Shown here: in pieces, positions 1-64,000 of the stretch
Layout: each line of letters begins with the position of its first letter
Numbering within the stretch: position 1 is the stretch's first letter
DNA from: Rhodanobacter sp. AS-Z3
GTDB taxonomy: Bacteria > Pseudomonadota > Gammaproteobacteria > Xanthomonadales > Rhodanobacteraceae
DNA length: 64,000 nt
Reading direction: 5' to 3'
NCBI RefSeq assembly: GCF_029224025.1
Contig: NZ_CP119392.1
Coordinates: 3,247,001 to 3,311,000, forward strand
The notes under the pieces: generated by a model
The model's database searches: none
What the model was told of the DNA's origin: nothing
What the model saw: the letters and a program-made list of their open reading frames with translations, nothing else
Position numbers and translations under genes: made by a program

Positions 1-1
1 G

Positions 2-673
2 TTGTGCGACGAACTGGAACGCCGCGTGCGTGCAGCGCCGCAAATGTTTGCCCGCGCCGCCGTGGTGCTGGACCTCAGTCACCTGCTCGACCTGCCTGAT
101 GACGGCACCGTCGACGCGCTGCTGGAAGCGGTGCGCAGTGCCGGCATGTTGCCGGTGGGGCTGGCTTACGGTACCAACGAGACCGAGGCGCTGGCCAAGC
201 GCATGGGCCTGCCGCTGATCGCCAAGTTCCGTGCTGCCTATGAACCCGTCCAGGGCGCACCGGTTGCTGCCGAACCCGCGCCGCGCAATGAACCCGCCCC
301 GGTTGAACGGCACGAGGCGATCTTGTCCGCGCCCGCCAGCGGCAGCGTGGGTTCCCAGCAGCACGCAGGCTCGGTGCGCTCCGGCCAGCAAGTCTATGCG
401 CGTGATCGCGACCTGATCGTCACCGGCGCCGTGGCCAACGGTGCCGAAGTGATCGCCGATGGCAACATCCACATCTATGGCGGCCTGCGTGGTCGCGCGA
501 TGGCGGGTGCGCAGGGCGACGAAAAGGCGCGCATCTTCGTTTCCGATTTCCGTGCCGAGCTGGTGGCGATTGCGGGGCAATATCGGGTCTTCGAGCAGAT
601 CCCTGCCGACCTCGAAGGCCATTCCGTGCAATGCTGGCTCGATGGCGAAAAACTGATGATCGCCAAGCTGTGA
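2..673 (+). CDS. minC: Septum site-determining protein MinC, 5'-truncated by the window edge
   Basis: MinC, the FtsZ-polymerisation inhibitor of the Min division-site system, is cut by the left edge; the frame is open at base 2, so the true start lies outside. About 223 residues are visible. Residues about 1-80 are the end of the N-terminal FtsZ-binding domain, about 80-120 a Pro/Ala-rich linker, and about 125-223 the C-terminal beta-helix domain (SGQQVYARDRDL, followed by VTGAV, GNIHIYGGLRGRA and ARIFVSDFRAELVAIAG blocks) that dimerises and binds MinD. It stops 37 bp before minD and is followed by minE, the usual minCDE operon. Identification rests on the C-terminal domain and on synteny. 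Confidence 0.96.
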   Translation: MCDELERRVRAAPQMFARAAVVLDLSHLLDLPDDGTVDALLEAVRSAGMLPVGLAYGTNETEALAKRMGLPLIAKFRAAYEPVQGAPVAAEPAPRNEPAPVERHEAILSAPASGSVGSQQHAGSVRSGQQVYARDRDLIVTGAVANGAEVIADGNIHIYGGLRGRAMAGAQGDEKARIFVSDFRAELVAIAGQYRVFEQIPADLEGHSVQCWLDGEKLMIAKL

Positions 674-710
674 TCACCCACAACAAAAACAAATCTGCGG
701 AGATGAACCC

Positions 711-1526
711 TTGACTGCTGAGATTATCGTTGTCACCTCCGGCAAAGGCGGCGTCGGCAAGACGACGACCAGCGCCTCGCTGGCCACCGGTCTGGCCATG
801 GCCGGCAAGAAAGTCGCCGTGATCGACTTCGATGTCGGCTTGCGCAACCTCGACCTGATCATGGGTTGCGAACGTCGAGTGGTGTATGACTTCGTCAATG
901 TCGTACATGGCGAGGCCACGCTGAAGCAGTCGCTGATCAAGGACAAGCGCTACGAGAACCTGTTCGTGCTGGCGGCCAGCCAGACCCGTGACAAGGATGC
1001 GCTGACCCAGGAAGGCGTCGAGAAAGTCCTCGAGGGCCTGTCCGAAATGGACTTCGACTTCGTCGTCTGCGATTCGCCCGCCGGCATCGAGAAAGGCGCC
1101 CACCTGGCGATGTATTTCGCCGACCATGCGGTGGTGGTGGTGAACCCGGAAGTTTCTTCGGTGCGCGATTCCGACCGGATCCTCGGCCTGCTTGCCAGCA
1201 AGACCCGGCGCGCGGAAAAAGGCGAGACACCGATCACCCAGCATCTGCTGCTGACCCGCTACAACCCGGCCCGCGTAGCCATCGGCGAAATGCTGAGCGT
1301 GAAGGACGTCGAGGAAATTCTCGGCATCCAGGTGGTTGGGGTGATCCCGGAATCGGAGAACGTGCTGACCGCATCGAACAATGGCATCCCGGTGATCGTC
1401 GACGCCAATTCACTGGCCGGTCAGGCCTATGGCGACACGGTTGCCCGCATCCTCGGCGAGGAGCGTCCGCTTCGCTTCATCGACGTGCCCAAGAAGGGCT
1501 TTCTCCAGCGCGTGTTCGGAGGTTGA
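711..1526 (+). CDS. minD: Septum site-determining ATPase MinD
   Basis: MinD is the membrane-associated ATPase that recruits MinC to the poles and oscillates under MinE control. The 271 residues match the usual length. A deviant Walker A motif GKGGVGKT lies at residues 11-18, FDVGLRNLD and CDSPAG switch motifs follow, and the C-terminus ends in a short amphipathic membrane-targeting helix (KKGFLQRVFGG). The start is TTG at 711: a GGAG ribosome-binding sequence lies about 9 bases upstream and the protein begins at the conserved AEIIVVTSGKGG. The last bases of the gene provide the ribosome-binding sequence (GGAGG) of minE, which suggests translational coupling. Confidence 0.97.
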   Translation: MTAEIIVVTSGKGGVGKTTTSASLATGLAMAGKKVAVIDFDVGLRNLDLIMGCERRVVYDFVNVVHGEATLKQSLIKDKRYENLFVLAASQTRDKDALTQEGVEKVLEGLSEMDFDFVVCDSPAGIEKGAHLAMYFADHAVVVVNPEVSSVRDSDRILGLLASKTRRAEKGETPITQHLLLTRYNPARVAIGEMLSVKDVEEILGIQVVGVIPESENVLTASNNGIPVIVDANSLAGQAYGDTVARILGEERPLRFIDVPKKGFLQRVFGG

Positions 1527-1531
1527 TCACG

Positions 1532-1816
1532 ATGGGCATTCTCGATTTCCTGAAGCGCAAGCCCGAGGCCACCGCCAACGTGGCGCGCGAGCGTCTGCGC
1601 ATCATCGTGGCGCAGGAACGTTCCACCCGCGGTGCGCCGGACTACCTGCCGATGATGCGCAATGAGCTGCTTGAAGTGATCAAGAAGTACGTCCACGTCG
1701 ACCTTGAAGCCATCAATATCAACTTCGAGCGCGACAGCGGCCACGAAATTCTTGAACTCTCGGTCACCCTGCCCGACGGCAAGCTGCCCGCCAAGAGCGA
1801 AGCCAAAAACGGCTGA
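1532..1816 (+). CDS. minE: Cell division topological specificity factor MinE
   Basis: MinE stimulates the MinD ATPase and displaces MinC, restricting division to mid-cell. The protein is 94 residues, normal for the family, beginning MGILDFLKRK (membrane-targeting segment), followed by the MinD-binding region (ARERLRIIVAQER) and the C-terminal dimerisation domain. ATG at 1532 is chosen over the in-frame TTG at 1523: MinE proteins begin at this methionine, and GGAGG at about 1518-1522 is correctly spaced for it. Five bases separate it from the minD stop. A strong hairpin follows, so minE is the last gene of the operon. Confidence 0.96.
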   Translation: MGILDFLKRKPEATANVARERLRIIVAQERSTRGAPDYLPMMRNELLEVIKKYVHVDLEAININFERDSGHEILELSVTLPDGKLPAKSEAKNG

Positions 1817-1835
1817 GTCCGCGATGCTGACTACC

Positions 1836-1869
1836 GCCGGGCGGCCACGCGCCGCCCGGCCTTCCCTTT
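1836..1869 (+). terminator. Rho-independent terminator of minCDE
   Basis: A perfect 10-bp GC-rich stem (GCCGGGCGGC at 1836-1845, GCCGCCCGGC at 1851-1860) with a 5-nt loop is followed by CTTCCCTTT. It lies 19 bp after the minE stop. The T-tract is interrupted, but stem strength and position fit the operon terminator. Confidence 0.8.
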
Positions 1870-1903
1870 CCGGCCATTCCATTCGCGCACACTGCGCACC
1901 TTC

Positions 1904-2398
1904 ATGCACCCCGACAATCACACTTCCGCCAGCGATCCTTCCAGCCTCGTGCTGTGCGTCGGTCAGATTGGATTAGACCACGCAGCCAGCCTGCTCGACC
2001 GGTTTGGGCTGAAGCTGCAACGGGTCGCCGCGAACGCGCCGATCCCCGGCAGCTTCTGGGGCGACCGCGAAGCCGGCATCATCGGCAGCACGGTTTACGC
2101 GCGCGACGACACGCCGGTGCATTCGCTATTACATGAAGCCGGCCACCTGATCGTGCTGCCGGCAGAACAGCGCGAACACGTACACACCGACGCCACCGAT
2201 TCCATCGAGGAAGAAGACGCCACCTGCTATCTGCAGATCGTGCTGGCTGACGAACTTCCCGGCGTGGGCAGGCAGCGTCTGATGACCGACATGGATGCGT
2301 GGGGCTACACCTTCCGGCTCGGCTCGACCCAGGCATGGTTCGAGCGCGATGCCGAAAACGCACGCGACTTTCTGATCGCTCGCGGCCTGCCCTGCTGA
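1904..2398 (+). CDS. HExxH-motif protein of unknown function
   Basis: A 164-residue protein with a zinc-metallopeptidase-type motif HEAGH at residues 77-81. An acidic stretch (SIEEEDATCYLQ) follows about 45 residues later and could supply a third metal ligand, as in gluzincin-like or ImmA/IrrE-like domains. There is no signal peptide, so it is probably cytoplasmic. The start is uncertain: ATG at 1904 has no clear Shine-Dalgarno sequence, but coding character begins about there. It lies alone between the min terminator and the convergent AhpD-like gene. Family and substrate are not recognised; metal binding is inferred from the motif only. Confidence 0.75.
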   Translation: MHPDNHTSASDPSSLVLCVGQIGLDHAASLLDRFGLKLQRVAANAPIPGSFWGDREAGIIGSTVYARDDTPVHSLLHEAGHLIVLPAEQREHVHTDATDSIEEEDATCYLQIVLADELPGVGRQRLMTDMDAWGYTFRLGSTQAWFERDAENARDFLIARGLPC

Positions 2399-2426
2399 TT
2401 CTCGCCAGGCATACCAGGCCGTCGCT

Positions 2427-2888
2427 TCAACTCACCGATGGCGCCTGATAGCCGCCTACCTCGACCCGGAAGCCGATCGCCAGCCGGTTCCAGCCATTGA
2501 TCGCGATGATCGCCAAGGTCAGGTCGACCATCGACTTTTCGTCGAACTGCGCGCGCACTTGTTCGTACAACGCATCCGGCAGATCGTTCGATGCCACCAG
2601 CGTGACCGCCTCGGCCCAGGCCAGTGCGGCACGTTCGCGCGGCGTATAGAACGGCGCTTCGCGCCACGCTGACAACAGGTACAGGCGCTGCTCGGTTTCG
2701 CCGGCGGCACGCGCATCCTTGCTGTGCATGTCCAGGCAATACGCGCAACCGTTGATCTGCGACACGCGCGTCTTCACCAGTTCCAGCAGTGAATGCTCCA
2801 GACCCGACTCACGGGCGCAGGTTTCCATGCCAAGCATGGCCTTGAACGCAGCGGGTGATGCTGCCTTGTAATCCAGACGTTGATGCAT
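2427..2888 (-). CDS. AhpD-like carboxymuconolactone decarboxylase-family protein
   Basis: A 153-residue protein of the alkylhydroperoxidase D/CMD family. The signature redox pair CAYC is at residues 48-51 and a histidine at 55 (CxxCxxxH), the proton-relay and peroxidatic arrangement of AhpD-type proteins. The rest (ESGLEHSLLELVKTRVSQING, then WREAPFYTPRERAALAWAEAVT) is typical of the single-domain branch used in peroxide or organic hydroperoxide defence. The start at 2888 (MHQRLDYK) is preferred over one 39 bases upstream because family members begin here. It follows the PEP mutase-family gene by 35 bp on the same strand, probably as an operon. Confidence 0.9.
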   Translation of the reverse strand: MHQRLDYKAASPAAFKAMLGMETCARESGLEHSLLELVKTRVSQINGCAYCLDMHSKDARAAGETEQRLYLLSAWREAPFYTPRERAALAWAEAVTLVASNDLPDALYEQVRAQFDEKSMVDLTLAIIAINGWNRLAIGFRVEVGGYQAPSVS

Positions 2889-2923
2889 GAAGAATTCCTT
2901 GCAGCCATGACGAGAGGCGCCCA

Positions 2924-3763
2924 TCACTCCGGCGCGAACAGCCGCTGTGCATCGGCGTAAGTGAACTCACTGACGAAGCCATCAAAGCGGCCACTGATCA
3001 GCATGCCCCGCACGGCATGGTCGACCGCACCCAGTGCCAAGGTGGCGAGCCGGGTAGCCGTGCTGACACGCGCAACGCCCAACGCGGTCAACTCGGCCAC
3101 ACTGGGCATGCCCACACCAGCGGCGACATTCACCGGCGCATCAAGCGCCTGCACCAGCGCGGCCAAGGTGGCGGGGTCGCTCAGACCAATCGGATAAATG
3201 ACGTCGGCGCCAGCCTGCAGATAAGCCTTGCCGCGGGCGATCGCGTCGTCGAGACGCATTGCGGGCGCCATATTGTCGGCGTGCATCCAGTTGTCCACCC
3301 GCGCATTGATCACGAGGGGAACGCCGCAGGCATCCGCCGCGGCGCGCGCCGCACGCACCCGTGCTGCGGCCTCGGCAAGCGGACGCAGCGGGCCATGCCC
3401 GGGTAGTCCGTCCTCGATGTTGATGCCAACCGCGCCGGCGCCGATCACTGCCTGCACGGTTGCCGCCACCGCTTCGGGCGAGTCGCCATAACCGGTTTCG
3501 ATATCCACCGTCACCGGCAACTCGACCACCCGCGTGATGCGCGCGACCGCCGCCAGCACTTCCGCCAGTGGCGCTCGCTCGCCATCGGCATAGCCCAGCG
3601 ACCACGCCAAGCCACCGCTGGTGGTGGCCACCGCCGCAAAACCACGTTGCACGAACAATCGTGCGCTGCCGGCGTCCCAGGCATTCGGCAGCAGCAGTAT
3701 CTTGCGGCGATCATGCAGCGCGCGAAATACCTGTGCCAGCTCGACTTGGGTCGCCTTTGCCAT
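2924..3763 (-). CDS. Isocitrate lyase/PEP mutase-family protein
   Basis: A 279-residue TIM-barrel protein of the isocitrate lyase/phosphoenolpyruvate mutase superfamily. Visible hallmarks are LLPNAWDAGSARL near residue 25, the metal-binding VDIETGYG segment near residue 85, GINIEDG near 112, and INARVDNW further on. The KKCGH motif of true isocitrate lyases is absent, placing it with the short PEP mutase/oxaloacetate decarboxylase-like branch, where the substrate cannot be predicted from sequence. It precedes the AhpD-like gene and diverges from the DUF2235 gene across about 125 bp. Confidence 0.88.
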   Translation of the reverse strand: MAKATQVELAQVFRALHDRRKILLLPNAWDAGSARLFVQRGFAAVATTSGGLAWSLGYADGERAPLAEVLAAVARITRVVELPVTVDIETGYGDSPEAVAATVQAVIGAGAVGINIEDGLPGHGPLRPLAEAAARVRAARAAADACGVPLVINARVDNWMHADNMAPAMRLDDAIARGKAYLQAGADVIYPIGLSDPATLAALVQALDAPVNVAAGVGMPSVAELTALGVARVSTATRLATLALGAVDHAVRGMLISGRFDGFVSEFTYADAQRLFAPE

Positions 3764-3888
3764 CGTCCGTCACCTGCGCGAAGTGCCTGCCACGCAGCTT
3801 ACTGCCAACGAACGGCAGAGCGCTTGCCGCAGATCAGCCGCCTCGCTAAAAGCGGCACTGGCCGGGCTGCTCGACGCGCCCTAGAGTT

Positions 3889-5076
3889 GTGGCCGAGGTT
3901 CGTTCGCACATCGTGCCGGAGAACACCGTGGTCATGCGTCGGCTGGTGCTGTTGTTTGACGGTACCTGGAACAAACCCGAATCCAACACCAACGTGGAGC
4001 GTCTGCGACGACTGATTGCGCCCGTCGACGACGACGGCAACCTGCAAATGGTCAACTACATTCCCGGGGTGGGTGTGAAGCGCGGACTAACCCACCTGCT
4101 CGGCGGCGCGTTCGGCTACGGACTTTCCGACAACGTGATCGACGGCTACCGCTGGTTGTGCGAGAACTGGCAGGCCGGCGACCAGATCCATTTATTCGGC
4201 TTCAGTCGCGGCGCCTATACCGCACGCAGCCTCGGCGGCTTGATCCGCAAATGCGGCCTGCTGCGCTGCTCCAGCAACGCAAGCGTCGCGCAAGCGGACG
4301 TTGACGCGGCCTACGACTTCTATCGCAACCTCACCAGCAAACCTGACGACCCGGCTGCGGTGGAATTTCGCGCCGACCATTCGATCGAAGTGGACATCCA
4401 TTTCATTGGCGTCTGGGATACCGTTGGCTCACTCGGCATCCCGGACACGGCGTCGTGGTTCCCCTATGCCCGCGCGCGCTACCAGTTCCACGACACCGAG
4501 CTGAGCAAAATCGTGAAGTACGCCTATCAAGCCCTTGCGCTGGACGAGCACCGCGCCGATTTTTCACCGGCCGTGTGGACACGCAATCCGTACACGGTAA
4601 AGGCCGGCGAATCGCTGACCTCCAAGAAAGTCGAACAGATCGAGATCGAGCAACGCTGGTTCATTGGCTCGCATTCGGATGTCGGCGGCGGCAACGACCG
4701 CGACGGCGCCGGCCGCAAACCCGATCCACTGCCCGACCTGCCGCTGGCCTGGCTGCAACGCAAGGCGATGGATGCCGGATTGTGTTGCAACAAATCATGG
4801 ATTCCCGCAGAGGATGCGAACAGCGGCATGCCGCGCGATTCCTACAAGGAATTCATGAGCGGCCTCTACAAGGAATTCAAATCGCCGATCGACCGCCTGC
4901 TCGGCACCGGCGTCAACGAACGCGTCGACGACTCGGTGTGGCGACGCTGGCTGGCCGATGCCAGCTATCGACCGCCATCACTGGTTCGCGCACTGGCCAA
5001 TGCCACCGTGCTGATGTCGATTGAAACGGTGGTGCCGCCGGCACGCCCACCCAAGGCGTGGGGCGACGCGCGCTAA
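3889..5076 (+). CDS. DUF2235 (Tle1-like) alpha/beta hydrolase
   Basis: A DUF2235 protein of up to 395 residues. The segment LLFDGTWN at about residues 21-28 opens the domain, the nucleophile elbow GFSRGA is at 104-109 (Ser106), and the conserved SHSDVGGG lies in the second half. DUF2235 is the catalytic domain of Tle1 phospholipase effectors of type VI secretion, but many members stand alone with unknown roles. No signal peptide is visible. The start is ambiguous: GTG at 3889 is the longest option, while GTG 3928 or ATG 3934, just before the conserved MRRLVLLFDGTW, lie downstream of a GGAG at 3918. The stop overlaps the convergent efflux gene by 4 bp. Confidence 0.88.
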   Translation: MAEVRSHIVPENTVVMRRLVLLFDGTWNKPESNTNVERLRRLIAPVDDDGNLQMVNYIPGVGVKRGLTHLLGGAFGYGLSDNVIDGYRWLCENWQAGDQIHLFGFSRGAYTARSLGGLIRKCGLLRCSSNASVAQADVDAAYDFYRNLTSKPDDPAAVEFRADHSIEVDIHFIGVWDTVGSLGIPDTASWFPYARARYQFHDTELSKIVKYAYQALALDEHRADFSPAVWTRNPYTVKAGESLTSKKVEQIEIEQRWFIGSHSDVGGGNDRDGAGRKPDPLPDLPLAWLQRKAMDAGLCCNKSWIPAEDANSGMPRDSYKEFMSGLYKEFKSPIDRLLGTGVNERVDDSVWRRWLADASYRPPSLVRALANATVLMSIETVVPPARPPKAWGDAR

Positions 5077-6338
5077 AGCGGCTCGATGATCTCGGCCGCC
5101 ATCACCGCCATGGCATCAGCGTCGCTCACCGGCAACACCGTCTCGCGCGTCACCCCGTGATACCAGAACCACGCCAGCGCACCCGCCACGGTCAGCAGCG
5201 ATGCTCCCAGTGCCAGATGCAACATGCTGGCCGACAGCAGCGGCGACATCACACCAGCAACAAAACCGCACAACAACAGACTGGCAAACGCCTGCACTGA
5301 CGAAATGCCGCCGCGATGGTTCGGGAAGCGATCGAGCAGCAGCAAGGTCAAGGTCGGGAACGCCAGTTGCACGCCGACACCGTGCAGGATCAGCGGCAGC
5401 ATCGACCACGGCAGACGCGGCAGCGGGAATAGCAGCGCCAGCAACACATGGAAGACGCAAGCCAGCAACATCAGCGTATAGCCCAGGTTCACGGTGCGCT
5501 TGGCGCTGTAGCGTTCAGCCATCCGCCCTGACAACCAGGCGCCGCTGATCAGTCCAATCACCACCGGAATGAACAGCCACGGAAAACCCTGCGCCGACAA
5601 ATGCAGCAGCTCGCGCACAATGCGCGGCGCGGAAGAAATATAGAGAAACAAGCCGGCAAAATTAACCGAACTGGAAATCAGCAACGGCCAGAACGAACGG
5701 TCGCGCGCAAAGCCCATGTAGCCCGCCAGCAACGGCCGTGGCGCAAAGCGCGAACGCCGTTCCGGTGGATGCGTTTCGTCCAGCAGCGTGTACAGCGCCA
5801 GCGACAGCAGCACGGTGAAAGCAGCCAGCAGCCAGAAGATCCCGTGCCAGCCACCCAACGGCAGCAGCAACGCGCCGATCATCGGCGCAATCACCGGCGC
5901 CACCCCGAAAATCATCATCACCTGTGACATCAGCCGCTGCGCCGCCGGCCCTTCCAGACTGTCACGAATCACCGCCCGGCCCACCACCAGACCGGCCCCC
6001 GCACACATGCCCTGCAGGCCGCGACAGGCCAGCAACATCGCGAACGAAGTGGACGATGCCGCGCCCACCGAGGCCAGCGCGTAGACCAGCATGCCGGTAA
6101 CGATCACCGGCTTGCGCCCGATCGCGTCGGAAATCGCGCCGTGGAACAGGCTCATCACTGCATACGTCAGCAGGTACATGCTGATCAACTGCTGCAGCGC
6201 CGTGTCGTCCACCTGGAAGCGCGCGCCGATCAACGGAAACGCCGGAAACACCGCGTCGATCGAAAACGGACCGATCATCGACAAGCCCGCCAGCAGCCAC
6301 GGCAGGCTGCGTCGCACGGTGTGCTGGGCTGGGTTCAT
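5073..6338 (-). CDS. Bcr/CflA-family drug-resistance MFS transporter
   Basis: A 421-residue inner-membrane protein of the major facilitator superfamily, Bcr/CflA (DHA1) branch, which exports drugs such as bicyclomycin or chloramphenicol by proton antiport. About twelve hydrophobic segments are visible, with FSIDAVFPAFP in the first helix, the loop 2-3 motif GAISDAIGRKPVI, and RGLQGMCAGAGLVVGRAVIRD in helices 4-5 (motif B/C region). The start at 6338 (MNPAQHT) is chosen; an upstream in-frame ATG would add ten unconserved residues. It diverges from the fluoride-responsive unit. Confidence 0.93.
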   Translation of the reverse strand: MNPAQHTVRRSLPWLLAGLSMIGPFSIDAVFPAFPLIGARFQVDDTALQQLISMYLLTYAVMSLFHGAISDAIGRKPVIVTGMLVYALASVGAASSTSFAMLLACRGLQGMCAGAGLVVGRAVIRDSLEGPAAQRLMSQVMMIFGVAPVIAPMIGALLLPLGGWHGIFWLLAAFTVLLSLALYTLLDETHPPERRSRFAPRPLLAGYMGFARDRSFWPLLISSSVNFAGLFLYISSAPRIVRELLHLSAQGFPWLFIPVVIGLISGAWLSGRMAERYSAKRTVNLGYTLMLLACVFHVLLALLFPLPRLPWSMLPLILHGVGVQLAFPTLTLLLLDRFPNHRGGISSVQAFASLLLCGFVAGVMSPLLSASMLHLALGASLLTVAGALAWFWYHGVTRETVLPVSDADAMAVMAAEIIEPL

Positions 6339-6383
6339 GAGGATGGTTGATCGCGGCGGGTCGCGCATTATAGACGGCCACGC

Positions 6384-6414
6384 TTGACGGCAGGGCGGCG
6401 GAATCGACTACGAT
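6384..6414 (+). promoter_or_regulatory. Candidate sigma-70 promoter of the fluoride-responsive unit
   Basis: TTGACG (6384-6389) and TACGAT (6409-6414) are separated by 19 bp, a little long. They would place the transcription start near 6420-6422, exactly where the riboswitch aptamer begins. Confidence 0.5.
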
Positions 6415-6421
6415 GCGGCAT

Positions 6422-6546
6422 GGGAGATGGCATGCCTCCCGTTCCGGAACACCATCACGGCCCGGAACAAACCACTTCTCGTGATTTCGAGCGTTGAAGT
6501 TGATGATGCCTGCTCCCCCGGTTTCCGGCGGTGCAGGCGTGCCTGC
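6422..6546 (+). ncRNA. Fluoride riboswitch (crcB motif) with expression platform
   Basis: The crcB-motif aptamer hallmarks occur in order: GGGAGATGGCATGCCTCCC (6422-6440), an internal AAACCACT stretch at about 6470, and GATGATGCCTGC (6502-6513), the conserved 3' element. Immediately after, GCAGGC (6533-6538) can pair either with GCCTGC inside the aptamer end (6508-6513) or with GCCTGC at 6541-6546, which would give the switch. The riboswitch lies 38 bases upstream of the crcB start. Fluoride binding normally turns expression on. Assignment is by motif reading plus the gene it controls. Confidence 0.88.
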
Positions 6547-6584
6547 ATCGCGGCAACCGGACACACCCGTCAGGAGGCACGCTC

Positions 6585-6971
6585 GTGGGCTTTACCGGAT
6601 TTTTGGCAATCGGCATCGGCGGCGCCATCGGCTGCTGGCTGCGCTGGGGCTTGGGCATCCTGCTCAACCCGATGTTTCCCACCCTGCCGCTGGGCACGCT
6701 TGCCGCCAACCTCACCGGCGGCCTGCTGATGGGCTGCGTGATCGGCGTGTTCGATCACTTCCAGACCTTGTCGCCGGCGCTGCGGCTGTTCGTGTTCACC
6801 GGTTTTCTCGGTGGACTCACCACCTTCTCTACCTTCTCTGCCGAGTCAGCCACCTTGCTGCTGCGCCAGCAATACCTGTGGTTCAGCGGCCACGTGGCCG
6901 TGCATGTGATCGGCTCGCTGGCGATGACCGTGCTCGGCATCACCCTCACCCGCAGCCTGCTACGCCATTGA
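6585..6971 (+). CDS. crcB: Fluoride ion channel CrcB/Fluc
   Basis: CrcB (Fluc) is a small dual-topology fluoride export channel of the inner membrane. The protein is 128 residues with four hydrophobic helices. Family motifs are GGAIGCWLRW near residue 10, PLGTLAANLTGGLLMG (the conserved Asn-containing helix), and GFLGGLTTFSTFS, whose Phe and Thr residues line the fluoride path. The start is GTG at 6585, preceded by a perfect AGGAGG at 6572-6577 with 7-base spacing. A longer in-frame ATG at 6531 falls inside the riboswitch platform and is rejected. The DUF190 gene follows by 13 bp. Confidence 0.95.
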   Translation: MGFTGFLAIGIGGAIGCWLRWGLGILLNPMFPTLPLGTLAANLTGGLLMGCVIGVFDHFQTLSPALRLFVFTGFLGGLTTFSTFSAESATLLLRQQYLWFSGHVAVHVIGSLAMTVLGITLTRSLLRH

Positions 6972-6984
6972 TCGGGGCCATCGC

Positions 6985-7323
6985 ATGAACCAGGACAACC
7001 TCCAGCAAGGCGTGCAGCTGACCTTCTACTGCCACTCGCGCACCAAGCACGACGGCATGCTGCTGTCCGAATGGCTGCTCGAACAGGCCAAGAAACGTGG
7101 ACTCGGCGGCGGCTCGGTATTCCGCGCCATTGCCGGCTTCGGTCGGCACGGCGTGCTGCACGAAGAGCAATTCTTCGAACTGGCCGACGACCTGCCGGTG
7201 AAGATCGAATTCCTGTTGCACGAAGATCAGACCGAAATCCTGTTGCAACTCGTACGCGACGCCAACATCGACGCCACCTATGCATGCTGGCCTGCCAGCT
7301 TCGCCGTACTCGGCAAGCACTGA
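6985..7323 (+). CDS. DUF190 family protein, CrcB-associated
   Basis: A 112-residue soluble protein of the DUF190 family. It shows the family pattern of an early VQLTFYCHSRTKHDG strand, LSEWLLEQAKKRGLGGGSVFRAIAGFG, and LPVKIEFLLHEDQTE, a ferredoxin-like/PII-like fold. DUF190 genes frequently sit beside crcB and are thought to help fluoride tolerance, though the biochemical role is unknown. It is 13 bp behind crcB and so under the same fluoride riboswitch. Confidence 0.9.
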   Translation: MNQDNLQQGVQLTFYCHSRTKHDGMLLSEWLLEQAKKRGLGGGSVFRAIAGFGRHGVLHEEQFFELADDLPVKIEFLLHEDQTEILLQLVRDANIDATYACWPASFAVLGKH

Positions 7324-7353
7324 ACGGGACAAACGACTGCACCTACGCATGAA

Positions 7354-7376
7354 GCGCGTCGTGAACCATGACGCGC
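7354..7376 (+). terminator. Hairpin downstream of the crcB-DUF190 unit
   Basis: GCGCGTC (7354-7360) and GACGCGC (7370-7376) form a perfect 7-bp stem with a 9-nt loop, 30 bp after the DUF190 stop. No T-tract follows, so termination is only a suggestion. Nothing else is recognised between 7324 and 7547. Confidence 0.3.
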
Positions 7377-7547
7377 AGAAGGAACGTACCAGCGGATCAC
7401 TGGAACAGGCTGGCATTCGCATCCATGACAACGCACCGATCGAGCGGCGCGTTCACGACGATCGCCAGCGCGCCACGCTGACTACTTGCCGACAGCGTCA
7501 GGTCGCCGCATAGTCAGGGCTGACCTTTATGTCATCAGGGGATAGCC

Positions 7548-8576
7548 ATGAAGCGCCATATCACCAAATTGCTGGTCACACTGACCCTGCTCGTCGCCAC
7601 CGTCGCCACCGCAGCGGACACCGCGCCGCCACCCAGCTACTTCGATCACGCCAGTCACGGCGAAATGCTGACCGGCGGCGTGAAAATGATCCCGATCACC
7701 ACCCCCAAAGGCACGTTCCACGTCTGGACCAAGCGCGTCGGCAACGACCCGAAGCTGGCCGTCCTGCTGCTGCACGGCGGCCCCGGTGAGACGCACGAAT
7801 ACCTTGAGGTATTCGACAGCTTCCTGCCTGCCGCCGGCATCGAATACATCTACTACGACCAGCTCGGCTCGGCCTATAGCGACCAACCGAAAGACGACTC
7901 GCTGTGGACCGTCGACCGCTACGTCGACGAAGTGGAACAGGTGCGCCAGGCGCTGCACCTGGACAAGAACAACTTCTGCGTCCTCGGCCACTCCTGGGGC
8001 GGCGTACTGGCGATGGAATACGCGCTGAAATACCAGCAGCACCTGAAATGCCTGGTGATCTCCAACATGGTCGATTCGATCCCGGCCTATAACGCCTACG
8101 CCAACACCGTGCTGATGCCGGCGATGGACCAGGCCAAGCTGGCCGAGGTGAAGAAGCTGGAAGCCGAACACCGCACCAGCGACCCGCGCTATATGGCCAT
8201 CCTCGGCCCCATGCAATACGAACAGCACGTGCTGCGCCTGCCCCAGGCGCAGTGGCCCGAGCCAGTCACCCGCTCGTTCGGCCACATGAACGAACACATT
8301 TACAACCTGATGCAAGGACCCAGTGAACTGGGCGCCAGTGGCCGACTGCTGAACTGGGATCGCAGCAAAGACCTGCAACGCATCACCGTTCCCACGCTCG
8401 TTATCGGCGCCCAACACGACACCATGGACCCGAAGTACATGCAGGGCATGGCTAAAAAACTGCCGCACGGACAATTCCTGCTATGCCCGAAAGGCAGCCA
8501 CATGGCGATGTATGACGACCAGCAAACGTACTTTGATGGGCTAATCGGCTTCTTGAAAAAGGTGGAAGCCGAGTGA
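7548..8576 (+). CDS. Exported proline iminopeptidase-like alpha/beta hydrolase
   Basis: A 342-residue serine hydrolase of the proline iminopeptidase (S33) type. A signal peptide covers residues 1-23 (hydrophobic core LLVTLTLLVATVATA), so it should act in the periplasm or outside. HGGPG (76-80) is the S33 oxyanion-hole motif, GHSWGG (147-152) carries nucleophile Ser149, GAQHDTM supplies the Asp and KGSHMAMYDD the catalytic His. Members release N-terminal residues, often proline, from peptides, but exported paralogues vary. It stands as a single gene. Confidence 0.88.
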   Translation: MKRHITKLLVTLTLLVATVATAADTAPPPSYFDHASHGEMLTGGVKMIPITTPKGTFHVWTKRVGNDPKLAVLLLHGGPGETHEYLEVFDSFLPAAGIEYIYYDQLGSAYSDQPKDDSLWTVDRYVDEVEQVRQALHLDKNNFCVLGHSWGGVLAMEYALKYQQHLKCLVISNMVDSIPAYNAYANTVLMPAMDQAKLAEVKKLEAEHRTSDPRYMAILGPMQYEQHVLRLPQAQWPEPVTRSFGHMNEHIYNLMQGPSELGASGRLLNWDRSKDLQRITVPTLVIGAQHDTMDPKYMQGMAKKLPHGQFLLCPKGSHMAMYDDQQTYFDGLIGFLKKVEAE

Positions 8577-9106
8577 GTCAAACAACACATCCGGACACTG
8601 CAGGATTAGATTGCGGCAATAGCACCAAGTCGTTGATCGGTCGCGCCGCGACAAGTAATCGTGGAGGACCGGCTGCAGGCTTACCCTGCACTTTGAAATC
8701 TACATAGCGTCAGACGTCAGAGCGGCGTTCTTCTACGCTTGTGAAGCGTGTTGCACGTTTGCAATTTTCTCAGGCTCGCCGCGTTGTGTTGTTCCTGGCT
8801 GGCCTGCATTGGGGTCTTTCGCGCGCTCGATTTTCATCGCAATTCGCGCGCGTGTGGACGCCTCGCTTTTGTATACTTCGTGGCGCGCGCGGTTCGTCGC
8901 AATGTGTAGTGTGTCGTCAGCGGTTCGTTCTTCGCGCGCAGGCCACAACCTTCCCGTGATTGCCCAGCATTCAAAGCAGCGGTATGGTTCTGGTTCACGA
9001 CGGCATGGGGCTCTGCCTTCTTACCAGTCATTCAAGCGGCCGGCTCCGCCGCTGCTTGATTCCAGCGTTATGTGGATGCGACCAGGCACCAGATGCCTCG
9101 ACCCGC
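8577..9106. other. 530-bp gene-poor region of atypical composition
   Basis: No convincing gene is visible. The DNA is richer in T on the plus strand than its neighbours, and open frames encode Arg/Cys/Phe-rich sequence without family resemblance (for example 8741-8959). Its 3' end carries the attC-like palindrome described separately. It looks like non-coding or decayed inserted DNA, possibly remnants of a mobile gene cassette. Confidence 0.5.
9021..9070 (+). repeat. attC-like imperfect palindrome
   Basis: TCATTCAAGCGGC (9028-9040) and GCCGCTGCTTGATTCCAGCG (9048-9067) form an imperfect palindrome with extra unpaired bases on one arm. It ends in GCGTTATG and begins near TTACC. The order TTCAAGC ... 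GCTT-A-TC-AGCGTTA resembles integron cassette recombination sites (attC), but outer consensus boxes are degenerate and no integrase gene is in the window. Confidence 0.35.
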
Positions 9107-9457
9107 ATGAACCCTTACGCCTTGCTGTCCGGCAACTGGGGCTGGGCAGACACCGATGATTGCGCGGCGACGCCCAAGCAGATCCGCTTCAGCGAAGACC
9201 GGCAGAAGATGTTTCTTTCGCTGGTGCCTCGCCGTGAGGACGGTACCCGCGAGCCTCGCCGTGAGGCCACCTACCAGGTTCTCGGCGAGCTTCCCGACGG
9301 CTTGCGCATGTCAATGGACGGAGAGCAGCGACTTGATGCGGCCGGCAAGCCGATCGACTGGGACCTGATGGTGATTGAACCTGACCAGATTTGCTGGCAT
9401 CGCAGCGACTGGCCCGCGGGTGGCTGCACCAAATCCATCCATCGCTGCAAAGCCTGA
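9107..9457 (+). CDS. Conserved-looking hypothetical protein, 116 aa
   Basis: A small Trp-rich protein of about 116 residues (SGNWGWADTDDCA near the start, then ATYQVLGELPDG, DWDLMVIEPDQICWHRSDWP and a terminal cysteine-containing tail). It may be a beta-sandwich or lipocalin-like module, but no family is recognised. ATG at 9107 is the first reasonable start. The same frame stays open upstream and reads LIPALCGC, lipobox-like but lying in the attC-like palindrome with no signal peptide before it. A 14-bp direct repeat (9226-9239 and 9253-9266) duplicates residues PRRE. Confidence 0.55.
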   Translation: MNPYALLSGNWGWADTDDCAATPKQIRFSEDRQKMFLSLVPRREDGTREPRREATYQVLGELPDGLRMSMDGEQRLDAAGKPIDWDLMVIEPDQICWHRSDWPAGGCTKSIHRCKA

Positions 9458-9529
9458 AGCAGGCATCCGCTTACGCGCTGCCGCTGAGGAAGCGACTCGT
9501 GACGCACGTCAATTCCCAAGGAAGCTGCC

Positions 9530-9811
9530 ATGCAAAGGCCGGTTCGTTCCATCCATCGCGTAGTCGCCGCCGTGCTGGCCATCATCTGGTTGCTGGTGGG
9601 AGCCGTGGGTTTCATCGTCATGGCGCGATCCGGCCAGTGGTGGTGGGCGCTGTTTGGGTTGTTCGCGTTCTGGTACGCGTGGGTCTGGGTACTGGTGGTA
9701 GCCAAGGGGCGCCTGCTGACCTGGCAAGAGGCCAGCAGGCCGTGGCGCATCCATGCGCCAGAGCCGGGCAAACCGTCTGCGTCACCACGCAAAAAGCAGC
9801 GCGACGCATGA
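9530..9811 (+). CDS. Small two-helix membrane protein, 93 aa
   Basis: A 93-residue protein with two hydrophobic helices (residues about 11-32, VVAAVLAIIWLLVGAVGFIV, and about 38-57, Trp-rich WWWALFGLFAFWYAW) and a basic C-terminal tail. An AAGGAA ribosome-binding sequence lies just upstream of the ATG. No function is recognised. The next gene also encodes a small membrane protein; the two may be a remnant pair or a small envelope unit. Confidence 0.6.
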   Translation: MQRPVRSIHRVVAAVLAIIWLLVGAVGFIVMARSGQWWWALFGLFAFWYAWVWVLVVAKGRLLTWQEASRPWRIHAPEPGKPSASPRKKQRDA

Positions 9812-9952
9812 TCTTTCAGCAACGAGGCACGGCATGAAGAAGCGCAATTCCATGACCAATTGTCAGGTTATGCTGTCGATGCTTCTGCAGTCATCTTGAA
9901 GAAACATGCCAGTCGGCGTACACCAGCCTGCGAACCCGCTGATGGAACGACC

Positions 9953-10198
9953 ATGAAGATCGAGCGCAGCTACTGGTTTCCGGCCAAACGTTACGGTTGG
10001 GGCTGGGGCTTGCCGACCCGCTGGCAAGGCTGGGTTTGCTTTGCCATCTACGCAGGCGGCATTTCGCTGGTCATGCATTTCTTCCGACCCGTACGCGAAC
10101 CGGGCTTGTTCACCCTCGGCATCGTATTGCTCACCCTCGGTCTGATTGCGGTGTGCTGGCTGAAGGGCGAACCACCTGGCCGACGCGGGAACGATTGA
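9953..10198 (+). CDS. Small membrane protein, 81 aa
   Basis: An 81-residue protein beginning MKIERSYWFPAKRYGWGWGLP, with two predicted helices (about 26-43, WVCFAIYAGGISLVMHFF, and about 50-67, LFTLGIVLLTLGLIAVCW) and a short charged tail. ATG at 9953 is preferred over an upstream in-frame start because a GGAA lies 7 bases before it and the upstream residues look non-coding. The Trp/aromatic N-terminus followed by two helices recurs in unannotated Xanthomonadales proteins. Function is unknown. Confidence 0.6.
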   Translation: MKIERSYWFPAKRYGWGWGLPTRWQGWVCFAIYAGGISLVMHFFRPVREPGLFTLGIVLLTLGLIAVCWLKGEPPGRRGND

Positions 10199-10265
10199 TC
10201 GACGTTGACGAGCGGCCGTCCCAACACGATTGAACTGGGCTGCACTTGCCGCAACACTGCTCGGC

Positions 10266-11132
10266 ATGAAACATCTGCTCACCCGCTGTGCCGTCGCACT
10301 GCTTCTGCTGCTGCCCGCGGCCGCCATCGCCGACCCGGCGCTGTGGGTGGTGAAGGACGCCGACACCACGATCTACCTGTTCGGCACCGTGCACCTGATG
10401 CCGAAGGACGCCGACTGGCACTACCCGGTACTGGACCGCGCGCTGGCCGACAGCCAGACCTTGTACATCGAACTGACGGACGACAACCCGGCCAACATCG
10501 CCGGCCTGGTATTGCGCATGGGCATGGATACCGCGCATCCGTTGACCGGCCAGCTCAGCGAGTCCGAAGCGCAGCGCCTGCGCATGCTCGCCAACAAGGC
10601 CGGTGTACCCGGCGGCATGCAAACCTTGAACATCATGCGACCGTGGCTGGCTGCCTTGACCTTGTCACTGTCACCGCTGAAGAACGCCGGCATGGACCCG
10701 GCGCAAGGCGTGGATAAACAACTGCGCGCACAGATGACGGCCGCGCACAAACCCGTGGTCGGGCTGGAAACCGCCGAGCAGCAGATCCACCTGCTTGCCG
10801 ACATGCCGCGCTCGGTCGAACTGGGGCTGCTGCGCTCAAGCATGCGTGATGCGGACAAGGGCACGACCCAACTGGAGGAGATGATCGCCGCCTGGAAGGC
10901 CGGTGACCCGGACACCCTCGACCGCGTCGGCACCGCCGAGATGCGCACACAGGAACCGAAGCTCTATCAGGTGATGCTGGTGCAACGGAACCAGGCCTGG
11001 GCGGCGAAGATCGCCAGCCTGCTGCAGCAACCCGGCACCGTCTTCATCGCGGTCGGCGCGGCGCATCTGGCCGGGCCGGACAGCGTGCAGGTGCAGCTGA
11101 ACAAGCTCGGCATTTCGGCCGTACGGGAGTAG
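10266..11132 (+). CDS. TraB/GumN family protein
   Basis: A 288-residue exported protein with a signal peptide at residues 1-20 (ending AAAIA). The TraB/GumN domain follows: ALWVVKDADTTIYLFGTVHLMP carries the first conserved GTVH motif, KPVVGLETAEQQ the middle Glu motif, and FIAVGAAHLAGPDSV the C-terminal GxxHL motif. These histidine and glutamate residues suggest a metal-dependent hydrolase of the Tiki/TraB fold. Xanthan clusters include a member (gumN), but no gum gene is nearby. ATG 10266 is chosen because it starts the signal peptide. Confidence 0.88.
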   Translation: MKHLLTRCAVALLLLLPAAAIADPALWVVKDADTTIYLFGTVHLMPKDADWHYPVLDRALADSQTLYIELTDDNPANIAGLVLRMGMDTAHPLTGQLSESEAQRLRMLANKAGVPGGMQTLNIMRPWLAALTLSLSPLKNAGMDPAQGVDKQLRAQMTAAHKPVVGLETAEQQIHLLADMPRSVELGLLRSSMRDADKGTTQLEEMIAAWKAGDPDTLDRVGTAEMRTQEPKLYQVMLVQRNQAWAAKIASLLQQPGTVFIAVGAAHLAGPDSVQVQLNKLGISAVRE

Positions 11133-11213
11133 TTCTCCTACAAGAACCGGGTGCTTTCTGGCACCATCGACCGGTTATCCGCGCGCCGCGCGCCACTTTT
11201 CAAGATCCAACGC

Positions 11214-13451
11214 ATGAACCTGCAAGCCAATTACGAACAGATCCCGCTGAAGGAATACGCCGAGCGGGCTTATCTCGATTACTCGATGTACGTGGTGCTG
11301 GACCGCGCCCTGCCCTTCGTCGGGGACGGCCTGAAGCCGGTGCAGCGACGCATCATCTACGCGATGAGCGAGCTGGGGCTGGCCTCCACCGCCAAGCCGA
11401 AAAAGTCCGCGCGCACCATCGGTGACGTGATCGGCAAATTCCATCCGCATGGCGACAGCTCCAGCTACGAAGCGATGGTGCTGATGGCGCAGCCATTCTC
11501 GTACCGCTATCCGCTGGTCAATGGCCAGGGCAACTTCGGCTCGCCGGACGACCCGAAAAGCTTCGCCGCGATGCGCTATACCGAAAGCAAGCTCAGCCCG
11601 ATCGCCGAAGCGCTGCTGGGCGAACTGGCTCACGGCACGGTCGACTGGGTACCGAATTTCGACGGTACGCTGGAAGAGCCAAGCTGGCTGCCAGCGCGCG
11701 TGCCGCATGTGCTGTTGAACGGCTCGATGGGCATTGCGGTGGGCATGGCCACCGACATTCCGCCACACAATCTGCGCGAACTGGTCACCGCCTGCATCCG
11801 TCTGCTGGACGAGCCGAACGCGACGGTCGCCGAACTGTGCGAACACGTGCTCGGCCCGGATTATCCGACCGAGGCGGAGATCATCACCTCGCGCGCTGAC
11901 CTGTTGTCGATCTACCAGACTGGCGGGGGTTCGGTGCGCGCCCGCGCGATCTACCAGCGCGAGGAAGGCAATATCGTGATCACCGCGCTGCCGCATCAGG
12001 TCAGCCCGTCGAAGATCCTCGAACAGATCGCCGCGCAGATGCGCGCGAAAAAACTGCCGATGATCGAGGACCTGCGCGACGAGTCCGATCACGAGAACCC
12101 GACCCGGCTGGTGATTGTGCCGCGCTCGAACCGCGTCGATGCGGACGAGACCATGCAGCACCTGTTCGCCACCACCGACATGGAGAAGAGTTTCCGCGTC
12201 AATCTCAACATGATCGGCCTGGATGGCCGGCCGCAGGTGAAGGATCTCAAGCGTATTCTCAGCGAATGGCTGGCGTTCCGCACCAGCACCGTGACGCGCC
12301 GACTCGAACACCGTCTGGCCAAGGTCGACCGCCGCCTGCACCTGTTGGAAGGCCTGCATACCGCCTACCTCAATCTCGACGAAGTGATCCGCATCGTACG
12401 CACCGAGGACGAGCCCAAGCCGGTGCTGATGGCGCGCTTCCGACTCAGCGAGGAGCAGACCGACTACATCCTCGAAACGCGCCTGCGCCAGCTGGCCCGT
12501 CTTGAGGAAATGAAGATCAACGCCGAGCGCGATCAGCTCGAAGAGGAGCGCGCGCGCATCAACGTACTGCTGAAATCGCCAGCCAAGTTGAAGACCCTGA
12601 TCAAGGAAGAGCTGCGTGCCGACGCCGAGAAATTCGGCGACGATCGCCGCTCGCCGCTGGTCGAGCGTCAGGTGGCGCAGGCACTGGACGAAAGCGCGCT
12701 GGTGGCCAGCGAACCGGTCACCGTGGTGCTGAGCCAGAAGGGTTGGGCACGCGCTGCCAAGGGTCATGACGTGGATGCCGACGGTCTGAATTACCGCGAA
12801 GGCGATGCCTTGCTCGCTGCCGTGAAGGCACGCACCACGCAACAGATTGCCTTCATCGACTCTACCGGTCGCGCCTACTCCACGCCGGCGCACACGCTGC
12901 CATCCGCACGCGGCAACGGCGACCCGCTGACCGGCCGCTTCAGTCCCGTCGCCGGCGCCAGCTTCGATGCGCTGGTGGCTGGCGACAACGACAGCCGACT
13001 GGTGCTAGCCAGTGACTTCGGCTACGGCTTCGTCACCCGCTTCGAAGCACTCACCGGCCGCAACAAGGCCGGCAAGCAGATCATCAGCCTCAGCGACCAG
13101 GCCAAGGTGCTGGCACCGCAACTCACCGCCGACCCGGCACGCGATCGCATCGTGGTGGTCACTACCGAAGGGCATCTGCTGATGTTCTCGGTCGCCGAGC
13201 TGCCCGAGCTGGACAAGGGCAAGGGCAACAAGCTGATCGAGATCCCCAAGAAGCAACTGGCCGAAGGCGAACGCGTGGCCGGCGTGGCGGTGGTCAGCGA
13301 AGGCAAGGGCGAAGTGACGATGTATGCCGGCGCGCGCAAGCTGACCCTGAAGTGGGCCGACCTGGTCGAGTACGGCGGCACCCGTGCCACCCGCGGCAAT
13401 CTGCTGCCACGCGGCTTGCGTCGAGTTGAACGGATCGAGACCACCGCGTGA
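11214..13451 (+). CDS. parC: DNA topoisomerase IV subunit A (ParC)
   Basis: ParC is the DNA-breaking subunit of topoisomerase IV, which decatenates daughter chromosomes. The protein is 745 residues, the normal ParC length. It begins at the breakage-reunion domain ([21 protein letters not shown]), with the quinolone-resistance region around [23 protein letters not shown] and the catalytic tyrosine in AAMRYTE. The C-terminal pinwheel lacks the GyrA box and is short, so ParC rather than GyrA. ATG 11214 ([12 protein letters not shown]) is preferred to one 63 bases upstream. parE is not adjacent. A REP-like palindrome follows. Confidence 0.96.
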
Positions 13452-13476
13452 ACTGATGCGTAAAAATGTCCTCGCG

Positions 13477-13546
13477 GGAGCCCGCTGGCGGGCGATGCTT
13501 TTTTTGCCGATACGCAGAACAGGAGCATCGCCCGCCAGCGGGCTCC
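13477..13546. repeat. REP-like element: perfect 23-bp inverted repeat
   Basis: Arms at 13477-13499 and 13524-13546 are exact reverse complements (23 bp, starting GGAGCCCGCTGGCGGGCGAT), separated by 24 bp. Composition (GGAGCCCGCTGGCGGGC) and the position just after parC match paired REP elements of Pseudomonas and Xanthomonadales. It could also end parC transcription, since the left arm runs into a T-tract (13499-13505). Confidence 0.8.
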
Positions 13547-13655
13547 TACGGGCGGTGGTTTACTCGGCAGGAACTTGTCGGCGCGCGGCCGTTCCAACAG
13601 GGATGTACACGCGAACGCAGCCCCGCGCGTTCACCACGTGATACCCGGAGTCCCC

Positions 13656-14090
13656 ATGAGCATCCAACGCACCCTACCCGCCCTGTTCGCCACACTGCTG
13701 GCCACCACAGCATGGGCACAAACCGCGCACAAGCCGCTGAACCTCAAGCTGCCGCCCAGCGACGTTCCCGCCGCCAGCAGCAGTGCCGCGGCACCCGCCA
13801 CGTCCAGCACCAGCGCACCAGGCGTCTATTACGGCGACACCAGCGGTCGCATGGGCAATACCGAAGTAGCCAGCGACACCCGGCGTGACTGCGACGACTC
13901 CAGCTACAACCAGCCACAAGTGCATGGCAGCGTGGGCATGGGCGTAGTCGGCGGCAATCACGTCAGCGGGAACTACCAGACCGGCACGGTGAACGTCAGC
14001 AAGGCGTTTGGCAGTTGCGATCATCCCAGCGGCGGTATCAGCATCTCGGTCGGCACCAGCACCGGCCACTTCCACGGCCGCGGTCACTGA
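13656..14090 (+). CDS. Exported protein of unknown function, 144 aa
   Basis: A 144-residue protein with a signal peptide (residues 1-21, ending TAWAQ), an Ala/Ser/Thr-rich spacer at about 35-55, and a Gly/His-rich C-terminal part (SVGMGVVGGNHVSGNYQTG, then GTSTGHFHGRGH). Two cysteines (RRDCDD and GSCDH) could form a disulfide. No known domain is recognised; the terminal His cluster could bind metal, but that is a guess. CGGAG before the ATG supports the start. Confidence 0.7.
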   Translation: MSIQRTLPALFATLLATTAWAQTAHKPLNLKLPPSDVPAASSSAAAPATSSTSAPGVYYGDTSGRMGNTEVASDTRRDCDDSSYNQPQVHGSVGMGVVGGNHVSGNYQTGTVNVSKAFGSCDHPSGGISISVGTSTGHFHGRGH

Positions 14091-14130
14091 TCGACGTTAT
14101 AATCGCCGGATAGTGTCGAGGAGGGTCTCC

Positions 14131-14421
14131 ATGCACGGCGAATACAAGATGCCTGGCGGCAAACTGGTGGTGGTTGACCTCGACACCAGCGACGGCCGCT
14201 TGACCCATGTTCATTTAAGCGGCGACTTTTTTCTGGAGCCGGACAGCGCGCTGGATACGATCAACGCCAGCTTGCTTGGGCAACCCGTGCATACCGGTGA
14301 AGTCGAACTGGCCACCACCATCCACGCCGCGCTCGGCACCGAGGTGATGATGTTCGGCATTTCACCCGAAGCCATTGCAGTGGCGGTACGTCGTGCGCTG
14401 GACGGAGACACCGCGGCATGA
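14131..14421 (+). CDS. Lipoate-protein ligase accessory subunit (LplB-type C-terminal domain)
   Basis: A 96-residue protein (MHGEYKMPGGKLVVVDLDT, then LSGDFFLEPDSALDTINASLLG) that resembles the separate C-terminal lipoate-ligase domain known as LplB in Thermoplasma. There LplA is inactive for lipoyl-adenylate formation without LplB. The GGKLV start, GDFF and EPD motifs fit. GAGGAGGG lies 6-8 bases before the ATG. It overlaps the ligase gene by 4 bp (ATGA), a typical arrangement for obligate partners. It would join LplA in attaching scavenged lipoate to 2-oxoacid dehydrogenase E2 and GcvH proteins. Confidence 0.8.
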   Translation: MHGEYKMPGGKLVVVDLDTSDGRLTHVHLSGDFFLEPDSALDTINASLLGQPVHTGEVELATTIHAALGTEVMMFGISPEAIAVAVRRALDGDTAA

Positions 14422-15194
14422 TGCGCACCGATTGGCACGATCACGACTGGCAGCTGATCCACACGATTCCGCAATCCCCAGCCCTGCATATGGCACTGGA
14501 AGACGTGCTGACGCACGAGGTCGGCGCCGGGCTTCGCCCGCCCACGCTACGCATCTGGGAATGGGCCTCACCGGCGGTGGTCATCGGCCGCTTCCAATCG
14601 TTGCGCAACGAGGTGGATACGGAAGCTGCGAAGCGGCACGGCATCGAAGTGGTGCGCCGGGTTTCCGGTGGCGGCGCGATGTTCATCGAACCGGGCAACA
14701 CCATCACCTATTCCATCTACGCGCCGCAGTCGCTGATCAAGGGCCTGTCGTTTCAGGAAGCCTATGCTTTCCTCGACGAATGGGTGCTGGCGGCACTCGC
14801 CGACATGGGCATCAAGGCGTGGTACAAGCCGCTCAACGACATCACCTCCGAAGGCGGCAAGATCGCCGGCGCGGCGCAGGTGCATCGCGGTGGCGCCGTG
14901 CTGCATCACGTCACCATGGCCTATGACATCGACGCGACCAAGATGCTGGAAGTGTTGCGCATCGGTCGCGAGAAGCTGTCGGACAAGGGCACTACCAGTG
15001 CCGCCAAGCGGGTCGATCCGCTGCGCAGTCAGACTGGCCTGCCCCGTGAGGAAGTGATCGAACGCATGATCGCCACGTTCCGCCGCCTGCATGGACTGAA
15101 CAACGGCAGCTTGACCAGTGAGGAACTGGCCCAAGCCGAGGCACTGGCGATCAGCAAGTTCGGCAGCGCAGCCTGGCTGAGTGACGTGGCGTAA
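14418..15194 (+). CDS. lplA: Lipoate-protein ligase A, catalytic domain
   Basis: A 258-residue LplA/BirA-fold ligase that adenylates lipoate and transfers it to acceptor lysines. Signatures are WASPAVVIGRFQ, RRVSGGGAMF (the lipoyl-AMP-binding RRxSGGGA motif) and EGGKIAGAAQ, which holds the catalytic lysine. The length lacks the large C-terminal domain of E. coli LplA, which the preceding LplB-like gene supplies. The 4-bp overlap suggests coupled, roughly equimolar synthesis. A role in octanoyl rather than lipoyl transfer cannot be excluded. Confidence 0.9.
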   Translation: MMRTDWHDHDWQLIHTIPQSPALHMALEDVLTHEVGAGLRPPTLRIWEWASPAVVIGRFQSLRNEVDTEAAKRHGIEVVRRVSGGGAMFIEPGNTITYSIYAPQSLIKGLSFQEAYAFLDEWVLAALADMGIKAWYKPLNDITSEGGKIAGAAQVHRGGAVLHHVTMAYDIDATKMLEVLRIGREKLSDKGTTSAAKRVDPLRSQTGLPREEVIERMIATFRRLHGLNNGSLTSEELAQAEALAISKFGSAAWLSDVA

Positions 15195-15255
15195 CCCCTT
15201 CTGCAGCGTGCAGGACGGACGCTGCCCACTGCCCCGGTGGTGTGGAAGACCTGAC

Positions 15256-15270
15256 GGGCGGTGCCCGCCC
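15256..15270. terminator. Hairpin between convergent lplA and NUDIX genes
   Basis: GGGCGG (15256-15261) and CCGCCC (15265-15270) form a perfect 6-bp stem with a 3-nt loop between two converging genes. A bidirectional terminator is possible, but no T-tract flanks it. Confidence 0.35.
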
Positions 15271-15277
15271 TACGCCA

Positions 15278-15703
15278 TCAGCGCAGCAATGGCAGGATGT
15301 GCTCACGGCTGAGCTGCGCCACGGGCACGTCCGGTGCGGCCGGGTCGATCCAGCGCAGTTCTTCGATTTCGGCTTGCGATGTAACCACGCCGCATACCTC
15401 AACAACGTAGACAACCGCCTCGACGCGGTGACCCGGCTCGTTCGCGGCCGGCGCACTGCAATGGCACAGCAAGCGTGCGGAAGCAGTTACCAGTGCGCAG
15501 CCCAGCTCCTCGCGCAATTCGCGGGCCAGCGTGGCGAGCTCATCGACATCAGCGGGATCACGCTTGCCCCCGGGCTGCTGGAACACCGCCGCACCGCGCT
15601 TGCGCACCAGCAAGATGCGGCCGCGATCATCGCGAATCACCGCCGCGACAATGCGTATGACTTGCGCGTCGCTCAACGGCTGTACGACCACGATTGCATG
15701 CAT
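15278..15703 (-). CDS. NUDIX hydrolase with degenerate Nudix box
   Basis: A 141-residue NUDIX protein (RIVAAVIRDDRGRILLVRKRG, then FQQPGGKRDPADVDELATLARELREELGC). The RExxEELG core of the Nudix box is intact. The first glutamate position appears as Asp and the spacing to RE is one residue longer than GX5EX7RE, so metal binding may be altered. Substrate is not predictable, although the order of motifs resembles 8-oxo-dGTP or ADP-ribose pyrophosphatases. ATG at 15703 lies inside the 3' end of the upstream NUDIX gene, giving a 31-bp overlap. Confidence 0.82.
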   Translation of the reverse strand: MHAIVVVQPLSDAQVIRIVAAVIRDDRGRILLVRKRGAAVFQQPGGKRDPADVDELATLARELREELGCALVTASARLLCHCSAPAANEPGHRVEAVVYVVEVCGVVTSQAEIEELRWIDPAAPDVPVAQLSREHILPLLR

Positions 15704-16158
15704 CCGTCCTTGTACGGCATCACGCCATGGAACGGGCGCGGGTCGCCATCGAACACCAGCGGCAGAAAATGGCGGTCGCCTTCCCACATCGGCAGCTCCA
15801 TAAGGCGATCCAGCGCCACCCATTCCAGCGTGCCCTCGGGGTTGCTCGTCAGCGGCGTACCGCTGTAATGATCGATCACGAAGATGAAGCCCAGCCAGTC
15901 CTCACCCTGCTTGCCAAAGCCCGGCCAGTTGAGTGTGCCGCGCAGTTGCATCGACTCGCACTCGATGCCCGCCTCCTCGCGAATCTCGCGGCGCATGCAT
16001 GCAGCGATATCTTCTTCCGGCTCCATCTTGCCGCCCAGGCCGTTGTACTTGCCCAGGTGCTGGTCATCCGGCCGCGCGTTACGGTGAATCATCAGCACCT
16101 CGCGACGATCAGGCGAGAGCACGTAACCGAGTGTCGCCACTATCGGGGTATAGGGCAT
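15673..16158 (-). CDS. NUDIX hydrolase, MutT/8-oxo-dGTPase-like
   Basis: A 161-residue NUDIX enzyme with a perfect Nudix box beginning LGGKMEPEEDIAACMRREI and ending REEAGI. The N-terminal VATLGYVLSPDRREVLMIHRN and KYNGLGGK segment match the MutT-like group that sanitises oxidised nucleotides, an inferred substrate. It probably forms a two-gene unit with the overlapping NUDIX gene downstream. It diverges from the NAGPA-like lipoprotein gene across about 100 bp. Confidence 0.9.
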   Translation of the reverse strand: MPYTPIVATLGYVLSPDRREVLMIHRNARPDDQHLGKYNGLGGKMEPEEDIAACMRREIREEAGIECESMQLRGTLNWPGFGKQGEDWLGFIFVIDHYSGTPLTSNPEGTLEWVALDRLMELPMWEGDRHFLPLVFDGDPRPFHGVMPYKDGCMQSWSYSR

Positions 16159-16260
16159 GGAGGAATACCGGGGAAAACGCCAAGTTTAACGACAGATGGT
16201 CCGGTGCGCAGTCGCATCACCGGGCTTGCACCCACGCGGCAGGGCGGCGACCATCGACAC

Positions 16261-17079
16261 ATGTCTTCCCATATTCCGCGTCTGCCCCATCCTCCTCGCC
16301 TTCGTCGACTGCTGCACCTGCTGCTGCCGCTGGTCTTGCTGGCCGTCGTTCCCGGCTGCGCACCCACCGCACAGGCGCTGGACAGCAGCGACGTCGCGTT
16401 CGATGGGCAAAATTATCGAATCGTGCACGTCGATCTCAAGCGCGAAAACTTGTCATTGCACTGGCGCGACCCAACCAGCGGGCAACCGTTCGGCAGCATC
16501 GAAACACTGCGCCAATGGGGCGAGGCACGCGGGCAGCGGCTGCTGTTTGCCGCCAACGCCGGCATCTACGATCACAAATTCGCGCCACTGGGACTATATG
16601 TGGAAGATGGCAAGACGCTGGTGCCGTTGAATCTGGCGCACGGCAACCCGGCATCCGGCAATTTTTCGCTGCTGCCCAATGGCGTCTTCGCGGTGTATCC
16701 CGATGGCCATGCGGCCGTGCGTACCAGTGAGGCGTTCAAGGCGGATGGCCAGGCTGCGCGCTGGGCTACCCAGTCCGGCCCGATGCTGCTGATCGACGGC
16801 AAGCTCAACGAGCAATTCGTCGATGACTCGGCGAGCCTTAAATGGCGCAGCGGCGTTTGCGCAAGAACGTCCACTGACGTGGTGTTTGCTGCCAGCGAAG
16901 CACCGGTCAACTTCCATACGTTTGGACGGCTGTTTCGCGACAAGCTCGGTTGTCGCAATGCGCTGTATCTGGATGGCAGCATCTCGCAGCTCTATGTTGA
17001 TGGCCAGGGCTACGCCGGTGCACCGGCTTTCATGGTCAAACCCTACGCAGGAATCTTTGCCGTGTTCGCCAAGCCATGA
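16261..17079 (+). CDS. Phosphodiester glycosidase (NAGPA/DUF2233)-family lipoprotein
   Basis: A 272-residue exported protein. A signal sequence with a likely lipobox VPGC (Cys33) suggests a lipoprotein. The body shows the NAGPA pattern: LLFAANAGIYDHKFAPLGLYVEDGK, NFSLLPNGVFAVY, WATQSGPMLLIDGKLN, and NALYLDGSISQLYV. Related proteins cleave N-acetylglucosamine phosphodiesters or sporulation/cell-wall glycans; the substrate here is unknown. The stop codon overlaps the start of the penicillin acylase-like gene (ATGA), so the two are cotranslated. Confidence 0.88.
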   Translation: MSSHIPRLPHPPRLRRLLHLLLPLVLLAVVPGCAPTAQALDSSDVAFDGQNYRIVHVDLKRENLSLHWRDPTSGQPFGSIETLRQWGEARGQRLLFAANAGIYDHKFAPLGLYVEDGKTLVPLNLAHGNPASGNFSLLPNGVFAVYPDGHAAVRTSEAFKADGQAARWATQSGPMLLIDGKLNEQFVDDSASLKWRSGVCARTSTDVVFAASEAPVNFHTFGRLFRDKLGCRNALYLDGSISQLYVDGQGYAGAPAFMVKPYAGIFAVFAKP

Positions 17080-19508
17080 TGACCCGCCGCTTCCGCCTGT
17101 TGCGGATCTCGCTGCTGCTTCTACTCACCTTGTTGTTCGCCGCGTTCCTCACCGGCTGGTGGCTGTTCGCCGGCAGTCGCGCGCAACTCGATGGCACGCG
17201 CAGCAGTTCGGATCTTGCCGCACCGGTCAGCATCACACGTGACGCGTTGGGCACCGTCACCCTGACCGGCAAGGACCGCACCGACCTCAGCTACGCGCTT
17301 GGCTACGTGCACGCGCAGGAACGCTTCTTCGAGATGGACCTGATGCGCCGCGCCAGCGCCGGCGAACTGTCAGCACTGGTGGGTCCGGCGGCATTGAAGC
17401 TCGACCTCAACCATCGTCGCCATCGTCTTCGCGCCGTGGCCGAGGCCGCTTATGCGCAAATGGAACCTGCGGAAAAACGCGAGCTTGATCGTTACCGCGA
17501 CGGTGTGAACGCCGGACTGGCCGACCTGCGCGTGCGGCCGTGGGAATACCTGCTGCTGGGCAGTCAACCACAGCTGTGGCGTTCCGAAGACAGCATGCTG
17601 GTGATCGGATCGATGTACCTGGATCTCAACAGCGACGGCCGTAACGAACGCGAACTGCGTTTCGCGCAGATTCGAGCCGTACTGCCCGGGCCGTTGGTGG
17701 ACTTCCTGCTGGCGCCTGACCCGACCTGGGAAGCCCCGTTGAGCGGCCCGTTGTCCGCCTCGCCGGTGATCCCGGCCGCCAGCCTTTTCGACCTGCGCCA
17801 ACACGCATCGACGATCGCCTCGGTGACGCTCAACGCCGCGCTGGCACCGGCACTGGATGCACCGCGCCCCGGCAACAACAACTTCGCCGTCGCTGGCCGA
17901 CTCACCGGCAACGGTTCGGCGATGCTGGCGAACGACATGCATCTGGGTCTGGGCGTACCGAACATCTGGTTTCGCACGCGCCTGCGCTATCCCGATGCCA
18001 GCGCACCGAACGGCGAGCGCGACGTCAATGGCGTCAGCCTGCCCGGCACGCCGGCGATGATCGTGGCTTCCAACGGGCAGATTGCCTGGGGCTTCACCAA
18101 CAGTTATGGCGACTGGCAGGACTGGGTGCGCGTGCGGCGCGACCCGGCTGATCCGACCCGTTACAAAGTGCCCGAGGGCTGGGCCGCGCTCGACCATCAC
18201 GACGAACATATCCAGGTGAAGGGTCAGCCAGACACCATCCTGAAAGTTGACGACACCCGCTGGGGCCCGATCATGGGCACCGATGCGGATGGCACGCCGT
18301 TGGCGCTTTCATGGATCGGTGCACAACCGCGCGCGTACAACGTCGAACTGATGCAACTGGAACGTGCATCCAGCGTGGACAAGGCGCTCGACCTTGCCCC
18401 AACGCTAGGCATGCCGCCGCAAAATCTGCTGGTTGCCGACAGCGCCGGCAACATCGGCTGGAGCCTCGCCGGCAACAGCATTCCACTGCGCGCCGGCATC
18501 GACCCGCTGCTTCCCTCGGACTGGTCCAAATTCGGCACGGGCTGGCAAGGCTGGGCGGCACCCGCGCAGTATCCACGCATCGAAAATCCCGTTGACGGAA
18601 GACTGTGGACGGCCAACAACCGCACCGTCGACGGCAACGCGCTGGCACTGCTCGGCAACGGCGGGCATGACCTTGGCGCACGCGCGCAACAGATTCGCGA
18701 CGAACTGCATGGACGTGTCAGCTTCACTCCGGGCAACCTGCTCGATATCCAGCTGGATAACCGCGCCGTGTTCCTCAGCCGCTGGCAGCACTTGTTGCAG
18801 GACACGCTGGCCGACAACACCGATCCGGCACTGCAGCCGTTGCGTCAACTCACGGCAACGTGGCGCGGGCGCGCCGCCGTCGACAGCGTTGACTACCGAC
18901 TGGTACGTGCCTTCCGTGCCCAGGTCAGCAAGACCGTGCTGGCGCCGTTTATCGCACGCGTGCAACAACGATTCCCTGACTTCAGCTGGCCCGGCGAAAG
19001 CAGTGCGGAAGCCGCTGTGTGGTCGTTGCTGCACGCGCAGCCACCACAGTTGTTCGACCCCGCCTACCACGATTGGCACGCCCTGCTGATCGCCTCGGCG
19101 AAGCAGGTGGCGGACGAACTGGGCAAGCAACCCGGTGGTCTCGCTGCGCGCAACTGGGGTGAGCGCAATCGCACCGATATCCGGCACCCGTTGTCGGCGG
19201 GCCTGCCGCGCTGGCTGGGCCGACATATCGACATGCCCGACCAGCCACTGGCGGGGGACAACAACATGCCGCACGTGGCGGGACCGGGCTTCGGTGCGTC
19301 CGAACATCTGGACGTCTCGCCCGGTCAAGAGGATCAGGCGATCCTCAACATGCCGGGCGGCCAAAGTGATCATCCGTTGTCGCCCTACTTCGGCGCCGGC
19401 CATCAGGATTGGGTTGCCGGACGTCCAACACCGCTGTTGCCCGGAGCCAACCAACACACGCTGACCCTGCAGCCGGCCGCTAGAGAACCCGGTGCAACAA
19501 AGGATTGA
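17076..19508 (+). CDS. Penicillin acylase-family protein with Asn at the nucleophile position
   Basis: An 810-residue membrane-anchored or exported protein of the Ntn-hydrolase penicillin acylase family. One hydrophobic segment lies at residues 10-33. The alpha-chain part includes ALGYVHAQERFFEMDLMRR, and the beta-chain start is at about residue 267 with NNFAVAGR, then MLANDMHLG. Active homologues have Ser (GSNN) as the autoproteolytic nucleophile. Here the codon at 17874-17876 is AAC, giving GNNN (Asn267). Without Ser, Thr or Cys, self-cleavage and acylase activity should fail unless a different residue is used. It is coupled to the NAGPA-like gene and its end overlaps the convergent sensor gene by 29 bp. 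Confidence 0.88.
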   Translation: MMTRRFRLLRISLLLLLTLLFAAFLTGWWLFAGSRAQLDGTRSSSDLAAPVSITRDALGTVTLTGKDRTDLSYALGYVHAQERFFEMDLMRRASAGELSALVGPAALKLDLNHRRHRLRAVAEAAYAQMEPAEKRELDRYRDGVNAGLADLRVRPWEYLLLGSQPQLWRSEDSMLVIGSMYLDLNSDGRNERELRFAQIRAVLPGPLVDFLLAPDPTWEAPLSGPLSASPVIPAASLFDLRQHASTIASVTLNAALAPALDAPRPGNNNFAVAGRLTGNGSAMLANDMHLGLGVPNIWFRTRLRYPDASAPNGERDVNGVSLPGTPAMIVASNGQIAWGFTNSYGDWQDWVRVRRDPADPTRYKVPEGWAALDHHDEHIQVKGQPDTILKVDDTRWGPIMGTDADGTPLALSWIGAQPRAYNVELMQLERASSVDKALDLAPTLGMPPQNLLVADSAGNIGWSLAGNSIPLRAGIDPLLPSDWSKFGTGWQGWAAPAQYPRIENPVDGRLWTANNRTVDGNALALLGNGGHDLGARAQQIRDELHGRVSFTPGNLLDIQLDNRAVFLSRWQHLLQDTLADNTDPALQPLRQLTATWRGRAAVDSVDYRLVRAFRAQVSKTVLAPFIARVQQRFPDFSWPGESSAEAAVWSLLHAQPPQLFDPAYHDWHALLIASAKQVADELGKQPGGLAARNWGERNRTDIRHPLSAGLPRWLGRHIDMPDQPLAGDNNMPHVAGPGFGASEHLDVSPGQEDQAILNMPGGQSDHPLSPYFGAGHQDWVAGRPTPLLPGANQHTLTLQPAAREPGATKD

Positions 19509-20544
19509 TGCCCTCGCGCAAGCGCCTGACGATGGCGCTGCCGCTGGTGCGAATGGTGAGGTGCTGGTCGCCCTGACCGGCCAGCTCGATCACCGCCAGC
19601 ATGCGCTGCAGCGGCAACCAGGTACGCCACCATTGCAGCAACACCAGCAGCAAGGCGCACAGCGCAAAACCCACCACGCCGACCAACCACGGCAGCGCCA
19701 CGGGATTGAGCGCAGTACCCTCCTTGTCCGGACCGATCGCCACCAGCGCAGCACGCCCGCCGGACGCCTGCAGTGGCGTCACCCAGCTGACGGTTGCATG
19801 CTGACCATCGGTCAGGTTCAAAGCCTTGCCCGCGCTGTTGCTGACCGCCAGCACGCGATCCAATTGTGCGGACAGCGCTGCTCCAGTCCAGCCCAGACCA
19901 GTCGAAGGCGGTAGTGCCGAGCCAGCCACAGGCTGCATCAGCAAGGCCACGTCGGTATGCGCGATGCGACTGACCGCGATGGCAAACGCATCGTCCACGC
20001 GGCTGGCGGCAATCAGCACGCCCTGCAACGCGGCGCCGCGCACCAGCGGACTGACCGACACCCAGTACAGCTGAGCGTGATCCACCCACAGGCCTTGCTG
20101 CGGCTGGAGCTGGCTGATGGCGCCGGTGACCAGGGCATCGTGCTGAATGCTGGCGTGGTCTTTCAGAAAAATGCCGGAGGTGGCTACCGGCCGGCCCTGC
20201 GGATCGAGCACCATCGCGATGTCGTAGCCGCGTCGGCGATCCTTGAGCAAGTCGCTGATCGACGCACTGTCGACCGCACCACCCAGTTGTGGATTGGGAA
20301 TAAGCGACTGCGCCACGTAGTCGACAAAGGCAGGGTCCTGGGCGAGCAGGTCGGCGCGCAGCTGCAGTTCACTGAGCCGGTTCGCTGCCAGCTCGCGCTC
20401 CACCGTCGCGGTCACGCGCAGTTGATCCAGCGCATGGCCACGCGCGGCGTGGTCAACCTGCCAGACCACTCCCGCCACCGCAGCGACAGCAAACAACATT
20501 ACGGTACCGAGGCCGACCAACAGGAAGCGGCTGGCCGGATTCAT
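19480..20544 (-). CDS. Cache-type membrane sensor lacking an output domain
   Basis: A 354-residue protein with an N-terminal helix (about 8-27), a periplasmic region of about 230 residues and a second helix (about 280-302, LPWLVGVVGFALCALLLVLLQ). The periplasmic part (RLSELQLRADLLAQDPAFVDYV, then GYDIAMVLDPQGRPVATSG and VSVSPLVRG) resembles double-cache sensors. After the second helix only a HAMP-like tail of about 45 residues remains, with no kinase, GGDEF or methyl-accepting domain, so it may signal through a partner. It overlaps the cupredoxin gene by 4 bp and ends the minus-strand operon. Confidence 0.78.
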   Translation of the reverse strand: MNPASRFLLVGLGTVMLFAVAAVAGVVWQVDHAARGHALDQLRVTATVERELAANRLSELQLRADLLAQDPAFVDYVAQSLIPNPQLGGAVDSASISDLLKDRRRGYDIAMVLDPQGRPVATSGIFLKDHASIQHDALVTGAISQLQPQQGLWVDHAQLYWVSVSPLVRGAALQGVLIAASRVDDAFAIAVSRIAHTDVALLMQPVAGSALPPSTGLGWTGAALSAQLDRVLAVSNSAGKALNLTDGQHATVSWVTPLQASGGRAALVAIGPDKEGTALNPVALPWLVGVVGFALCALLLVLLQWWRTWLPLQRMLAVIELAGQGDQHLTIRTSGSAIVRRLREGINPLLHRVL

Positions 20545-21467
20545 GGCTGTTCGCCCGCGTTCAGTGCCGTGGTCAATCGTGGCCGCACTGCCAGAATCTG
20601 CTGGCTCACCGCGGCGCCCATCGGCAACGTCACCTTTTGGCTGACCAGTTGCGCGCGAGGATTCCAGAAGTACAGCGTGCCCGGACCCTTCGGCAGTCCG
20701 GCCAGGGTGAAGTTTCCATCGGCGCCCACTTTGACCATGTAGGGCGAAGGCACCACCAGCACATCCAGCTCCATCGAGTGGTGGACGTTGCAGCTGACCA
20801 GCACGATGCCGGCATGGCCGAAGGCATGATCAGCCTTTTCGCCGGAGCCTTGATAGCCAAGATCGAACGCCGAACCGGGCGTCACCGAGAACACGTTGTG
20901 GCGCACATCATCAAGATTCACGAAGCTCACCGTGCTGCCGAGCGGTACGGCAAGCGACTCGGGACTGAAGTCGCGATTATGCGTATACACCGTGTAGTGA
21001 CCCGGGCGGGCGCGGCTGCCGCCGCTGACGGGCACGAAATAGACCAGCGTGTCGGCTTGTTCGCCAGCCTCTATCTGCTGACCGCGCGCGGGCTTCAGCA
21101 TCACGTGACCACTGACTTGCAGGGTCGCCTGTGCTGGCGCAGCAATCGCAGCCGCCGCGGCCTTCTTCGCCGGCGCCAACTTCGGCACGGGGTGAGGTGA
21201 CATCAGCGGGTGAGCGGGCGCGGCGACCGCCACCGGCGCCGCGATCGCAGCCGGAACCGGCGTTGCGGACAATGGCGCCGGCGCTGGCTGCAAGGCAGAC
21301 GCTGCTGGCGCAGGCACAACTTTCGACGTCGCTGCCACGAGCGGTGCTGGCGCAGGCGCAGCGGCGATCGGGCCGGTTACGGCAGCGGCGTGCGGCCGTG
21401 GTGGCGCCATGCTGCAGGCGCTCAACATCATCAGCGCGCCCATCAAACCCATACGATACGTGTACAT
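20541..21467 (-). CDS. Cupredoxin-domain lipoprotein
   Basis: A 308-residue lipoprotein with lipobox MLSAC (Cys18 from the 21467 start) and a long Ala/Pro-rich linker (about 25-110). The plastocyanin-like domain has type 1 copper ligands readable as His in VRHNVFS, Cys and His in VSCNVHH, and the following Met (HSM). A C-terminal beta-domain (GNFTLAGLPKGPGTLYFWNP) resembles a carboxypeptidase-regulatory fold. It probably carries electrons or stores copper in the periplasm. GGGGG 5 bases before the ATG supports the start. The sensor gene overlaps its stop. Confidence 0.85.
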   Translation of the reverse strand: MYTYRMGLMGALMMLSACSMAPPRPHAAAVTGPIAAAPAPAPLVAATSKVVPAPAASALQPAPAPLSATPVPAAIAAPVAVAAPAHPLMSPHPVPKLAPAKKAAAAAIAAPAQATLQVSGHVMLKPARGQQIEAGEQADTLVYFVPVSGGSRARPGHYTVYTHNRDFSPESLAVPLGSTVSFVNLDDVRHNVFSVTPGSAFDLGYQGSGEKADHAFGHAGIVLVSCNVHHSMELDVLVVPSPYMVKVGADGNFTLAGLPKGPGTLYFWNPRAQLVSQKVTLPMGAAVSQQILAVRPRLTTALNAGEQP

Positions 21468-21501
21468 GCGACCCCCTGAGGTCATTCAACTCAACTGCGC
21501 C

Positions 21502-21519
21502 ATCCGGCGAGTGCCGGAT
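21502..21519. terminator. Hairpin between trHb and cupredoxin genes
   Basis: ATCCGGC (21502-21508) and GCCGGAT (21513-21519) form a 7-bp stem with a 4-nt loop in the 103-bp gap between two minus-strand genes. It could attenuate transcription or stabilise the upstream mRNA. No T-run follows. Confidence 0.35.
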
Positions 21520-21570
21520 AGCGTCCTTCGCTTCGCACGGGCTTCCGTGCAGAACCCTCCGAATGGACGG

Positions 21571-22062
21571 CTATTTGGTGATGACGGCCGGATGCATCGG
21601 CGCCAGCTTTGCCAGCAACTTGTTCTGCGCTCGGAACGGCACATTGTTCTTGTCCATCGCGGTCTGCAGATCCTCGACCAAAGCGTTGAACGCCGCGCGA
21701 TTGATGCCAAGCTTGCGATGCACCTTGACCATGTCCTTGCCGGTATAGGTGCACGGGCCATCAAGAATCACGCAGAACTGATCGACCAGTTCAGCCTTGA
21801 TGTGCTCACGGTCGGAATCCGCGAAATACGAATGCGTGCGCGAGTCCGCCATCAGGTTGTCCATGAAGTCGTTCATCAGCGTGACCAACCCCGGCTTGCC
21901 GCCGAACTGGTCGAACACCGGCTTCAGTGCCGGATCGCGCGGAGCGCTGGCCGCCATCGCCGCGGACTGCGGCGGCATCGGCGCGACGTCTTGCGCCAGC
22001 GAGCCCTGACTGAGCAGGATGGCGGCGGCAAGCATGATGAAATGGAAATGGCTTTTTTGCAT
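21571..22062 (-). CDS. Exported group 1 truncated hemoglobin
   Basis: A 163-residue protein with a signal peptide (about residues 1-23, ending GSLAQ) followed by a group 1 truncated-hemoglobin domain of about 110 residues. GGKPGLVTLMNDFMDNLMAD forms the A-B helices and YTGKDMVKVHRKLGI carries the proximal F8 histidine. The usual Phe-Tyr pair at B9-B10 reads Phe-Met, so ligand stabilisation may differ from TrHbN. Most truncated globins are cytoplasmic; this one should be periplasmic. The gene lies 51 bp behind DUF3034 in the proposed ECF-controlled operon. NO or O2 chemistry or heme sensing are possible roles. Confidence 0.88.
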   Translation of the reverse strand: MQKSHFHFIMLAAAILLSQGSLAQDVAPMPPQSAAMAASAPRDPALKPVFDQFGGKPGLVTLMNDFMDNLMADSRTHSYFADSDREHIKAELVDQFCVILDGPCTYTGKDMVKVHRKLGINRAAFNALVEDLQTAMDKNNVPFRAQNKLLAKLAPMHPAVITK

Positions 22063-22113
22063 GAGGGTGCTCCCGGTAGGTCGAGGGTGACGATCAGAAA
22101 GTGGAACAGTGGC

Positions 22114-23022
22114 TCAGAAGCCGACCTGCACCGAGGCGTACACGCCACGCTGCCGATCCTTGATGACGATGTTGCCGAGATCGGCGTAAGCAAGGGTCAG
22201 CGACACGTGCTTGTTCGGCGCCCATGCCACGAAGGCGTCGTACCAGTCGTCTTCCTTGGCGATACCAAGGTTGTTCGGCTTCTGCCGATATTCCGCACCG
22301 ACCGCCCAGTGACGGCTGAGCAAATAAGCCACCGAGGCCTCGAACTCCGGTTTGTAGGAATTGTTGAGATCGCCGCCAAAACCGAGGATGCCGATCTGGT
22401 TGGCCTTGGTGAAACGCAGCGTGCCGTCGACCAGCAGGCTCTGGCCAAGGAATAGCTTGGTCGCGCTGATGTAGTAGTCGGTGCCTTGCGAACGCTTGGC
22501 CCCGACAAACTTGACCACACCGTCCTGATTGTTCTTCTTGTATTGCGCACCGACCGACACCTGCGGCAACCAGCTGTCCTGGTCGAGCACAACATCGCCG
22601 AACAGGCGCACTTTCACGCCGACAATGTTCTGTCTGAAGGTAAAGCCTTCACCCAGCCCCAGCGCGGCACCGACCTTTTCGGTATTGAAGCGCTGCTGCG
22701 CAAACGACAGCTCGACCCGGTTGTACAGGCCAACCATCGCGCCAGCTTCGTCGACGTGGTAATCCGGCAGGTTCACCCGGGTATAGAACGCGTTCGCGCC
22801 AATTTCGTCACGGGTACCGTAGCCGCCAATCACCGCCCATGGCGTGAGGCCACCACCCGCCGAGCCTTCCAGCTGGGATACACCACCGGTCAACAACAGT
22901 TTGTTGCTCGTCGTCGGCGCGCCAGCGTCGCTGCCGGTAGCCGTGGCCGCCGCGGAAAGCAGGCAGCCGGCCAGCGCCAAGCCGATCGATCCGACCATTC
23001 GGGTCTTGCGATTCATATGCAT
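22114..23022 (-). CDS. DUF3034 outer-membrane barrel-like protein
   Basis: A 302-residue exported protein with a signal peptide (cleavage after about residue 29) and repeated amphipathic beta-strands ending in an aromatic C-terminal residue (VYASVQVGF), the outer-membrane barrel signature. The pattern (LLLTGGVSQLEGSAGGGLTPWA, NAFYTRVNLPDYHVDE, VELSFAQQRF) fits DUF3034. Function is unknown. It is the first gene of a four-gene minus-strand unit with trHb, cupredoxin and sensor genes, and the TGCATCC-N16-CGTA promoter ends 47 nt upstream. Start at 23022 is supported by AAGGGGAA upstream. Confidence 0.87.
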   Translation of the reverse strand: MHMNRKTRMVGSIGLALAGCLLSAAATATGSDAGAPTTSNKLLLTGGVSQLEGSAGGGLTPWAVIGGYGTRDEIGANAFYTRVNLPDYHVDEAGAMVGLYNRVELSFAQQRFNTEKVGAALGLGEGFTFRQNIVGVKVRLFGDVVLDQDSWLPQVSVGAQYKKNNQDGVVKFVGAKRSQGTDYYISATKLFLGQSLLVDGTLRFTKANQIGILGFGGDLNNSYKPEFEASVAYLLSRHWAVGAEYRQKPNNLGIAKEDDWYDAFVAWAPNKHVSLTLAYADLGNIVIKDRQRGVYASVQVGF

Positions 23023-23068
23023 TGAGGTTCCCCTTGCAGACAGCGCGAAATGCGCATGTAAAACCAGA

Positions 23069-23095
23069 TACGAGCGAACTCACCCAAAGGATGCA
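23069..23095 (-). promoter_or_regulatory. ECF-type promoter of the DUF3034-trHb-cupredoxin-sensor operon
   Basis: On the minus strand, TGCATCC (23095-23089) and CGTA (23072-23069) are separated by 16 nt, and the CGTA ends 47 nt before the DUF3034 start. An identical arrangement precedes the COG4315 gene. ECF -35 and -10 elements have this layout; the neighbouring ECF sigma factor is the natural candidate. Confidence 0.75.
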
Positions 23096-23113
23096 ATGTC
23101 GTCGCAACCAACG

Positions 23114-23473
23114 TCAGCGCACCACGTGCCAGCTGCCGTTCACACCATCCCCGTCGCGGTCGCCGGGTTTGTCGTCGCCAACAAACAGGTACAGCGGATG
23201 GCCCTGGTAAACCCACTGAAAGCCGCCGTCGCCGCGCAAGGTAACGCTGTATCCGCCGCCTGCCGTGACTCGCGAATCCGCCAGGTACGGCGGCCACACC
23301 GCCGCACATGACCCGCTGCAATGGCTGACACCCGAACTGCCATCGGGGTCGTAGCGGTACAAGGTGTGCCCACTGCTGTCCACCAGCAGACCTTTTACAT
23401 CGCGCTGCGGCAGCGACGCGGCGCTGGCGGTGCCAGCCAAAAGCAACGCTGCGAAACAACGAACAACCATCAT
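23114..23473 (-). CDS. COG4315-type exported protein (YxFxxD repeats)
   Basis: A 119-residue exported protein with a signal peptide (residues 1-21). It contains two copies of the COG4315 pattern: HTLYRYDPDG, followed by HCSGSCAAVWPP with two cysteines, and HPLYLFVGDDKPGD followed by WHVVR. Proteins of this type accompany ECF sigma/anti-sigma pairs in many bacteria; their function is unknown, with roles in redox or envelope stress proposed. Two adjacent ATGs (23473, 23470) are possible. It has the same upstream promoter as the DUF3034 operon and is transcribed divergently from the sigma factor gene. Confidence 0.85.
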   Translation of the reverse strand: MMVVRCFAALLLAGTASAASLPQRDVKGLLVDSSGHTLYRYDPDGSSGVSHCSGSCAAVWPPYLADSRVTAGGGYSVTLRGDGGFQWVYQGHPLYLFVGDDKPGDRDGDGVNGSWHVVR

Positions 23474-23519
23474 GGCAAGTCCCTGGCGAAAGGCAGGCGG
23501 CTTGCCTGCAGCAAAAAGG

Positions 23520-23546
23520 TACGTTCGGGGAATCGCCACGGATGCA
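23520..23546 (-). promoter_or_regulatory. ECF-type promoter of the COG4315 gene
   Basis: On the minus strand, TGCATCC (23546-23540), a 16-nt spacer and CGTA (23523-23520) lie exactly 47 nt before the 23473 start codon, as at the DUF3034 operon. No such element is seen before the sigma-factor gene itself. Confidence 0.75.
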
Positions 23547-23664
23547 CCGCGCGTGTGCCGCTTGCCAGCGGCAGACGCTTGCCCTCATGCTGAAGATCAT
23601 TGCCGCCGCGATCCGTGCAGCCCGGTTCGGCATGGGCAACCCGTGACTACAGGATGGTTCGAAG

Positions 23665-24225
23665 ATGAGTGTCAGCAGCCCCGCCGAGCGCGACGAGTTG
23701 AATCGCCTGCTGCAGCAATCCGGTCGCAACGACCAGAAAGCATTTGCAGAGTTGTACAAGCGAACCTCGTCCAAGCTGTTCGGCGTCTGCCTGCGCATGT
23801 TGCGCGATCGCAGCGAGGCCGAAGAGGTTTTGCAGGAAACCTACACCACCGTGTGGCGGCGCGCCTCCAGTTTTGATGCGTCCAAGGCCAGCGCCATCAC
23901 CTGGCTGGTGACACTGTCGCGCAACAAGGCGATCGACCGACTGCGGCAACATCGCGAGGAGCTGATGGATGATCCGTCTCATCTCGACGAATTGGTCGAC
24001 GAGCAGCCCACACCGGCAGCTGATGCCCAGACCAGCCAGGAGTACCAGCGACTGCAGCGGTGTATGGATGAACTGGAGCCACAACAGCAGAGTTCGGTAC
24101 GTGAAGCTTTTTTCACCGGCGCCACGTATAACGAATTGGCAGCACGCTGCAAGGTGCCGCTCGGAACCATGAAAAGCTGGATCCGCCGCAGCCTGATGCA
24201 ATTGCGCTCCTGCCTGGACTCATAA
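23665..24225 (+). CDS. ECF-family RNA polymerase sigma factor
   Basis: A 186-residue sigma-70 family protein of the extracytoplasmic-function group. Region 2 spans about 25-95 (FAELYKRTSSKLFGVCLRML, EEVLQETYTTVWRR, WLVTLSRNKAIDRLR) and region 4 about 120-180 (SVREAFFTGATYNELAARCKV, then GTMKSWIRRSL, the -35 recognition helix). It directs RNA polymerase to specific envelope-stress promoters and is normally held by the anti-sigma factor encoded 10 bp downstream. Two matching TGCATCC-N16-CGTA promoters in front of adjacent minus-strand genes are its probable targets. Confidence 0.93.
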   Translation: MSVSSPAERDELNRLLQQSGRNDQKAFAELYKRTSSKLFGVCLRMLRDRSEAEEVLQETYTTVWRRASSFDASKASAITWLVTLSRNKAIDRLRQHREELMDDPSHLDELVDEQPTPAADAQTSQEYQRLQRCMDELEPQQQSSVREAFFTGATYNELAARCKVPLGTMKSWIRRSLMQLRSCLDS

Positions 24226-24235
24226 GGCTTTGGAA

Positions 24236-25033
24236 ATGAATACACCGATCGACGATGGCAACCACAACCTGCGTTACGCCGAGTACGTGCTGGGCGTGCT
24301 GGATGCAGATACGCGGGCGCAAGTGGCACGTGAGGTGTCTTCTTCCGACGAAGCCGCCACGGCAGTGGCACTGTGGCAGCGCCGGCTGATTCCCTTGGCC
24401 GACACGATCGACGAGGTAGCGCCGGCGCTGTACGTCTGGGCGCGCATCCGCGACACGCTGCAACTGGAACAACCTGCCAGCAAACCATTGCGTGTAGCTC
24501 GACCGCGCGAGGGGCTGTGGAACAACCTGCCGCTGTGGCACTGGCTGGGCCTGGGTGCCAGCGCGCTTGCCGTCGCCTTGCTGGTGGTAGTGTCGCTGCC
24601 GCGCAGCGTACCCACGCCGACCGCCGTCAACGCCAGCTACATGGCGTCGACCATCCAGCAGGACAACGGCAGCACCGGCTGGACGGCCACCGTGGACGTG
24701 CAGCACGCCCGCATGATCGTGGTGCCGGCCACGCCGATCGCGTTCGAGGCCGGACGCGCACCGCAACTATGGCTGATCCCGAACGGCGGCAAGCCCGTCT
24801 CGGTGGGCATGATCGCGCGCGACAAACCCACGGCGTTGCCGCTCACACCTGCCTTGTTGGCACAACTGGGTACGACAGCGGCACTGGCGGTATCGGTCGA
24901 ACCCATGGGTGGCTCGCCGACCGGCCAGCCGACCGGAGCGGTGATCGGCAAGGGTTCCATCGGCACTGCAACGGATGCGCTGCGCAAGGTCAGCCTGCTG
25001 GTTGCCGCGAAGCCAAATCGCGCAGCGGCATGA
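24236..25033 (+). CDS. Anti-sigma-K factor RskA-like protein
   Basis: A 265-residue RskA-family anti-sigma factor. The N-terminal domain (about 1-80, YAEYVLGVLDADTRAQVARE, EAATAVALWQRRL) binds the sigma factor in the cytoplasm. One transmembrane helix lies at about 98-121 (HWLGLGASALAVALLVVVSLP). The periplasmic domain contains WTATVDVQHARMIVVPATP and PQLWLIPNGGKPVSVG, the RskA fold. Regulated proteolysis of such proteins releases the sigma factor. ATG 24236 is preferred over TTG 24230 because it lies a normal distance after AAGG. Confidence 0.92.
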   Translation: MNTPIDDGNHNLRYAEYVLGVLDADTRAQVAREVSSSDEAATAVALWQRRLIPLADTIDEVAPALYVWARIRDTLQLEQPASKPLRVARPREGLWNNLPLWHWLGLGASALAVALLVVVSLPRSVPTPTAVNASYMASTIQQDNGSTGWTATVDVQHARMIVVPATPIAFEAGRAPQLWLIPNGGKPVSVGMIARDKPTALPLTPALLAQLGTTAALAVSVEPMGGSPTGQPTGAVIGKGSIGTATDALRKVSLLVAAKPNRAAA

Positions 25034-25086
25034 ACCCACGCACCGACTCCTGTACGACATTGGAGCGCGGTGCAAGCCGGCGTGAG

Positions 25087-26220
25087 TCAGCTCGGCAACA
25101 TGCGTTCGCAAATCGCCAGGTAAATCGCCGGCAACGCTTCCAGTTCAGCGAGCGCCACGCATTCGTCGAGCTGGTGAATGGTGGCGTTGACCGGCCCGAT
25201 CTCGACAACTTCGGCACCCAGCGGCGCGATGAAGCGGCCGTCCGAAGTACCCCCGCCGGTGCTCTGTTCGGGCTCGATGTCGCACAACTGGCGACATACC
25301 GCTACCACCGCCTCGCGCAACTGGCCACCGGGTGGCGTCAGGAACGGCTCACCGGATAGTTGCCAGTCGACCTGAACATCCAACCCGTGGCGATGCAGGA
25401 TCGCCTCACTGCGCGCGCGCAGATCAGCCGCGCGACTGGCCGTGCTGTAGCGAAAATTGAACAGCGCCTGCAGCGTGCCGGGGATGACGTTGTTCGCACC
25501 GGTGCCGGCGTTGATGTTGGAGATCTGCATCGAGGTCGGCGGAAAATCCTGATTGCCCTCGTCCCAGTTTTCGGCAGCCAGCTCGGCCAGCGCCGGCGCA
25601 AACGCATGGATCGGATTGAGCGCTTTCTCGGGATACGCCACATGGCCCTGCACACCGCGCACCGTCAACGTGGCCGACAGCGACCCACGTCGCCCCACGC
25701 GAATCAGGTCACCCAACCGCGCCTTGGCGGAAGGTTCACCCACCACGCACCAGTCGATCTGCTCGCCGCGCTCACGAAAATGCTCGGCCACCTTGCGCAC
25801 GCCATCAATGGCCACGCCTTCCTCATCGGCAGTGAGCAGCAAGCCGACCCGGCCGGAATGCTCCGGATGCTCGGCAACGAACTGCTCCAGCGCCACCACC
25901 ATCGCGGCTACCGAGCCCTTCATATCGGCGGCGCCACGGCCGTATAGATGGCCATCGCGTACTGTTGGCTCAAACGGCGGGCTGACCCAGGAACCTTCCG
26001 GACCGCTCGGTACCACGTCGGTATGACCGAGAAACATCAGCGTGGGCCCGGCGGCGCCGTGGGTGACCCACAGGTTGTCCACCACGCCGTAGCGCAGATG
26101 CGTCACGGCAAAACCCGCACGCGCCATCCGCGCAGCGATGAGGGGCAGACAACCGGCATCCTCCGGCGTTACCGAACGGCGACGGATCAGCTCACAGGTC
26201 AGATCGAAAACAGCAGACAT
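25087..26220 (-). CDS. dapE: Succinyl-diaminopimelate desuccinylase DapE
   Basis: DapE hydrolyses N-succinyl-LL-2,6-diaminopimelate to LL-DAP and succinate in lysine and peptidoglycan precursor synthesis, with two zinc ions. The protein is 377 residues, standard length. Motifs are [14 protein letters not shown] (first metal His and Asp), [13 protein letters not shown] (bridging Asp), LLTADEEG (catalytic Glu and ligand), and [11 protein letters not shown] before a C-terminal ligand region. It is the last gene of the dapD, YffB/ArsC-like, VIT1, dapE series on the minus strand, 69 bp behind the VIT1 gene. Confidence 0.96.
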
Positions 26221-26289
26221 GGCGGCTCACAGGGCGCAGGGTTTGGTCAGAACATCGAGCATACCAAGGGATGCCCATGGGCCCGCAGA

Positions 26290-27354
26290 TCAACCCACCA
26301 ACACGGTACCCAACAGATGGCCCACGGCATAGGTGATTGCTGCTGCTGCCGCCGTAATACCGAACTGGCGGGCGATCGAAAACAGCATGCTGCGGCCGGT
26401 GAACAACGAGGTGCCGATGCCGATCAAGGCCAGACCCGCGGCGGTAGTGCATCCACTGACGATCAGCGCCGTACTGCCACCGACGAAGAAATACGGCGCC
26501 ACCGGAAACATCGCACCGCAGGCAAACAGGCAGAACGAAGAGATTGCCGCACCCCAGGCCGAACCGCCCAGTTCGCCGGGGTCCACACCAAGATCCTCGC
26601 GCACCATCATGTCCAGTGCGGCACGGGGCGTCTCGGCGATGTGCTCGGCGAGATGTTCGGCGGCGGCCCGCTCCAGTCCCTTGTCGCGATAGATGCCGGC
26701 GATATGCTCACGTCCGTCGTCCGGTGACACCGCCAGGCGTTCGGCGCGTTCGGTGATCTGCGCCTGATAGAACTCGCGCGAACTGTTCACCGACAGCCAC
26801 TCACCCAGCGCCATTGAGCAGGCGCCAGCGACCAGACCGGCCAGACCCGCCAGCAGGATGGCGCGATCACCGGTGGCCGCGCCGGCCATGCCCATCACCA
26901 GACTGACGTTGGACACCAGCCCGTCATTCGCGCCCAGCACCGCGGCGCGCAAGGTATTGCCACTTTGCGTGCGATGCCGGTGATCGCGCTGGTCTGCCTC
27001 ATGGGGTGCAATAAAATGATCACGATGACCGCTGCGGTCGACCGGGGTGGCTGCGTGGTCGGCGTGTTCCATACGCACCACCGTTGGCATCACGAATTCC
27101 GTACCAAAATGCCTGGCAAACCAGCCCAGCGCACGCACCCGCAAACCGATGCGCGATATCGGCACGGGCACCCCCATCTCGCGCAGACGAGCTTCCCAGA
27201 ACTGGGCGTTGAGCTGTTCGCCTTGCGCGATACGCCAATAGACCTGGCCTAGCCGGGCATCGGTAGCCAGATCGGCCAGGCGTGCATACAGCGCGGCATT
27301 GTCGCGTTCGATGCGCAGGTTGTTGCAGAAGCGGCGGGCACGATGACGGGTCAT
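26290..27354 (-). CDS. VIT1/CCC1-family transporter with N-terminal ferritin-like domain
   Basis: A 354-residue inner-membrane protein. Residues 1-65 (LRIERDNAALYARLADLATD, then IAQGEQLNAQFWEARLREMG) resemble a ferritin-like/rubrerythrin module, but the usual ExxH ligand reads EQLN. A His/Asp-rich linker (EHADHAATPVDRSGHRDH) follows. The VIT domain begins with LRAAVLGANDGLVSNVSLVMGMAGA, then LGEWLSVNSSREFYQAQI and three further helices. VIT1/CCC1 proteins move Fe2+ or Mn2+ out of the cytoplasm. It starts 1 bp after the ArsC-like stop, so the genes are cotranscribed. Confidence 0.9.
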   Translation of the reverse strand: MTRHRARRFCNNLRIERDNAALYARLADLATDARLGQVYWRIAQGEQLNAQFWEARLREMGVPVPISRIGLRVRALGWFARHFGTEFVMPTVVRMEHADHAATPVDRSGHRDHFIAPHEADQRDHRHRTQSGNTLRAAVLGANDGLVSNVSLVMGMAGAATGDRAILLAGLAGLVAGACSMALGEWLSVNSSREFYQAQITERAERLAVSPDDGREHIAGIYRDKGLERAAAEHLAEHIAETPRAALDMMVREDLGVDPGELGGSAWGAAISSFCLFACGAMFPVAPYFFVGGSTALIVSGCTTAAGLALIGIGTSLFTGRSMLFSIARQFGITAAAAAITYAVGHLLGTVLVG

Positions 27355-27355
27355 T

Positions 27356-27712
27356 TCAACGCCCGAAGATTTTCTTGAAGCCGTTGTCAGTGAAACCGAC
27401 GCTCACCGAGCCATCGGCCAGCACCACGACCGGGCGACGAATCAACGCGGGATATTCCTTCAGCAACAAGGTCCACTCCGGGTCGCTGCCCGGGTTCTTG
27501 CGCTGCGGCAGCAGGTTGCGCCAGGTGGTTGAAGATTTATTGACCAGCTTTTCCCAGCCACCCAATGCCGCTGCCCACGCTTTCAGGGTTGCCGCCGGCA
27601 CCGGATTGGCGCGGTAATCAACAAACTCATGTGCAACCTCGAAACGTGCCAACCAGTTGCGCGCCTTGCGACAGGTATCGCAGTTGGGCAGCCCATACAG
27701 CTTCGCGCTCAT
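27356..27712 (-). CDS. ArsC/Spx-family reductase, YffB-like
   Basis: A 118-residue thioredoxin-fold protein with the active-site segment [14 protein letters not shown] (CxxC at about residues 10-13) and the [10 protein letters not shown] motif near the C-terminus. It belongs to the ArsC/Spx/YffB family of glutathione-dependent reductases. YffB also lies next to dapE in E. coli, and here it sits between dapD and dapE. True arsenate reductase activity is unproven for this branch. The start overlaps the dapD stop by 4 bp. Confidence 0.9.
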
Positions 27713-28545
27713 TCGCCACTCCGCAGCAGTTCGTTGATGCTGGTCTTGCTGCGCGTCTGCGCATCAACCTGCTTGACGATGATCGCCGCATACAGGCTGT
27801 GGCTGCCGTCCTTTGCCGGCAGGTTGCCAGCTACCACCACGCTGCCGGACGGCACACGGCCATAGCTGACTTCACCGGTAGCTCGGTTGTAAATGCGCGT
27901 GGACTGGCCAAGGAATACGCCCATGCCGATCACGCTGCCGCGTTCCACCACCACGCCCTCGACCACTTCGGAGCGTGCGCCGACGAAGCAGTTGTCCTCG
28001 ATGATGGTGGGATTGGCCTGCAACGGTTCCAGCACGCCACCGATGCCGACGCCGCCGGAAAGGTGCACGCCCGCGCCGATCTGCGCGCACGAGCCCACCG
28101 TGGCCCAGGTGTCGATCATGCTGCCGGCACCGACGAAGGCACCGATGTTGACGTAGCTGGGCATCAACACCGCGTCTTTCGCGATGTGTGCGCCGCGACG
28201 CACCAGCGCACCCGGCACCACGCGTGCGCCAAGCTGCTGCAGTTCGGCGTCATTTCCATGCGCGAAACGCAGTGGCACCTTGTCGAATGCCTGCGCTGAC
28301 CCGCCATCAACCACGCGGTTGTCGTTGATGCGGAAATACAGCAGCACGGCTTTCTTGATCCACTGATTTACCGTCCAGCCACCGTTGCCGTCCGGCTCGG
28401 CGACACGACGCTGCCCCGATTCAAGCAGATCAAGCACCTGACCGATGGCTGGCCGCAACTGGGTTTCGATTTCAGTCTGGGACAACGCACTGCGGCGTTC
28501 GAAGGCATCGTCAATCAGGGTTTCGATGGATTGCATGGTATTCAT
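27709..28545 (-). CDS. dapD: Tetrahydrodipicolinate N-succinyltransferase DapD
   Basis: DapD transfers succinyl from succinyl-CoA to tetrahydrodipicolinate, the step before DapC and DapE in the succinylase branch of lysine synthesis. The protein is 278 residues, typical length. An N-terminal helical domain precedes a left-handed beta-helix with hexapeptide repeats ([49 protein letters not shown]). ATG at 28545 or 28536 could be used. dapE lies three genes downstream on the same strand, so the pathway steps are linked in one operon. Confidence 0.96.
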
Positions 28546-28684
28546 TCGATGATCATGGTGAAGGGGGAGCCGGATGCGGCTCGCGATAGAGCGTACAGTC
28601 TGGACGTCCGGAACCTGTGCCGGGATTCATCAATACTTAACCGCAACACGCCCATTGTTTCACAGCCTTGAGGAGGATTCGGCA

Positions 28685-29239
28685 ATGAACCAGATCAAGA
28701 TTGGCGTAATGGTCGGAAGCCTGCGCATGGATTCGTTCAATCGGCGGCTGGCCCGTGCCGTGGAACGGCTGGCACCGACAGACCTAGCGTTCCGGCATAT
28801 CCAGATCAGCGACCTGCCGCTGTACTCGCAGGACTTCGATGCCGCTTACCCCGCAGCCGCCACCCGACTGAAGAAGGACATCGAGTCCGTCGACGCGCTG
28901 CTGTTCGCCACGCCTGAATACAACCGGTCAATTCCCGGCGTACTGAAGAACGCCATCGACATTGCTTCGCGCCCATGGGGAACCAACTCGTTCGCCGGCA
29001 AGCCTGCTGCGGTCATCGGCACCTCGATCGGCGCCAACGGTACCGCCATGGCGCAACAGCACCTGCGCAACGTGCTGGCCTATCTGGACATGCCGGTACT
29101 GGCACAGCCTGAAGTGTTCCTGCACTTCAAAGACAATATCATCACCGAAGACGGCAGCATCAGTAGCGACGGCACGAGGAAATTCCTGCAAGGTTTTGTT
29201 GACGACTATGTCGCTTGGGTCAGGCGATTTGCAGGCTGA
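28685..29239 (+). CDS. NADPH-dependent FMN reductase
   Basis: A 184-residue flavodoxin-like flavin reductase. The FMN-phosphate loop is GSLRMDSFNRRLARAV near residue 10, followed by LYSQDFDA, ATPEYNRSIPGVLKNAIDIASR and GKPAAVIGTSIGANG. It is similar to chromate/quinone reductases (ChrR/YieF type) but could reduce other flavin acceptors. GAGGAGG about 8 bases before ATG 28685 fixes the start. It diverges from dapD. A 42-codon frame starts on its stop codon (TGATG). Confidence 0.93.
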   Translation: MNQIKIGVMVGSLRMDSFNRRLARAVERLAPTDLAFRHIQISDLPLYSQDFDAAYPAAATRLKKDIESVDALLFATPEYNRSIPGVLKNAIDIASRPWGTNSFAGKPAAVIGTSIGANGTAMAQQHLRNVLAYLDMPVLAQPEVFLHFKDNIITEDGSISSDGTRKFLQGFVDDYVAWVRRFAG

Positions 29240-29367
29240 TGGCGAGCTACGCTGATGAGCTTGTCCGCGCCCGCCTTGACCGCACCGTGCAGCAGAGTCG
29301 GATGATCGAAATTTTCGAGATCCGCAATGATGGTTCAGCGGCGTTGATGCCACAGCCTCTGCGGTGA
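29239..29367 (+). CDS. Candidate 42-aa protein coupled to the FMN reductase
   Basis: An ATG at 29239 overlaps the preceding TGA (TGATG). It opens a 42-codon frame, MASYADELVRARLDRTVQQ..., helical and charged. No ribosome-binding sequence, domain or homology is apparent, so translation is possible but unproven. The remaining 29368-29551 DNA holds only the hairpin listed separately. Confidence 0.25.
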   Translation: MASYADELVRARLDRTVQQSRMIEIFEIRNDGSAALMPQPLR

Positions 29368-29401
29368 AGTGGTGGCAACACCGTTCTACCGATGGACTGA
29401 T

Positions 29402-29423
29402 TCGCATGCCTTCTCGCATGCGA
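29402..29423. repeat. Perfect 8-bp inverted repeat upstream of tssA
   Basis: TCGCATGC (29402-29409) and GCATGCGA (29416-29423) flank CTTCTC. It is either a weak terminator for the FMN reductase or an operator upstream of tssA. Confidence 0.45.
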
Positions 29424-29551
29424 CCTCCCGTCCCGCAGAAGCGAGACCCTGAAACGCTGTCAGCAAGGCCGGCGAGACCCTCTTGCCGGCTGGCGCTGCC
29501 CGAAGAATGCGTGATAATGGACTGATCCCACCTGAAAGGCGGTGCAAGCCC

Positions 29552-30601
29552 ATGACGCAATATGATCTTGAGTCCTTGTTGGCACCGATCGGGGATGCGT
29601 CCCCATCGGGTGATGATCTTGAATACGATCCCGAGTTCATGGCGCTGGAGCGCGCCGCCGCGCCCAAGGCGGAACGCGCGATTGGTGACAACGTCAAGGC
29701 GGCCGAGGAACCCGACTGGGACAAGGTTGTCGAATTGGCCGAAGCCGTACTTCGACGCTCGAAGGATCTGCGCGCCGCCGTCCATCTCACCACCGCATGG
29801 ATGCGCACCTCCGGCATGCCCGGCTGGAGCGCCGGACTGAGTCTGATCCGCGGTCTGCTGGAACATTTTTGGGACACCGTTTATCCGCAACTGGATGCGG
29901 ATGACGACGATGACCCGACCATGCGGGTCAATTCCATTGTGCCGTTGGGCGATCTGCAAGGTGTGCTGCGCTACTTCCGCACTACACCGTTCGTGCAGTC
30001 GCCACGCCTGGGCCGATACGACCTGCGTAGTCTGCGTATCGCCAACGGCACGCTGAAAATCACCTCGACGGACGGTGAGTCGGAAGCCACGCTGACCGAA
30101 ATCGAGGCATGCTGTCTGGACTGCAATGAAGATGATCTGGCTGCCGTTACTGCAGCAATCACCCAGTCACTGGAAAGCGCCAAGGCCATCGACGGAATTT
30201 TCAACGAGCGGCTCGGTACAGCCGGCCCCGACCTCAAGAATCTGCTGGGCGATATCTACGAGCTGAAGAAGTTTTTGGAACCCCAACTCGCGCGTCGACG
30301 ACCGCAGGAAGGCGGCGCAGATGAGGCTGGTGCCGGCGGGCTTGAAGCGGCCAGCAGTGGTGGGGCTGCAGGTGGTGCTGCACGTGCTTCGAACGGCGCC
30401 ATCGCCGGGCCGCAGGATGTCATGCGGCGGCTGGATGAGTTGTGCGAATACTACAGTCGCAACGAGCCATCGAGCCCGGTACCCATGCTGCTGCGCCGCG
30501 CGCAGCGGCTGGTCGGCATGGATTTCATGGACTTGTTGAAAGATCTGGCGCCAGGCGGCATTTCCGAACTGCGGGTGGTTTCAGGCACGCCAGACGAGTA
30601 A
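29552..30601 (+). CDS. tssA: Type VI secretion protein TssA (ImpA-like)
   Basis: TssA caps the distal sheath end or baseplate during type VI assembly. The protein is 349 residues. The ImpA_N domain (about 1-120) reads ESLLAPIGDASPSGDDLEYDPEF and WDTVYPQLDADDDDDPTMR, and the C-terminal part ends with the conserved ANEP-type motif seen here as YYSRNEPSSPVPMLLRRAQRL, then DFMDLLKDL. A Gly/Ala-rich stretch (about 260-300) connects the halves. The start at 29552 follows AAGGCGGTG. It is the only plus-strand T6SS gene here and is about 15 kb from the rest of the cluster. Confidence 0.94.
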   Translation: MTQYDLESLLAPIGDASPSGDDLEYDPEFMALERAAAPKAERAIGDNVKAAEEPDWDKVVELAEAVLRRSKDLRAAVHLTTAWMRTSGMPGWSAGLSLIRGLLEHFWDTVYPQLDADDDDDPTMRVNSIVPLGDLQGVLRYFRTTPFVQSPRLGRYDLRSLRIANGTLKITSTDGESEATLTEIEACCLDCNEDDLAAVTAAITQSLESAKAIDGIFNERLGTAGPDLKNLLGDIYELKKFLEPQLARRRPQEGGADEAGAGGLEAASSGGAAGGAARASNGAIAGPQDVMRRLDELCEYYSRNEPSSPVPMLLRRAQRLVGMDFMDLLKDLAPGGISELRVVSGTPDE

Positions 30602-30603
30602 CG

Positions 30604-30634
30604 CCTTGCAGGGCAGTCAACGGCAGCTGCAAGG
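30604..30634. terminator. Hairpin between convergent tssA and secreted-protein gene
   Basis: CCTTGCAG (30604-30611) and CTGCAAGG (30627-30634) are perfect 8-bp arms with a 15-nt loop, filling the gap between the converging stops. A bidirectional terminator is likely, although no strong T-run follows. Confidence 0.45.
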
Positions 30635-31747
30635 TCAGTAAACACCCTTGCAGCTGCCGGCGCCGGCACGCACGAACAGTTGCCGTACCGAAGGGTCCCA
30701 GCTGAGCGTCAGCCCGCCGGGCAGTCCGGCCGTGATACCTGCCGACGCGATCTGGCTGATCGGTCCCACCGATGCCTTGTGCCCATCAGCGAACGTGACA
30801 CCTGCACTGATCGTGTAGCGCACCGGATCAGCGCAGGCACCCGTATCCACTGCTTTGGACACCGTATTGGCACCGGCGAAATCCGGCATGGTTCCGGCGA
30901 TGGCCGGGCCAGCTTGCTCACTGCCATCACCAGCCCGACAGGTGGTAGTCAGCGCATAACTCACCGAAAGTTTCTCCGGCGCGGCCACCTGCACCACAGC
31001 TACCGCCTCCGGTTGCGCGCCGCAGCCGAGCAGGAAAGCCTTGTGTTTGGGCACCACATGAAGCACGTAACCACCCGGTGAGAGCTGGCCGCCAGCAGCC
31101 AGCTCCAGTTCAATGCGGTTGGGCGACGCGCCGGCAAGGGTCGGCTGCAGGGCCTGCAGCTTCCCCGCCGCATCGGTGGCAGTCACCGTCGGGTTTTCGC
31201 ACTGCGCATCAAACAAATTGGCACCCACCAGCGCAAAACTGATTTTCTGTCCGCTGTTGCGCAAGACAAACAGTGGTCGATGATCGGCCGTCTCGACGCC
31301 ATCAATCACTGGCGGCAACTTCGCCGCGCCCGAGACACCCGCAATCTGACTGACCGAAACTGCGAGGGCATCGGCCATGGCAGTCGTGTCCGCATCGAAG
31401 CAGCCTTTGCTGGCAGCCAAAAATGCCTGTACTCGCTGCACTGCTGCATGGGCACGATAGGCGCTGCTTTTCGGTTTGGCGTCGATGATGTCCAAAGGCT
31501 GGTCGGCATCCTTGCCCAGCGTCTTGCGCAATGCAGCCTCCATATCAGCAAGCTGCTTGCTGGTAGATGCCAGACTGGATTTCGGCAAACTGGCTGCACG
31601 CGCAGACAGGTCGTGCTGCGCCACGTCCAACTCGGACATCACCACCGCACCAGTGAGGCGCGGCGCGATCTGTCCATGGACCAGGCCGGACGACCCCGAC
31701 GCCAACAATCCGAGCAGGACCGCGACGCCGAGCCGTGGCATGCTCAT
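30635..31747 (-). CDS. Exported companion of the FHA-like exoprotein, unknown
   Basis: A 370-residue protein with a signal peptide (about residues 1-25, ending VHGQI). No known domain is recognised. The C-terminal half contains Cys and beta-rich stretches (LFVLRNSGQKISFALVGANLF, VTATDAAGKLQALQPTLAG, YALTTTCRAGDGS, FADGHKASVGPISQIA), suggesting an Ig-like or jelly-roll exported fold. It overlaps the giant exoprotein stop by 4 bp (31744-31747) and so is translated with it. A role in anchoring, processing or adhesion of the exoprotein is inferred from position only. Confidence 0.75.
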   Translation of the reverse strand: MSMPRLGVAVLLGLLASGSSGLVHGQIAPRLTGAVVMSELDVAQHDLSARAASLPKSSLASTSKQLADMEAALRKTLGKDADQPLDIIDAKPKSSAYRAHAAVQRVQAFLAASKGCFDADTTAMADALAVSVSQIAGVSGAAKLPPVIDGVETADHRPLFVLRNSGQKISFALVGANLFDAQCENPTVTATDAAGKLQALQPTLAGASPNRIELELAAGGQLSPGGYVLHVVPKHKAFLLGCGAQPEAVAVVQVAAPEKLSVSYALTTTCRAGDGSEQAGPAIAGTMPDFAGANTVSKAVDTGACADPVRYTISAGVTFADGHKASVGPISQIASAGITAGLPGGLTLSWDPSVRQLFVRAGAGSCKGVY

Positions 31748-34700
31748 CGGCGACCGTTCATCATAAGGCGCACCATGCCCACGGAGTCACCTTCCTGGCA
31801 GCCTTCCTGATCCGGCTGATCGGGATCGCAACCACTCTGCTGATCCGCCGGCAGACGCACGCCCGAGGGCACGATGCCATACGACCGGTAGTTCGCCGTA
31901 ATCACGCTTGGGTCGATATACGAATCACCGTGATTGCCGTTTTGCGCACTGCCTGCACCTTGGGCCGTGGGTACGTTGATGGCGAATCCGCCCACCAGCG
32001 GCAACTGCTTGTTGGCACTGTCGACTGCGTAGAAGTAAGCCGGCGGCATACCGACGTTGGCGATCGTCTGTACACCTGTACCGATGACATAGATCGCTGC
32101 TGAACCCTTGCCCATGCGTCCGGTTGCACCCCAGGTACCGGTGCCGTTGTATAGCGGCGTCGTACCCAACTGGAACAAATCACCGTTGGTCACCGACAGA
32201 TAGGACGTCGAGGTTCCGGCATTGACCGTGAATGTGCTGCCATCAACCGACGCCAGAGTCAGCGTCTTGTTGTTGGTCATGCTGAAACCGGCCGGCGACG
32301 CAAAGTTGCCAAGGGTGTCCACCATATTGTTGATGCGACCCGATGAGCTACCAAGCGTGGCCCCACCTGCGGCGCTGCCGCTCAACGTGGCCGCAGTGAT
32401 TACGCCACCCGTACCTTCAGTGATCGCACCAGCAGAGCTCAACTTCGTCTTGGTACCGTTCACGGCGCCGTTGATCGACAAATCGCCGGTCGTGGTCGTC
32501 AGCGCCGTACTCGCGCCACCGCTGATCGGACCACTCACCATCAGTGCCTGCGCATTGGTCAGTGCGAAGTTTGCCGCACTGAAGGTGCCCAGGGTGCCGA
32601 TGTGATTGGCGCCATTGAGCGCCGTCGCGCCGCTGGACTGACCCGTCAACGTGGTGGCGGTGATGCTACCGCTACCGCCTTCATTGATGGCCCCGGCGGA
32701 CTTCAGCGTTGTTATGGTTCCATTGACCGCACCGTTGATCGCCAGGTCCCCTGTAGTGGTGGTCAGATTCGTGCTGGCACCACCGTTGACAGAACCGGAG
32801 ACACCAAGCGCCTGTGCATTGGACAGTGCAAAGCCAGCTGCAGTGAAGTTCCCCAACGCACCGATCTTGTTTGCGCCACTCATTGTTGTGCTGCCGACCG
32901 AACTGCCGGTCAACGCGGTTGCAGTAATGATGCCGCCCGCACCTTCAGTGATGGCACCCGCCGAAGTTAGTGTCGTGGTCGTACCCGCCACCGCACCGTT
33001 GATCGCCAAGTCACCGGAAGTCGTCGTCAGTGCCGTACTGGCGCCGCCATTGACCGGCCCATTCACCGCCAACGCCTGTGCATTGGTCAACGCAAAGCCC
33101 GCCGCCGTGAAGTTGCCCAACGTGCCGATCTTGTTCGCACCGTTCAAGGTGGCGATACCGACCACGCTGCCAGTCAACGTAGCTGCCGTGATCACGCCCG
33201 AGGTCTGGTTGATGTTTCGACCGGCGTTGAGGCTCACCGTGTTACCCGTCAAGTTGCTGCTCAGGACCAGATCCGAGGCCGCACCAGTGGCTGTCAACGA
33301 GAGATTGCCAGCACCCCCGTTGGCCGAAGGCGCGTTGTTCACCGTCAGCGTCTGCGCATCGTTGAAGCTGAAATCACCGCCGGTGGTAAACGCGCCCAAA
33401 GCATCCACTTGGTTCGAGCGACCCAAAATGGTGCTGCCCGCCGAGCTACCAGTGAGTGTCCCTGCCGTTATAACGCCGCTTGCACCTTCGCTGATCGTGC
33501 CAGCCGAAGTCAGCGTCGTCGTCGTGCCGTTAACCGCACCATTAATCGCCAGGTCACCTGACGTCGTCGTCAGCGCCGTGCTGGCACCTCCGTTGACTGG
33601 CCCGTTCACCGCCAACGCCTGTGCATTAGTCAGCGCGAAGTTGGCTGCCGTGAAGCTACCCAACGTGCCAACCTTGTTCGCGCCGTTGAGCGTGGTGTTA
33701 CCCACCGAGTTACCCGTCAGCGTGCCTGCCGTGATGACTCCGCTGGCGCCTTCATTGATCGCGCCAGCAGAAGTCAGCGTGGTTGCCGTGCCGTTAACCG
33801 CGCCGTTGATCGCCAGGTCACCCACGGTCGTCGTCAGTGCCGTGCTGGCACCTCCGCTGACTGGCCCGCTCACCGCCAGTGCCTGCGCATTGGTCAGCGC
33901 AAAACCCGCTGCAGTGAAGCTGCCCAGCGTGGCAATCTTGTTCGCGCCGTTGAGCGTACTGGTGCCCACCGAGCTACCCGTCAACGTACCGGCCGTGATC
34001 ACTCCTCCGCTCTGGGTGATGGCACCACCGGAAGCCAACTCTGCCGCAGTGGCGTTGATGTTGTTGGCTAGTGCCAGATCGCTCGCCGAGGTCAGCGACA
34101 CATCGCCGCCCGCCAGGTCCGTTGTGATGTTCAACGCACCACTGCTGGTGATCAAGTTGATGGCGCCTGTACCACCGGTCGTCGCCAATGGGCCACTCAC
34201 AATCAGGGTCTGCGCATTGGTCAGCGCGAAGTTGGCTGACGTGAAGCTGCCCAACGTGCCCACTTTGTTCGCGCCGTTGAGCGCGGTGTTGCCCACCGAG
34301 CTACCCGTCAACGTGCTGGCCGTGATGCTGCCAGCCGCGCCCTCACTGATCGAGCCCGCCGAGATCAGCGTCGTCGTTGCGCCGGTGATCGTGCCGTTGA
34401 TGACCAAGTCACCAACAGTGGTCGTCAACTTCACACTGGGACCGCCATCGAGTGGCCCAACAACCGTCAACGTCTGACCATTGGTCAGGCTGAAATCGGA
34501 AGTGAATCCGCCCAAGTTCTTGATGTGATTGTTGCCATCAAGCGTGGTATTACCCACCGAGTTCCCGACCAACAGATCCGCCGTGATGTTGCCACCAGCA
34601 CCTTCAGTGATCGCCCCTGCCGAGGTTAGTGTGGTCGTGGTGCCGTTGACTGCCCCGTTGATCGCCAGGTCACCCCCCGTCGTCGTCAATGTCGTGCTGG

Positions 34701-37700
34701 CACCTCCGTTGACTGGTCCGCTTACCGCCAGTGCCTGTGCATTGGTCAGCGCAAAGCCTGCCGCCGTGAAGCTGCCCAGCGTACCGATCTTGTTCGCACC
34801 GCTGAGCGTGGTATTGCCCACCGAGCTACCCGTCAGCGTACCGACCGTGATCACTCCTCCGCTCTGGGTGATGGCGCCACCGGAAGCCAACTCTGCCGTA
34901 GTGGCGTTGATGTTGTTGGCTAGCGCCAGATCGCTGGCCGAGGTCAGCGACACATCACCACCCGCCAAGTCGGTCGTGACATTCAACGCACCGCTGCTCG
35001 TCGTCAGACTGATATTTCCCGTACCACCAGTCGTCGACAAGGGGCCGCCGACAGTCAAATCTTGGCCATTGGTCAGCGCGAAGTTGGCCGCCATGAAGCT
35101 GCCCAACGTGCCGATCTTGTTTGCGCCGTTGAGCGTGGTGTTGCCCACCGAGCTACCCGTCAGCGTGCCGGCCGTGATGGCACCGCCACTCTGTGTGATG
35201 GCACCACCGGAAGCCAGCTCGATCGTATTGGCGTTGATGTTATTGGCGAGCAACAAATCACTTGCCGAGGTCAACGACACACCACCACCCGACAAGTCGG
35301 TCGAGACGTTCAACGCACCACTGCTCGTGGTCAGGCTGATGTTGCCCGTGCCCCCGGTCGTTACCAAAGGACCGCTGACAGTCAGGGCTTGCCCATTGGT
35401 CAATGCGAAGTTGGCTGCCGTGAAGCTACCCAGCGTGCCAATCTTGTTCGCGCCATTCAGGGTGGTATTGCCGACCGAACTGCCGTTCAGCGTGCCTGCC
35501 GTGATAACGCCGCTACTCTGCGAGATGGCTCCGTTGGAGGTCAACTCTGCCGTGGTCGCGGTGATGTCGTTGGCCAAGATCAGATCGCTGGCCGACGTCA
35601 ACGACACATCGCCGCCAGTCAGGTCGGTCGTCACGTTCAACGCGCCGCTGTTCGTGGTCAGGCTGATGTTGCCTGTACCACCGGTAGTTGCCAACGGGCC
35701 ACTCACCGTCAGCGCCTGCGCGTTGGTCAGCGAGAAGTTGGCCGTCGTGAAGCTACCCACCGTGGCGATCTTGTTCAGGCCGCTGAGTGTGGCGTTGCCC
35801 ACCGAACTGCCGCTCAAGATATCGGCGGTGACAACACCGCTTCCACCTTCGGTGATCGTACCCGCCGACGTCAGCGTAGTCGTGGTGCCATTCACTGCAC
35901 CGTTGATCGCCAGGTCGCCTGTCGTCGTGGTCAGTGCCGTGCTGGCACCCCCATTTAGCGGACCATCCACCGCAAGCGACTGCGCATTGGTCAGCGCGAA
36001 ATTCGCCGCAGTGAAACTACCCAGCATGCCAATCTGGTTGGCGCCGTTGAGCGTCGTGCTGCCGACCGAACTACCCGTCAGCGTGCCCGCCGTGATCACC
36101 CCACCAGCACCTTCGCTGATCGCGCCGGCCGAGGTCAGCGTGGTCGTGGTGCCGTTGACTGCACCGTTGATCGCCAGGTCGCCTGCCGTCGTCGTCAGTG
36201 CCGTGCTGGCACCCCCATTTAGCGGACCATCCACCGCAAGCGACTGCGCATTGGTCAGCGCGAAATTCGCCGCCGCGAAGCCCCCCAGCGTGCCGATCTG
36301 GTTCGCCCCATTCAACGTCGTGCTGCCGACCGAACTGCCCGCCAGCGTGCCTGCCGTGATCACGCCACCAGCGCCTTCGTTGATCGCGCCGGCCGAGGTC
36401 AGCGTGGTCGTAGTGCCGTTCACCGCGCCGTTGATCGCCAGATCACCCGTCGTGGTAGTCAATGCCGTGCTGGCACCGCCGTCGACCGGACCGTTCACTG
36501 CCAGCGACTGCGCATTGGTCAGCGCGAAATTCGCCGCCGTGAAGTTGCCCAGCGTGCCAATCTGGTTGGCTTCATTCAGCGCCGTGCTACCGACCGAACT
36601 GCCGCTCAACGTGCCGGCCGTGATCACGCCACCAGTGCCTTCGCTGATCGCGCTGGCCGAGGTCAGCGTGGTCGTGGTGCCGTTGACCGCACCGTTGATT
36701 GCCAAATCACCCGCCGTCGTCGTCAATGCCGTGCTGGCACCCCCGTCGACTGGACCGTTCACCGCCAGCGACTGCGCATTGGTCAGCGCGAAGCCGTACG
36801 CCGTGAAGCTGCCCAACGTACCGATCTGGTTGGCACCGTTGAGCGTCGTGCTGCCACTGGAACTGCCGGTCAGTGTGGCAACATCGAGAATGCCACCAGT
36901 CTGATTGATAGCACCGTTGCTGCTGGTCAGCGACGCAATACCGATCGTATTCAAATTGCTGTTGAGCGTCAGCCCATCGCGTCCGGCCAGCGTGATGTTG
37001 CCGCCACTGAGTACACCCGGGGTAACGATGGATCCGCCGTTCGCCACCAAGGTCAGGTCGGCTGTGCCCGTATCAATACCCGAAAGCGGCAGCATCAGCG
37101 CGCCGCCGGCAGTCAGATTCACCGTACCGTCAAGACCGCCGCTTAGCGCAGCAATCGTCAGGTTGCCCGCATCCACCAGCGTCACGCCGTGCCCCGCAGC
37201 CGTTACCGCACCGGCGAAATGGTTGCCGGCACTGGTCAGCGTGATGCCCCCCGAGCCTGCTTGCAGATTGCTGCTGCCTGCCACCGTCAGCGCGCCAGTT
37301 TGCGTGATGGCACCGCCGTTGCTAGTGGCCGCCAAGGTGCCTGCCACATTACCCTGACCCAAATTCAATGCGCCCGTGCTGGTGGCCGTCAACGCATCAG
37401 TAGCCAGCGCACCGAGCGTCAGTGCGTTTTGATCGGTGATCTGGGTCACGCCACCCGTGAGGTTCACTACGCCGGTGAACATATTGCCGCTGCTGGTCAG
37501 CGTGATTGCGTTGGCGCCGGCGTTGAAGCTCGATGCTCCTGCGACAATGAATGCGCCGCCCTGCGCAATGTCACCACCACTGGTGGTCACCGTAAGGCCA
37601 CCCGCGCCCACAGTAAGCGCATTGGCGCTGAAGGTACCGCTGGTGACGGCCAATTGATTCAGCGCCGCTCCGCTACCCACCGCGCCGCCGAAACTGGCCA

Positions 37701-40700
37701 GACCGCTGGTGTTGACGATCAGGTTGCTGACGCCGTCAAGCGTAGATGCGAAATCGATCGTGCCACCACCACTGCTGGCCAAGGTTGCGTTGGTACCCAG
37801 CGTTACCGCATCGCCATAGGTCTGCGCACCGCTGGTGGTCACGTTGCCATTCAAGGTGGTGCTGCCAGCGCCGTCGGTGAGCACACTGGCCGCTGCCACG
37901 GTGCTGCCGAACGTCGTCAGTCCGCTGCTGTTTACGCTCAACGCACCCAGTGCACCATTGCTGCCGCCAACCGCAGCCGAGAACGTCACCGCACCGCTAC
38001 CGGCGTTGACGGTCAGGGCATGCGCTGTCGCGGCGGCATTGTCCACCGTGCCTGCGAAACTCACCGCACTATTGGTGGTTGCCAAGGTGACATCACTGCT
38101 CAGCATTACCGCGCTGTGATACGTCTGTGCTCCGCCCGTGGTTACATCGCCGTTGATCGTGATGCCATCGCTGGCCGTCGCATCCAGATTCCCGCCCACG
38201 CCAAGTACCGGCAAGGTCAGCGCGGCGCTGGTGTAATTCAGCGTGAAGTTGCCAGTGACGCTGCCAGGCAAGGTCAAAGCGCCTGGATTCGCGTCAATGT
38301 TCTTCAACGACAGGTTGTTGATCGTGCCCGCAAAGGTCGTGCCTGCCTGGAAGTCATTCAGCTGCGTGCCCAGGTCGATGTCCTGCGTCGTCCCTGCCGT
38401 GCCGTTGTTTTGCGTGAACGTCGCCAGGCCCGTCACCGTCAGCGCACCGGTCTGGCTCAACGCTCCATTGCTGCTCACGGCCAGCGTGCCCGTCACCGCA
38501 CTGGTACCTAACACCGTCGCACGATCGTTGGTCAGGCTGGTGTTCGCACCGTTCAAGCTGACGGCACCCGTCAACTGATTGGCATTGTTCAGCGTGATTG
38601 CGCCCGTGCCGGCATTCACCGTCGTGGTGCCACCGGCGGTCAGCGCGCCCGCGGACTGCGTGATCTCCGCATTCGTGCTGGCCAGCGCCAGCGTGTCCAT
38701 GGAGGTCACACTGCCACCAAGGGTCACCCCATTGAAGCCGGTCAGGCTCACAGCGTTGCCACTCAAGGTACCGCCAGTCGACAAGACGCCGCCGTTGGCG
38801 GCCAGTGTCAAGTTGCCGCTGCCAGCCGCGATCGCGCTGCCCGGCAAACTCAGTGCGCCGCCGGCGATCAGGCTCACGTTGCCGTTCGCATTGTCGGTCA
38901 GTGCCGCCACGCTCAGGTCATTGGTGTCGGTCAGCGACACGCCAGCGCCGGTCGCCGAGACCGCGCCCACGAAGTCGTTATTGCCGTCGGCAAGCATGAT
39001 CGCGTTGTTGCCCGCGTCGAAGTTTGACGTGCCAGCAACCACGAATTTTCCACCCTGCGTGATATTTCCGGCCGAGGTGGTAATCGACAGGCCGGAGCTT
39101 CCAATATTCAGGGCATTGCCACTGAAGCTGCCGCTGCTGCTGGTCAGGCCAAGGAGCGCACCAGTGGCGACGCTGCCACCCACTACGCCAGTGAAAGTCA
39201 CTGCACCGTTACCGGCGTTGACGGTCAGCGCATGCGCTGTCGCAGTGGCATTGTCCACCGTGTCCGCGAAACTCACCGCGCTATTGGTTGTTGCCAAGGT
39301 GACATCGCTACCCAACAGCACCGCACTGTGATAAGTCTGCGAGCCGCCCGTGGTTACATCGCCGTTGATCGTGATGCCATCGCTGGCCGTCGCATCCAGA
39401 TTCCCGCCCACGCCGAGTACTGGCAAGGTCAGCGCGGCGCTGGTGTAATTCAGCGTGAAATTGCCAGTGACGCTGCCAGGCAAGGTCAACGTGCCTGGGT
39501 TCGCGTCAATGTTCTTCAACGACAGGCTGTTGATCGTGCCCGCAAAGGTCGTGCCTGCCTGGAAGTCATTCAGCTGCGTGCCCAGGTCGATGTCCTGCGT
39601 CGTCCCTGCCGTGCCGTTGTTTTGCGTGAACGTCGCCAGGCCCGTCACCGTCAGCGCACCGGTCTGGCTCAACGCTCCATTGCTGCTCACGGCCAGCGTG
39701 CCCGTCACCGCACTGGTACCCAGCACCGTCGCACGATCGTTGGTCAGGCTGGTGTTCGCACCGTTCAAGCTGACGGCACCCGTCAACTGATTGGCATTGT
39801 TCAGCGTGATTGCGCCCGTGCCGGCATTCACCGTCGTGGTGCCACCGGCGGTTAGCGCGCCCGCGGACTGCGTGATCGCCGCATCCGTGCTGTCCAGCGT
39901 CAGCGTATCCCCGGCGGACACATTGCCAGCGAGTGTCACGCCAGTGAAGCCGGTCAGGTTGATGGCAGTTCCCGTCAGCGTGCCGTCAATCGTCAGGTCG
40001 CCTGCCGTGGTCGTCAGCTGCGTGCTGGTGTCGGCAGCCACCGTCTTGCCTGCCGCAACTGTCAGACTCTGCGCATTGGTCAGGTTGAAACTGCCGGCGG
40101 TGAAGTCACCCAGGTTAGTGATCGCGTTGGCTTGATCAAGCACGGTGGCTCCTGTCGAACTACCCGACAGGGTATCCACCGTAATAACGCTGCCTGCCGA
40201 TTGCGAGATGGCTCCGCCTGTGTTCAAGGAAAGTGTCGTCGCATGGGTCGGGTTGACCACACCGGCAACGTTCAAATCACCGCTACTGGCATTGCCGATT
40301 TTGATCGTGCTAGCCGTGATGTTGTTCAGTTCCGCGTTTTCGATTTGCAGTTGACTCGTGCCAAGATCACCGACCGAAATGGTTTTTCCTGAGGTGTACT
40401 GCCAGATCGCAGCCGTTCCACCTGTGCCGGCATTGATCGTGCCGTCGATGTTCGCATTGTCGGAGTTGATGTTGACGTCGGCACCGGTGGCGACGGCACC
40501 GCCATTGGTGGTGTCGATCGTGCCAGCCCCGTTTACCGTGACGCGGGCGCCGTCAGTCAACGTGCGCAGAGTGACTTCACCACCGGCCGTTTTGATGCCC
40601 GCCGCTGCAACGTCCATGTCGCCGGTAGTGCTGGTAAGCAGCACACTGCCGGAACCTGCAGTACCGTTGGCAACCGCGCCAGTCGCCTCGGTAATATTGA

Positions 40701-43173
40701 CCGCACCGGTACCCTTGGCGCTGAAGTCGATGTTGTTGACATCAGTCAGGACTGCGCCAGCCGCTCCGATCGAGCCATTAATGCCCGCTGCGGTGAGGGT
40801 CACCGTGCCGCCGCTGATCGTGCCGGCCGAATGCACAATATTGCCGTCGGTTGCCGTGAGCGAGACGTTGCCACTCGAAATGACATCCCCACCGATCGTC
40901 AGATCACCCGTCGCATTGCTGAGTTTGACCAGTCCGGACCCGCCATCGCCACTGACGGACACAGCGTCAGCATCGTTGACCGCCACGCCACCGGCGCCGG
41001 TGTTGGTGAATGCAAGCGTCGCCACTTGGGTATCGATCGCATTGGCAGAGCCAATCCCCGTCGCGGCATTGAGCGTGGCGTGACCTGCGCCGTTGGTAAT
41101 ACTTGCGGCGGTGCCAAGATCTGCATCGGTAATTGCACCGGCGCTCGCCGTCAGTGTGATCAGGCCACCTTGAGCCAGCACCGAGCCGTCGTTGATCCCG
41201 ATGTCGCCCGTGGTTGAGCTCAGCGATATCGTGCCGGTCGCATTGGCTGCGTTGGTCTGCTGCAAGGCCTGGACAGTGACGCCGTCCGCTTCGGTGATGT
41301 TGATATTGCCAGTGGCGCCGTTGTTGACGACGTTGAGCAAGGTTGCGGCTGTGGTGAGGTCGATGCCCGTCGCGGCCGTTGCGTTCACCGTGCCGGCCGA
41401 CAACGTACCAGCCGTCTGGGAAATATTACCTGACGTCGCTGCCAGTGTGGCTGTGCCACCACCAAGCGATATATCGTTGGCAATGCTGATGTTGTTTCCC
41501 GCGTTCAACGTCAGGTTGAGCTGGTCGCCACCCGCCGTGGAATCGTAAATCTTGTTGTTGATCGTGATGTCGTGGGCGGCGTTGAACGTGAGCGCATTGG
41601 TGCCCTTGCCGTTGTAATCGAGATCGGCATCCAGCGTGATGTTGCCCAACTGGTTGTTCGCGCCGGCCGCCGCGGTCGTCACTGTGACATTCGCACCACC
41701 GGTGAGGGCAGCGACTATCAGGTCCACACCGAGCGATGCAGCGTCACCGGACGTGGCGAACGGGGAGCTGGCATTTATATTGGTGTTGCCACCGCCGGCA
41801 ACGATGTCGATGTTGTTCGGGTCGATCAGCCATTCGCCGCCCAGCCCGCCATCAGCCCGGGCCATGACCAGCGGCGCGCCCGTGACGGTGAGTCCGCCGT
41901 GGCTGGAGGTCTCGACAAAGCCGCCATTGCCACCATTGATGCCGCCGCGCGCCGAGAGCACACCGCCGACTATCGAATTGTTCTGCGAGAACACGGCGAT
42001 ACTGCCGCCATTGCCGCTATCCGTCGCATCGGCGTTGACTGTCGCACCATCGGCCACGTAGGCGCGGTTGGCCACGAACAGCCCTTCGCCACCCTGGATG
42101 CCACCGCCAATGCGCACCGAGCCGCCACCTTGCTGGCCAGACGCATCGATATTCGAGCCCACAGTGACCATGACGTCCTGGTCCGATAGCAACTGCGCGC
42201 TGCCACCGTGAACGCCAGACACATTGATGCTGCCGCTGTTGACGACATTGCCGCCATTGCCCACCAACCGCACCACGCCACCATCGGTGCTGATGCCGCT
42301 GGCGTCGATCACGCCCGCGTTGTTGACCAGGTTGGTGAACAGATCCTTGGTCGCCGAGGCTTGCAGCACCACGGTGCCGTCTTCGGCGCTCAACGTTCCT
42401 TTGTTGGTGACTGCCGCTTCCTTGGCGTCCAGTCGATCCTTCAACTCACCAGTGATCTGGATGTTGATCAGACCGTTGCCGTCGAAGTCGAGCGTGGCGT
42501 GCTCGGCGCCATCAAGATTGATCTTGCCGTAGTTGGCGAAGATCAGGCCATCGTTGAGGACGCTGCCTGCGACCAGGCTGACAGAGCCGCCACTCGCCGC
42601 CTGGATCAAGCCGTGATTGACGATGCCGGCGCTGGCACCAGCCACGTTGAGGTTGTAACGACCGGAAAGAAAGTCGTTCGGGGTCAGGTCGAGCGTGCTG
42701 GCCAACAATCCACCGACATTCATCTGCGCGGTGGCGCCGAAGATGATGCCGTGGGTATTGATCAGGAAGACCTGCCCGTTCGAGCTGATCTTGCCGAAAA
42801 TCTGGCTGGGGTTCTGATCGAGAATGCGATTCAGAGCCACCGCCGAGCGACCTGGCTGATTGAACAGCACCGACTCATCGGCTTTCAGGTTGAAGGTTTG
42901 CCAGTTCAGCGCCAGCTTCTGCGAAGCCTGGTTGATGACGGTGCTGTTGCCGCTTTGCGTGATCGTTCCCGAACCGCCCACCACGACGCCGCCGGTGGGG
43001 CCGCCTGCCAAGGCATCGCCACTGAATACGATTGACCCCAGGGCGAGGCCCACGCAGAGGCTGATCGGCCAGGTTCGCCGCAGGGGCAGACCCACTTCCG
43101 ACTTCCGAGTTGCATGGTCGCGCGCCGTCGCGCGCATCGTGCGCTGCTGTGTGCTCTTGCTCATGGTCGTCAT
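31744..43173 (-). CDS. Giant filamentous hemagglutinin-family TpsA exoprotein
   Basis: A 3,809-residue secreted protein. Residues 1-57 look like an extended signal peptide (core SLCVGLALGSIVFSGDALA). Residues about 58-310 form the TPS secretion domain (TQSGNSTVINQ, NWQTFNLKADESVLFNQPG, INTHGIIFGATAQMNVGGLLAS). The rest is Gly/Ala/Thr/Asn-rich beta-helix. Large duplicated segments occupy about 1,100-1,730; about 17 tandem units of 88 or 109 residues cover about 2,090-3,640. The C-terminus (PSGVRLPADQQSGCDPDQ) has two cysteines (3782 and 3792) and no toxin-like CT domain. The transporter gene lies 3 bp upstream. ATG 43173 or 43164 may be used. Role as an adhesin is inferred. Confidence 0.93.
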   Translation of the reverse strand: MTTMSKSTQQRTMRATARDHATRKSEVGLPLRRTWPISLCVGLALGSIVFSGDALAGGPTGGVVVGGSGTITQSGNSTVINQASQKLALNWQTFNLKADESVLFNQPGRSAVALNRILDQNPSQIFGKISSNGQVFLINTHGIIFGATAQMNVGGLLASTLDLTPNDFLSGRYNLNVAGASAGIVNHGLIQAASGGSVSLVAGSVLNDGLIFANYGKINLDGAEHATLDFDGNGLINIQITGELKDRLDAKEAAVTNKGTLSAEDGTVVLQASATKDLFTNLVNNAGVIDASGISTDGGVVRLVGNGGNVVNSGSINVSGVHGGSAQLLSDQDVMVTVGSNIDASGQQGGGSVRIGGGIQGGEGLFVANRAYVADGATVNADATDSGNGGSIAVFSQNNSIVGGVLSARGGINGGNGGFVETSSHGGLTVTGAPLVMARADGGLGGEWLIDPNNIDIVAGGGNTNINASSPFATSGDAASLGVDLIVAALTGGANVTVTTAAAGANNQLGNITLDADLDYNGKGTNALTFNAAHDITINNKIYDSTAGGDQLNLTLNAGNNISIANDISLGGGTATLAATSGNISQTAGTLSAGTVNATAATGIDLTTAATLLNVVNNGATGNINITEADGVTVQALQQTNAANATGTISLSSTTGDIGINDGSVLAQGGLITLTASAGAITDADLGTAASITNGAGHATLNAATGIGSANAIDTQVATLAFTNTGAGGVAVNDADAVSVSGDGGSGLVKLSNATGDLTIGGDVISSGNVSLTATDGNIVHSAGTISGGTVTLTAAGINGSIGAAGAVLTDVNNIDFSAKGTGAVNITEATGAVANGTAGSGSVLLTSTTGDMDVAAAGIKTAGGEVTLRTLTDGARVTVNGAGTIDTTNGGAVATGADVNINSDNANIDGTINAGTGGTAAIWQYTSGKTISVGDLGTSQLQIENAELNNITASTIKIGNASSGDLNVAGVVNPTHATTLSLNTGGAISQSAGSVITVDTLSGSSTGATVLDQANAITNLGDFTAGSFNLTNAQSLTVAAGKTVAADTSTQLTTTAGDLTIDGTLTGTAINLTGFTGVTLAGNVSAGDTLTLDSTDAAITQSAGALTAGGTTTVNAGTGAITLNNANQLTGAVSLNGANTSLTNDRATVLGTSAVTGTLAVSSNGALSQTGALTVTGLATFTQNNGTAGTTQDIDLGTQLNDFQAGTTFAGTINSLSLKNIDANPGTLTLPGSVTGNFTLNYTSAALTLPVLGVGGNLDATASDGITINGDVTTGGSQTYHSAVLLGSDVTLATTNSAVSFADTVDNATATAHALTVNAGNGAVTFTGVVGGSVATGALLGLTSSSGSFSGNALNIGSSGLSITTSAGNITQGGKFVVAGTSNFDAGNNAIMLADGNNDFVGAVSATGAGVSLTDTNDLSVAALTDNANGNVSLIAGGALSLPGSAIAAGSGNLTLAANGGVLSTGGTLSGNAVSLTGFNGVTLGGSVTSMDTLALASTNAEITQSAGALTAGGTTTVNAGTGAITLNNANQLTGAVSLNGANTSLTNDRATVLGTSAVTGTLAVSSNGALSQTGALTVTGLATFTQNNGTAGTTQDIDLGTQLNDFQAGTTFAGTINNLSLKNIDANPGALTLPGSVTGNFTLNYTSAALTLPVLGVGGNLDATASDGITINGDVTTGGAQTYHSAVMLSSDVTLATTNSAVSFAGTVDNAAATAHALTVNAGSGAVTFSAAVGGSNGALGALSVNSSGLTTFGSTVAAASVLTDGAGSTTLNGNVTTSGAQTYGDAVTLGTNATLASSGGGTIDFASTLDGVSNLIVNTSGLASFGGAVGSGAALNQLAVTSGTFSANALTVGAGGLTVTTSGGDIAQGGAFIVAGASSFNAGANAITLTSSGNMFTGVVNLTGGVTQITDQNALTLGALATDALTATSTGALNLGQGNVAGTLAATSNGGAITQTGALTVAGSSNLQAGSGGITLTSAGNHFAGAVTAAGHGVTLVDAGNLTIAALSGGLDGTVNLTAGGALMLPLSGIDTGTADLTLVANGGSIVTPGVLSGGNITLAGRDGLTLNSNLNTIGIASLTSSNGAINQTGGILDVATLTGSSSGSTTLNGANQIGTLGSFTAYGFALTNAQSLAVNGPVDGGASTALTTTAGDLAINGAVNGTTTTLTSASAISEGTGGVITAGTLSGSSVGSTALNEANQIGTLGNFTAANFALTNAQSLAVNGPVDGGASTALTTTTGDLAINGAVNGTTTTLTSAGAINEGAGGVITAGTLAGSSVGSTTLNGANQIGTLGGFAAANFALTNAQSLAVDGPLNGGASTALTTTAGDLAINGAVNGTTTTLTSAGAISEGAGGVITAGTLTGSSVGSTTLNGANQIGMLGSFTAANFALTNAQSLAVDGPLNGGASTALTTTTGDLAINGAVNGTTTTLTSAGTITEGGSGVVTADILSGSSVGNATLSGLNKIATVGSFTTANFSLTNAQALTVSGPLATTGGTGNISLTTNSGALNVTTDLTGGDVSLTSASDLILANDITATTAELTSNGAISQSSGVITAGTLNGSSVGNTTLNGANKIGTLGSFTAANFALTNGQALTVSGPLVTTGGTGNISLTTSSGALNVSTDLSGGGVSLTSASDLLLANNINANTIELASGGAITQSGGAITAGTLTGSSVGNTTLNGANKIGTLGSFMAANFALTNGQDLTVGGPLSTTGGTGNISLTTSSGALNVTTDLAGGDVSLTSASDLALANNINATTAELASGGAITQSGGVITVGTLTGSSVGNTTLSGANKIGTLGSFTAAGFALTNAQALAVSGPVNGGASTTLTTTGGDLAINGAVNGTTTTLTSAGAITEGAGGNITADLLVGNSVGNTTLDGNNHIKNLGGFTSDFSLTNGQTLTVVGPLDGGPSVKLTTTVGDLVINGTITGATTTLISAGSISEGAAGSITASTLTGSSVGNTALNGANKVGTLGSFTSANFALTNAQTLIVSGPLATTGGTGAINLITSSGALNITTDLAGGDVSLTSASDLALANNINATAAELASGGAITQSGGVITAGTLTGSSVGTSTLNGANKIATLGSFTAAGFALTNAQALAVSGPVSGGASTALTTTVGDLAINGAVNGTATTLTSAGAINEGASGVITAGTLTGNSVGNTTLNGANKVGTLGSFTAANFALTNAQALAVNGPVNGGASTALTTTSGDLAINGAVNGTTTTLTSAGTISEGASGVITAGTLTGSSAGSTILGRSNQVDALGAFTTGGDFSFNDAQTLTVNNAPSANGGAGNLSLTATGAASDLVLSSNLTGNTVSLNAGRNINQTSGVITAATLTGSVVGIATLNGANKIGTLGNFTAAGFALTNAQALAVNGPVNGGASTALTTTSGDLAINGAVAGTTTTLTSAGAITEGAGGIITATALTGSSVGSTTMSGANKIGALGNFTAAGFALSNAQALGVSGSVNGGASTNLTTTTGDLAINGAVNGTITTLKSAGAINEGGSGSITATTLTGQSSGATALNGANHIGTLGTFSAANFALTNAQALMVSGPISGGASTALTTTTGDLSINGAVNGTKTKLSSAGAITEGTGGVITAATLSGSAAGGATLGSSSGRINNMVDTLGNFASPAGFSMTNNKTLTLASVDGSTFTVNAGTSTSYLSVTNGDLFQLGTTPLYNGTGTWGATGRMGKGSAAIYVIGTGVQTIANVGMPPAYFYAVDSANKQLPLVGGFAINVPTAQGAGSAQNGNHGDSYIDPSVITANYRSYGIVPSGVRLPADQQSGCDPDQPDQEGCQEGDSVGMVRLMMNGRR
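32240..36930 (-). repeat. Tandem coding repeats of 264 and about 327 bp in tpsA
   Basis: The anchor encoding ALTNAQ recurs at about 32549, 32815, 33069, 33353, 33626, 33887, 34213, 34480, 34738, 35068, 35392, 35719, 35983, 36248, 36512 and 36776, plus a diverged copy at 32267. Spacings are mainly 264 bp (88 codons) or about 327 bp (109 codons), so the repeats come in two sizes. Short units contain NGGASTALTTT and GTTTTLTSAG; long units contain TTGGTGNISLTT and ALANNINAT. Confidence 0.9.
37981..38700 (-). repeat. Copy 1 of a 720-bp direct duplication in tpsA
   Basis: This segment recurs at 39193-39912, exactly 1,212 bp away (404 codons), with few differences. It encodes HALTVNAG through ITQSAGALTAGG, including NNANQLTGAVSLNGANTS. 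Confidence 0.85.
39193..39912 (-). repeat. Copy 2 of the 720-bp direct duplication in tpsA
   Basis: Nearly identical to 37981-38700 at a constant offset of 1,212 bp. The closest stretch, spanning about 38160-38640 and 39372-39852, shows only scattered changes, so duplication or gene conversion was recent. Confidence 0.85.
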
Positions 43174-43176
43174 CCG

Positions 43177-44910
43177 TCAGAACGTGAAGCTGAACCGAGA
43201 ATAGATGTGGTAACCCTTTTTGTCGGACGCATCTTGCGATCCAAGGGGTACGGCACCGTTGAGGTGAAACTCGAAGTGATGGAATCGCGGCAGGCGGAAA
43301 ATCAGGCCGCCACCCACGCCACTCAGCGTGGAGGTGGGTGACTCGCTCTCGCGATTGGCTCCGGCTGAGAAGCCCTTTGCGTAGTCAACGAACAACTGGA
43401 ACTCAAGCAGTTCACGCCAGGGGCGCCCATAGAACGGCGAGACTTTGTCGCCAAAGCCTGGCGCGTCGACGTGATATTCCAGCGACGTGTAGTAGCCACG
43501 GTCGCGCAATGCGTCGGCGATGGGATAGGCCCGGATGCTATCGGGACCGCCCAAGGCAAACTGCTCCAATGGGATCAGCGCATCATTGCTGTATTGACCA
43601 ACGATCTTCAGGTAGAGCCGCTGCGACTTGGTCAGAAACTGCATGCGTGTATAGGACAGTTTCCCGACAAGAAAACTATGGGCGTGCAGCGGGCTGACAA
43701 GATCCGGATCAAGTGAGTCGTCATTGATGGACTTGCGCACGCCTACCTGAAGGATATCGACGCCATTGAAGCGCCGATCGGTATGCAGCAATCCGTAGGT
43801 CAATTCTGCCAGCAGGAATTTTTCATCGGACAAGTGGATACCGAGGCTGTCCAGTCGTGACTCTTCGCGAATGAGATGCAGCGTGCTCACCATCTGCAAG
43901 TCGTCACGATTGATGAATTTCCAATCGGCGCCGCCGTAGTACATCGAACTGGGACCCTTCACGTCGAGCGCCGCAAACGTGCCGGTATTGATCTGCAACT
44001 CATTGCGCGAAGCGCCTACCACGGCAGTCAGGCCGGGAATGCTTGTTGCCGGCACACGATAGGAGGCTGCACCGTAGATGTTGTCACTGGGAACGAGCGC
44101 GTAGTCGACGTTCAGATTGAACACATCGCCTATACCCAACGGGTTGGCCCACTCGACGCCGGCCTGCGCGCGATAGCGACCCGTCAGAGGGGTGCCGTAA
44201 TTGTTGGCGCCTAGCGTGAACTTCAGGGGCCGCTTCGCTTCGGTGGCGATCATCACCAGATCGGTGTCGCCGGTATGCTCGCCGGGCTGGAACGTGGAAG
44301 CGACCGTCACGCCTGGCAAGTCACGCGCATACAGCAAAGCGGAGTCCACGTCGCTTTTCAGCAAGGGCTTGCCGCGAAGCTTTTGCGCGGCTGCAGAGAT
44401 CACATCGGGCTGATAGCGCTTGTTGCCTTTGACAATGATCTTGCCGATCTTTCCTTCCAGTACGCGAATCTCGACGATCTTGTCCGCACCGACGGTCTGC
44501 GCTGGCAGAAACGCGTTGGAAACGATAAAACCTGCATTGCGGTAGCGCTCGACAATCTTGTTGGCGACGCCTTGCATGTCGTCAAAGCTGAGCTCAACCG
44601 GGCTGCCTGCCTTGGCGGCCAACGCCTGGTATTGCGCATCAGCCAGCGACTGGATGTTCGCGGGTGTAAGGCCCACGTTTGAGTGATCCGCCACACCGGT
44701 GACCCGGAACCCCTGCACGGCAATTTTCTGCACGGCAGCCGAGTCGCGATCACGAACTGGCGGCACTACGTTGTCCGCTGTCGGCGGAGAAGCATCTGAC
44801 TGCGGCGGTGAAGATACTTGTCCCGTCGCCCCTGCGTCACTGCCCTGCGCCCGCAAAGGGCCGCCCGTAAATACAAATGCCAACGCTGCCGCGAAGCAAA
44901 CAATTCGCAC
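43177..44910 (-). CDS. TpsB outer-membrane transporter (FhaC/ShlB family)
   Basis: A 577-residue two-partner secretion transporter of the Omp85 superfamily that exports the exoprotein downstream. A signal peptide (about 1-22, ending LRAQG) is followed by a Pro-rich stretch, POTRA domains (about 55-205: VQKIAVQGFRVTG, ELSFDDMQGVANKIVERYRNAGF, KIVEIRVLEGKIGKIIVKGN) and a 16-strand barrel ending in Phe (YSRFSFTF). GTG at 44910 is preferred: AAGGGGAA lies 5 bases upstream; a GTG at 44931 lacks one. The exoprotein gene starts 3 bp after the stop. Confidence 0.93.
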   Translation of the reverse strand: MRIVCFAAALAFVFTGGPLRAQGSDAGATGQVSSPPQSDASPPTADNVVPPVRDRDSAAVQKIAVQGFRVTGVADHSNVGLTPANIQSLADAQYQALAAKAGSPVELSFDDMQGVANKIVERYRNAGFIVSNAFLPAQTVGADKIVEIRVLEGKIGKIIVKGNKRYQPDVISAAAQKLRGKPLLKSDVDSALLYARDLPGVTVASTFQPGEHTGDTDLVMIATEAKRPLKFTLGANNYGTPLTGRYRAQAGVEWANPLGIGDVFNLNVDYALVPSDNIYGAASYRVPATSIPGLTAVVGASRNELQINTGTFAALDVKGPSSMYYGGADWKFINRDDLQMVSTLHLIREESRLDSLGIHLSDEKFLLAELTYGLLHTDRRFNGVDILQVGVRKSINDDSLDPDLVSPLHAHSFLVGKLSYTRMQFLTKSQRLYLKIVGQYSNDALIPLEQFALGGPDSIRAYPIADALRDRGYYTSLEYHVDAPGFGDKVSPFYGRPWRELLEFQLFVDYAKGFSAGANRESESPTSTLSGVGGGLIFRLPRFHHFEFHLNGAVPLGSQDASDKKGYHIYSRFSFTF

Positions 44911-45354
44911 GATTATTCCCCTTGGCCGCACCTATCGATCCATTGACGGCAGACGCTGATGATTCAGTGCCTGCCCGCTGCGAACTCCCAAGCCCCCTCA
45001 CACTCAGACAATTGCTGCCTGCTGGCTTGTGTTACTTGCTCAAGGATACACCTTTGCCTCTGCAAAGAAAGCGGTCTGTCCGGCTGAAACCACCCGCAGC
45101 AACCGCCGGAAATAACCACGGCAAACGTCAGCAAAAACCTACGTCATGCTCCGGCGGATCAGCCGAACGGCCAGCAAAGCCCTGAGCTGCGCGCCTCCCC
45201 ACTGACATGGATGAACGTCAAAGCACGCAACCCTACATGACAGCTAATCGCTCAAGCTTGCTTCAACACAGGGTTTAAAATCGGATTATCGAAACCATGC
45301 ACCGAAATACCTGTCATGACTTAATCGAAAATATGCCGCCCACGCGAAAGTCAT
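44911..45354. other. 444-bp intergenic region upstream of tpsB
   Basis: No gene or RNA is recognised. AT content rises toward 45240-45354 (TTTAAAAT at 45273-45280), the probable regulatory stretch for tpsB on the minus strand. No matching -35/-10 pair with correct spacing could be picked out, and no hairpin terminator is evident for the upstream gene. Confidence 0.4.
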
Positions 45355-45711
45355 TCAATGTCGGATGAACGCCCAGTAGATCATCCCGGCAATCAAGGCG
45401 ACTGCCATCGCCATCAACAACAACGGCTTCCATGTCAGTGTCGGCCGCATCGACAGCAGCGACGCCAGCGCGTGGCCGGAGTCTGCCGGATCGTTCCCAC
45501 CCATGGCCACTCTATGCTGGCCACGCGAGGTGGTTATGGCAGAGGGTGGCACCAAAGCCTTGCGCGCGGTAACCACCCCGCCGCCGTCGGCCAGCGACTG
45601 CAACACCCGACGACGGCGTCCTCGATAGTCATCCCGCGAGATCCGGCCAAGCCGATGCGCGTCATCAAGCGCACGGAGATCACGATTGATGGCAGCTTCG
45701 CGTTCGGTCAT
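45355..45711 (-). CDS. Tail-anchored protein downstream of the T6SS kinase
   Basis: A 118-residue protein. Its N-terminal helices (INRDLRALDDAHRLGRISRDDYRGRRRRVLQSL) resemble a SHOCT-like hairpin, a polar linker follows, and a single hydrophobic helix lies at the C-terminus (PLLLMAMAVALIAGMIYWAF), so it should be tail-anchored in the inner membrane with the bulk in the cytoplasm. It overlaps the kinase stop by 4 bp and ends the T6SS operon. Function is unknown; a partner of the membrane-bound kinase is plausible. Confidence 0.8.
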   Translation of the reverse strand: MTEREAAINRDLRALDDAHRLGRISRDDYRGRRRRVLQSLADGGGVVTARKALVPPSAITTSRGQHRVAMGGNDPADSGHALASLLSMRPTLTWKPLLLMAMAVALIAGMIYWAFIRH

Positions 45712-48700
45712 TTCAGCTCCCTCAATACCCGGAAACCCACATCCCGTTGCGGCGAACCGCCATCCGACCGGCTGGAGTCGACACTACAGTCCGACCAATA
45801 GCTGTTGTAGCTGCCACCGCGCACCATCACGCTGCCGCCGCTGACCACCCACTCCCACACATTGCCAGTCATGTTGACCAGACCCCACGGGTTACGCGAG
45901 CGTCCCCGCGGCGATACCGGTGCACCACTGCCGTCCCCGCCACCCGCCGAAGGAAGAATGCAGTTGCTGTCCTCTGCCTGCTTCCAACTGCCGCCACCTT
46001 TCGCAGCGTGGAGCCATTCTGCATCGGTCGGCAGGCGATAGGTGAAGCCACCACTCAGGTCGCTGAGCCAGCGCGCATAGGCCCGCGCCTGATCGAGGCT
46101 GATATTGCTTATCGGCGCGGCGCCAAGATCTTTGTCGGCGACTGAAACGGCCGCGCACTTGCCGCTGCCGCGACAGAATTGATTGAACTCGTTGATCGAT
46201 ATCTCGGTTCGCGACATGGCGTAAGCCTTGCCGCCATTTACGCCAGGCACGACGACGAGCAAAGGTCCGCGCCCACCCTCGATGGCGTCCGAGCAGAACT
46301 TGCCCTTGCCGACAAGTTCGGGCCTGGCGCACGCGTCCGGACCACTTGCCGCCACATTGCCTGCCGTCGCCGGCTGGGCCACGGGCTTCGTACCGGGCTT
46401 GGTGGTCGCGGTGGGAGGCTTCCCCGGAACGGTGGTAGGAACCTGGGTTGTAGCCGGCTCCGGGACCGGAGCCACGACCGGCGTAGCCGGTGTCACGGGA
46501 GCGGTTACTGCCGCACGCTTGAGCTTGTCCAGCTGATCGGCAAGCGACTTCGCCGTCAACTGGCCGCGAGCCTTCATGCTGGCTTCGAGCTTGCCCAGCT
46601 CGGTCGAATCGTTGCGGCGAACGCTGTCGAGTTGCTTTTCCAGTTGCGCATACTGGGCGCTGCTTGCCGGCTGCTTGGTCGCCGCGATAATCGCGCTCGC
46701 CACGTCGTAGCGGGCCTTCGCCGTGCGCAAATCGGCATTGTTGCCAAGCGCACCAAGGCCCTGTCCAAGAATGTCCGAGGCACGCTGATAACGACCCTTC
46801 TGGAAGGCATCTTCGGCCTGGCCGAGATACGCGTCGGCCAGCAGCTTCGGAGCTTCGGTCCGCAGGAACGGATTGTCCGGCTGCAAGGCCTTGATACGCG
46901 CCAACGACTGGCTGGCTTTGCTGACGTCGCCGGCCGCCACCGCACTTTTCATCGACTCGATACGCGACTTGACTTCGGCGTCGGCGCTCTCCTGCGCAGC
47001 CGTTGCCTGCAGACGTGCCTGCAAGGTATCCAGTGCGGCCTTCTGCGCCAGCAGCTCGGCGGATTTCGGTACGTATTGGAGGCCAAAATCCACCGCAATC
47101 TTTGCCTGCGGCAGATGTTGCGGATCAGCCAGCCGCGCCGCCTCCCCCGCAATGGCGGCTCCCAACGCGTTGACCGCACGCTCGGTCTCTGGCGACTTGT
47201 CGGCATGCAGGGTCGCCATGGCGGTGGCCACATCACGCTGCCAATCCGGCGTCAGCGTGGGCTTCGCACCCAAACTGGCCAACGACGTTCTCGCATCAGC
47301 GAAGGCCTGCGCCTGTTGCTGCTGGGTCTTCTGCTGTGCCGCCGTTCGGGCGGTTGCAACGTCAGCCAGCAGCTTGCCAAAACCCGCTTCGGCCGGATCG
47401 AGCTGCTGGCCTGCCTGACCGACGCGCTCGGCGGCGTCCAGGTTGCCGTCTGCTATTTGTTCACGCGCCAGCTTGATCAAACCGGTGTTCGCTTGCGCGC
47501 GCACGGCGGCATAGTCCGCGGAATCTGCGCCGATCTGGCTGCGCGCGGTGCTCAGTGCACTCTTGACGTCCTGCAGCCAGACCACCGTCGCTTGCGGGCT
47601 GGCCAGCAAGTCGGTCACGCGGCTCTTGGCCAGGGCATTGCGCTGCGCTTCGCTGGCAGCCTTCTGTGCCAGCTGGTTCTGTTGTTCCAGCAGACTCTGA
47701 CGGGTGGACGACAGACTGGAGTCGCCAGGGAACAGGTTGATCCCGAAACCGGCAATGCTGATGGCACCTGCCAGATCGCCTGCCTTCTGCCGCTCGGTTG
47801 CCTGCCCAGCCAGAACTCCCTTCAAACGGGTTGCCTGTTCCGCCAGTCGCGGATCGTCGACCAGCAGGCTTGCCGCATCTCGATAGGATGCTGCCGCCTT
47901 GGCCCGCCAGTCGTCTGCATTGACCGGCTGATCCAGCAAGCCGGTGAGTGTCTGCAAGCCTTGTTCACGCTGCTGCTGCAACTGCTGCGCCTTTTGCTCC
48001 TGCAGCCGCTGCGCTGCCAGCGCCTTGCCGATTTCGTCCAGTTGCGCGCTGCGTTGCTTCAGTCTCGCCGAATCCGGGAACAGACTGATGGCAAGTTTGA
48101 GTTCCTTGGTCGCGTCGTCGACATGGCCGGCGTCGATCGACTTGCCGATGGCGGTGTCGTACTTCAGCTCCAGCTCGGTGTTCTTCAACAAGGTGCTGTT
48201 CGGATCGATCGCGCGGATATGGCTCAGCGTGGTGACCACGTTGTCTGGCTGATTCTCGAAAATGGCATCGGCGCTGATCTGGTCGCTCAGCTTGGTATCG
48301 AGCGAGTTGAGCAGGTCATTGCGCTGCTTTTCCACCTCAGTCCGCTTGATGTCCAGTGCCGGCGAATAAAGCTTGAGGTCATCACGCAGTTTGAATACCT
48401 GCTGGGTACCGGCGTAGTCGTATCGATTCTTGTCCGGGCTCCAGTAGGCATCGATACGGGCAAGCAGGTAACTCTGGATCAGTTCGCCCTGGTCGACGAC
48501 GGTGCGCTTGCGATCGTCGTCACTCAAGGTGTCGAGTGCCTTGAGCGCCTGCGCTTCATTGGCGTAGTGATCGGGGCGCGTCATGGTGAAACGCGCGATG
48601 ACTTCGGACAGATGATGGTTGTGCTGATAGGTCGTCCACGCCCATGCACCACCGGCCACCACGAGAATGGCGGGCACGCCGTACAACAGGTATGGCATCG

Positions 48701-50138
48701 CGCGTTCGCGCGCGCCTACGTCGCGCAAGCCGTCGATCAGCTCATTCGCACTCTTCAGGCGGTCGGCCTTGGTGAAGGCAACGCTCGCGCAGAGTGTCTT
48801 GTACTGATGTTTGGTCAGCCCCTTCACCGGTGGCGGTTTGCGGCCTTCCTTCATCGCCACTTCGGCGCTGGCCTTGTCGTACGGGTGCTTGCCGGTAAGC
48901 AGCTCGAAGGTCACGCAACCGAGCGCGTAGACATCGTCACTGGGAACCGGGTCTTCGCCCCGGATCATCTCCAGGCTGGCATAAGCGGGCGTCAGGGCAC
49001 CCAGCGTACCGGCGTCGAATACGGTTTCTTCGCCAACCGAATCACCCATGTGCTTGCCGGCACGGGCGATGCCGAAGTCGAACACTTTCGGCACACCCTC
49101 ACGGGTGACCATGACGTTGGCCGGCTTGAAGTCTGAATGCACCACACCGGCCGAATGCGCGCGAGTGAGTGCACGCGCCATGCCTTCAATCAAAGGCCGC
49201 GCCTGTGTCAGCGACATGCCGTTGAAGGCTTTCTCACGGATCAACTGCTTGAGATCGGAGCCATCGACGTACTCCATCGTCATGAAGACGATGGTGCGGT
49301 CCTTGTCAAAATCGTAGACGCGCACAATGTTGTCGTGCGCCAGTTGTTGCGAACGCCGCGACTCGCGCTGCAACGAGATCAGTGAATCGGGATGACGACG
49401 GAATTCGTCGTTAAGAATTTTCACGGCAACGTAGGGATCGCGATCGCGCGCCTCCACCTTGCGTTCGTCGCGCGCCTTGAACACCACGCCCATGCCGCCG
49501 CGGCCGATCTCCTTCTCCAGGTAGAAGCGCCCCTTGAGCAGCGAGCCAACCGTAACGAAGTCGGAGGCTTCGCCTTCGGAGATGTGATTCCAGCTGGAGC
49601 TGGTACCGGTCACCCCCTGATGGGTGCCCTGGGTGCCAGTCAAACCTGCCGTTTGACCTTCCATCGGCCCCGTCGGCGTGCCCGAAGCGGGCTTCACGAT
49701 GGTGGCCTCGTCGTCCACTGGTGGCTGCGCCTGACGAGAGGTGGGCTTGACCACGGTGACGTCGTCATCCACTGCGCCGGCTGGCGGCGCGACCGGGCGA
49801 GAAGCCGGCTGCACTATCGTGGCGTCATCATCGATCGCTGCGGGCGAAGTCGGCGGCGCAGCAGGCGTGGGACGCTGCGTGGCAGGCTTGATCTGGGTGG
49901 CCTCGTCATCGTGTAACTCACTACCGGAGGCCGCCTGCACAGCGGCCAACTTGGCCAGCAAGGCCTTGGCCACCATCGGCTCGAGCGTCCCCTGCTCGCG
50001 CTGCTGCGCCACCCACTCACATTCGGCCTGATGCTCTGCTTCGGGCAGCGTCCCGCGTGCCCCAAGGGCATCGAACAAGGCGGCGAGCTTGAGTTTGTCG
50101 GCCTGGTAGGCGGAAACCAGTTCGGCTATGGAATTCAT
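45708..50138 (-). CDS. ppkA: PpkA-like Ser/Thr protein kinase with SUMF1-like C-terminal domain
   Basis: A 1,476-residue membrane kinase of the T6SS threonine-phosphorylation pathway. Residues 77-150 carry four DD(E/D)(A/V)T motifs (Thr81, 107, 128, 146). The kinase domain spans about 200-470: GRGGMG (212-217), Lys240, catalytic loop HSDFKPAN (334-341; Ser replaces the usual Arg, a non-RD kinase) and DFG (354-356). One transmembrane helix (484-502) is followed by about 750 residues of coiled or TPR-like helices and a SUMF1/FGE-like domain from about 1265 (YRLPTDAEWLHAA, NPWGLVNMTGNVWEWV). PpkA kinases phosphorylate Fha or TssL to start secretion. It lies 16 bp after the phosphatase gene. Confidence 0.93.
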   Translation of the reverse strand: MNSIAELVSAYQADKLKLAALFDALGARGTLPEAEHQAECEWVAQQREQGTLEPMVAKALLAKLAAVQAASGSELHDDEATQIKPATQRPTPAAPPTSPAAIDDDATIVQPASRPVAPPAGAVDDDVTVVKPTSRQAQPPVDDEATIVKPASGTPTGPMEGQTAGLTGTQGTHQGVTGTSSSWNHISEGEASDFVTVGSLLKGRFYLEKEIGRGGMGVVFKARDERKVEARDRDPYVAVKILNDEFRRHPDSLISLQRESRRSQQLAHDNIVRVYDFDKDRTIVFMTMEYVDGSDLKQLIREKAFNGMSLTQARPLIEGMARALTRAHSAGVVHSDFKPANVMVTREGVPKVFDFGIARAGKHMGDSVGEETVFDAGTLGALTPAYASLEMIRGEDPVPSDDVYALGCVTFELLTGKHPYDKASAEVAMKEGRKPPPVKGLTKHQYKTLCASVAFTKADRLKSANELIDGLRDVGARERAMPYLLYGVPAILVVAGGAWAWTTYQHNHHLSEVIARFTMTRPDHYANEAQALKALDTLSDDDRKRTVVDQGELIQSYLLARIDAYWSPDKNRYDYAGTQQVFKLRDDLKLYSPALDIKRTEVEKQRNDLLNSLDTKLSDQISADAIFENQPDNVVTTLSHIRAIDPNSTLLKNTELELKYDTAIGKSIDAGHVDDATKELKLAISLFPDSARLKQRSAQLDEIGKALAAQRLQEQKAQQLQQQREQGLQTLTGLLDQPVNADDWRAKAAASYRDAASLLVDDPRLAEQATRLKGVLAGQATERQKAGDLAGAISIAGFGINLFPGDSSLSSTRQSLLEQQNQLAQKAASEAQRNALAKSRVTDLLASPQATVVWLQDVKSALSTARSQIGADSADYAAVRAQANTGLIKLAREQIADGNLDAAERVGQAGQQLDPAEAGFGKLLADVATARTAAQQKTQQQQAQAFADARTSLASLGAKPTLTPDWQRDVATAMATLHADKSPETERAVNALGAAIAGEAARLADPQHLPQAKIAVDFGLQYVPKSAELLAQKAALDTLQARLQATAAQESADAEVKSRIESMKSAVAAGDVSKASQSLARIKALQPDNPFLRTEAPKLLADAYLGQAEDAFQKGRYQRASDILGQGLGALGNNADLRTAKARYDVASAIIAATKQPASSAQYAQLEKQLDSVRRNDSTELGKLEASMKARGQLTAKSLADQLDKLKRAAVTAPVTPATPVVAPVPEPATTQVPTTVPGKPPTATTKPGTKPVAQPATAGNVAASGPDACARPELVGKGKFCSDAIEGGRGPLLVVVPGVNGGKAYAMSRTEISINEFNQFCRGSGKCAAVSVADKDLGAAPISNISLDQARAYARWLSDLSGGFTYRLPTDAEWLHAAKGGGSWKQAEDSNCILPSAGGGDGSGAPVSPRGRSRNPWGLVNMTGNVWEWVVSGGSVMVRGGSYNSYWSDCSVDSSRSDGGSPQRDVGFRVLRELK

Positions 50139-50154
50139 GAGTGGGGACTTTTCT

Positions 50155-50874
50155 TCATTCTTGGATGCGTACGACTACGGCAGAGATGTTGTCCCGACCG
50201 CGCCGGCTGAGTGCGAGGTCGAACAAGCTGGCAACGAGATCCTGCGGCTGCGGGTTGCGACGACATTCGTCGTCAAGTTCGGCATCAGACATTTCCTTGT
50301 TGATGCCATCAGAGCAAAGCACGAAAGCCATTCCCGGCCGGTTACCAGCGACCACCCAGTCAACGAACAACTGCTCTTCCGCGCCGACTGCGCGCGTGAG
50401 TACACCGGAGCCGGCCTGCGCCGGCTCGGCAGGTGCGCCAAAATGGGTGATGTCGTCATCACCGCCATGCACATGGTCGCGGGTGATCTGGCGCAACTGC
50501 CCGTCTTCGAAGCAATACACGCGGCTGTCGCCAACCCAGCCGCAGAGCATCAGGTCATTGTCCTGCACCAGCACCACCACGGTGGAACCAATCAGGTCGA
50601 CGCCACGCGTTACGGCGGTCTGCAGCAGGTCGGTATTGATCTGCGAGAGCGTGTCTTCGATCAATTCGATGAAGTCCAGTGCGCTACCGGTGCGTGGCAA
50701 GGCACCGAGTCGCTCGACAATCATCGTGCTGGCGTAGTCGCCGGCCGAATGACCACCCAATCCGTCGGCGACGACCCACAGGCCAACGTCGTCGCGCACA
50801 AGGATGGCGTCCTCGTTGTGCTTGCGAACCTTGCCGGTCACCGTGCGTCCTGCTGAAACATAGCGAGTCATCAT
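50155..50874 (-). CDS. pppA: PP2C-family Ser/Thr phosphatase (PppA-like)
   Basis: A 239-residue PP2C phosphatase that reverses kinase action in T6SS control. All metal-site motifs are intact: NED (20-22), DGLGGH (37-42), GDSR (115-118), CSDG (187-190) and DN (228-229). The start ATG overlaps the tagF stop (ATGA); a second ATG follows directly. It sits between tagF and the kinase, matching the classic PppA/PpkA pairing. By analogy with Pseudomonas and Agrobacterium it switches secretion off. Confidence 0.94.
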   Translation of the reverse strand: MMTRYVSAGRTVTGKVRKHNEDAILVRDDVGLWVVADGLGGHSAGDYASTMIVERLGALPRTGSALDFIELIEDTLSQINTDLLQTAVTRGVDLIGSTVVVLVQDNDLMLCGWVGDSRVYCFEDGQLRQITRDHVHGGDDDITHFGAPAEPAQAGSGVLTRAVGAEEQLFVDWVVAGNRPGMAFVLCSDGINKEMSDAELDDECRRNPQPQDLVASLFDLALSRRGRDNISAVVVRIQE

Positions 50875-52514
50875 GCGCCCATCTCGATGATCGTCAGCGG
50901 CCAGCGGGCCGCATCCGTGCCAAGGCCCGCCGCTTGGGCCAGCCGCTGTCGTGCTTCGTCAATCGAGGAGAGCGCCAGACTGCTGGCCAGAACACCTGCT
51001 GGCAGCTGCAACAAGGATGAATTTGCCAGCAGCAGCAAACGGTCGCCAGCAGCCGCCTCGCATTGAACCTCTCCACACGTCGGTTGCTCGGCGGCGCCCA
51101 ACCCGGGTGCCACCGGTGCAGCACTGCTGAATAACAAGTCGTCAAACTCGTCGCTGACGGCGCCACCAGGCAAGCGGGCCGGCGCACTGCCCTGCGCGAA
51201 CAACGGCTGCACTCGCCCCTGCCGGTAGTGCCACGCGCTGGCGCTGCCAATGCGCAACAAACTGGCCTTGCCGCCTTCCACATGCGCGGCAATCACCGCG
51301 CAGTCTTCCAGCACCGGATCGATCAAGTCTTCACTGGCCTGACGCAACGGCGGATTCAGCATCAACAGCTGGCTGCACAATGACTGCATACCGCCGTCCA
51401 GGTCGTCGCAAGGCAGCGCCCGGACGATGGCGGAAACCGCGTCGACGGCGCGCTGACGGGCGCTCGGCAACCCGACTTCAGCAGCCAGCACGGTCAGTCC
51501 GCACTCGGGGCGTGACTCCACCGCAGCCTTCGGCATCACTCCCATGGTCACGCCAACAGCCACGGTTGTCGTGACCGCAGCCGGAACAGTGGTGAGGGGT
51601 GGCGCCACAACTGCGGGAGCCCCCAGCAAATCCGATAGCAGGCCAGGATCGTCAGGCAACCAGGCTGGCGCCGGAGATGGCGACGGAGCAGGCCAGACGG
51701 GCGCTGTTGGTACCGCGGCCACAAGATCGTCCAGCAGATTGCTGGCATGCTCCGACAGCGATCGCTGAGGAGAGCCCGCTTGTTCAAGCGGCACTGATGA
51801 GCGCCACGGTTTGACGCCGCTGCCGGCATCGAGAAATGCGGCGTAGGCGGCCGGAGCAGGCAGCCCGTTCGTGGCCAATGCACATGCGGGAACCCGCTCG
51901 CTTCCCGCAGTCCACCACAGACACCAGGTGCCAGACGTGCTGGCCAGACGACCCCACAACTCGGCCAGAAAGGCTTCCGCCGATGGAACTGCCGGCAGAG
52001 GAAGGCGCCAGTGCGTCGCCGCCCGCCAGTCGACTTCAGGCAGCGCGGTCGATGCGGCCGAAAACCGTCTGGCCAGCGGATCGCCCAGGTCAGCCACCTG
52101 ACCATCAAACGCCTCGACCGTGATACGGGCGTCCGCCTGCGCCTCGGCATGGACGTTTTCGGCGGCCTTCAGCCAGCCGACCGCCTCCGTCAAAGCCCGC
52201 GACGTGGCAGCCGGGTCACTTGCCAACGGTGCGGCAATAACCATCGGAAAACAGCGTCCGACTCGGTCAACACCAGGCCCCATGATGCCAAGCCATGCCG
52301 AGTCACCGCAGACGCCTGCGCCAAGCAGGAACCGCCAGACCGGACTGGCGTGGTAAGCGTCGCGCCAACCTGTTCCCAGTTCGTTGCGACTCTCCGCCAC
52401 CGCCGTCTCGAAGTGCCCGTCCCACACGTCCACAAAACTCGACGGCAACCGACGCTGCACGAAATCCCCTGCGCAAGGCAGCTTTCCGAAAAAGCCCGCG
52501 ACGGGATTCGGCAT
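50871..52514 (-). CDS. tagF: TagF fused to a degenerate PP2C-like domain
   Basis: A 547-residue protein. Residues 1 to about 220 form the TagF domain (GFFGKLPCAGDFVQRRLP, RFLLGAGVCG, GPGVDRVGRCFPMVIAAP), a post-translational T6SS repressor. A Pro/Ala-rich linker (about 265-335) leads to a PP2C-like fold (about 339-547), alignable to the phosphatase downstream. There GLTVLAAEVGLP replaces the GLWVVADGLGGH metal motif, GSAS (423-426) replaces GDSR, and ANSS (497-500) replaces CSDG, so it should be inactive. Agrobacterium has an active TagF-PppA fusion. It overlaps pppA by 4 bp and lies 3 bp after tssM. Confidence 0.9.
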   Translation of the reverse strand: MPNPVAGFFGKLPCAGDFVQRRLPSSFVDVWDGHFETAVAESRNELGTGWRDAYHASPVWRFLLGAGVCGDSAWLGIMGPGVDRVGRCFPMVIAAPLASDPAATSRALTEAVGWLKAAENVHAEAQADARITVEAFDGQVADLGDPLARRFSAASTALPEVDWRAATHWRLPLPAVPSAEAFLAELWGRLASTSGTWCLWWTAGSERVPACALATNGLPAPAAYAAFLDAGSGVKPWRSSVPLEQAGSPQRSLSEHASNLLDDLVAAVPTAPVWPAPSPSPAPAWLPDDPGLLSDLLGAPAVVAPPLTTVPAAVTTTVAVGVTMGVMPKAAVESRPECGLTVLAAEVGLPSARQRAVDAVSAIVRALPCDDLDGGMQSLCSQLLMLNPPLRQASEDLIDPVLEDCAVIAAHVEGGKASLLRIGSASAWHYRQGRVQPLFAQGSAPARLPGGAVSDEFDDLLFSSAAPVAPGLGAAEQPTCGEVQCEAAAGDRLLLLANSSLLQLPAGVLASSLALSSIDEARQRLAQAAGLGTDAARWPLTIIEMGA

Positions 52515-52517
52515 CGC

Positions 52518-55500
52518 CTAGCCTCCACACCGGAAGCTGGATAGCGCATTGCTGAGGAAGGGATTCTTCAGGTTGTTGGCCTGAATGGTCACCTTGGCCA
52601 CATGTCCACCGAAGTTGAAGCTGGCCACGAAACGCAGGTCCGATTGCTTCTGCAGATTCGCTGCCTGCAGCGCGCGGAAGAACGCCCAGTCGCCGTGATA
52701 ATCAAACGTGGTCAGCAAGTTGCCTGCCGTGTCATAGGCCGAGATGGATACATGGCCCGGCGCGGGGCCCGGCCATTTCATGCTGGCCGTTGTTGCACCA
52801 CCGGACTGGTATTCGTATTTCTGGCCATCAACCTCGATCACCAGCTTGCCAATGCCGGGGTCCAGCACAGGGGCGAGAAGGGTGAAGTCCACCTCCGGCA
52901 TGTTGCCGCTGCGGAAAAACATCTGCTTGATTCGATCGGCACCCTGCATCTGCGCCAGCATGCCGGCCGAACCACTGACCGCACCGGGGCCGGTCTTCCA
53001 CTGCCAGTTGCGCCCGCTGGCATCAATCAGCTTGCCCACGGTCTGGTTGTAGAAGCCGTCGAAGCGACCACCGTAACCAAACATTTCGCCGAAGTTCTGC
53101 AGCGGAATGTCGTTGTTGCTTGAGGGTGAAAACGGATAGCGACCACGCGTGTAGTCAGCGCAATCCTTGGCCACCATCTGCTGGTACTGGTCATCGAGCG
53201 CGCCCTTGGTACCGCTGGCTACCAACGCCTGACTCTTCCCGGTCAGCGCGGCAAACCAGCCAGAGGCCGGTGCAGGCAGCTGACCGGCAGCCTGCTGCGC
53301 CATCAGCATCTGCGGATTGGGCTGGCCCGCCGCCGAACTGAAGTCACCCATGGTCAGCAAGGTCTTGCTGAGATCGTCGAGTACCTTGAGGGTCTGGTCG
53401 ATCGGTGCCGCACCCGGCGCACCTTCGCTCAACTTGTTGAGCTGATCGAAGTGATCACTGATGACCTGTCCCGGCTTGCTGGCGGCTGCATCGGCCGCCG
53501 GGGCTCCCGCCCCGGCACCCGCTTGTGCCAACGCGCGCGCCAGCGCTGACTGAGTCGCCTTCTTCTGAGCCAGGTTCTTGACCACGTCCTCGGCCTTGTC
53601 CTTGGCATCGGTCGGTGGCGCACGCATCAGGTCATGCGTGTTGTCACTCACCACTTTCAGCAACAGCTTCATCGGCGAATTGGTGCCGGCCAACTTGGCT
53701 GCAATGGTGCTGGCATCCTGGATATTGTTGATTGGTTGCAATTCCAGGTCGGTCAGGATGCCGTCCCAGGCTTTGATGTAATCCTGCTCGTAAAGTGCGA
53801 GTACCTGCTGGGCAAGACGGGCCTTCTGCAAGGAGTCGATCTTGGTTGCACCGAACACCCAATCGTCGGCAGCGAACTGGGCAACGGCCTGATCAATGCC
53901 CTTGTCGACTTCTTCCTTGAAGACCGGCTGCGTGAACAGGGCCGGCAGCGGCTCCGATAGCGGCGCACCACTCTTGCGTCGGTAGACGTTGCCCAGCAGA
54001 CCCAATTCCTTGTCCAGCCGCAGCGGCGGAAACGCGCCACTGTCCGCGGTCAGCTTGATGTTGCCGTAGATCAGCGTTGCCAGGTCCGCGGTGCGCAAAG
54101 TGTTCCGTGCCTGCTCGACCAGACTCGCATCCAGACTCAGCGCGCGCAGCCGGCCTTCATGACCGACCAAGGCGTCAAAATGCTTGGTCAGTGCCTTCTG
54201 CAGCACCGGATCGGAAGGAAACAGTCGACGCCATTCGATATTGGCCAAGGCCACGATCTGGTCGTGATCCAGATGCTCGGGCTCGCCCAGCATCAGGTAA
54301 CCCTTGAGGTAGTAATAAAGCATTTGCGGATCGGCGGCATTCGCCGACAAGCCAGCCCGGAACTGGGAAGCCACGCCGGGCAGCAACAAGGCATTCAGCT
54401 CGCGATAGTAAGCGTCACGCACTTCGTCGCCGACCGCATTGCCCTGATACAAGCCGAAACGCATGGACAGGGGCACGTCGCCTTTGTGCTGCTCCGCAAC
54501 GTCCACGGCGCTGGACAAGGACTCCAGCCGCTGCAGCACCATCGCAAAATACGCCTGCTGGTTCGGCGCCAACGACACGTCGTTTTGTGCCGGATACTTT
54601 TGCAGTACCGACTGCACCTGACTGAGGTAGTTCGCGTTGCGGCGATAGCTGCTGGCCAGTCCGAACACCAACAAGGCGCACACCAGCAGAACACCAATGT
54701 AGATGGCCGCCTGCAGCAAGGTCTTCTGGCGTTCCAGCTTGGGGTTGGTGCCGGCAAAACCGGATTCCTTGAACAACACGTCGCGCAGCAGGCGTTCGAC
54801 GAAGAACGTGCGACTCTGCGCACCCGGTACATGCAGGCGAGACGCATCGAGGCCAAAGGTTCGCGCGACCGCGCCCATCATGCGGTCAATCGGCGTACCT
54901 TCCTGCGTGCCGGAGGTGAAGTAGGCTCCGCGCAACAACAGTGGCGCATCGTATTGATGGCCGGTAAACACGCCTTCAACAAATTGCCGGGTGATCCCTC
55001 GCAAGGCACTGAGCTGTTGCGGGAAGGACAGAATGGCCGCGCGCCGTGTGCGGTCACGCTCGCCATGCAGGCGATCGAGAATGCGGGTATTGAGACGATC
55101 CAGCAGCAGGTTGAACTCTTCGAGAAACTGCTTGGCGGCGCTGCCGTCCATGGTCTTGTCGACCGGGAACGACATGCCCCAGACCTGACTGCGCAACTCC
55201 GGATTGAGGTCGTCGAAGAACTCGGTGAAACCGGCAACCAGATCGCACTTGGTGAATACCAGATAGGCCGGAACACCGATGCGCAGATGCTTGGCTAATT
55301 CGTCCAGTCGCTGGCGCACAGCCTGGATATGTTGCTGGCGTCCCGCCTCATCCAGCGTCAGCAGATCGGACAGGCTCATGGCGACGATCACGCCATTGAT
55401 CGGACGCCGCTTGCGATATTTGCGCAGCAGTTCGAGGAATTCCGTCCACGCCGACGCGTCGGCGCTGCGATCGGAGTCCTGGGTGGTGTAACGACCAGCG

Positions 55501-56051
55501 GTATCCAGGAACACCGCTTCGTCAGTAAACCACCAGTCGCAATTGCGCGTGCCACCGACGCCGCGGATGGCTTCCTTGCCGAACTTGTTCGACAACGGGA
55601 AATTAAGGCCGGAATTCTGCAGCAAGGTGCTCTTGCCCGAACCGGGTGGCCCGATTACCACATACCAGGGCAGCGCATAGAGGTTGGTGCCACCACTGCG
55701 ATTCTTGCGCAGGGTTTCCACCGCTTCCTGGAAGCGGCCCTGCAACTGCGCACGCTCGTTGGCGGAGCGGTCGTCGCGCTCGCCACCGGACTGGGATGAG
55801 CCCTGATCACTCAGGTCACTGGCCATCTGCTTGGCCTTGCCGCGCACACGCATCTGCTGCACTTGCAGCCAGACCGCCCAGATCACCACGATCACGATGA
55901 TCACCAGCAGGCGTACCACGGGACTGGACAACGGCTGTGACTCACCAAAGCCGAGATAGGGACCGCCAAACCAGATCAGCAACGACAGCAGCAGCAAGCC
56001 GACGAGGGTCATGAACAGACGGGATTTGAACAACGCAAGAAGCTTGCCCAC
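52518..56051 (-). CDS. tssM: Type VI secretion membrane protein TssM (IcmF)
   Basis: TssM, with TssJ and TssL, forms the envelope-spanning complex of the type VI apparatus. The protein is 1,177 residues, standard length. Helices lie at about 11-29, 45-62 and near residue 447 (AIYIGVLLVCALLVFGLAS). An intact Walker A motif GPPGSGKS (134-141) and VFLDTAGRY form a cytoplasmic NTPase domain between the second and third helices. A long periplasmic part ends in a beta-domain at the C-terminus (the TssJ-binding end). It lies 5 bp after tssL and 3 bp before tagF. Confidence 0.96.
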   Translation of the reverse strand: MGKLLALFKSRLFMTLVGLLLLSLLIWFGGPYLGFGESQPLSSPVVRLLVIIVIVVIWAVWLQVQQMRVRGKAKQMASDLSDQGSSQSGGERDDRSANERAQLQGRFQEAVETLRKNRSGGTNLYALPWYVVIGPPGSGKSTLLQNSGLNFPLSNKFGKEAIRGVGGTRNCDWWFTDEAVFLDTAGRYTTQDSDRSADASAWTEFLELLRKYRKRRPINGVIVAMSLSDLLTLDEAGRQQHIQAVRQRLDELAKHLRIGVPAYLVFTKCDLVAGFTEFFDDLNPELRSQVWGMSFPVDKTMDGSAAKQFLEEFNLLLDRLNTRILDRLHGERDRTRRAAILSFPQQLSALRGITRQFVEGVFTGHQYDAPLLLRGAYFTSGTQEGTPIDRMMGAVARTFGLDASRLHVPGAQSRTFFVERLLRDVLFKESGFAGTNPKLERQKTLLQAAIYIGVLLVCALLVFGLASSYRRNANYLSQVQSVLQKYPAQNDVSLAPNQQAYFAMVLQRLESLSSAVDVAEQHKGDVPLSMRFGLYQGNAVGDEVRDAYYRELNALLLPGVASQFRAGLSANAADPQMLYYYLKGYLMLGEPEHLDHDQIVALANIEWRRLFPSDPVLQKALTKHFDALVGHEGRLRALSLDASLVEQARNTLRTADLATLIYGNIKLTADSGAFPPLRLDKELGLLGNVYRRKSGAPLSEPLPALFTQPVFKEEVDKGIDQAVAQFAADDWVFGATKIDSLQKARLAQQVLALYEQDYIKAWDGILTDLELQPINNIQDASTIAAKLAGTNSPMKLLLKVVSDNTHDLMRAPPTDAKDKAEDVVKNLAQKKATQSALARALAQAGAGAGAPAADAAASKPGQVISDHFDQLNKLSEGAPGAAPIDQTLKVLDDLSKTLLTMGDFSSAAGQPNPQMLMAQQAAGQLPAPASGWFAALTGKSQALVASGTKGALDDQYQQMVAKDCADYTRGRYPFSPSSNNDIPLQNFGEMFGYGGRFDGFYNQTVGKLIDASGRNWQWKTGPGAVSGSAGMLAQMQGADRIKQMFFRSGNMPEVDFTLLAPVLDPGIGKLVIEVDGQKYEYQSGGATTASMKWPGPAPGHVSISAYDTAGNLLTTFDYHGDWAFFRALQAANLQKQSDLRFVASFNFGGHVAKVTIQANNLKNPFLSNALSSFRCGG

Positions 56052-56056
56052 GGTGT

Positions 56057-57415
56057 TCAGTCCTCCGGACTATAAAGAATTTCAACGCGACGATTGCGCG
56101 CGCGGTTGGCCGGCAGATCCGGCGGCAAGGCAATCGGTTGTGACGACCCTGCACCGCTGGACTCCAGCCGACCGGCGTTGTCGATGCCCTGACTGAGGAT
56201 CTGCAAAACCGACTTCGCACGCTCGGCAGACAACGCGTAATTGTCCTTGAAGCGCAAGGAATGCACCGGCTGATCATCGGTGTGGCCGACCACCACAACC
56301 CGACCCGGCACCTGATTCAGTGCCGCCGTGATCGCATGCAACATCGGGATCTGCTTGTCAGTCACCTCGGTTCCACCCGAGGCGAACATCGCCGTCGCAT
56401 TGAGCCGAACCAGCGCCGATCCATCCGGTTTTTCATCCACCGTCAAAGCGCCCGCCTGTTCCTCCGGTGCCAGCAATTGCTTCAGGCTCTTGCGCGCAAC
56501 CGGCGGTTGCGCCTGCCGACGCAGGGCATCATCCGGCGGCACCGCCGTTTTCAGGCCGATCTGCACGACCTGCGCGCTGACCGGTGACGACAACTCGTTC
56601 AAGCGCGTGAAAAAGTACAGAAAAGCACCCAGCAGAAGACAAGCCGCGGCGGCCACGATGACCCACAACGGCACGTGCCGAACCAGTGGATTGCGCCTAT
56701 CCTCGATGCCCCTCCAGTGCGGCGCCAGCTCTTCGACAGCCGGTGGTCGCTGACTCTTGAGGCGTCGATACAACTCTTCCTGGATGTCGGCCAACTTGGC
56801 GCGACCATCGGCCTCGATCTGGTAGCGTCCGCCAAAGCCCAGCGCCAGACAGATGTACATCAACTCGATCAGGTCGATGTGTTTGGAAAAGTCGGCACAC
56901 AACCGATCGAGGATGATGAAGAATTTTTCACCACCGTAAGACTCACCGTGGAAGACCACCAGCAGCGTCTTTGCCGCCCAACCACTTTGCTGTCCCCAGG
57001 GCGTATTCATCACCGACTCGTCCAGCGTTGCACACAGCACGTAACGCGCGGCGGTGATCGTCTGGGCTGCGATACCGGCGGCCTGCGCGTTGCTCTCGAA
57101 CTGACGCACCTGGGCAATCACCTGCTCACGCAGGTGCGCGGCATCGGGCTGTGACACGCTGTTGCGCAGTTGCACCGCCAGCAACAACAGCGGACTGGCT
57201 GCCTGGACCAGCGCATTCAGGCCACCACCGAGAAAGTCACTGATGGCCGCCGGCGGCACCGCTTCGGCACGCGCCGCAGAGCTGCGGGCAGCCACCACCG
57301 GCGTCGTTGGTTGCGCAGCCGGCGGAGGTGCTGCCGGAGCAGGCGCCGCTCCGCGCGGGCGAACAACGGTCGCATCACGCATCGCGTCGTCGTCAAAGGG
57401 ACCGTTGCTGTTCAT
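56057..57415 (-). CDS. tssL: TssL (DotU/IcmH) with C-terminal OmpA peptidoglycan-binding domain
   Basis: A 452-residue inner-membrane component. The N-terminal tail carries DATVVRP (residues 14-20, Thr16). The DotU domain covers about 55-230, a helix lies at 247-270, and an OmpA/MotB-like domain at about 345-450 (GHTDDQPVHSLRFKDNYALSAERAKSVL, then NRRVEILY) anchors it to peptidoglycan. The Thr16 motif resembles the kinase linker motifs, and in Agrobacterium PpkA phosphorylates TssL near the N-terminus to recruit Fha. The start at 57415 (MNSNGPFDDD) is preferred to one 57 bases upstream, since upstream residues are atypical. It lies 4 bp after tssK. Confidence 0.93.
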   Translation of the reverse strand: MNSNGPFDDDAMRDATVVRPRGAAPAPAAPPPAAQPTTPVVAARSSAARAEAVPPAAISDFLGGGLNALVQAASPLLLLAVQLRNSVSQPDAAHLREQVIAQVRQFESNAQAAGIAAQTITAARYVLCATLDESVMNTPWGQQSGWAAKTLLVVFHGESYGGEKFFIILDRLCADFSKHIDLIELMYICLALGFGGRYQIEADGRAKLADIQEELYRRLKSQRPPAVEELAPHWRGIEDRRNPLVRHVPLWVIVAAAACLLLGAFLYFFTRLNELSSPVSAQVVQIGLKTAVPPDDALRRQAQPPVARKSLKQLLAPEEQAGALTVDEKPDGSALVRLNATAMFASGGTEVTDKQIPMLHAITAALNQVPGRVVVVGHTDDQPVHSLRFKDNYALSAERAKSVLQILSQGIDNAGRLESSGAGSSQPIALPPDLPANRARNRRVEILYSPED

Positions 57416-57419
57416 GCGC

Positions 57420-58757
57420 TCAACCTCTGATCGCCCACAGTTGCAAGTCGAGGCCGGCGAACTCGCCACCAAAGTGGAAAGCTATCCCGCCTGACGTCTT
57501 CAGATCGCGCCACATGGCCGAATTCTTGTCGAATTCGAAATACAGGTAGCCGGAGTTATAGGGAATCTGCCGCGGAGCCACCGGCATGGGCGCCACCGGG
57601 ATACCGGGCAGCTGCAGATTCACCAGGTCGCGAATTTTCTCGACCGGACCAATCTTGGACTGTGCCGGCAACTGGCGACGCAGGTCTTCGGACTTCATAT
57701 CGGCCTTGGCCGCGAGCACGAAGGCCGAGCTGTCGATCAAGCTGAGATCGGGAACCACGGCCACCCACACACCGAACTTCCGCTGTTGCAGCGGAATCGG
57801 AATGGCCGTCTGTTCCATCACCGCGCTCAGGCTGCTGCGCAAGGCAACAATCAATGGCTCGAAACTCGCATACAGCGCCTCATGCCGATACGGCGAAAAT
57901 GCCGGTGGGCGCTTGCCTGGCGCAGTGAAGGTACAGAATTCGCCCGCCATCTCGGCCAGCACCCGGTAGAGATCCTCCGGATGCAGAATGGGTGCCGCAG
58001 CCAGGTGGGCCACCAGCGGCTGGTAGCGATTGACTACCTGCAACAGCAGAAAGTCGGCAATTTCCGCGGCACCACCACGATCGGTTACCGCAACACGGCT
58101 GGCCAACGCTTCGCCACGCTGGTGCAGCAAGCCCAGCAACTCAGTGAGAAAGGTGGTCAACTTGGCCGCGGCATGGCAGCTCAACACCGTCGGCATGAAC
58201 GCGTCTTCGAGAATCACCCGGCGATCGGAACGGCACTCCACGATGCGCGCTACCGGAATCTGCGCCAGACCTTCCAGCGGCTGCGACTGCGGTAGCAGCC
58301 GGCTATTGAGGCCGCCTACTTCCAGCGCAGTCATGCCGTCAACGCTGCCCGACGCGTCGCGAACTTCGGTTTCCCGCACGCGGAAGCGAAACAAGGTTTC
58401 AGCAGACGCGTCGGGTCGACCAGTGTCCGGCTGTGCTGGCGAACGCAACGGCAGGGTGAGAAAAACCGTCTGATCGCGCCAGTTTGCATCCACCTCCAGC
58501 GCGAGCGGAAGCGGGTCGTCCGAAGGCATGCAGAACGGCGTTCCGTCAGGGAATACACCGCGGGCACGCTTGATCCCGAGTTTGCCGATGGCCAGCAGGT
58601 CGGTTTCCAGCTCCAGTTCGGAGAAACCCCAGGTGTAAGGCCGCAGATTGCCGGCGCGCAGTTCGACAAAGCGCTCGAGATAGCGTTCCTGCTGCTGCAG
58701 ATGCTGGGGCCGGAGGAAAAGACCCTCGCTCCAGACGACCTTGTTGATATCCGTCAT
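57420..58757 (-). CDS. tssK: Type VI baseplate protein TssK
   Basis: TssK links the baseplate to the membrane complex. The protein is 445 residues with the family start (MTDINKVVWSEGLFLRPQHLQQQERYLE compressed to VWSEGLFLRPQH), then SVDGMTALEVGGLNSRLLPQ and a C-terminal FEFDKNSAMWRDL segment. ATG at 58757 begins at the conserved N-terminus; the longer upstream frame is Arg/Ser-rich and non-homologous. A 125-bp gap separates it from fha. No tssJ-like lipoprotein gene lies here, although tssJ commonly precedes tssK. Confidence 0.94.
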   Translation of the reverse strand: MTDINKVVWSEGLFLRPQHLQQQERYLERFVELRAGNLRPYTWGFSELELETDLLAIGKLGIKRARGVFPDGTPFCMPSDDPLPLALEVDANWRDQTVFLTLPLRSPAQPDTGRPDASAETLFRFRVRETEVRDASGSVDGMTALEVGGLNSRLLPQSQPLEGLAQIPVARIVECRSDRRVILEDAFMPTVLSCHAAAKLTTFLTELLGLLHQRGEALASRVAVTDRGGAAEIADFLLLQVVNRYQPLVAHLAAAPILHPEDLYRVLAEMAGEFCTFTAPGKRPPAFSPYRHEALYASFEPLIVALRSSLSAVMEQTAIPIPLQQRKFGVWVAVVPDLSLIDSSAFVLAAKADMKSEDLRRQLPAQSKIGPVEKIRDLVNLQLPGIPVAPMPVAPRQIPYNSGYLYFEFDKNSAMWRDLKTSGGIAFHFGGEFAGLDLQLWAIRG

Positions 58758-58882
58758 GCGTCGCACCTGCCCCTGTGAGTATCCCCGACTGCGTTGCCGG
58801 GCCTTCCGATGCCGGCCTTGAACTGCCGACACGTTGCTGGACCGTCTTTCCGACTTGCTATCTGCCATGCCCCCCGACACGG

Positions 58883-60235
58883 CTAGTGATGCGACTTTTG
58901 CATTCTCCGCGCCGATTTCAGGCGTGACAACTGCTCTTCATAGGCTCGTGCAAACTCGTCACCGAACAGGCGTCTGAAGCACTCGTCCGGATCACGCGAC
59001 AAACCGTCGAAATTGTCGCGATACTTGTCCCAGTATTTGCCCTTGCCGGCAAACGCTGAGCGCTTTGCGCCGTCAGTTTCCTGCTCGAAACGATCCGGAT
59101 TGAAGTGCACCAGCAAGGACTCGAACGCGGCACGTACGCCCGCCAGCATGGCCATCTGGTGGCAGCGGATATCATCAAACGCGTCTTCGAAAGCCAGCGT
59201 GCCGGACATGAAGGCATTATTCGGCGGGGCCATGATCTTGGCCAGCGCCTCTTCCGGATTGGGTGCAAATTTCAGCGGATTGTTCTCGGACCGCTGGATA
59301 ATCGTGACCGGCAGACGAAAGGTGTTCTTGATCTCGGCCCGGGCACGCAAAACGTCCATGACGCCATCGACAACGACCCTGAACATCTGATCGACATCGG
59401 CCGGCAACCCCGCAGCTGCCGCAGCTGGCGCATAGGCCGCCACCGGCGGCGCGTAAGCCGGCGGCGCGGCCACCGGTGGTGCCATCACCGGCGCCGGGGA
59501 CGAAGCGGCGGGCGACGAGAAGTCACCCATGGTCAGATCCCAGTTTTCGGGCAGCGCATTGGCGCTTGACTGCCGCTGCTCGGTCGTCATCGGTGGATGG
59601 AAAAAATCTTCCGTACTGGAGGTGTGGTTCCAGCCCGAGCTGGCATTGCCCGTCGTGGCACCCGAGAGCAGCCCGGCCGTATTGTCTGTCGGCCCGAGAA
59701 AACTGAGTGGATCAAGTTCGCCACTCAGACTCGGCGCCAGGCCGCCGGGAATCAGGTCGGCGTCGAGGGGAATGCCGCCACTCGCCGGTGGATACGCGGG
59801 CGCACGCGGCGCCAGGTCGAGCAAACCGAAATCCAGCGGGTCGAAAGCTGTCGCGGGAATCGCTTGCGCTTGTGCCGGTGCTGAGCCCGGCAAATCAGGC
59901 AACCCGGTCGCACTGGCCGCGTCTTGCAGACTCACCTCCACCTCGAAGGTGTCGATCAGCAGCCGATCGCCCTCTTTCAACGCGGAAGGGCTGCCCTTGA
60001 CCAACGGTGCATCGTTGAGAAGCATGCCGTTGGTGCTGCGATCCTCGATGAAGTACATGCCATTGAGGTAGCGAATCATCGCGTGGACACGTGACACGCC
60101 CGATGCACTTAGCACCCAGTCGCAATCCTCGGAACGACCGATGCTGCCGCCAGCTCCTTCAAACACCCTGCTGCTGCGACTGCCGAACTGGGCAGCCTGA
60201 CGGCCAGTAACTGCAAGGATCAGGCTCTGCGACAT
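58883..60235 (-). CDS. FHA-domain T6SS protein (Fha/TagH)
   Basis: A 450-residue cytoplasmic scaffold. The FHA domain (about 1-105) has the phosphothreonine-binding residues readable as SIGRSEDCDW, SRVH and STNG. A long Ala/Pro-rich linker follows, in which residues 199-206 read SSGWNHTS. The C-terminal TagH/VasL-like region (about 290-450: DVLRARAEIKNTFRLPVTII, NPLKFAPNPEEALAKIM, ESLLVHFNPDRFEQE) is the conserved Fha C-terminal module. It should bind phosphorylated Thr on TssL or on the kinase. ATG 60235 begins the FHA strand; it heads the operon toward tssK. Confidence 0.93.
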   Translation of the reverse strand: MSQSLILAVTGRQAAQFGSRSSRVFEGAGGSIGRSEDCDWVLSASGVSRVHAMIRYLNGMYFIEDRSTNGMLLNDAPLVKGSPSALKEGDRLLIDTFEVEVSLQDAASATGLPDLPGSAPAQAQAIPATAFDPLDFGLLDLAPRAPAYPPASGGIPLDADLIPGGLAPSLSGELDPLSFLGPTDNTAGLLSGATTGNASSGWNHTSSTEDFFHPPMTTEQRQSSANALPENWDLTMGDFSSPAASSPAPVMAPPVAAPPAYAPPVAAYAPAAAAAGLPADVDQMFRVVVDGVMDVLRARAEIKNTFRLPVTIIQRSENNPLKFAPNPEEALAKIMAPPNNAFMSGTLAFEDAFDDIRCHQMAMLAGVRAAFESLLVHFNPDRFEQETDGAKRSAFAGKGKYWDKYRDNFDGLSRDPDECFRRLFGDEFARAYEEQLSRLKSARRMQKSHH

Positions 60236-60673
60236 CGACACGCGTATTTCCCCAACAACTGTCAGACCAGCATGACCATGACGAACGAAGCATCTCGAGC
60301 CATGCAAAGAATCAGGTTTCAAGCTTTGCGAAAGATCGGCATTCGAAGACCGCAACGCCGTGAGCTGAATTCACGATCAGACTGACCGCAGAGACTTCCA
60401 CATCCACAACCGAGCATCCTGCTCAACTTCGTACCATCCCTGCCCGACTCCCTTGGCTATTCGGCTGGCGAAAAAGTCGCCGGCGAGCCACGGCCATGAG
60501 GCGTAGGCAGTTGGAGCTGCCAGATGACCGGCAAACTACAACGAATTTGCCGCCCGTCATCGTATCGCCCAACGCAAGGACGAGCAAGGTCAGGACACAT
60601 CCAAATCACGCCAACCAGTCCCCTCAACCGACACTGCTGCCGGCAAGGCGCCAGGCCAAGACTCAGAGAAAAC
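60236..60673. other. 438-bp intergenic region upstream of fha
   Basis: No gene is recognised. On the minus strand TTGCTC-N17-TACGAT near 60557-60585 is a weak sigma-70-like match and a 5-bp stem hairpin lies at about 60467-60481. No sigma-54 site of the TGGCAC-N5-TTGC type is visible. This is the likely promoter region of the fha-to-kinase operon. Confidence 0.4.
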
Positions 60674-61213
60674 TCAGGTCGTGCCACCCGCTCCATTCAG
60701 AAGAGTCATTGCCGGCTCGATGAAGGCCGCGCGACGACTCTCGAACTTGTCGATCACCAGAGCCGCCAGCATGTTGATCCCCGCCACCACAGCACAAGCG
60801 GTCAGATGATCCGGTGGCGGCACCGGGGTCTCCTGCGTAGCAGGCGCGAGGCTCCCGCCAGACCAGCCCGCGGCGGCAGCCACCCATGCACCGGCTGACT
60901 TGTAGCCACCCGCATTGGCGAACTCAAACGCAGCACGCCGATTGCTTTCGTTCGGCTCACGCACCCATCGCTCCGCAAGTGAGGCGCCGGCCTTGTCCTC
61001 AGGATCAAGCACCTGGTCACGCGCACATTGGCACAACCAAGCCACGGCATAGCGCTTGGGCAGCATCCTCGCCAACAGTTTCAATGCATCCTGTACCTGC
61101 CCTGCCGCCACCAGCGCCTGTACGGCGGATTGCGCAGTCATTTCGGGGGTGAGCAATGCGTTGGCCTGTTCGGACAACTCCATCTGCATCGACGCCTGCA
61201 TGAGTCCTGACAT
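60674..61213 (-). CDS. VgrG-linked T6SS-associated protein of unknown function
   Basis: A 179-residue protein starting MSGLMQASMQMELSEQAN. It contains LLARMLPKRYAVAWLCQCARDQ, RWVREPNESNRRAAFEFANAGG, and AGWSGGSLAPATQ, then a helix LTACAVVAGINMLAALVI. The pattern is reminiscent of the DUF6931-type T6SS-associated family, though this name is from memory and unverified. GGGAGGAG lies 6 bases before the start, 16 bp after the vgrG stop. Position right after vgrG fits an adaptor/chaperone or structural partner. Confidence 0.75.
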   Translation of the reverse strand: MSGLMQASMQMELSEQANALLTPEMTAQSAVQALVAAGQVQDALKLLARMLPKRYAVAWLCQCARDQVLDPEDKAGASLAERWVREPNESNRRAAFEFANAGGYKSAGAWVAAAAGWSGGSLAPATQETPVPPPDHLTACAVVAGINMLAALVIDKFESRRAAFIEPAMTLLNGAGGTT

Positions 61214-61229
61214 TTGCGTCTCCTCCCGG

Positions 61230-63263
61230 TCAACCAATCATGATCAGGGCGCCGGACATCTGCACCATGCCACTGCCCTTGAGCATCAACATGGGTGCCT
61301 TGACGGTGGTCATCGCGGCGCCCGCCAGTTCGGCCATGCCATCCGAGTGGATCTTCAATGACGCACCTGCACCGATATCCATCGTGGCGCCCGCCTTGAT
61401 CCCGACTTCGACCTGACCCTCGACCTTCACGCCTGCACTGCCGGTGATCTTGATGTTGACGCCCTTGATTTCGATCGTCCCATCATTCTTCATGACGATA
61501 CTTGATGCGCCAGTGACCAACTCGATTTCGGTGCCGGCGCTGAGCTTGAAGCTCTTGCCGATCTTGCTGGTGGCGTTGCCGGTGACATCGAGTGTGTCAT
61601 CGTTCTTTACGGTGATTTTCCGATCATTGTCGATCGTCTCGGTCTGGTTGTTCTTGATCTCCACCGTCTGGTCGTTCTTGATCGTCACTTTCTCGTCGTG
61701 ATCGATCGTCACGGTGTGGTCGTTTTCGACTTCTTCGAGCATGTCCTTCTGTGCGTGTATGAAGAACTGTTCGCTGCCTTTCTTGTCTTCGAAACGCAGT
61801 TCGTTGGCATCGTCCGCCGCACCAAGAAGGCTGCGCGATTTGATACCACTCTGGGTCTTGTTGTCAGGCAGCGCGTAAGGGGGCGTGTTGTCTGCGTTGT
61901 AGACCGATCCAATGATCAACGGCCGGTCCGGATCGCCCTCGAGAAAGCTCACCACGACTTCCTGGCCAATGCGCGGAATGCTGACCGCGCCCCAACCCTT
62001 GCCCGCCCAAGGTGATGCGACCCGCACAAAGCATGAACTCAGTGCGTTCTTCTTGTCGGTCTTGTTCCAGTGAAAGGTCACCTGCACGCGGCCGTGCTTG
62101 TCTACCGCGATGTCTTCGTCCGTGTCACTTCCGGTAACCACGGCAGTCTGCAAGCCCACCACATTGGGCTTGATCGCAGAAGGCATGCTGCGATACGGCT
62201 GGCGGCTTTCGATGGCCTGGAAAGAGCAACGAAACGGAGCGGCACTGCCGTCACCGGAGGCATAGTCGGACTCCTCCAGATGAATCAGGCTGCCGACAAC
62301 CAGATACTCCTGGTTCAACGCCTCGCTTGGGAAATCTTTCAACTTGAACAGCGCGCCGGTAGCCAGGCCTTCTGCATCGCTGCTGCCGGCGTATTGCATG
62401 TGAGGCACGTTCGCCGCCTCAACCCTCACCCGCGCATAGTGCTGGCCGTCAGCGGCCAGCACATGCAGACCTGGATAATCAAACACATCCAAGCCGGTCA
62501 ATTCGTGATACTCGCCACCACCGTTGGCCGACTCGGTAGCCAGCAACGAGGCCTTGGGCTTGAGCGGGTCGTAGTCGGTCAACTGGAACTTCAGCGAGTG
62601 CACGGAACGCTGCTGGCTCCACTCGGACACCGTCGCCTCGTGGCGTTTGCCACGTTGCGTTGGCGGGCAATACGGAAGGGTTTCAAACGGGCTGACGGCG
62701 GAGTGCGCGCCAAGCGCATCGGCCAGCACCATCGTGTGTGCACTTGCCGTATGCGTGAAGTAGTAATAAATGCCTTCCTGCTCCATCAACCGGCTGATGA
62801 AGTTGAAACAATCCTCACGATACTGCACACAGTATTCGCGCTTGGCATAGGTGGCGGTCAGACTTGTCTTGACGTCGGCATAGCCAAAGTCACCGAGCAC
62901 CGCCTTGATGATGTCAGGCACGCTCATGTCTTTGTAAATTCGGCAATCCACCTTGTGCGAGAGCAACCAGGGCTTGGGTACCAGGCTCACGGTGTACACC
63001 GCATGGCGCACGTTTTCGATGGACTGGAATCCCGTCTGCGAAGCCTCTGACACAATCCCGTTGAAGTAGCGCTTGTAACCGGTGACAAGTTCCATTTTCA
63101 CCGTCATGGGCTTGCCGAGCAGTTTGCGCAGATCAACATCCACATCTTTGCTCAGCAATTGCACTTGATACGAGAAAAGTTTGCCCAGATGCTCAGCCGC
63201 TGACATCCGCACAAACAGCAATTCGCTGTCGTGCGCGCTGGAAATGGTAATTTGGTGAGCCAT
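61230..63263 (-). CDS. vgrG: Type VI secretion spike protein VgrG (TssI)
   Basis: VgrG forms the trimeric tip of the T6SS needle. The protein is 677 residues. The gp27-like head (about 1-370) includes HLGKLFSYQVQLLS, RYFNGIVSEASQTGF and EDCFNFISRLMEQEGIYYYFTH. An OB-fold follows (ARVTFHWN-like KHGRVQVTFHWNKTD, ASPWAGKGWGAVSIPRIGQEVVV), then a gp5-like beta-helix with charged repeats (DHTVTIDHDEKVTIKND) and a C-terminal beta-domain (GVNIKITGSAGVKVEGQ). No fused effector domain is present. The protein of unknown function starts 16 bp after its stop. Confidence 0.96.
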   Translation of the reverse strand: MAHQITISSAHDSELLFVRMSAAEHLGKLFSYQVQLLSKDVDVDLRKLLGKPMTVKMELVTGYKRYFNGIVSEASQTGFQSIENVRHAVYTVSLVPKPWLLSHKVDCRIYKDMSVPDIIKAVLGDFGYADVKTSLTATYAKREYCVQYREDCFNFISRLMEQEGIYYYFTHTASAHTMVLADALGAHSAVSPFETLPYCPPTQRGKRHEATVSEWSQQRSVHSLKFQLTDYDPLKPKASLLATESANGGGEYHELTGLDVFDYPGLHVLAADGQHYARVRVEAANVPHMQYAGSSDAEGLATGALFKLKDFPSEALNQEYLVVGSLIHLEESDYASGDGSAAPFRCSFQAIESRQPYRSMPSAIKPNVVGLQTAVVTGSDTDEDIAVDKHGRVQVTFHWNKTDKKNALSSCFVRVASPWAGKGWGAVSIPRIGQEVVVSFLEGDPDRPLIIGSVYNADNTPPYALPDNKTQSGIKSRSLLGAADDANELRFEDKKGSEQFFIHAQKDMLEEVENDHTVTIDHDEKVTIKNDQTVEIKNNQTETIDNDRKITVKNDDTLDVTGNATSKIGKSFKLSAGTEIELVTGASSIVMKNDGTIEIKGVNIKITGSAGVKVEGQVEVGIKAGATMDIGAGASLKIHSDGMAELAGAAMTTVKAPMLMLKGSGMVQMSGALIMIG

Positions 63264-63415
63264 CGTCTACTTCTCCGAAGAGAGACGTTGCCATACCTGC
63301 GCGGCACCGCCCCTTTGAATGGAATGCAGCAGGGCACTAATCCTGTGCTGCCATAACCGGCTCGCGCAGACGGACCTCTGTGAAGGCCCTCCGCTTGCTG
63401 CAACCCGGCATCACC

Positions 63416-64000
63416 TCAATCGTCCTTGCGCCGCCCCAACACAACCCAGCCCTCGACCGGCCGCCCACTCTCTTTGCGCAACCTGTCCGAACGAACTACC
63501 ACATCACCAAACCCGGCGTGCTCAAGTGTCGTCTCCACATAACCACGCGCATGACGGTAGCGACCACTGGGGGTCAACTCGAAACCCTGGTCATCCGAAA
63601 GCGATGCCTCGAGCGTGAAGCCCACCCAGCCACCGGGTCGCAGGGCGTCGTGAGATGCCTGTAGCACCGGCTGCAACTCGCCAAAATAAACCAGCGTATC
63701 TGCGGAAAGTACCACGTCGTAGGCTTGTGGATGCTGTTCCAGCCAATGCGTGATCTCGGCAACCTCGAGTTCCTCGTAGCCGCCGCGCAGCCGCGCCTTT
63801 TCGACCATCCGACCGGACAGGTCGACGCCAGCCAATCGCCTTGTCCATGGCCGCATCGGCCCCGCACAAAGCCCGGTTCCGCAACCGGCATCCAGCACAT
63901 CCAGCGCGCCACGCGGATCGCCCAGGAACTCGCCCAGCGCGGACACCAGCACTTCGGGGGCGCGATAACCCAGGTTCTGCAACAGTTGCTCGTCGAAGCT
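63416..64000 (-). CDS. SAM-dependent methyltransferase, 5' end beyond the window
   Basis: A class I methyltransferase fragment of 195 residues, open at the right window edge (minus strand), so the N-terminus is missing. The SAM-binding motif is VLDAGCGTGLC, followed by LAGVDLSGRM, YDVVLSADTLVYFG and a C-terminal HAGFGDV block. SFDEQLLQNLGYRAPEVL at the edge matches the COG4976-type methyltransferases, which often carry N-terminal TPR repeats. Substrate unknown. It lies about 150 bp upstream of vgrG and may not belong to the T6SS. Confidence 0.85.
   Translation of the reverse strand, partial: SFDEQLLQNLGYRAPEVLVSALGEFLGDPRGALDVLDAGCGTGLCAGPMRPWTRRLAGVDLSGRMVEKARLRGGYEELEVAEITHWLEQHPQAYDVVLSADTLVYFGELQPVLQASHDALRPGGWVGFTLEASLSDDQGFELTPSGRYRHARGYVETTLEHAGFGDVVVRSDRLRKESGRPVEGWVVLGRRKDD

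Follow-up and report, generated by a model that had tools for sequence, protein, structure and literature searches.

The window, by which we mean the whole 64,000-nucleotide stretch of Rhodanobacter sp. AS-Z3 DNA that was analysed, contains a T6SS cluster in which the gene set of a threonine phosphorylation pathway is complete (PpkA-type kinase, PP2C phosphatase, Fha and TagF) and in which the neighbours of the kinase are identified by Pfam as TssL, TssM, TssK and VgrG. The genes and the residues of the Fha pocket are located as follows.

45708..50138, minus strand: T6SS Ser/Thr kinase (PpkA-like), 1476 amino acids; PF00069 (3.8e-38), PF03781 (1.6e-19)
50155..50874, minus strand: PP2C phosphatase (PppA-like), adjoining the kinase; PF13672 (1.1e-14)
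50871..52514, minus strand: TagF; PF09867 (7e-38), residues 7–141 only, the N-terminal TagF domain
52518..56051, minus strand: TssM (IcmF); PF14331 (9.9e-93), PF06761 (4.4e-71), PF06744 (2.1e-20)
56057..57415, minus strand: TssL (DotU/IcmH with C-terminal OmpA domain), start MNSNGPF; PF09850 (1.8e-72), PF00691 (1e-9)
57420..58880, minus strand: TssK (VasE) ORF; PF05936 (3e-155; translation tested, 57423–58763)
58883..60235, minus strand: Fha (TagH), N-terminal FHA domain and T6SS_FHA_C; PF00498 (3.9e-17), PF20232 (1.3e-50), scored on 58886–60256
60134–60136, 60092–60094, 60083–60085 and 60029–60031, minus strand: Fha pocket residues R34, S48, H51 and N69, counted from the start MSQ

The kinase is of the Hanks type, and its catalytic HxDxKPxN and DFG sequences and membrane segment were all located. 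An N-terminal region with a Pro-rich linker carrying the motif array (residues ~1–200) is followed by the kinase domain (207–429/461), a hydrophobic segment (483–501) and a C-terminal FGE-sulfatase-like domain (1304–1473). The phospho-Thr pocket of Fha is intact, with R34, S48 and N69 all present. Beyond residues 7–141 TagF has no Pfam match; BLAST shows no similarity between its C-terminal half and the neighbouring PP2C, and the idea of a degenerate PP2C copy there was dropped.

The same short motif occurs four times in the kinase linker and once near the start of TssL, and a similar threonine context is found in the kinase activation segment.

49884..49904, minus strand: linker motif 1, EATQIKP, Thr81
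49806..49826, minus strand: linker motif 2, DATIVQP, Thr107
49743..49763, minus strand: linker motif 3, DVTVVKP, Thr128
49689..49709, minus strand: linker motif 4, EATIVKP, Thr146
57356..57376, minus strand: TssL motif, DATVVRP, Thr16
49008..49031, minus strand: kinase activation-segment sequence EETVFDAG, residues 370–377; the context of Thr372 resembles the motif

The translated ORFs confirm the residue numbers and sequences of the five sites given in the original prediction, as well as the span of 49689–57376 from the last kinase motif through the TssL motif. The consensus it had proposed, DxT(V/I)VxP, holds literally for three of the five; EATQIKP and EATIVKP need D/E in first place, and EATQIKP needs Q-I in addition. 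Thr16 of TssL precedes the DotU domain (69–268). The most hydrophobic 19-residue window of the protein begins at residue 248, and we therefore take the N-terminus as cytoplasmic, the topology being assigned by analogy with A. tumefaciens TssL.

Across the window's six reading frames, stop-to-stop ORFs of at least 60 amino acids add up to 84,425 amino acids, in which [DE][AV]T[IVQ][IV][KQR]P has five matches, exactly the five kinase and TssL sites. A DNA superset of this pattern has 11 matches on both strands of the 4.09 Mb genome, compared with 29 for the same superset read backwards as a control. Five of the 11 are the kinase and TssL sites, and none of the remaining six (DVTDVSP, DATAVKP, EATEIEP, DATTMQP, EVTYVRP and EVTKVNP) fits the amino acid pattern. 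The genome-wide search that the original prediction had proposed thus returns the five T6SS sites only, and within this genome the motif in this form is not equally common in unrelated proteins. The looser D/E-x-T-[IVM]-[IVM]-x-P is not rare in itself, with 22 genome matches against 17 for controls, four of the 22 being T6SS sites. By eye, the other 18 include several in short or competing frames and several in folded enzymes.

Homologues were compared using 120 of 2438 TssL proteins and 120 of 3116 kinases. The linkers of 117 kinases hold 381 copies of the motif, where shuffled linkers give a mean of 3.95 and a maximum of 11, and 117 of the 120 TssL proteins carry it; the motif is under selection in both. 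Since Thr and the Pro at +4 are fixed by the motif search, conservation has to be read from the other positions, at which the frequency of the commonest residue is 0.90 at +2, 0.58–0.63 at −2, −1 and +3, and 0.54–0.59 at −3, +5 and +6, falling to 0.17–0.48 from −15 to −4 and 0.18–0.49 from +7 to +15. It might be supposed that the likeness is a functionless accident or low-complexity duplication in Pro/Ala-rich tails, given that the linkers are Pro-rich and that copies spaced by 26, 21 and 18 residues may stem from duplication. The shuffles and the genome counts lead us to reject this as wholly implausible: the strict pattern is exclusive to these sites genome-wide and, in homologous linkers, the spacers vary while the motifs stay.

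The motif position is occupied by Thr in 380 of the 381 linker copies and by Pro in one; Ser never occurs there, yet the linkers as a whole contain Ser and Thr in a ratio of 1537:1662. Likewise, all 117 TssL motifs have Thr, and a wide survey gave 30 Thr, three other residues and no Ser. Thr to the exclusion of Ser is what would be expected of a site read by FHA domains, which are specific for phospho-Thr (Lin 2014, PMC3953482). An argument from synonymous codons says little here, as the motif Thr codons of 24 orthologous kinases are only ACC (58) and ACG (21).

The TssL motif was compared with the phosphate contacts of the local Fha in 80 Pseudomonadota T6SS loci, the strongest of 97 DotU matches once the window's own is set aside. 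Scored by alignment column, the TssL Thr motif is present in 44 of the 56 loci whose Fha has retained Arg and Ser in the columns of R34 and S48, and in 0 of the 12 that have lost one or the other (Fisher 4e-7). Two points count against our reading here: the pocket classes and relaxed motifs were defined post hoc, after data inspection, and shared descent confounds the motif with both the Fha class and the T6SS lineage. The motif is also absent from all 12 loci for which the search to 10 kb yielded no FHA. A first scoring, by presence of FHA in profile searches and a D/E-only motif, placed the motif in 43 of 62 loci with FHA and three of 18 without; many of the motif-negative loci with FHA were seen to have an altered pocket, and the search span was then widened for 20 loci. 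Pocket classes assigned by regular expression gave 43/51, 1/17 and 0/12; in them a change of the SxxH His alone was enough for Fha to count as degenerate, where column scoring used Arg and Ser. Counted as family-by-class units, these classes gave p 0.002. The association is weaker if the Asn position is also required (36/43 against 8/25, p 4e-5), a further point on the negative side. On the positive side, both states occur inside each of three families (f22, f28 and f56).

Of the 12 loci that keep Arg and Ser but score no motif, eight prove by eye to have a variant sequence or an artefact of the start codon, the sequences read being DRTITIP (L115), ARTIMMP (L121), ESTVVKP (L135), DRTIIRP (L138), SLPTIVEL (L139), GKTVIRP (L159), GRTRIRP (L168) and EETVAF (L170). 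The same leniency applied to the contact-lost class yields at most one doubtful case, KSTQF in L123. The headline counts of 44/56 and 0/12 are the automatic ones, to which the variants read by eye were not added. In one earlier set the TssL regular expression missed four of 12 loci (G036, later read as L102, and L064, L065 and L067). The remaining four of the 12 loci with Arg and Ser but no scored motif have neither motif nor variant in TssL even by eye: three loci of family f19 (L096, L119 and L126) with a kinase and an Fha in which the His and Asn positions are changed, and G036 (L102), with a canonical Fha and kinase motifs. These four speak against the main reading, as do three loci (L093, L141 and L146) with the TssL motif in which no kinase, called by profile as throughout the survey, was found even in the wider span.

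Those three loci would fit a short linear motif that stays unmodified and whose binding to Fha, or to some other T6SS protein, needs no phosphorylation, its Thr being structural. So would seven f56 loci with ERTRI motifs and no kinase within 10 kb, though each of these seven genomes has a kinase at its other tssL locus, and in some species Fha is part of the T6SS core even where no phosphorylation is involved (PMC5995506). We regard this reading as very unlikely: Ser is excluded, the motif tracks the phosphate contacts of Fha, and in A. tumefaciens, as described in PMC3953482, the phosphate is needed for binding.

A kinase substrate or docking consensus alone, with Fha binding only phosphorylated TssL and the linker copies tuning the kinase, either as pseudosubstrates tethered to it or as substrates that compete, is a better but still decidedly improbable alternative. 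In its favour, the arrays sit in the kinase itself, and the similar Thr context in the activation segment (EETVF/EQTVF, and DRTQF in five f17 loci, where it also occurs in TssL) suggests shared kinase recognition. Among kinases of the named related T6SS loci, 26 of 31 have T[VILQF][VILF] in the activation segment, taken at fixed length because the Rhodanobacter-type segment ends in SLE rather than APE; so do 20 of the 45 T6SS kinases from the survey and, among other Hanks kinases, one of 18. A Ser/Thr kinase would not on its own be expected to require that Thr is never swapped for Ser, and the TssL motif is absent from 12 of 12 contact-lost loci, although in these no kinase was found in the span searched except in L106, so that loss of the kinase and loss of the pocket are not separable.

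The precedent cited in the original prediction, that Agrobacterium PpkA phosphorylates TssL near its N-terminus and Fha binds it, is real: in A. tumefaciens pThr14 of TssL depends on PpkA, and the proven site, DLPpTVVEI, binds Fha, with no binding for the unphosphorylated peptide or for an R30A/S46A FHA mutant (PMC3953482). In both species TssL is a DotU-OmpA protein whose N-terminal tail, cytoplasmic by analogy in Rhodanobacter, carries the Thr in a T-V-V core, and the cluster includes PpkA, PP2C, TagF and an Fha with the R/S pocket. The flanks differ, Thr16 having D at −2 and R-P at +3/+4 where around Thr14 the D lies at −3 and E-I occupies +3/+4, and T-V-V is therefore all that the two sites share; this, and the weak affinity of A. 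tumefaciens Fha for the phosphopeptide (Kd 0.5–2.2 mM, PMC3953482), count against the main reading. TagF and PppA, fused into one protein in A. tumefaciens, are separate genes in Rhodanobacter. Lin et al. 2014 described the site as conserved in Agrobacterium and Rhizobium and not in distant TssLs, and suggested that broader occurrence was possible (PMC3953482).

Phosphorylation of TssL is described for A. tumefaciens and for V. alginolyticus, in which PpkA2 phosphorylates TssL and so recruits Fha, a route like that proposed here (PMC3953482, PMC10482370, PMC5995506). In P. aeruginosa, Serratia (S. marcescens) and A. citrulli, with the same PpkA, PppA, Fha and TagF as in Rhodanobacter, what PpkA is described as phosphorylating is Fha itself, with Thr362, Thr438 and Thr640 as the sites (PMC6082577, PMC5995506, PMC12607579), which counts against the main reading. 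In support of it, one motif, unique genome-wide in its strict form, is shared by two proteins of the cluster that are not otherwise related, and many of these kinases have motif-like activation segments.

Taken together, the comparison (the Thr-only position, its absence with lost pocket contacts, and the A. tumefaciens precedent) supports the original proposal that the two proteins probably share a phospho-Thr/FHA recognition motif. We consider it likely that the kinase phosphorylates both TssL and its own linker and that Fha docks on both. [DE]-[AV]-T-[VIQ]-[VI]-[KQR]-P would then be a short linear phospho-Thr site, written by the T6SS kinase and read by the FHA domain of Fha. Phosphorylated Thr16 in the cytoplasmic tail of TssL would recruit Fha to the TssL–TssM membrane complex, as Thr14 does in A. 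tumefaciens. Activation of the kinase would lead to autophosphorylation of all four copies in its Pro-rich, cytoplasmic linker, along with the similar Thr of the activation segment; the phosphorylated linker may hold several Fha molecules beside the kinase, for transfer to phosphorylated TssL, and the adjacent PP2C phosphatase may reset the sites. In Rhodanobacter we thus infer the phosphorylation of all five sites, linker autophosphorylation, Fha–linker binding and handover, starting from the observed motifs, the selection on them, their Thr-only character and their association with FHA domains that keep the phosphate contacts. Two things are new: the array in the kinase linker, and the occurrence of the TssL site outside Rhizobiaceae. 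The survey counts suggest that contact between TssL pThr and Fha is a general and perhaps ancestral step, and motif and FHA pocket together offer a sequence rule by which phospho-gated T6SSs might be predicted.

The array suggests a possible way for the kinase to concentrate its reader protein at the membrane. For A. tumefaciens no such array is mentioned in the passages of PMC3953482 drawn on here. Docking of an FHA protein on its kinase is known from mycobacteria, GarA with PknB being one case. In another, MupFHA docks on phosphorylated PknQ, where the docking residues are Ser170 and Thr174 of the activation loop rather than a repeated linker motif (PMC4238996). Autophosphorylation of PpkA is stated in PMC6082577 and PMC10482370. 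Two A. citrulli results are those predicted by Fha docking on autophosphorylated PpkA: kinase-dead PpkA binds Fha more weakly, and Fha foci require kinase activity and not the Fha phosphosite (PMC12607579). A condensate of PpkA with Fha is also reported for A. citrulli.

Tentatively, and with rather less confidence than in docking itself, the linker can be seen as a multivalent, phosphorylation-gated scaffold, in which 3–5 near-identical pThr sites per kinase capture several Fha and start off, next to the membrane complex, an Fha-rich assembly that might be a condensate. The single TssL site would set the place of delivery, and one pThr code, co-evolving with the FHA pocket, would define phospho-controlled T6SSs across Pseudomonadota. 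If so, motif-bearing TssLs would mark phospho-gated machines, and machines with a decayed FHA pocket would have dropped the code. The same sequence evidence would also suit a restraining phospho-sink, in which autophosphorylated copies, four in the linker to one in TssL, compete with phosphorylated TssL for limited Fha and set a threshold or delay rather than aid assembly. Induction of PpkA in A. citrulli lowers T6SS killing, as a sink would; PpkA nevertheless promotes Fha foci there (PMC12607579), and we think a sink unlikely, if the most serious of the alternatives. The array is not general, which counts against the main reading: 45 of 46 survey T6SS kinases have only 0–2 loose motifs outside the kinase domain. 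One of the survey kinases, that of G205 (L105), scored no loose motifs; read by eye, its linker contains DVATVVKV, EATCVMP and DQATVVKP.

The window is part of a complete 4.09 Mb genome and carries a T6SS cluster whose nearest named TssL and kinase relatives, among the database matches listed, are mostly from Rhodanobacter. The cluster is made up as follows:

T6SS cluster, minus strand: VgrG, DUF6931 protein, Fha (FHA + T6SS_FHA_C), TssK, TssL (DotU + OmpA), TssM, TagF, PP2C phosphatase and kinase

This gene content amounts to a complete PpkA/PppA/Fha/TagF threonine-phosphorylation set; the kinase has 1476 residues, with an FGE-sulfatase-like domain at its C-terminal end. TagF (50871-52514) has a long C-terminal part that lacks a Pfam match and does not resemble the adjacent PP2C enzyme by BLAST. 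Adjoining the cluster is a 3809-residue ORF of repeats (31744-43173), named by eye as filamentous-haemagglutinin-like, next to one named in the same way as outer-membrane-transporter-like (43177-44931).

The original prediction, that the kinase linker carries four copies (Thr81, 107, 128 and 146) and the TssL N-terminus one copy (Thr16) of a shared motif, [DE][AV]T[IVQ][IV][KQR]P, is confirmed exactly. Across the window's ORFs in all six frames these five sites are the only matches, and of 11 matches to a superset pattern on both strands of the genome the other six all translate to sequences outside the motif. A looser pattern gave 22 matches in the genome against 17 for controls; four of the 22 are T6SS sites here.

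The motif is retained in homologues. Kinase loci could be parsed in 11 of 12 cases (this genome and relatives), with four copies in eight, the window's included, three in two and two in one, and the spacers vary in length and sequence while the copies persist. The best 120 of 3116 kinase homologues gave 117 usable N-terminal regions, in which [DE]xTx[VILM]xP occurs 381 times, whereas 200 rounds of linker shuffling gave 3.95 on average and never more than 11; none, one, two, three, four and five copies are found in 1, 2, 21, 37, 54 and 2 linkers, respectively. Among the best 120 of 2438 TssL homologues, 117 have one motif within the first 70 residues, and the three without it are N-terminally short proteins (350-415 residues). 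Judged by this conservation, the motif is real and selected.

When the threonine position was left free, with neighbours limited to the residues seen and Pro required at +4, the kinase linkers gave Thr 380 times, Pro once and Ser never, the TssLs gave Thr in 117/117, and the wide survey gave Thr 30 times and Met, Ala and Leu once each. The linkers contain similar totals of the two residues (1537 Ser, 1662 Thr). Were a Ser/Thr kinase the only constraint, Ser should be accepted as well; the pattern therefore points to the reader domain, and FHA domains require phosphothreonine according to the excerpts of Lin et al. (PMC3953482). A second, weaker and divergent DotU protein (L129:14489-15808, ORF L129_18) has Ser in place of the motif Thr (HASIIPMPG); this look-alike is outside the scored patterns, and its locus yielded no FHA within 10 kb.

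DotU (PF09850) was detected in 64 of 249 genomes from the phylum; 80 of the 97 matches were surveyed together with ~10 kb of flanking sequence in either direction, and 20 of these loci over a longer stretch. TssL N-termini of many families have DRTQFMPRPGG, DKTVIL, DRTIIRP, ESTVFDP, DATIIKPRPG, NLPTVVEL and similar sequences. The Fha classes and relaxed regular expression were defined post hoc, after the data had been seen, and the p-values are descriptive: a scored TssL motif occurs at 44/56 loci that keep the R34 and S48 phosphate-contact columns of the Fha alignment, numbered on the window's Fha, against 0/12 with either lost (Fisher 4e-7); at 36/43 against 8/25 if the Asn position is also required (p 4e-5); at 43/51, 1/17 and 0/12 in earlier regex classes; and in 12/15 against 1/9 of these collapsed to family-by-class units (p 0.002). 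It occurs at 0/12 further loci in which no FHA turned up within 10 kb. Families f22, f28 and f56 hold both states, motif and phosphate contacts being present or absent together; the f28 motif, EETVAF, is a variant not scored automatically. The exceptions are L096, L119 and L126 (f19), where Fha keeps Arg and Ser with His and Asn changed and a kinase is present, yet TssL has no motif, and L102 (G036), with a canonical Fha and two kinase-linker motifs, where it is also absent. At L111, L113, L114, L118, L120, L122-L125 and L131 the phosphate-binding Arg position of the T6SS FHA protein is Ser or Ala and the Ser position is mostly changed too; no scored TssL motif, and no kinase within 10 kb, was found there. 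Taken together, the motif is best explained as a phospho-threonine code read by FHA. TssL tails with two or three motifs occur at L167 (G251, f38) and at Paraburkholderia/Burkholderia loci including L193-L198 and L204 (for example DKTRL + EPTLIRP + DATVFRP, or DATVIRP + DATRIMP), suggesting that multivalency can also reside on TssL.

In 34 named related loci (Rhodanobacter, Dyella, Frateuria, Luteibacter, Paraburkholderia, Burkholderia and MAGs) there are 32 kinase ORFs, two being pieces at L175; 25/32 have at least two loose motifs outside the kinase domain, against 1/18 other Hanks kinases. The array belongs mainly to the window's lineage and its near relatives, since 45/46 survey T6SS kinases have 0-2 loose motifs (the other, at L097, has five). 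A motif-like Thr lies in the activation segment of 26/31 named-locus, 20/45 survey and 1/18 control kinases, and five f17 loci pair DDRTQF in this segment with DRTQF in their own TssL tail. One site thus seems to recur, in varied form, in the TssL tail, the kinase linker and the activation loop. L184 (Dyella lutea) and L185 (D. ginsengisoli) have two kinase ORFs per T6SS locus, with three and four loose motifs; the shorter (393-396 residues, ending inside the kinase domain) is probably truncated at the edge of the locus.

The most likely sequence is that a signal would activate the kinase, which would autophosphorylate at the activation loop first and the linker threonines next; the linker would capture Fha, TssL Thr16 would then be phosphorylated, Fha would pass to TssL-TssM, the baseplate would assemble, and the PP2C enzyme would reset the sites. 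The TssL step is modelled on A. tumefaciens, for which the excerpts of Lin et al. report PpkA-dependent phosphate on Thr14 of TssL, located by MS (STDNPSSWQDLPpTVVEITEESR), Fha binding to DLPpTVVEI (Kd 1.58 mM; 20-mer 0.54 mM), no binding of the unphosphorylated peptide and no binding of DLPpTVVEI by R30A/S46A Fha (PMC3953482). They describe the site as conserved in Agrobacterium and Rhizobium, though not in more remote TssLs, and raise the possibility of a wider role, a suggestion that the wide survey supports. Excerpts of a review give V. alginolyticus the same route (PMC10482370), and those of an A. citrulli study report that active PpkA is required for Fha foci with Fha Thr640 dispensable, that kinase-dead PpkA shows weaker Fha binding, and that PpkA condensates incorporate Fha and the TssL cytoplasmic domain (PMC12607579). 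In the open-access literature searched, neither a kinase-linker array nor a general TssL motif was seen described. The system is new as a variant of a T6SS threonine-phosphorylation pathway that is itself known.

Two side observations concern the rest of the genome. One looser-pattern match (G000:C1:2043453, L014) sits in what we take, by eye, to be a FimV-like protein. An acidic stretch of it that looks disordered contains EDVTVVAP and DDAPTVV, and the protein could be an additional target of FHA or of the kinase beyond the T6SS. Two more FHA-domain matches outside the cluster, G000:C1:3563409 (L002) and 2347937 (L003), are possible competing readers.
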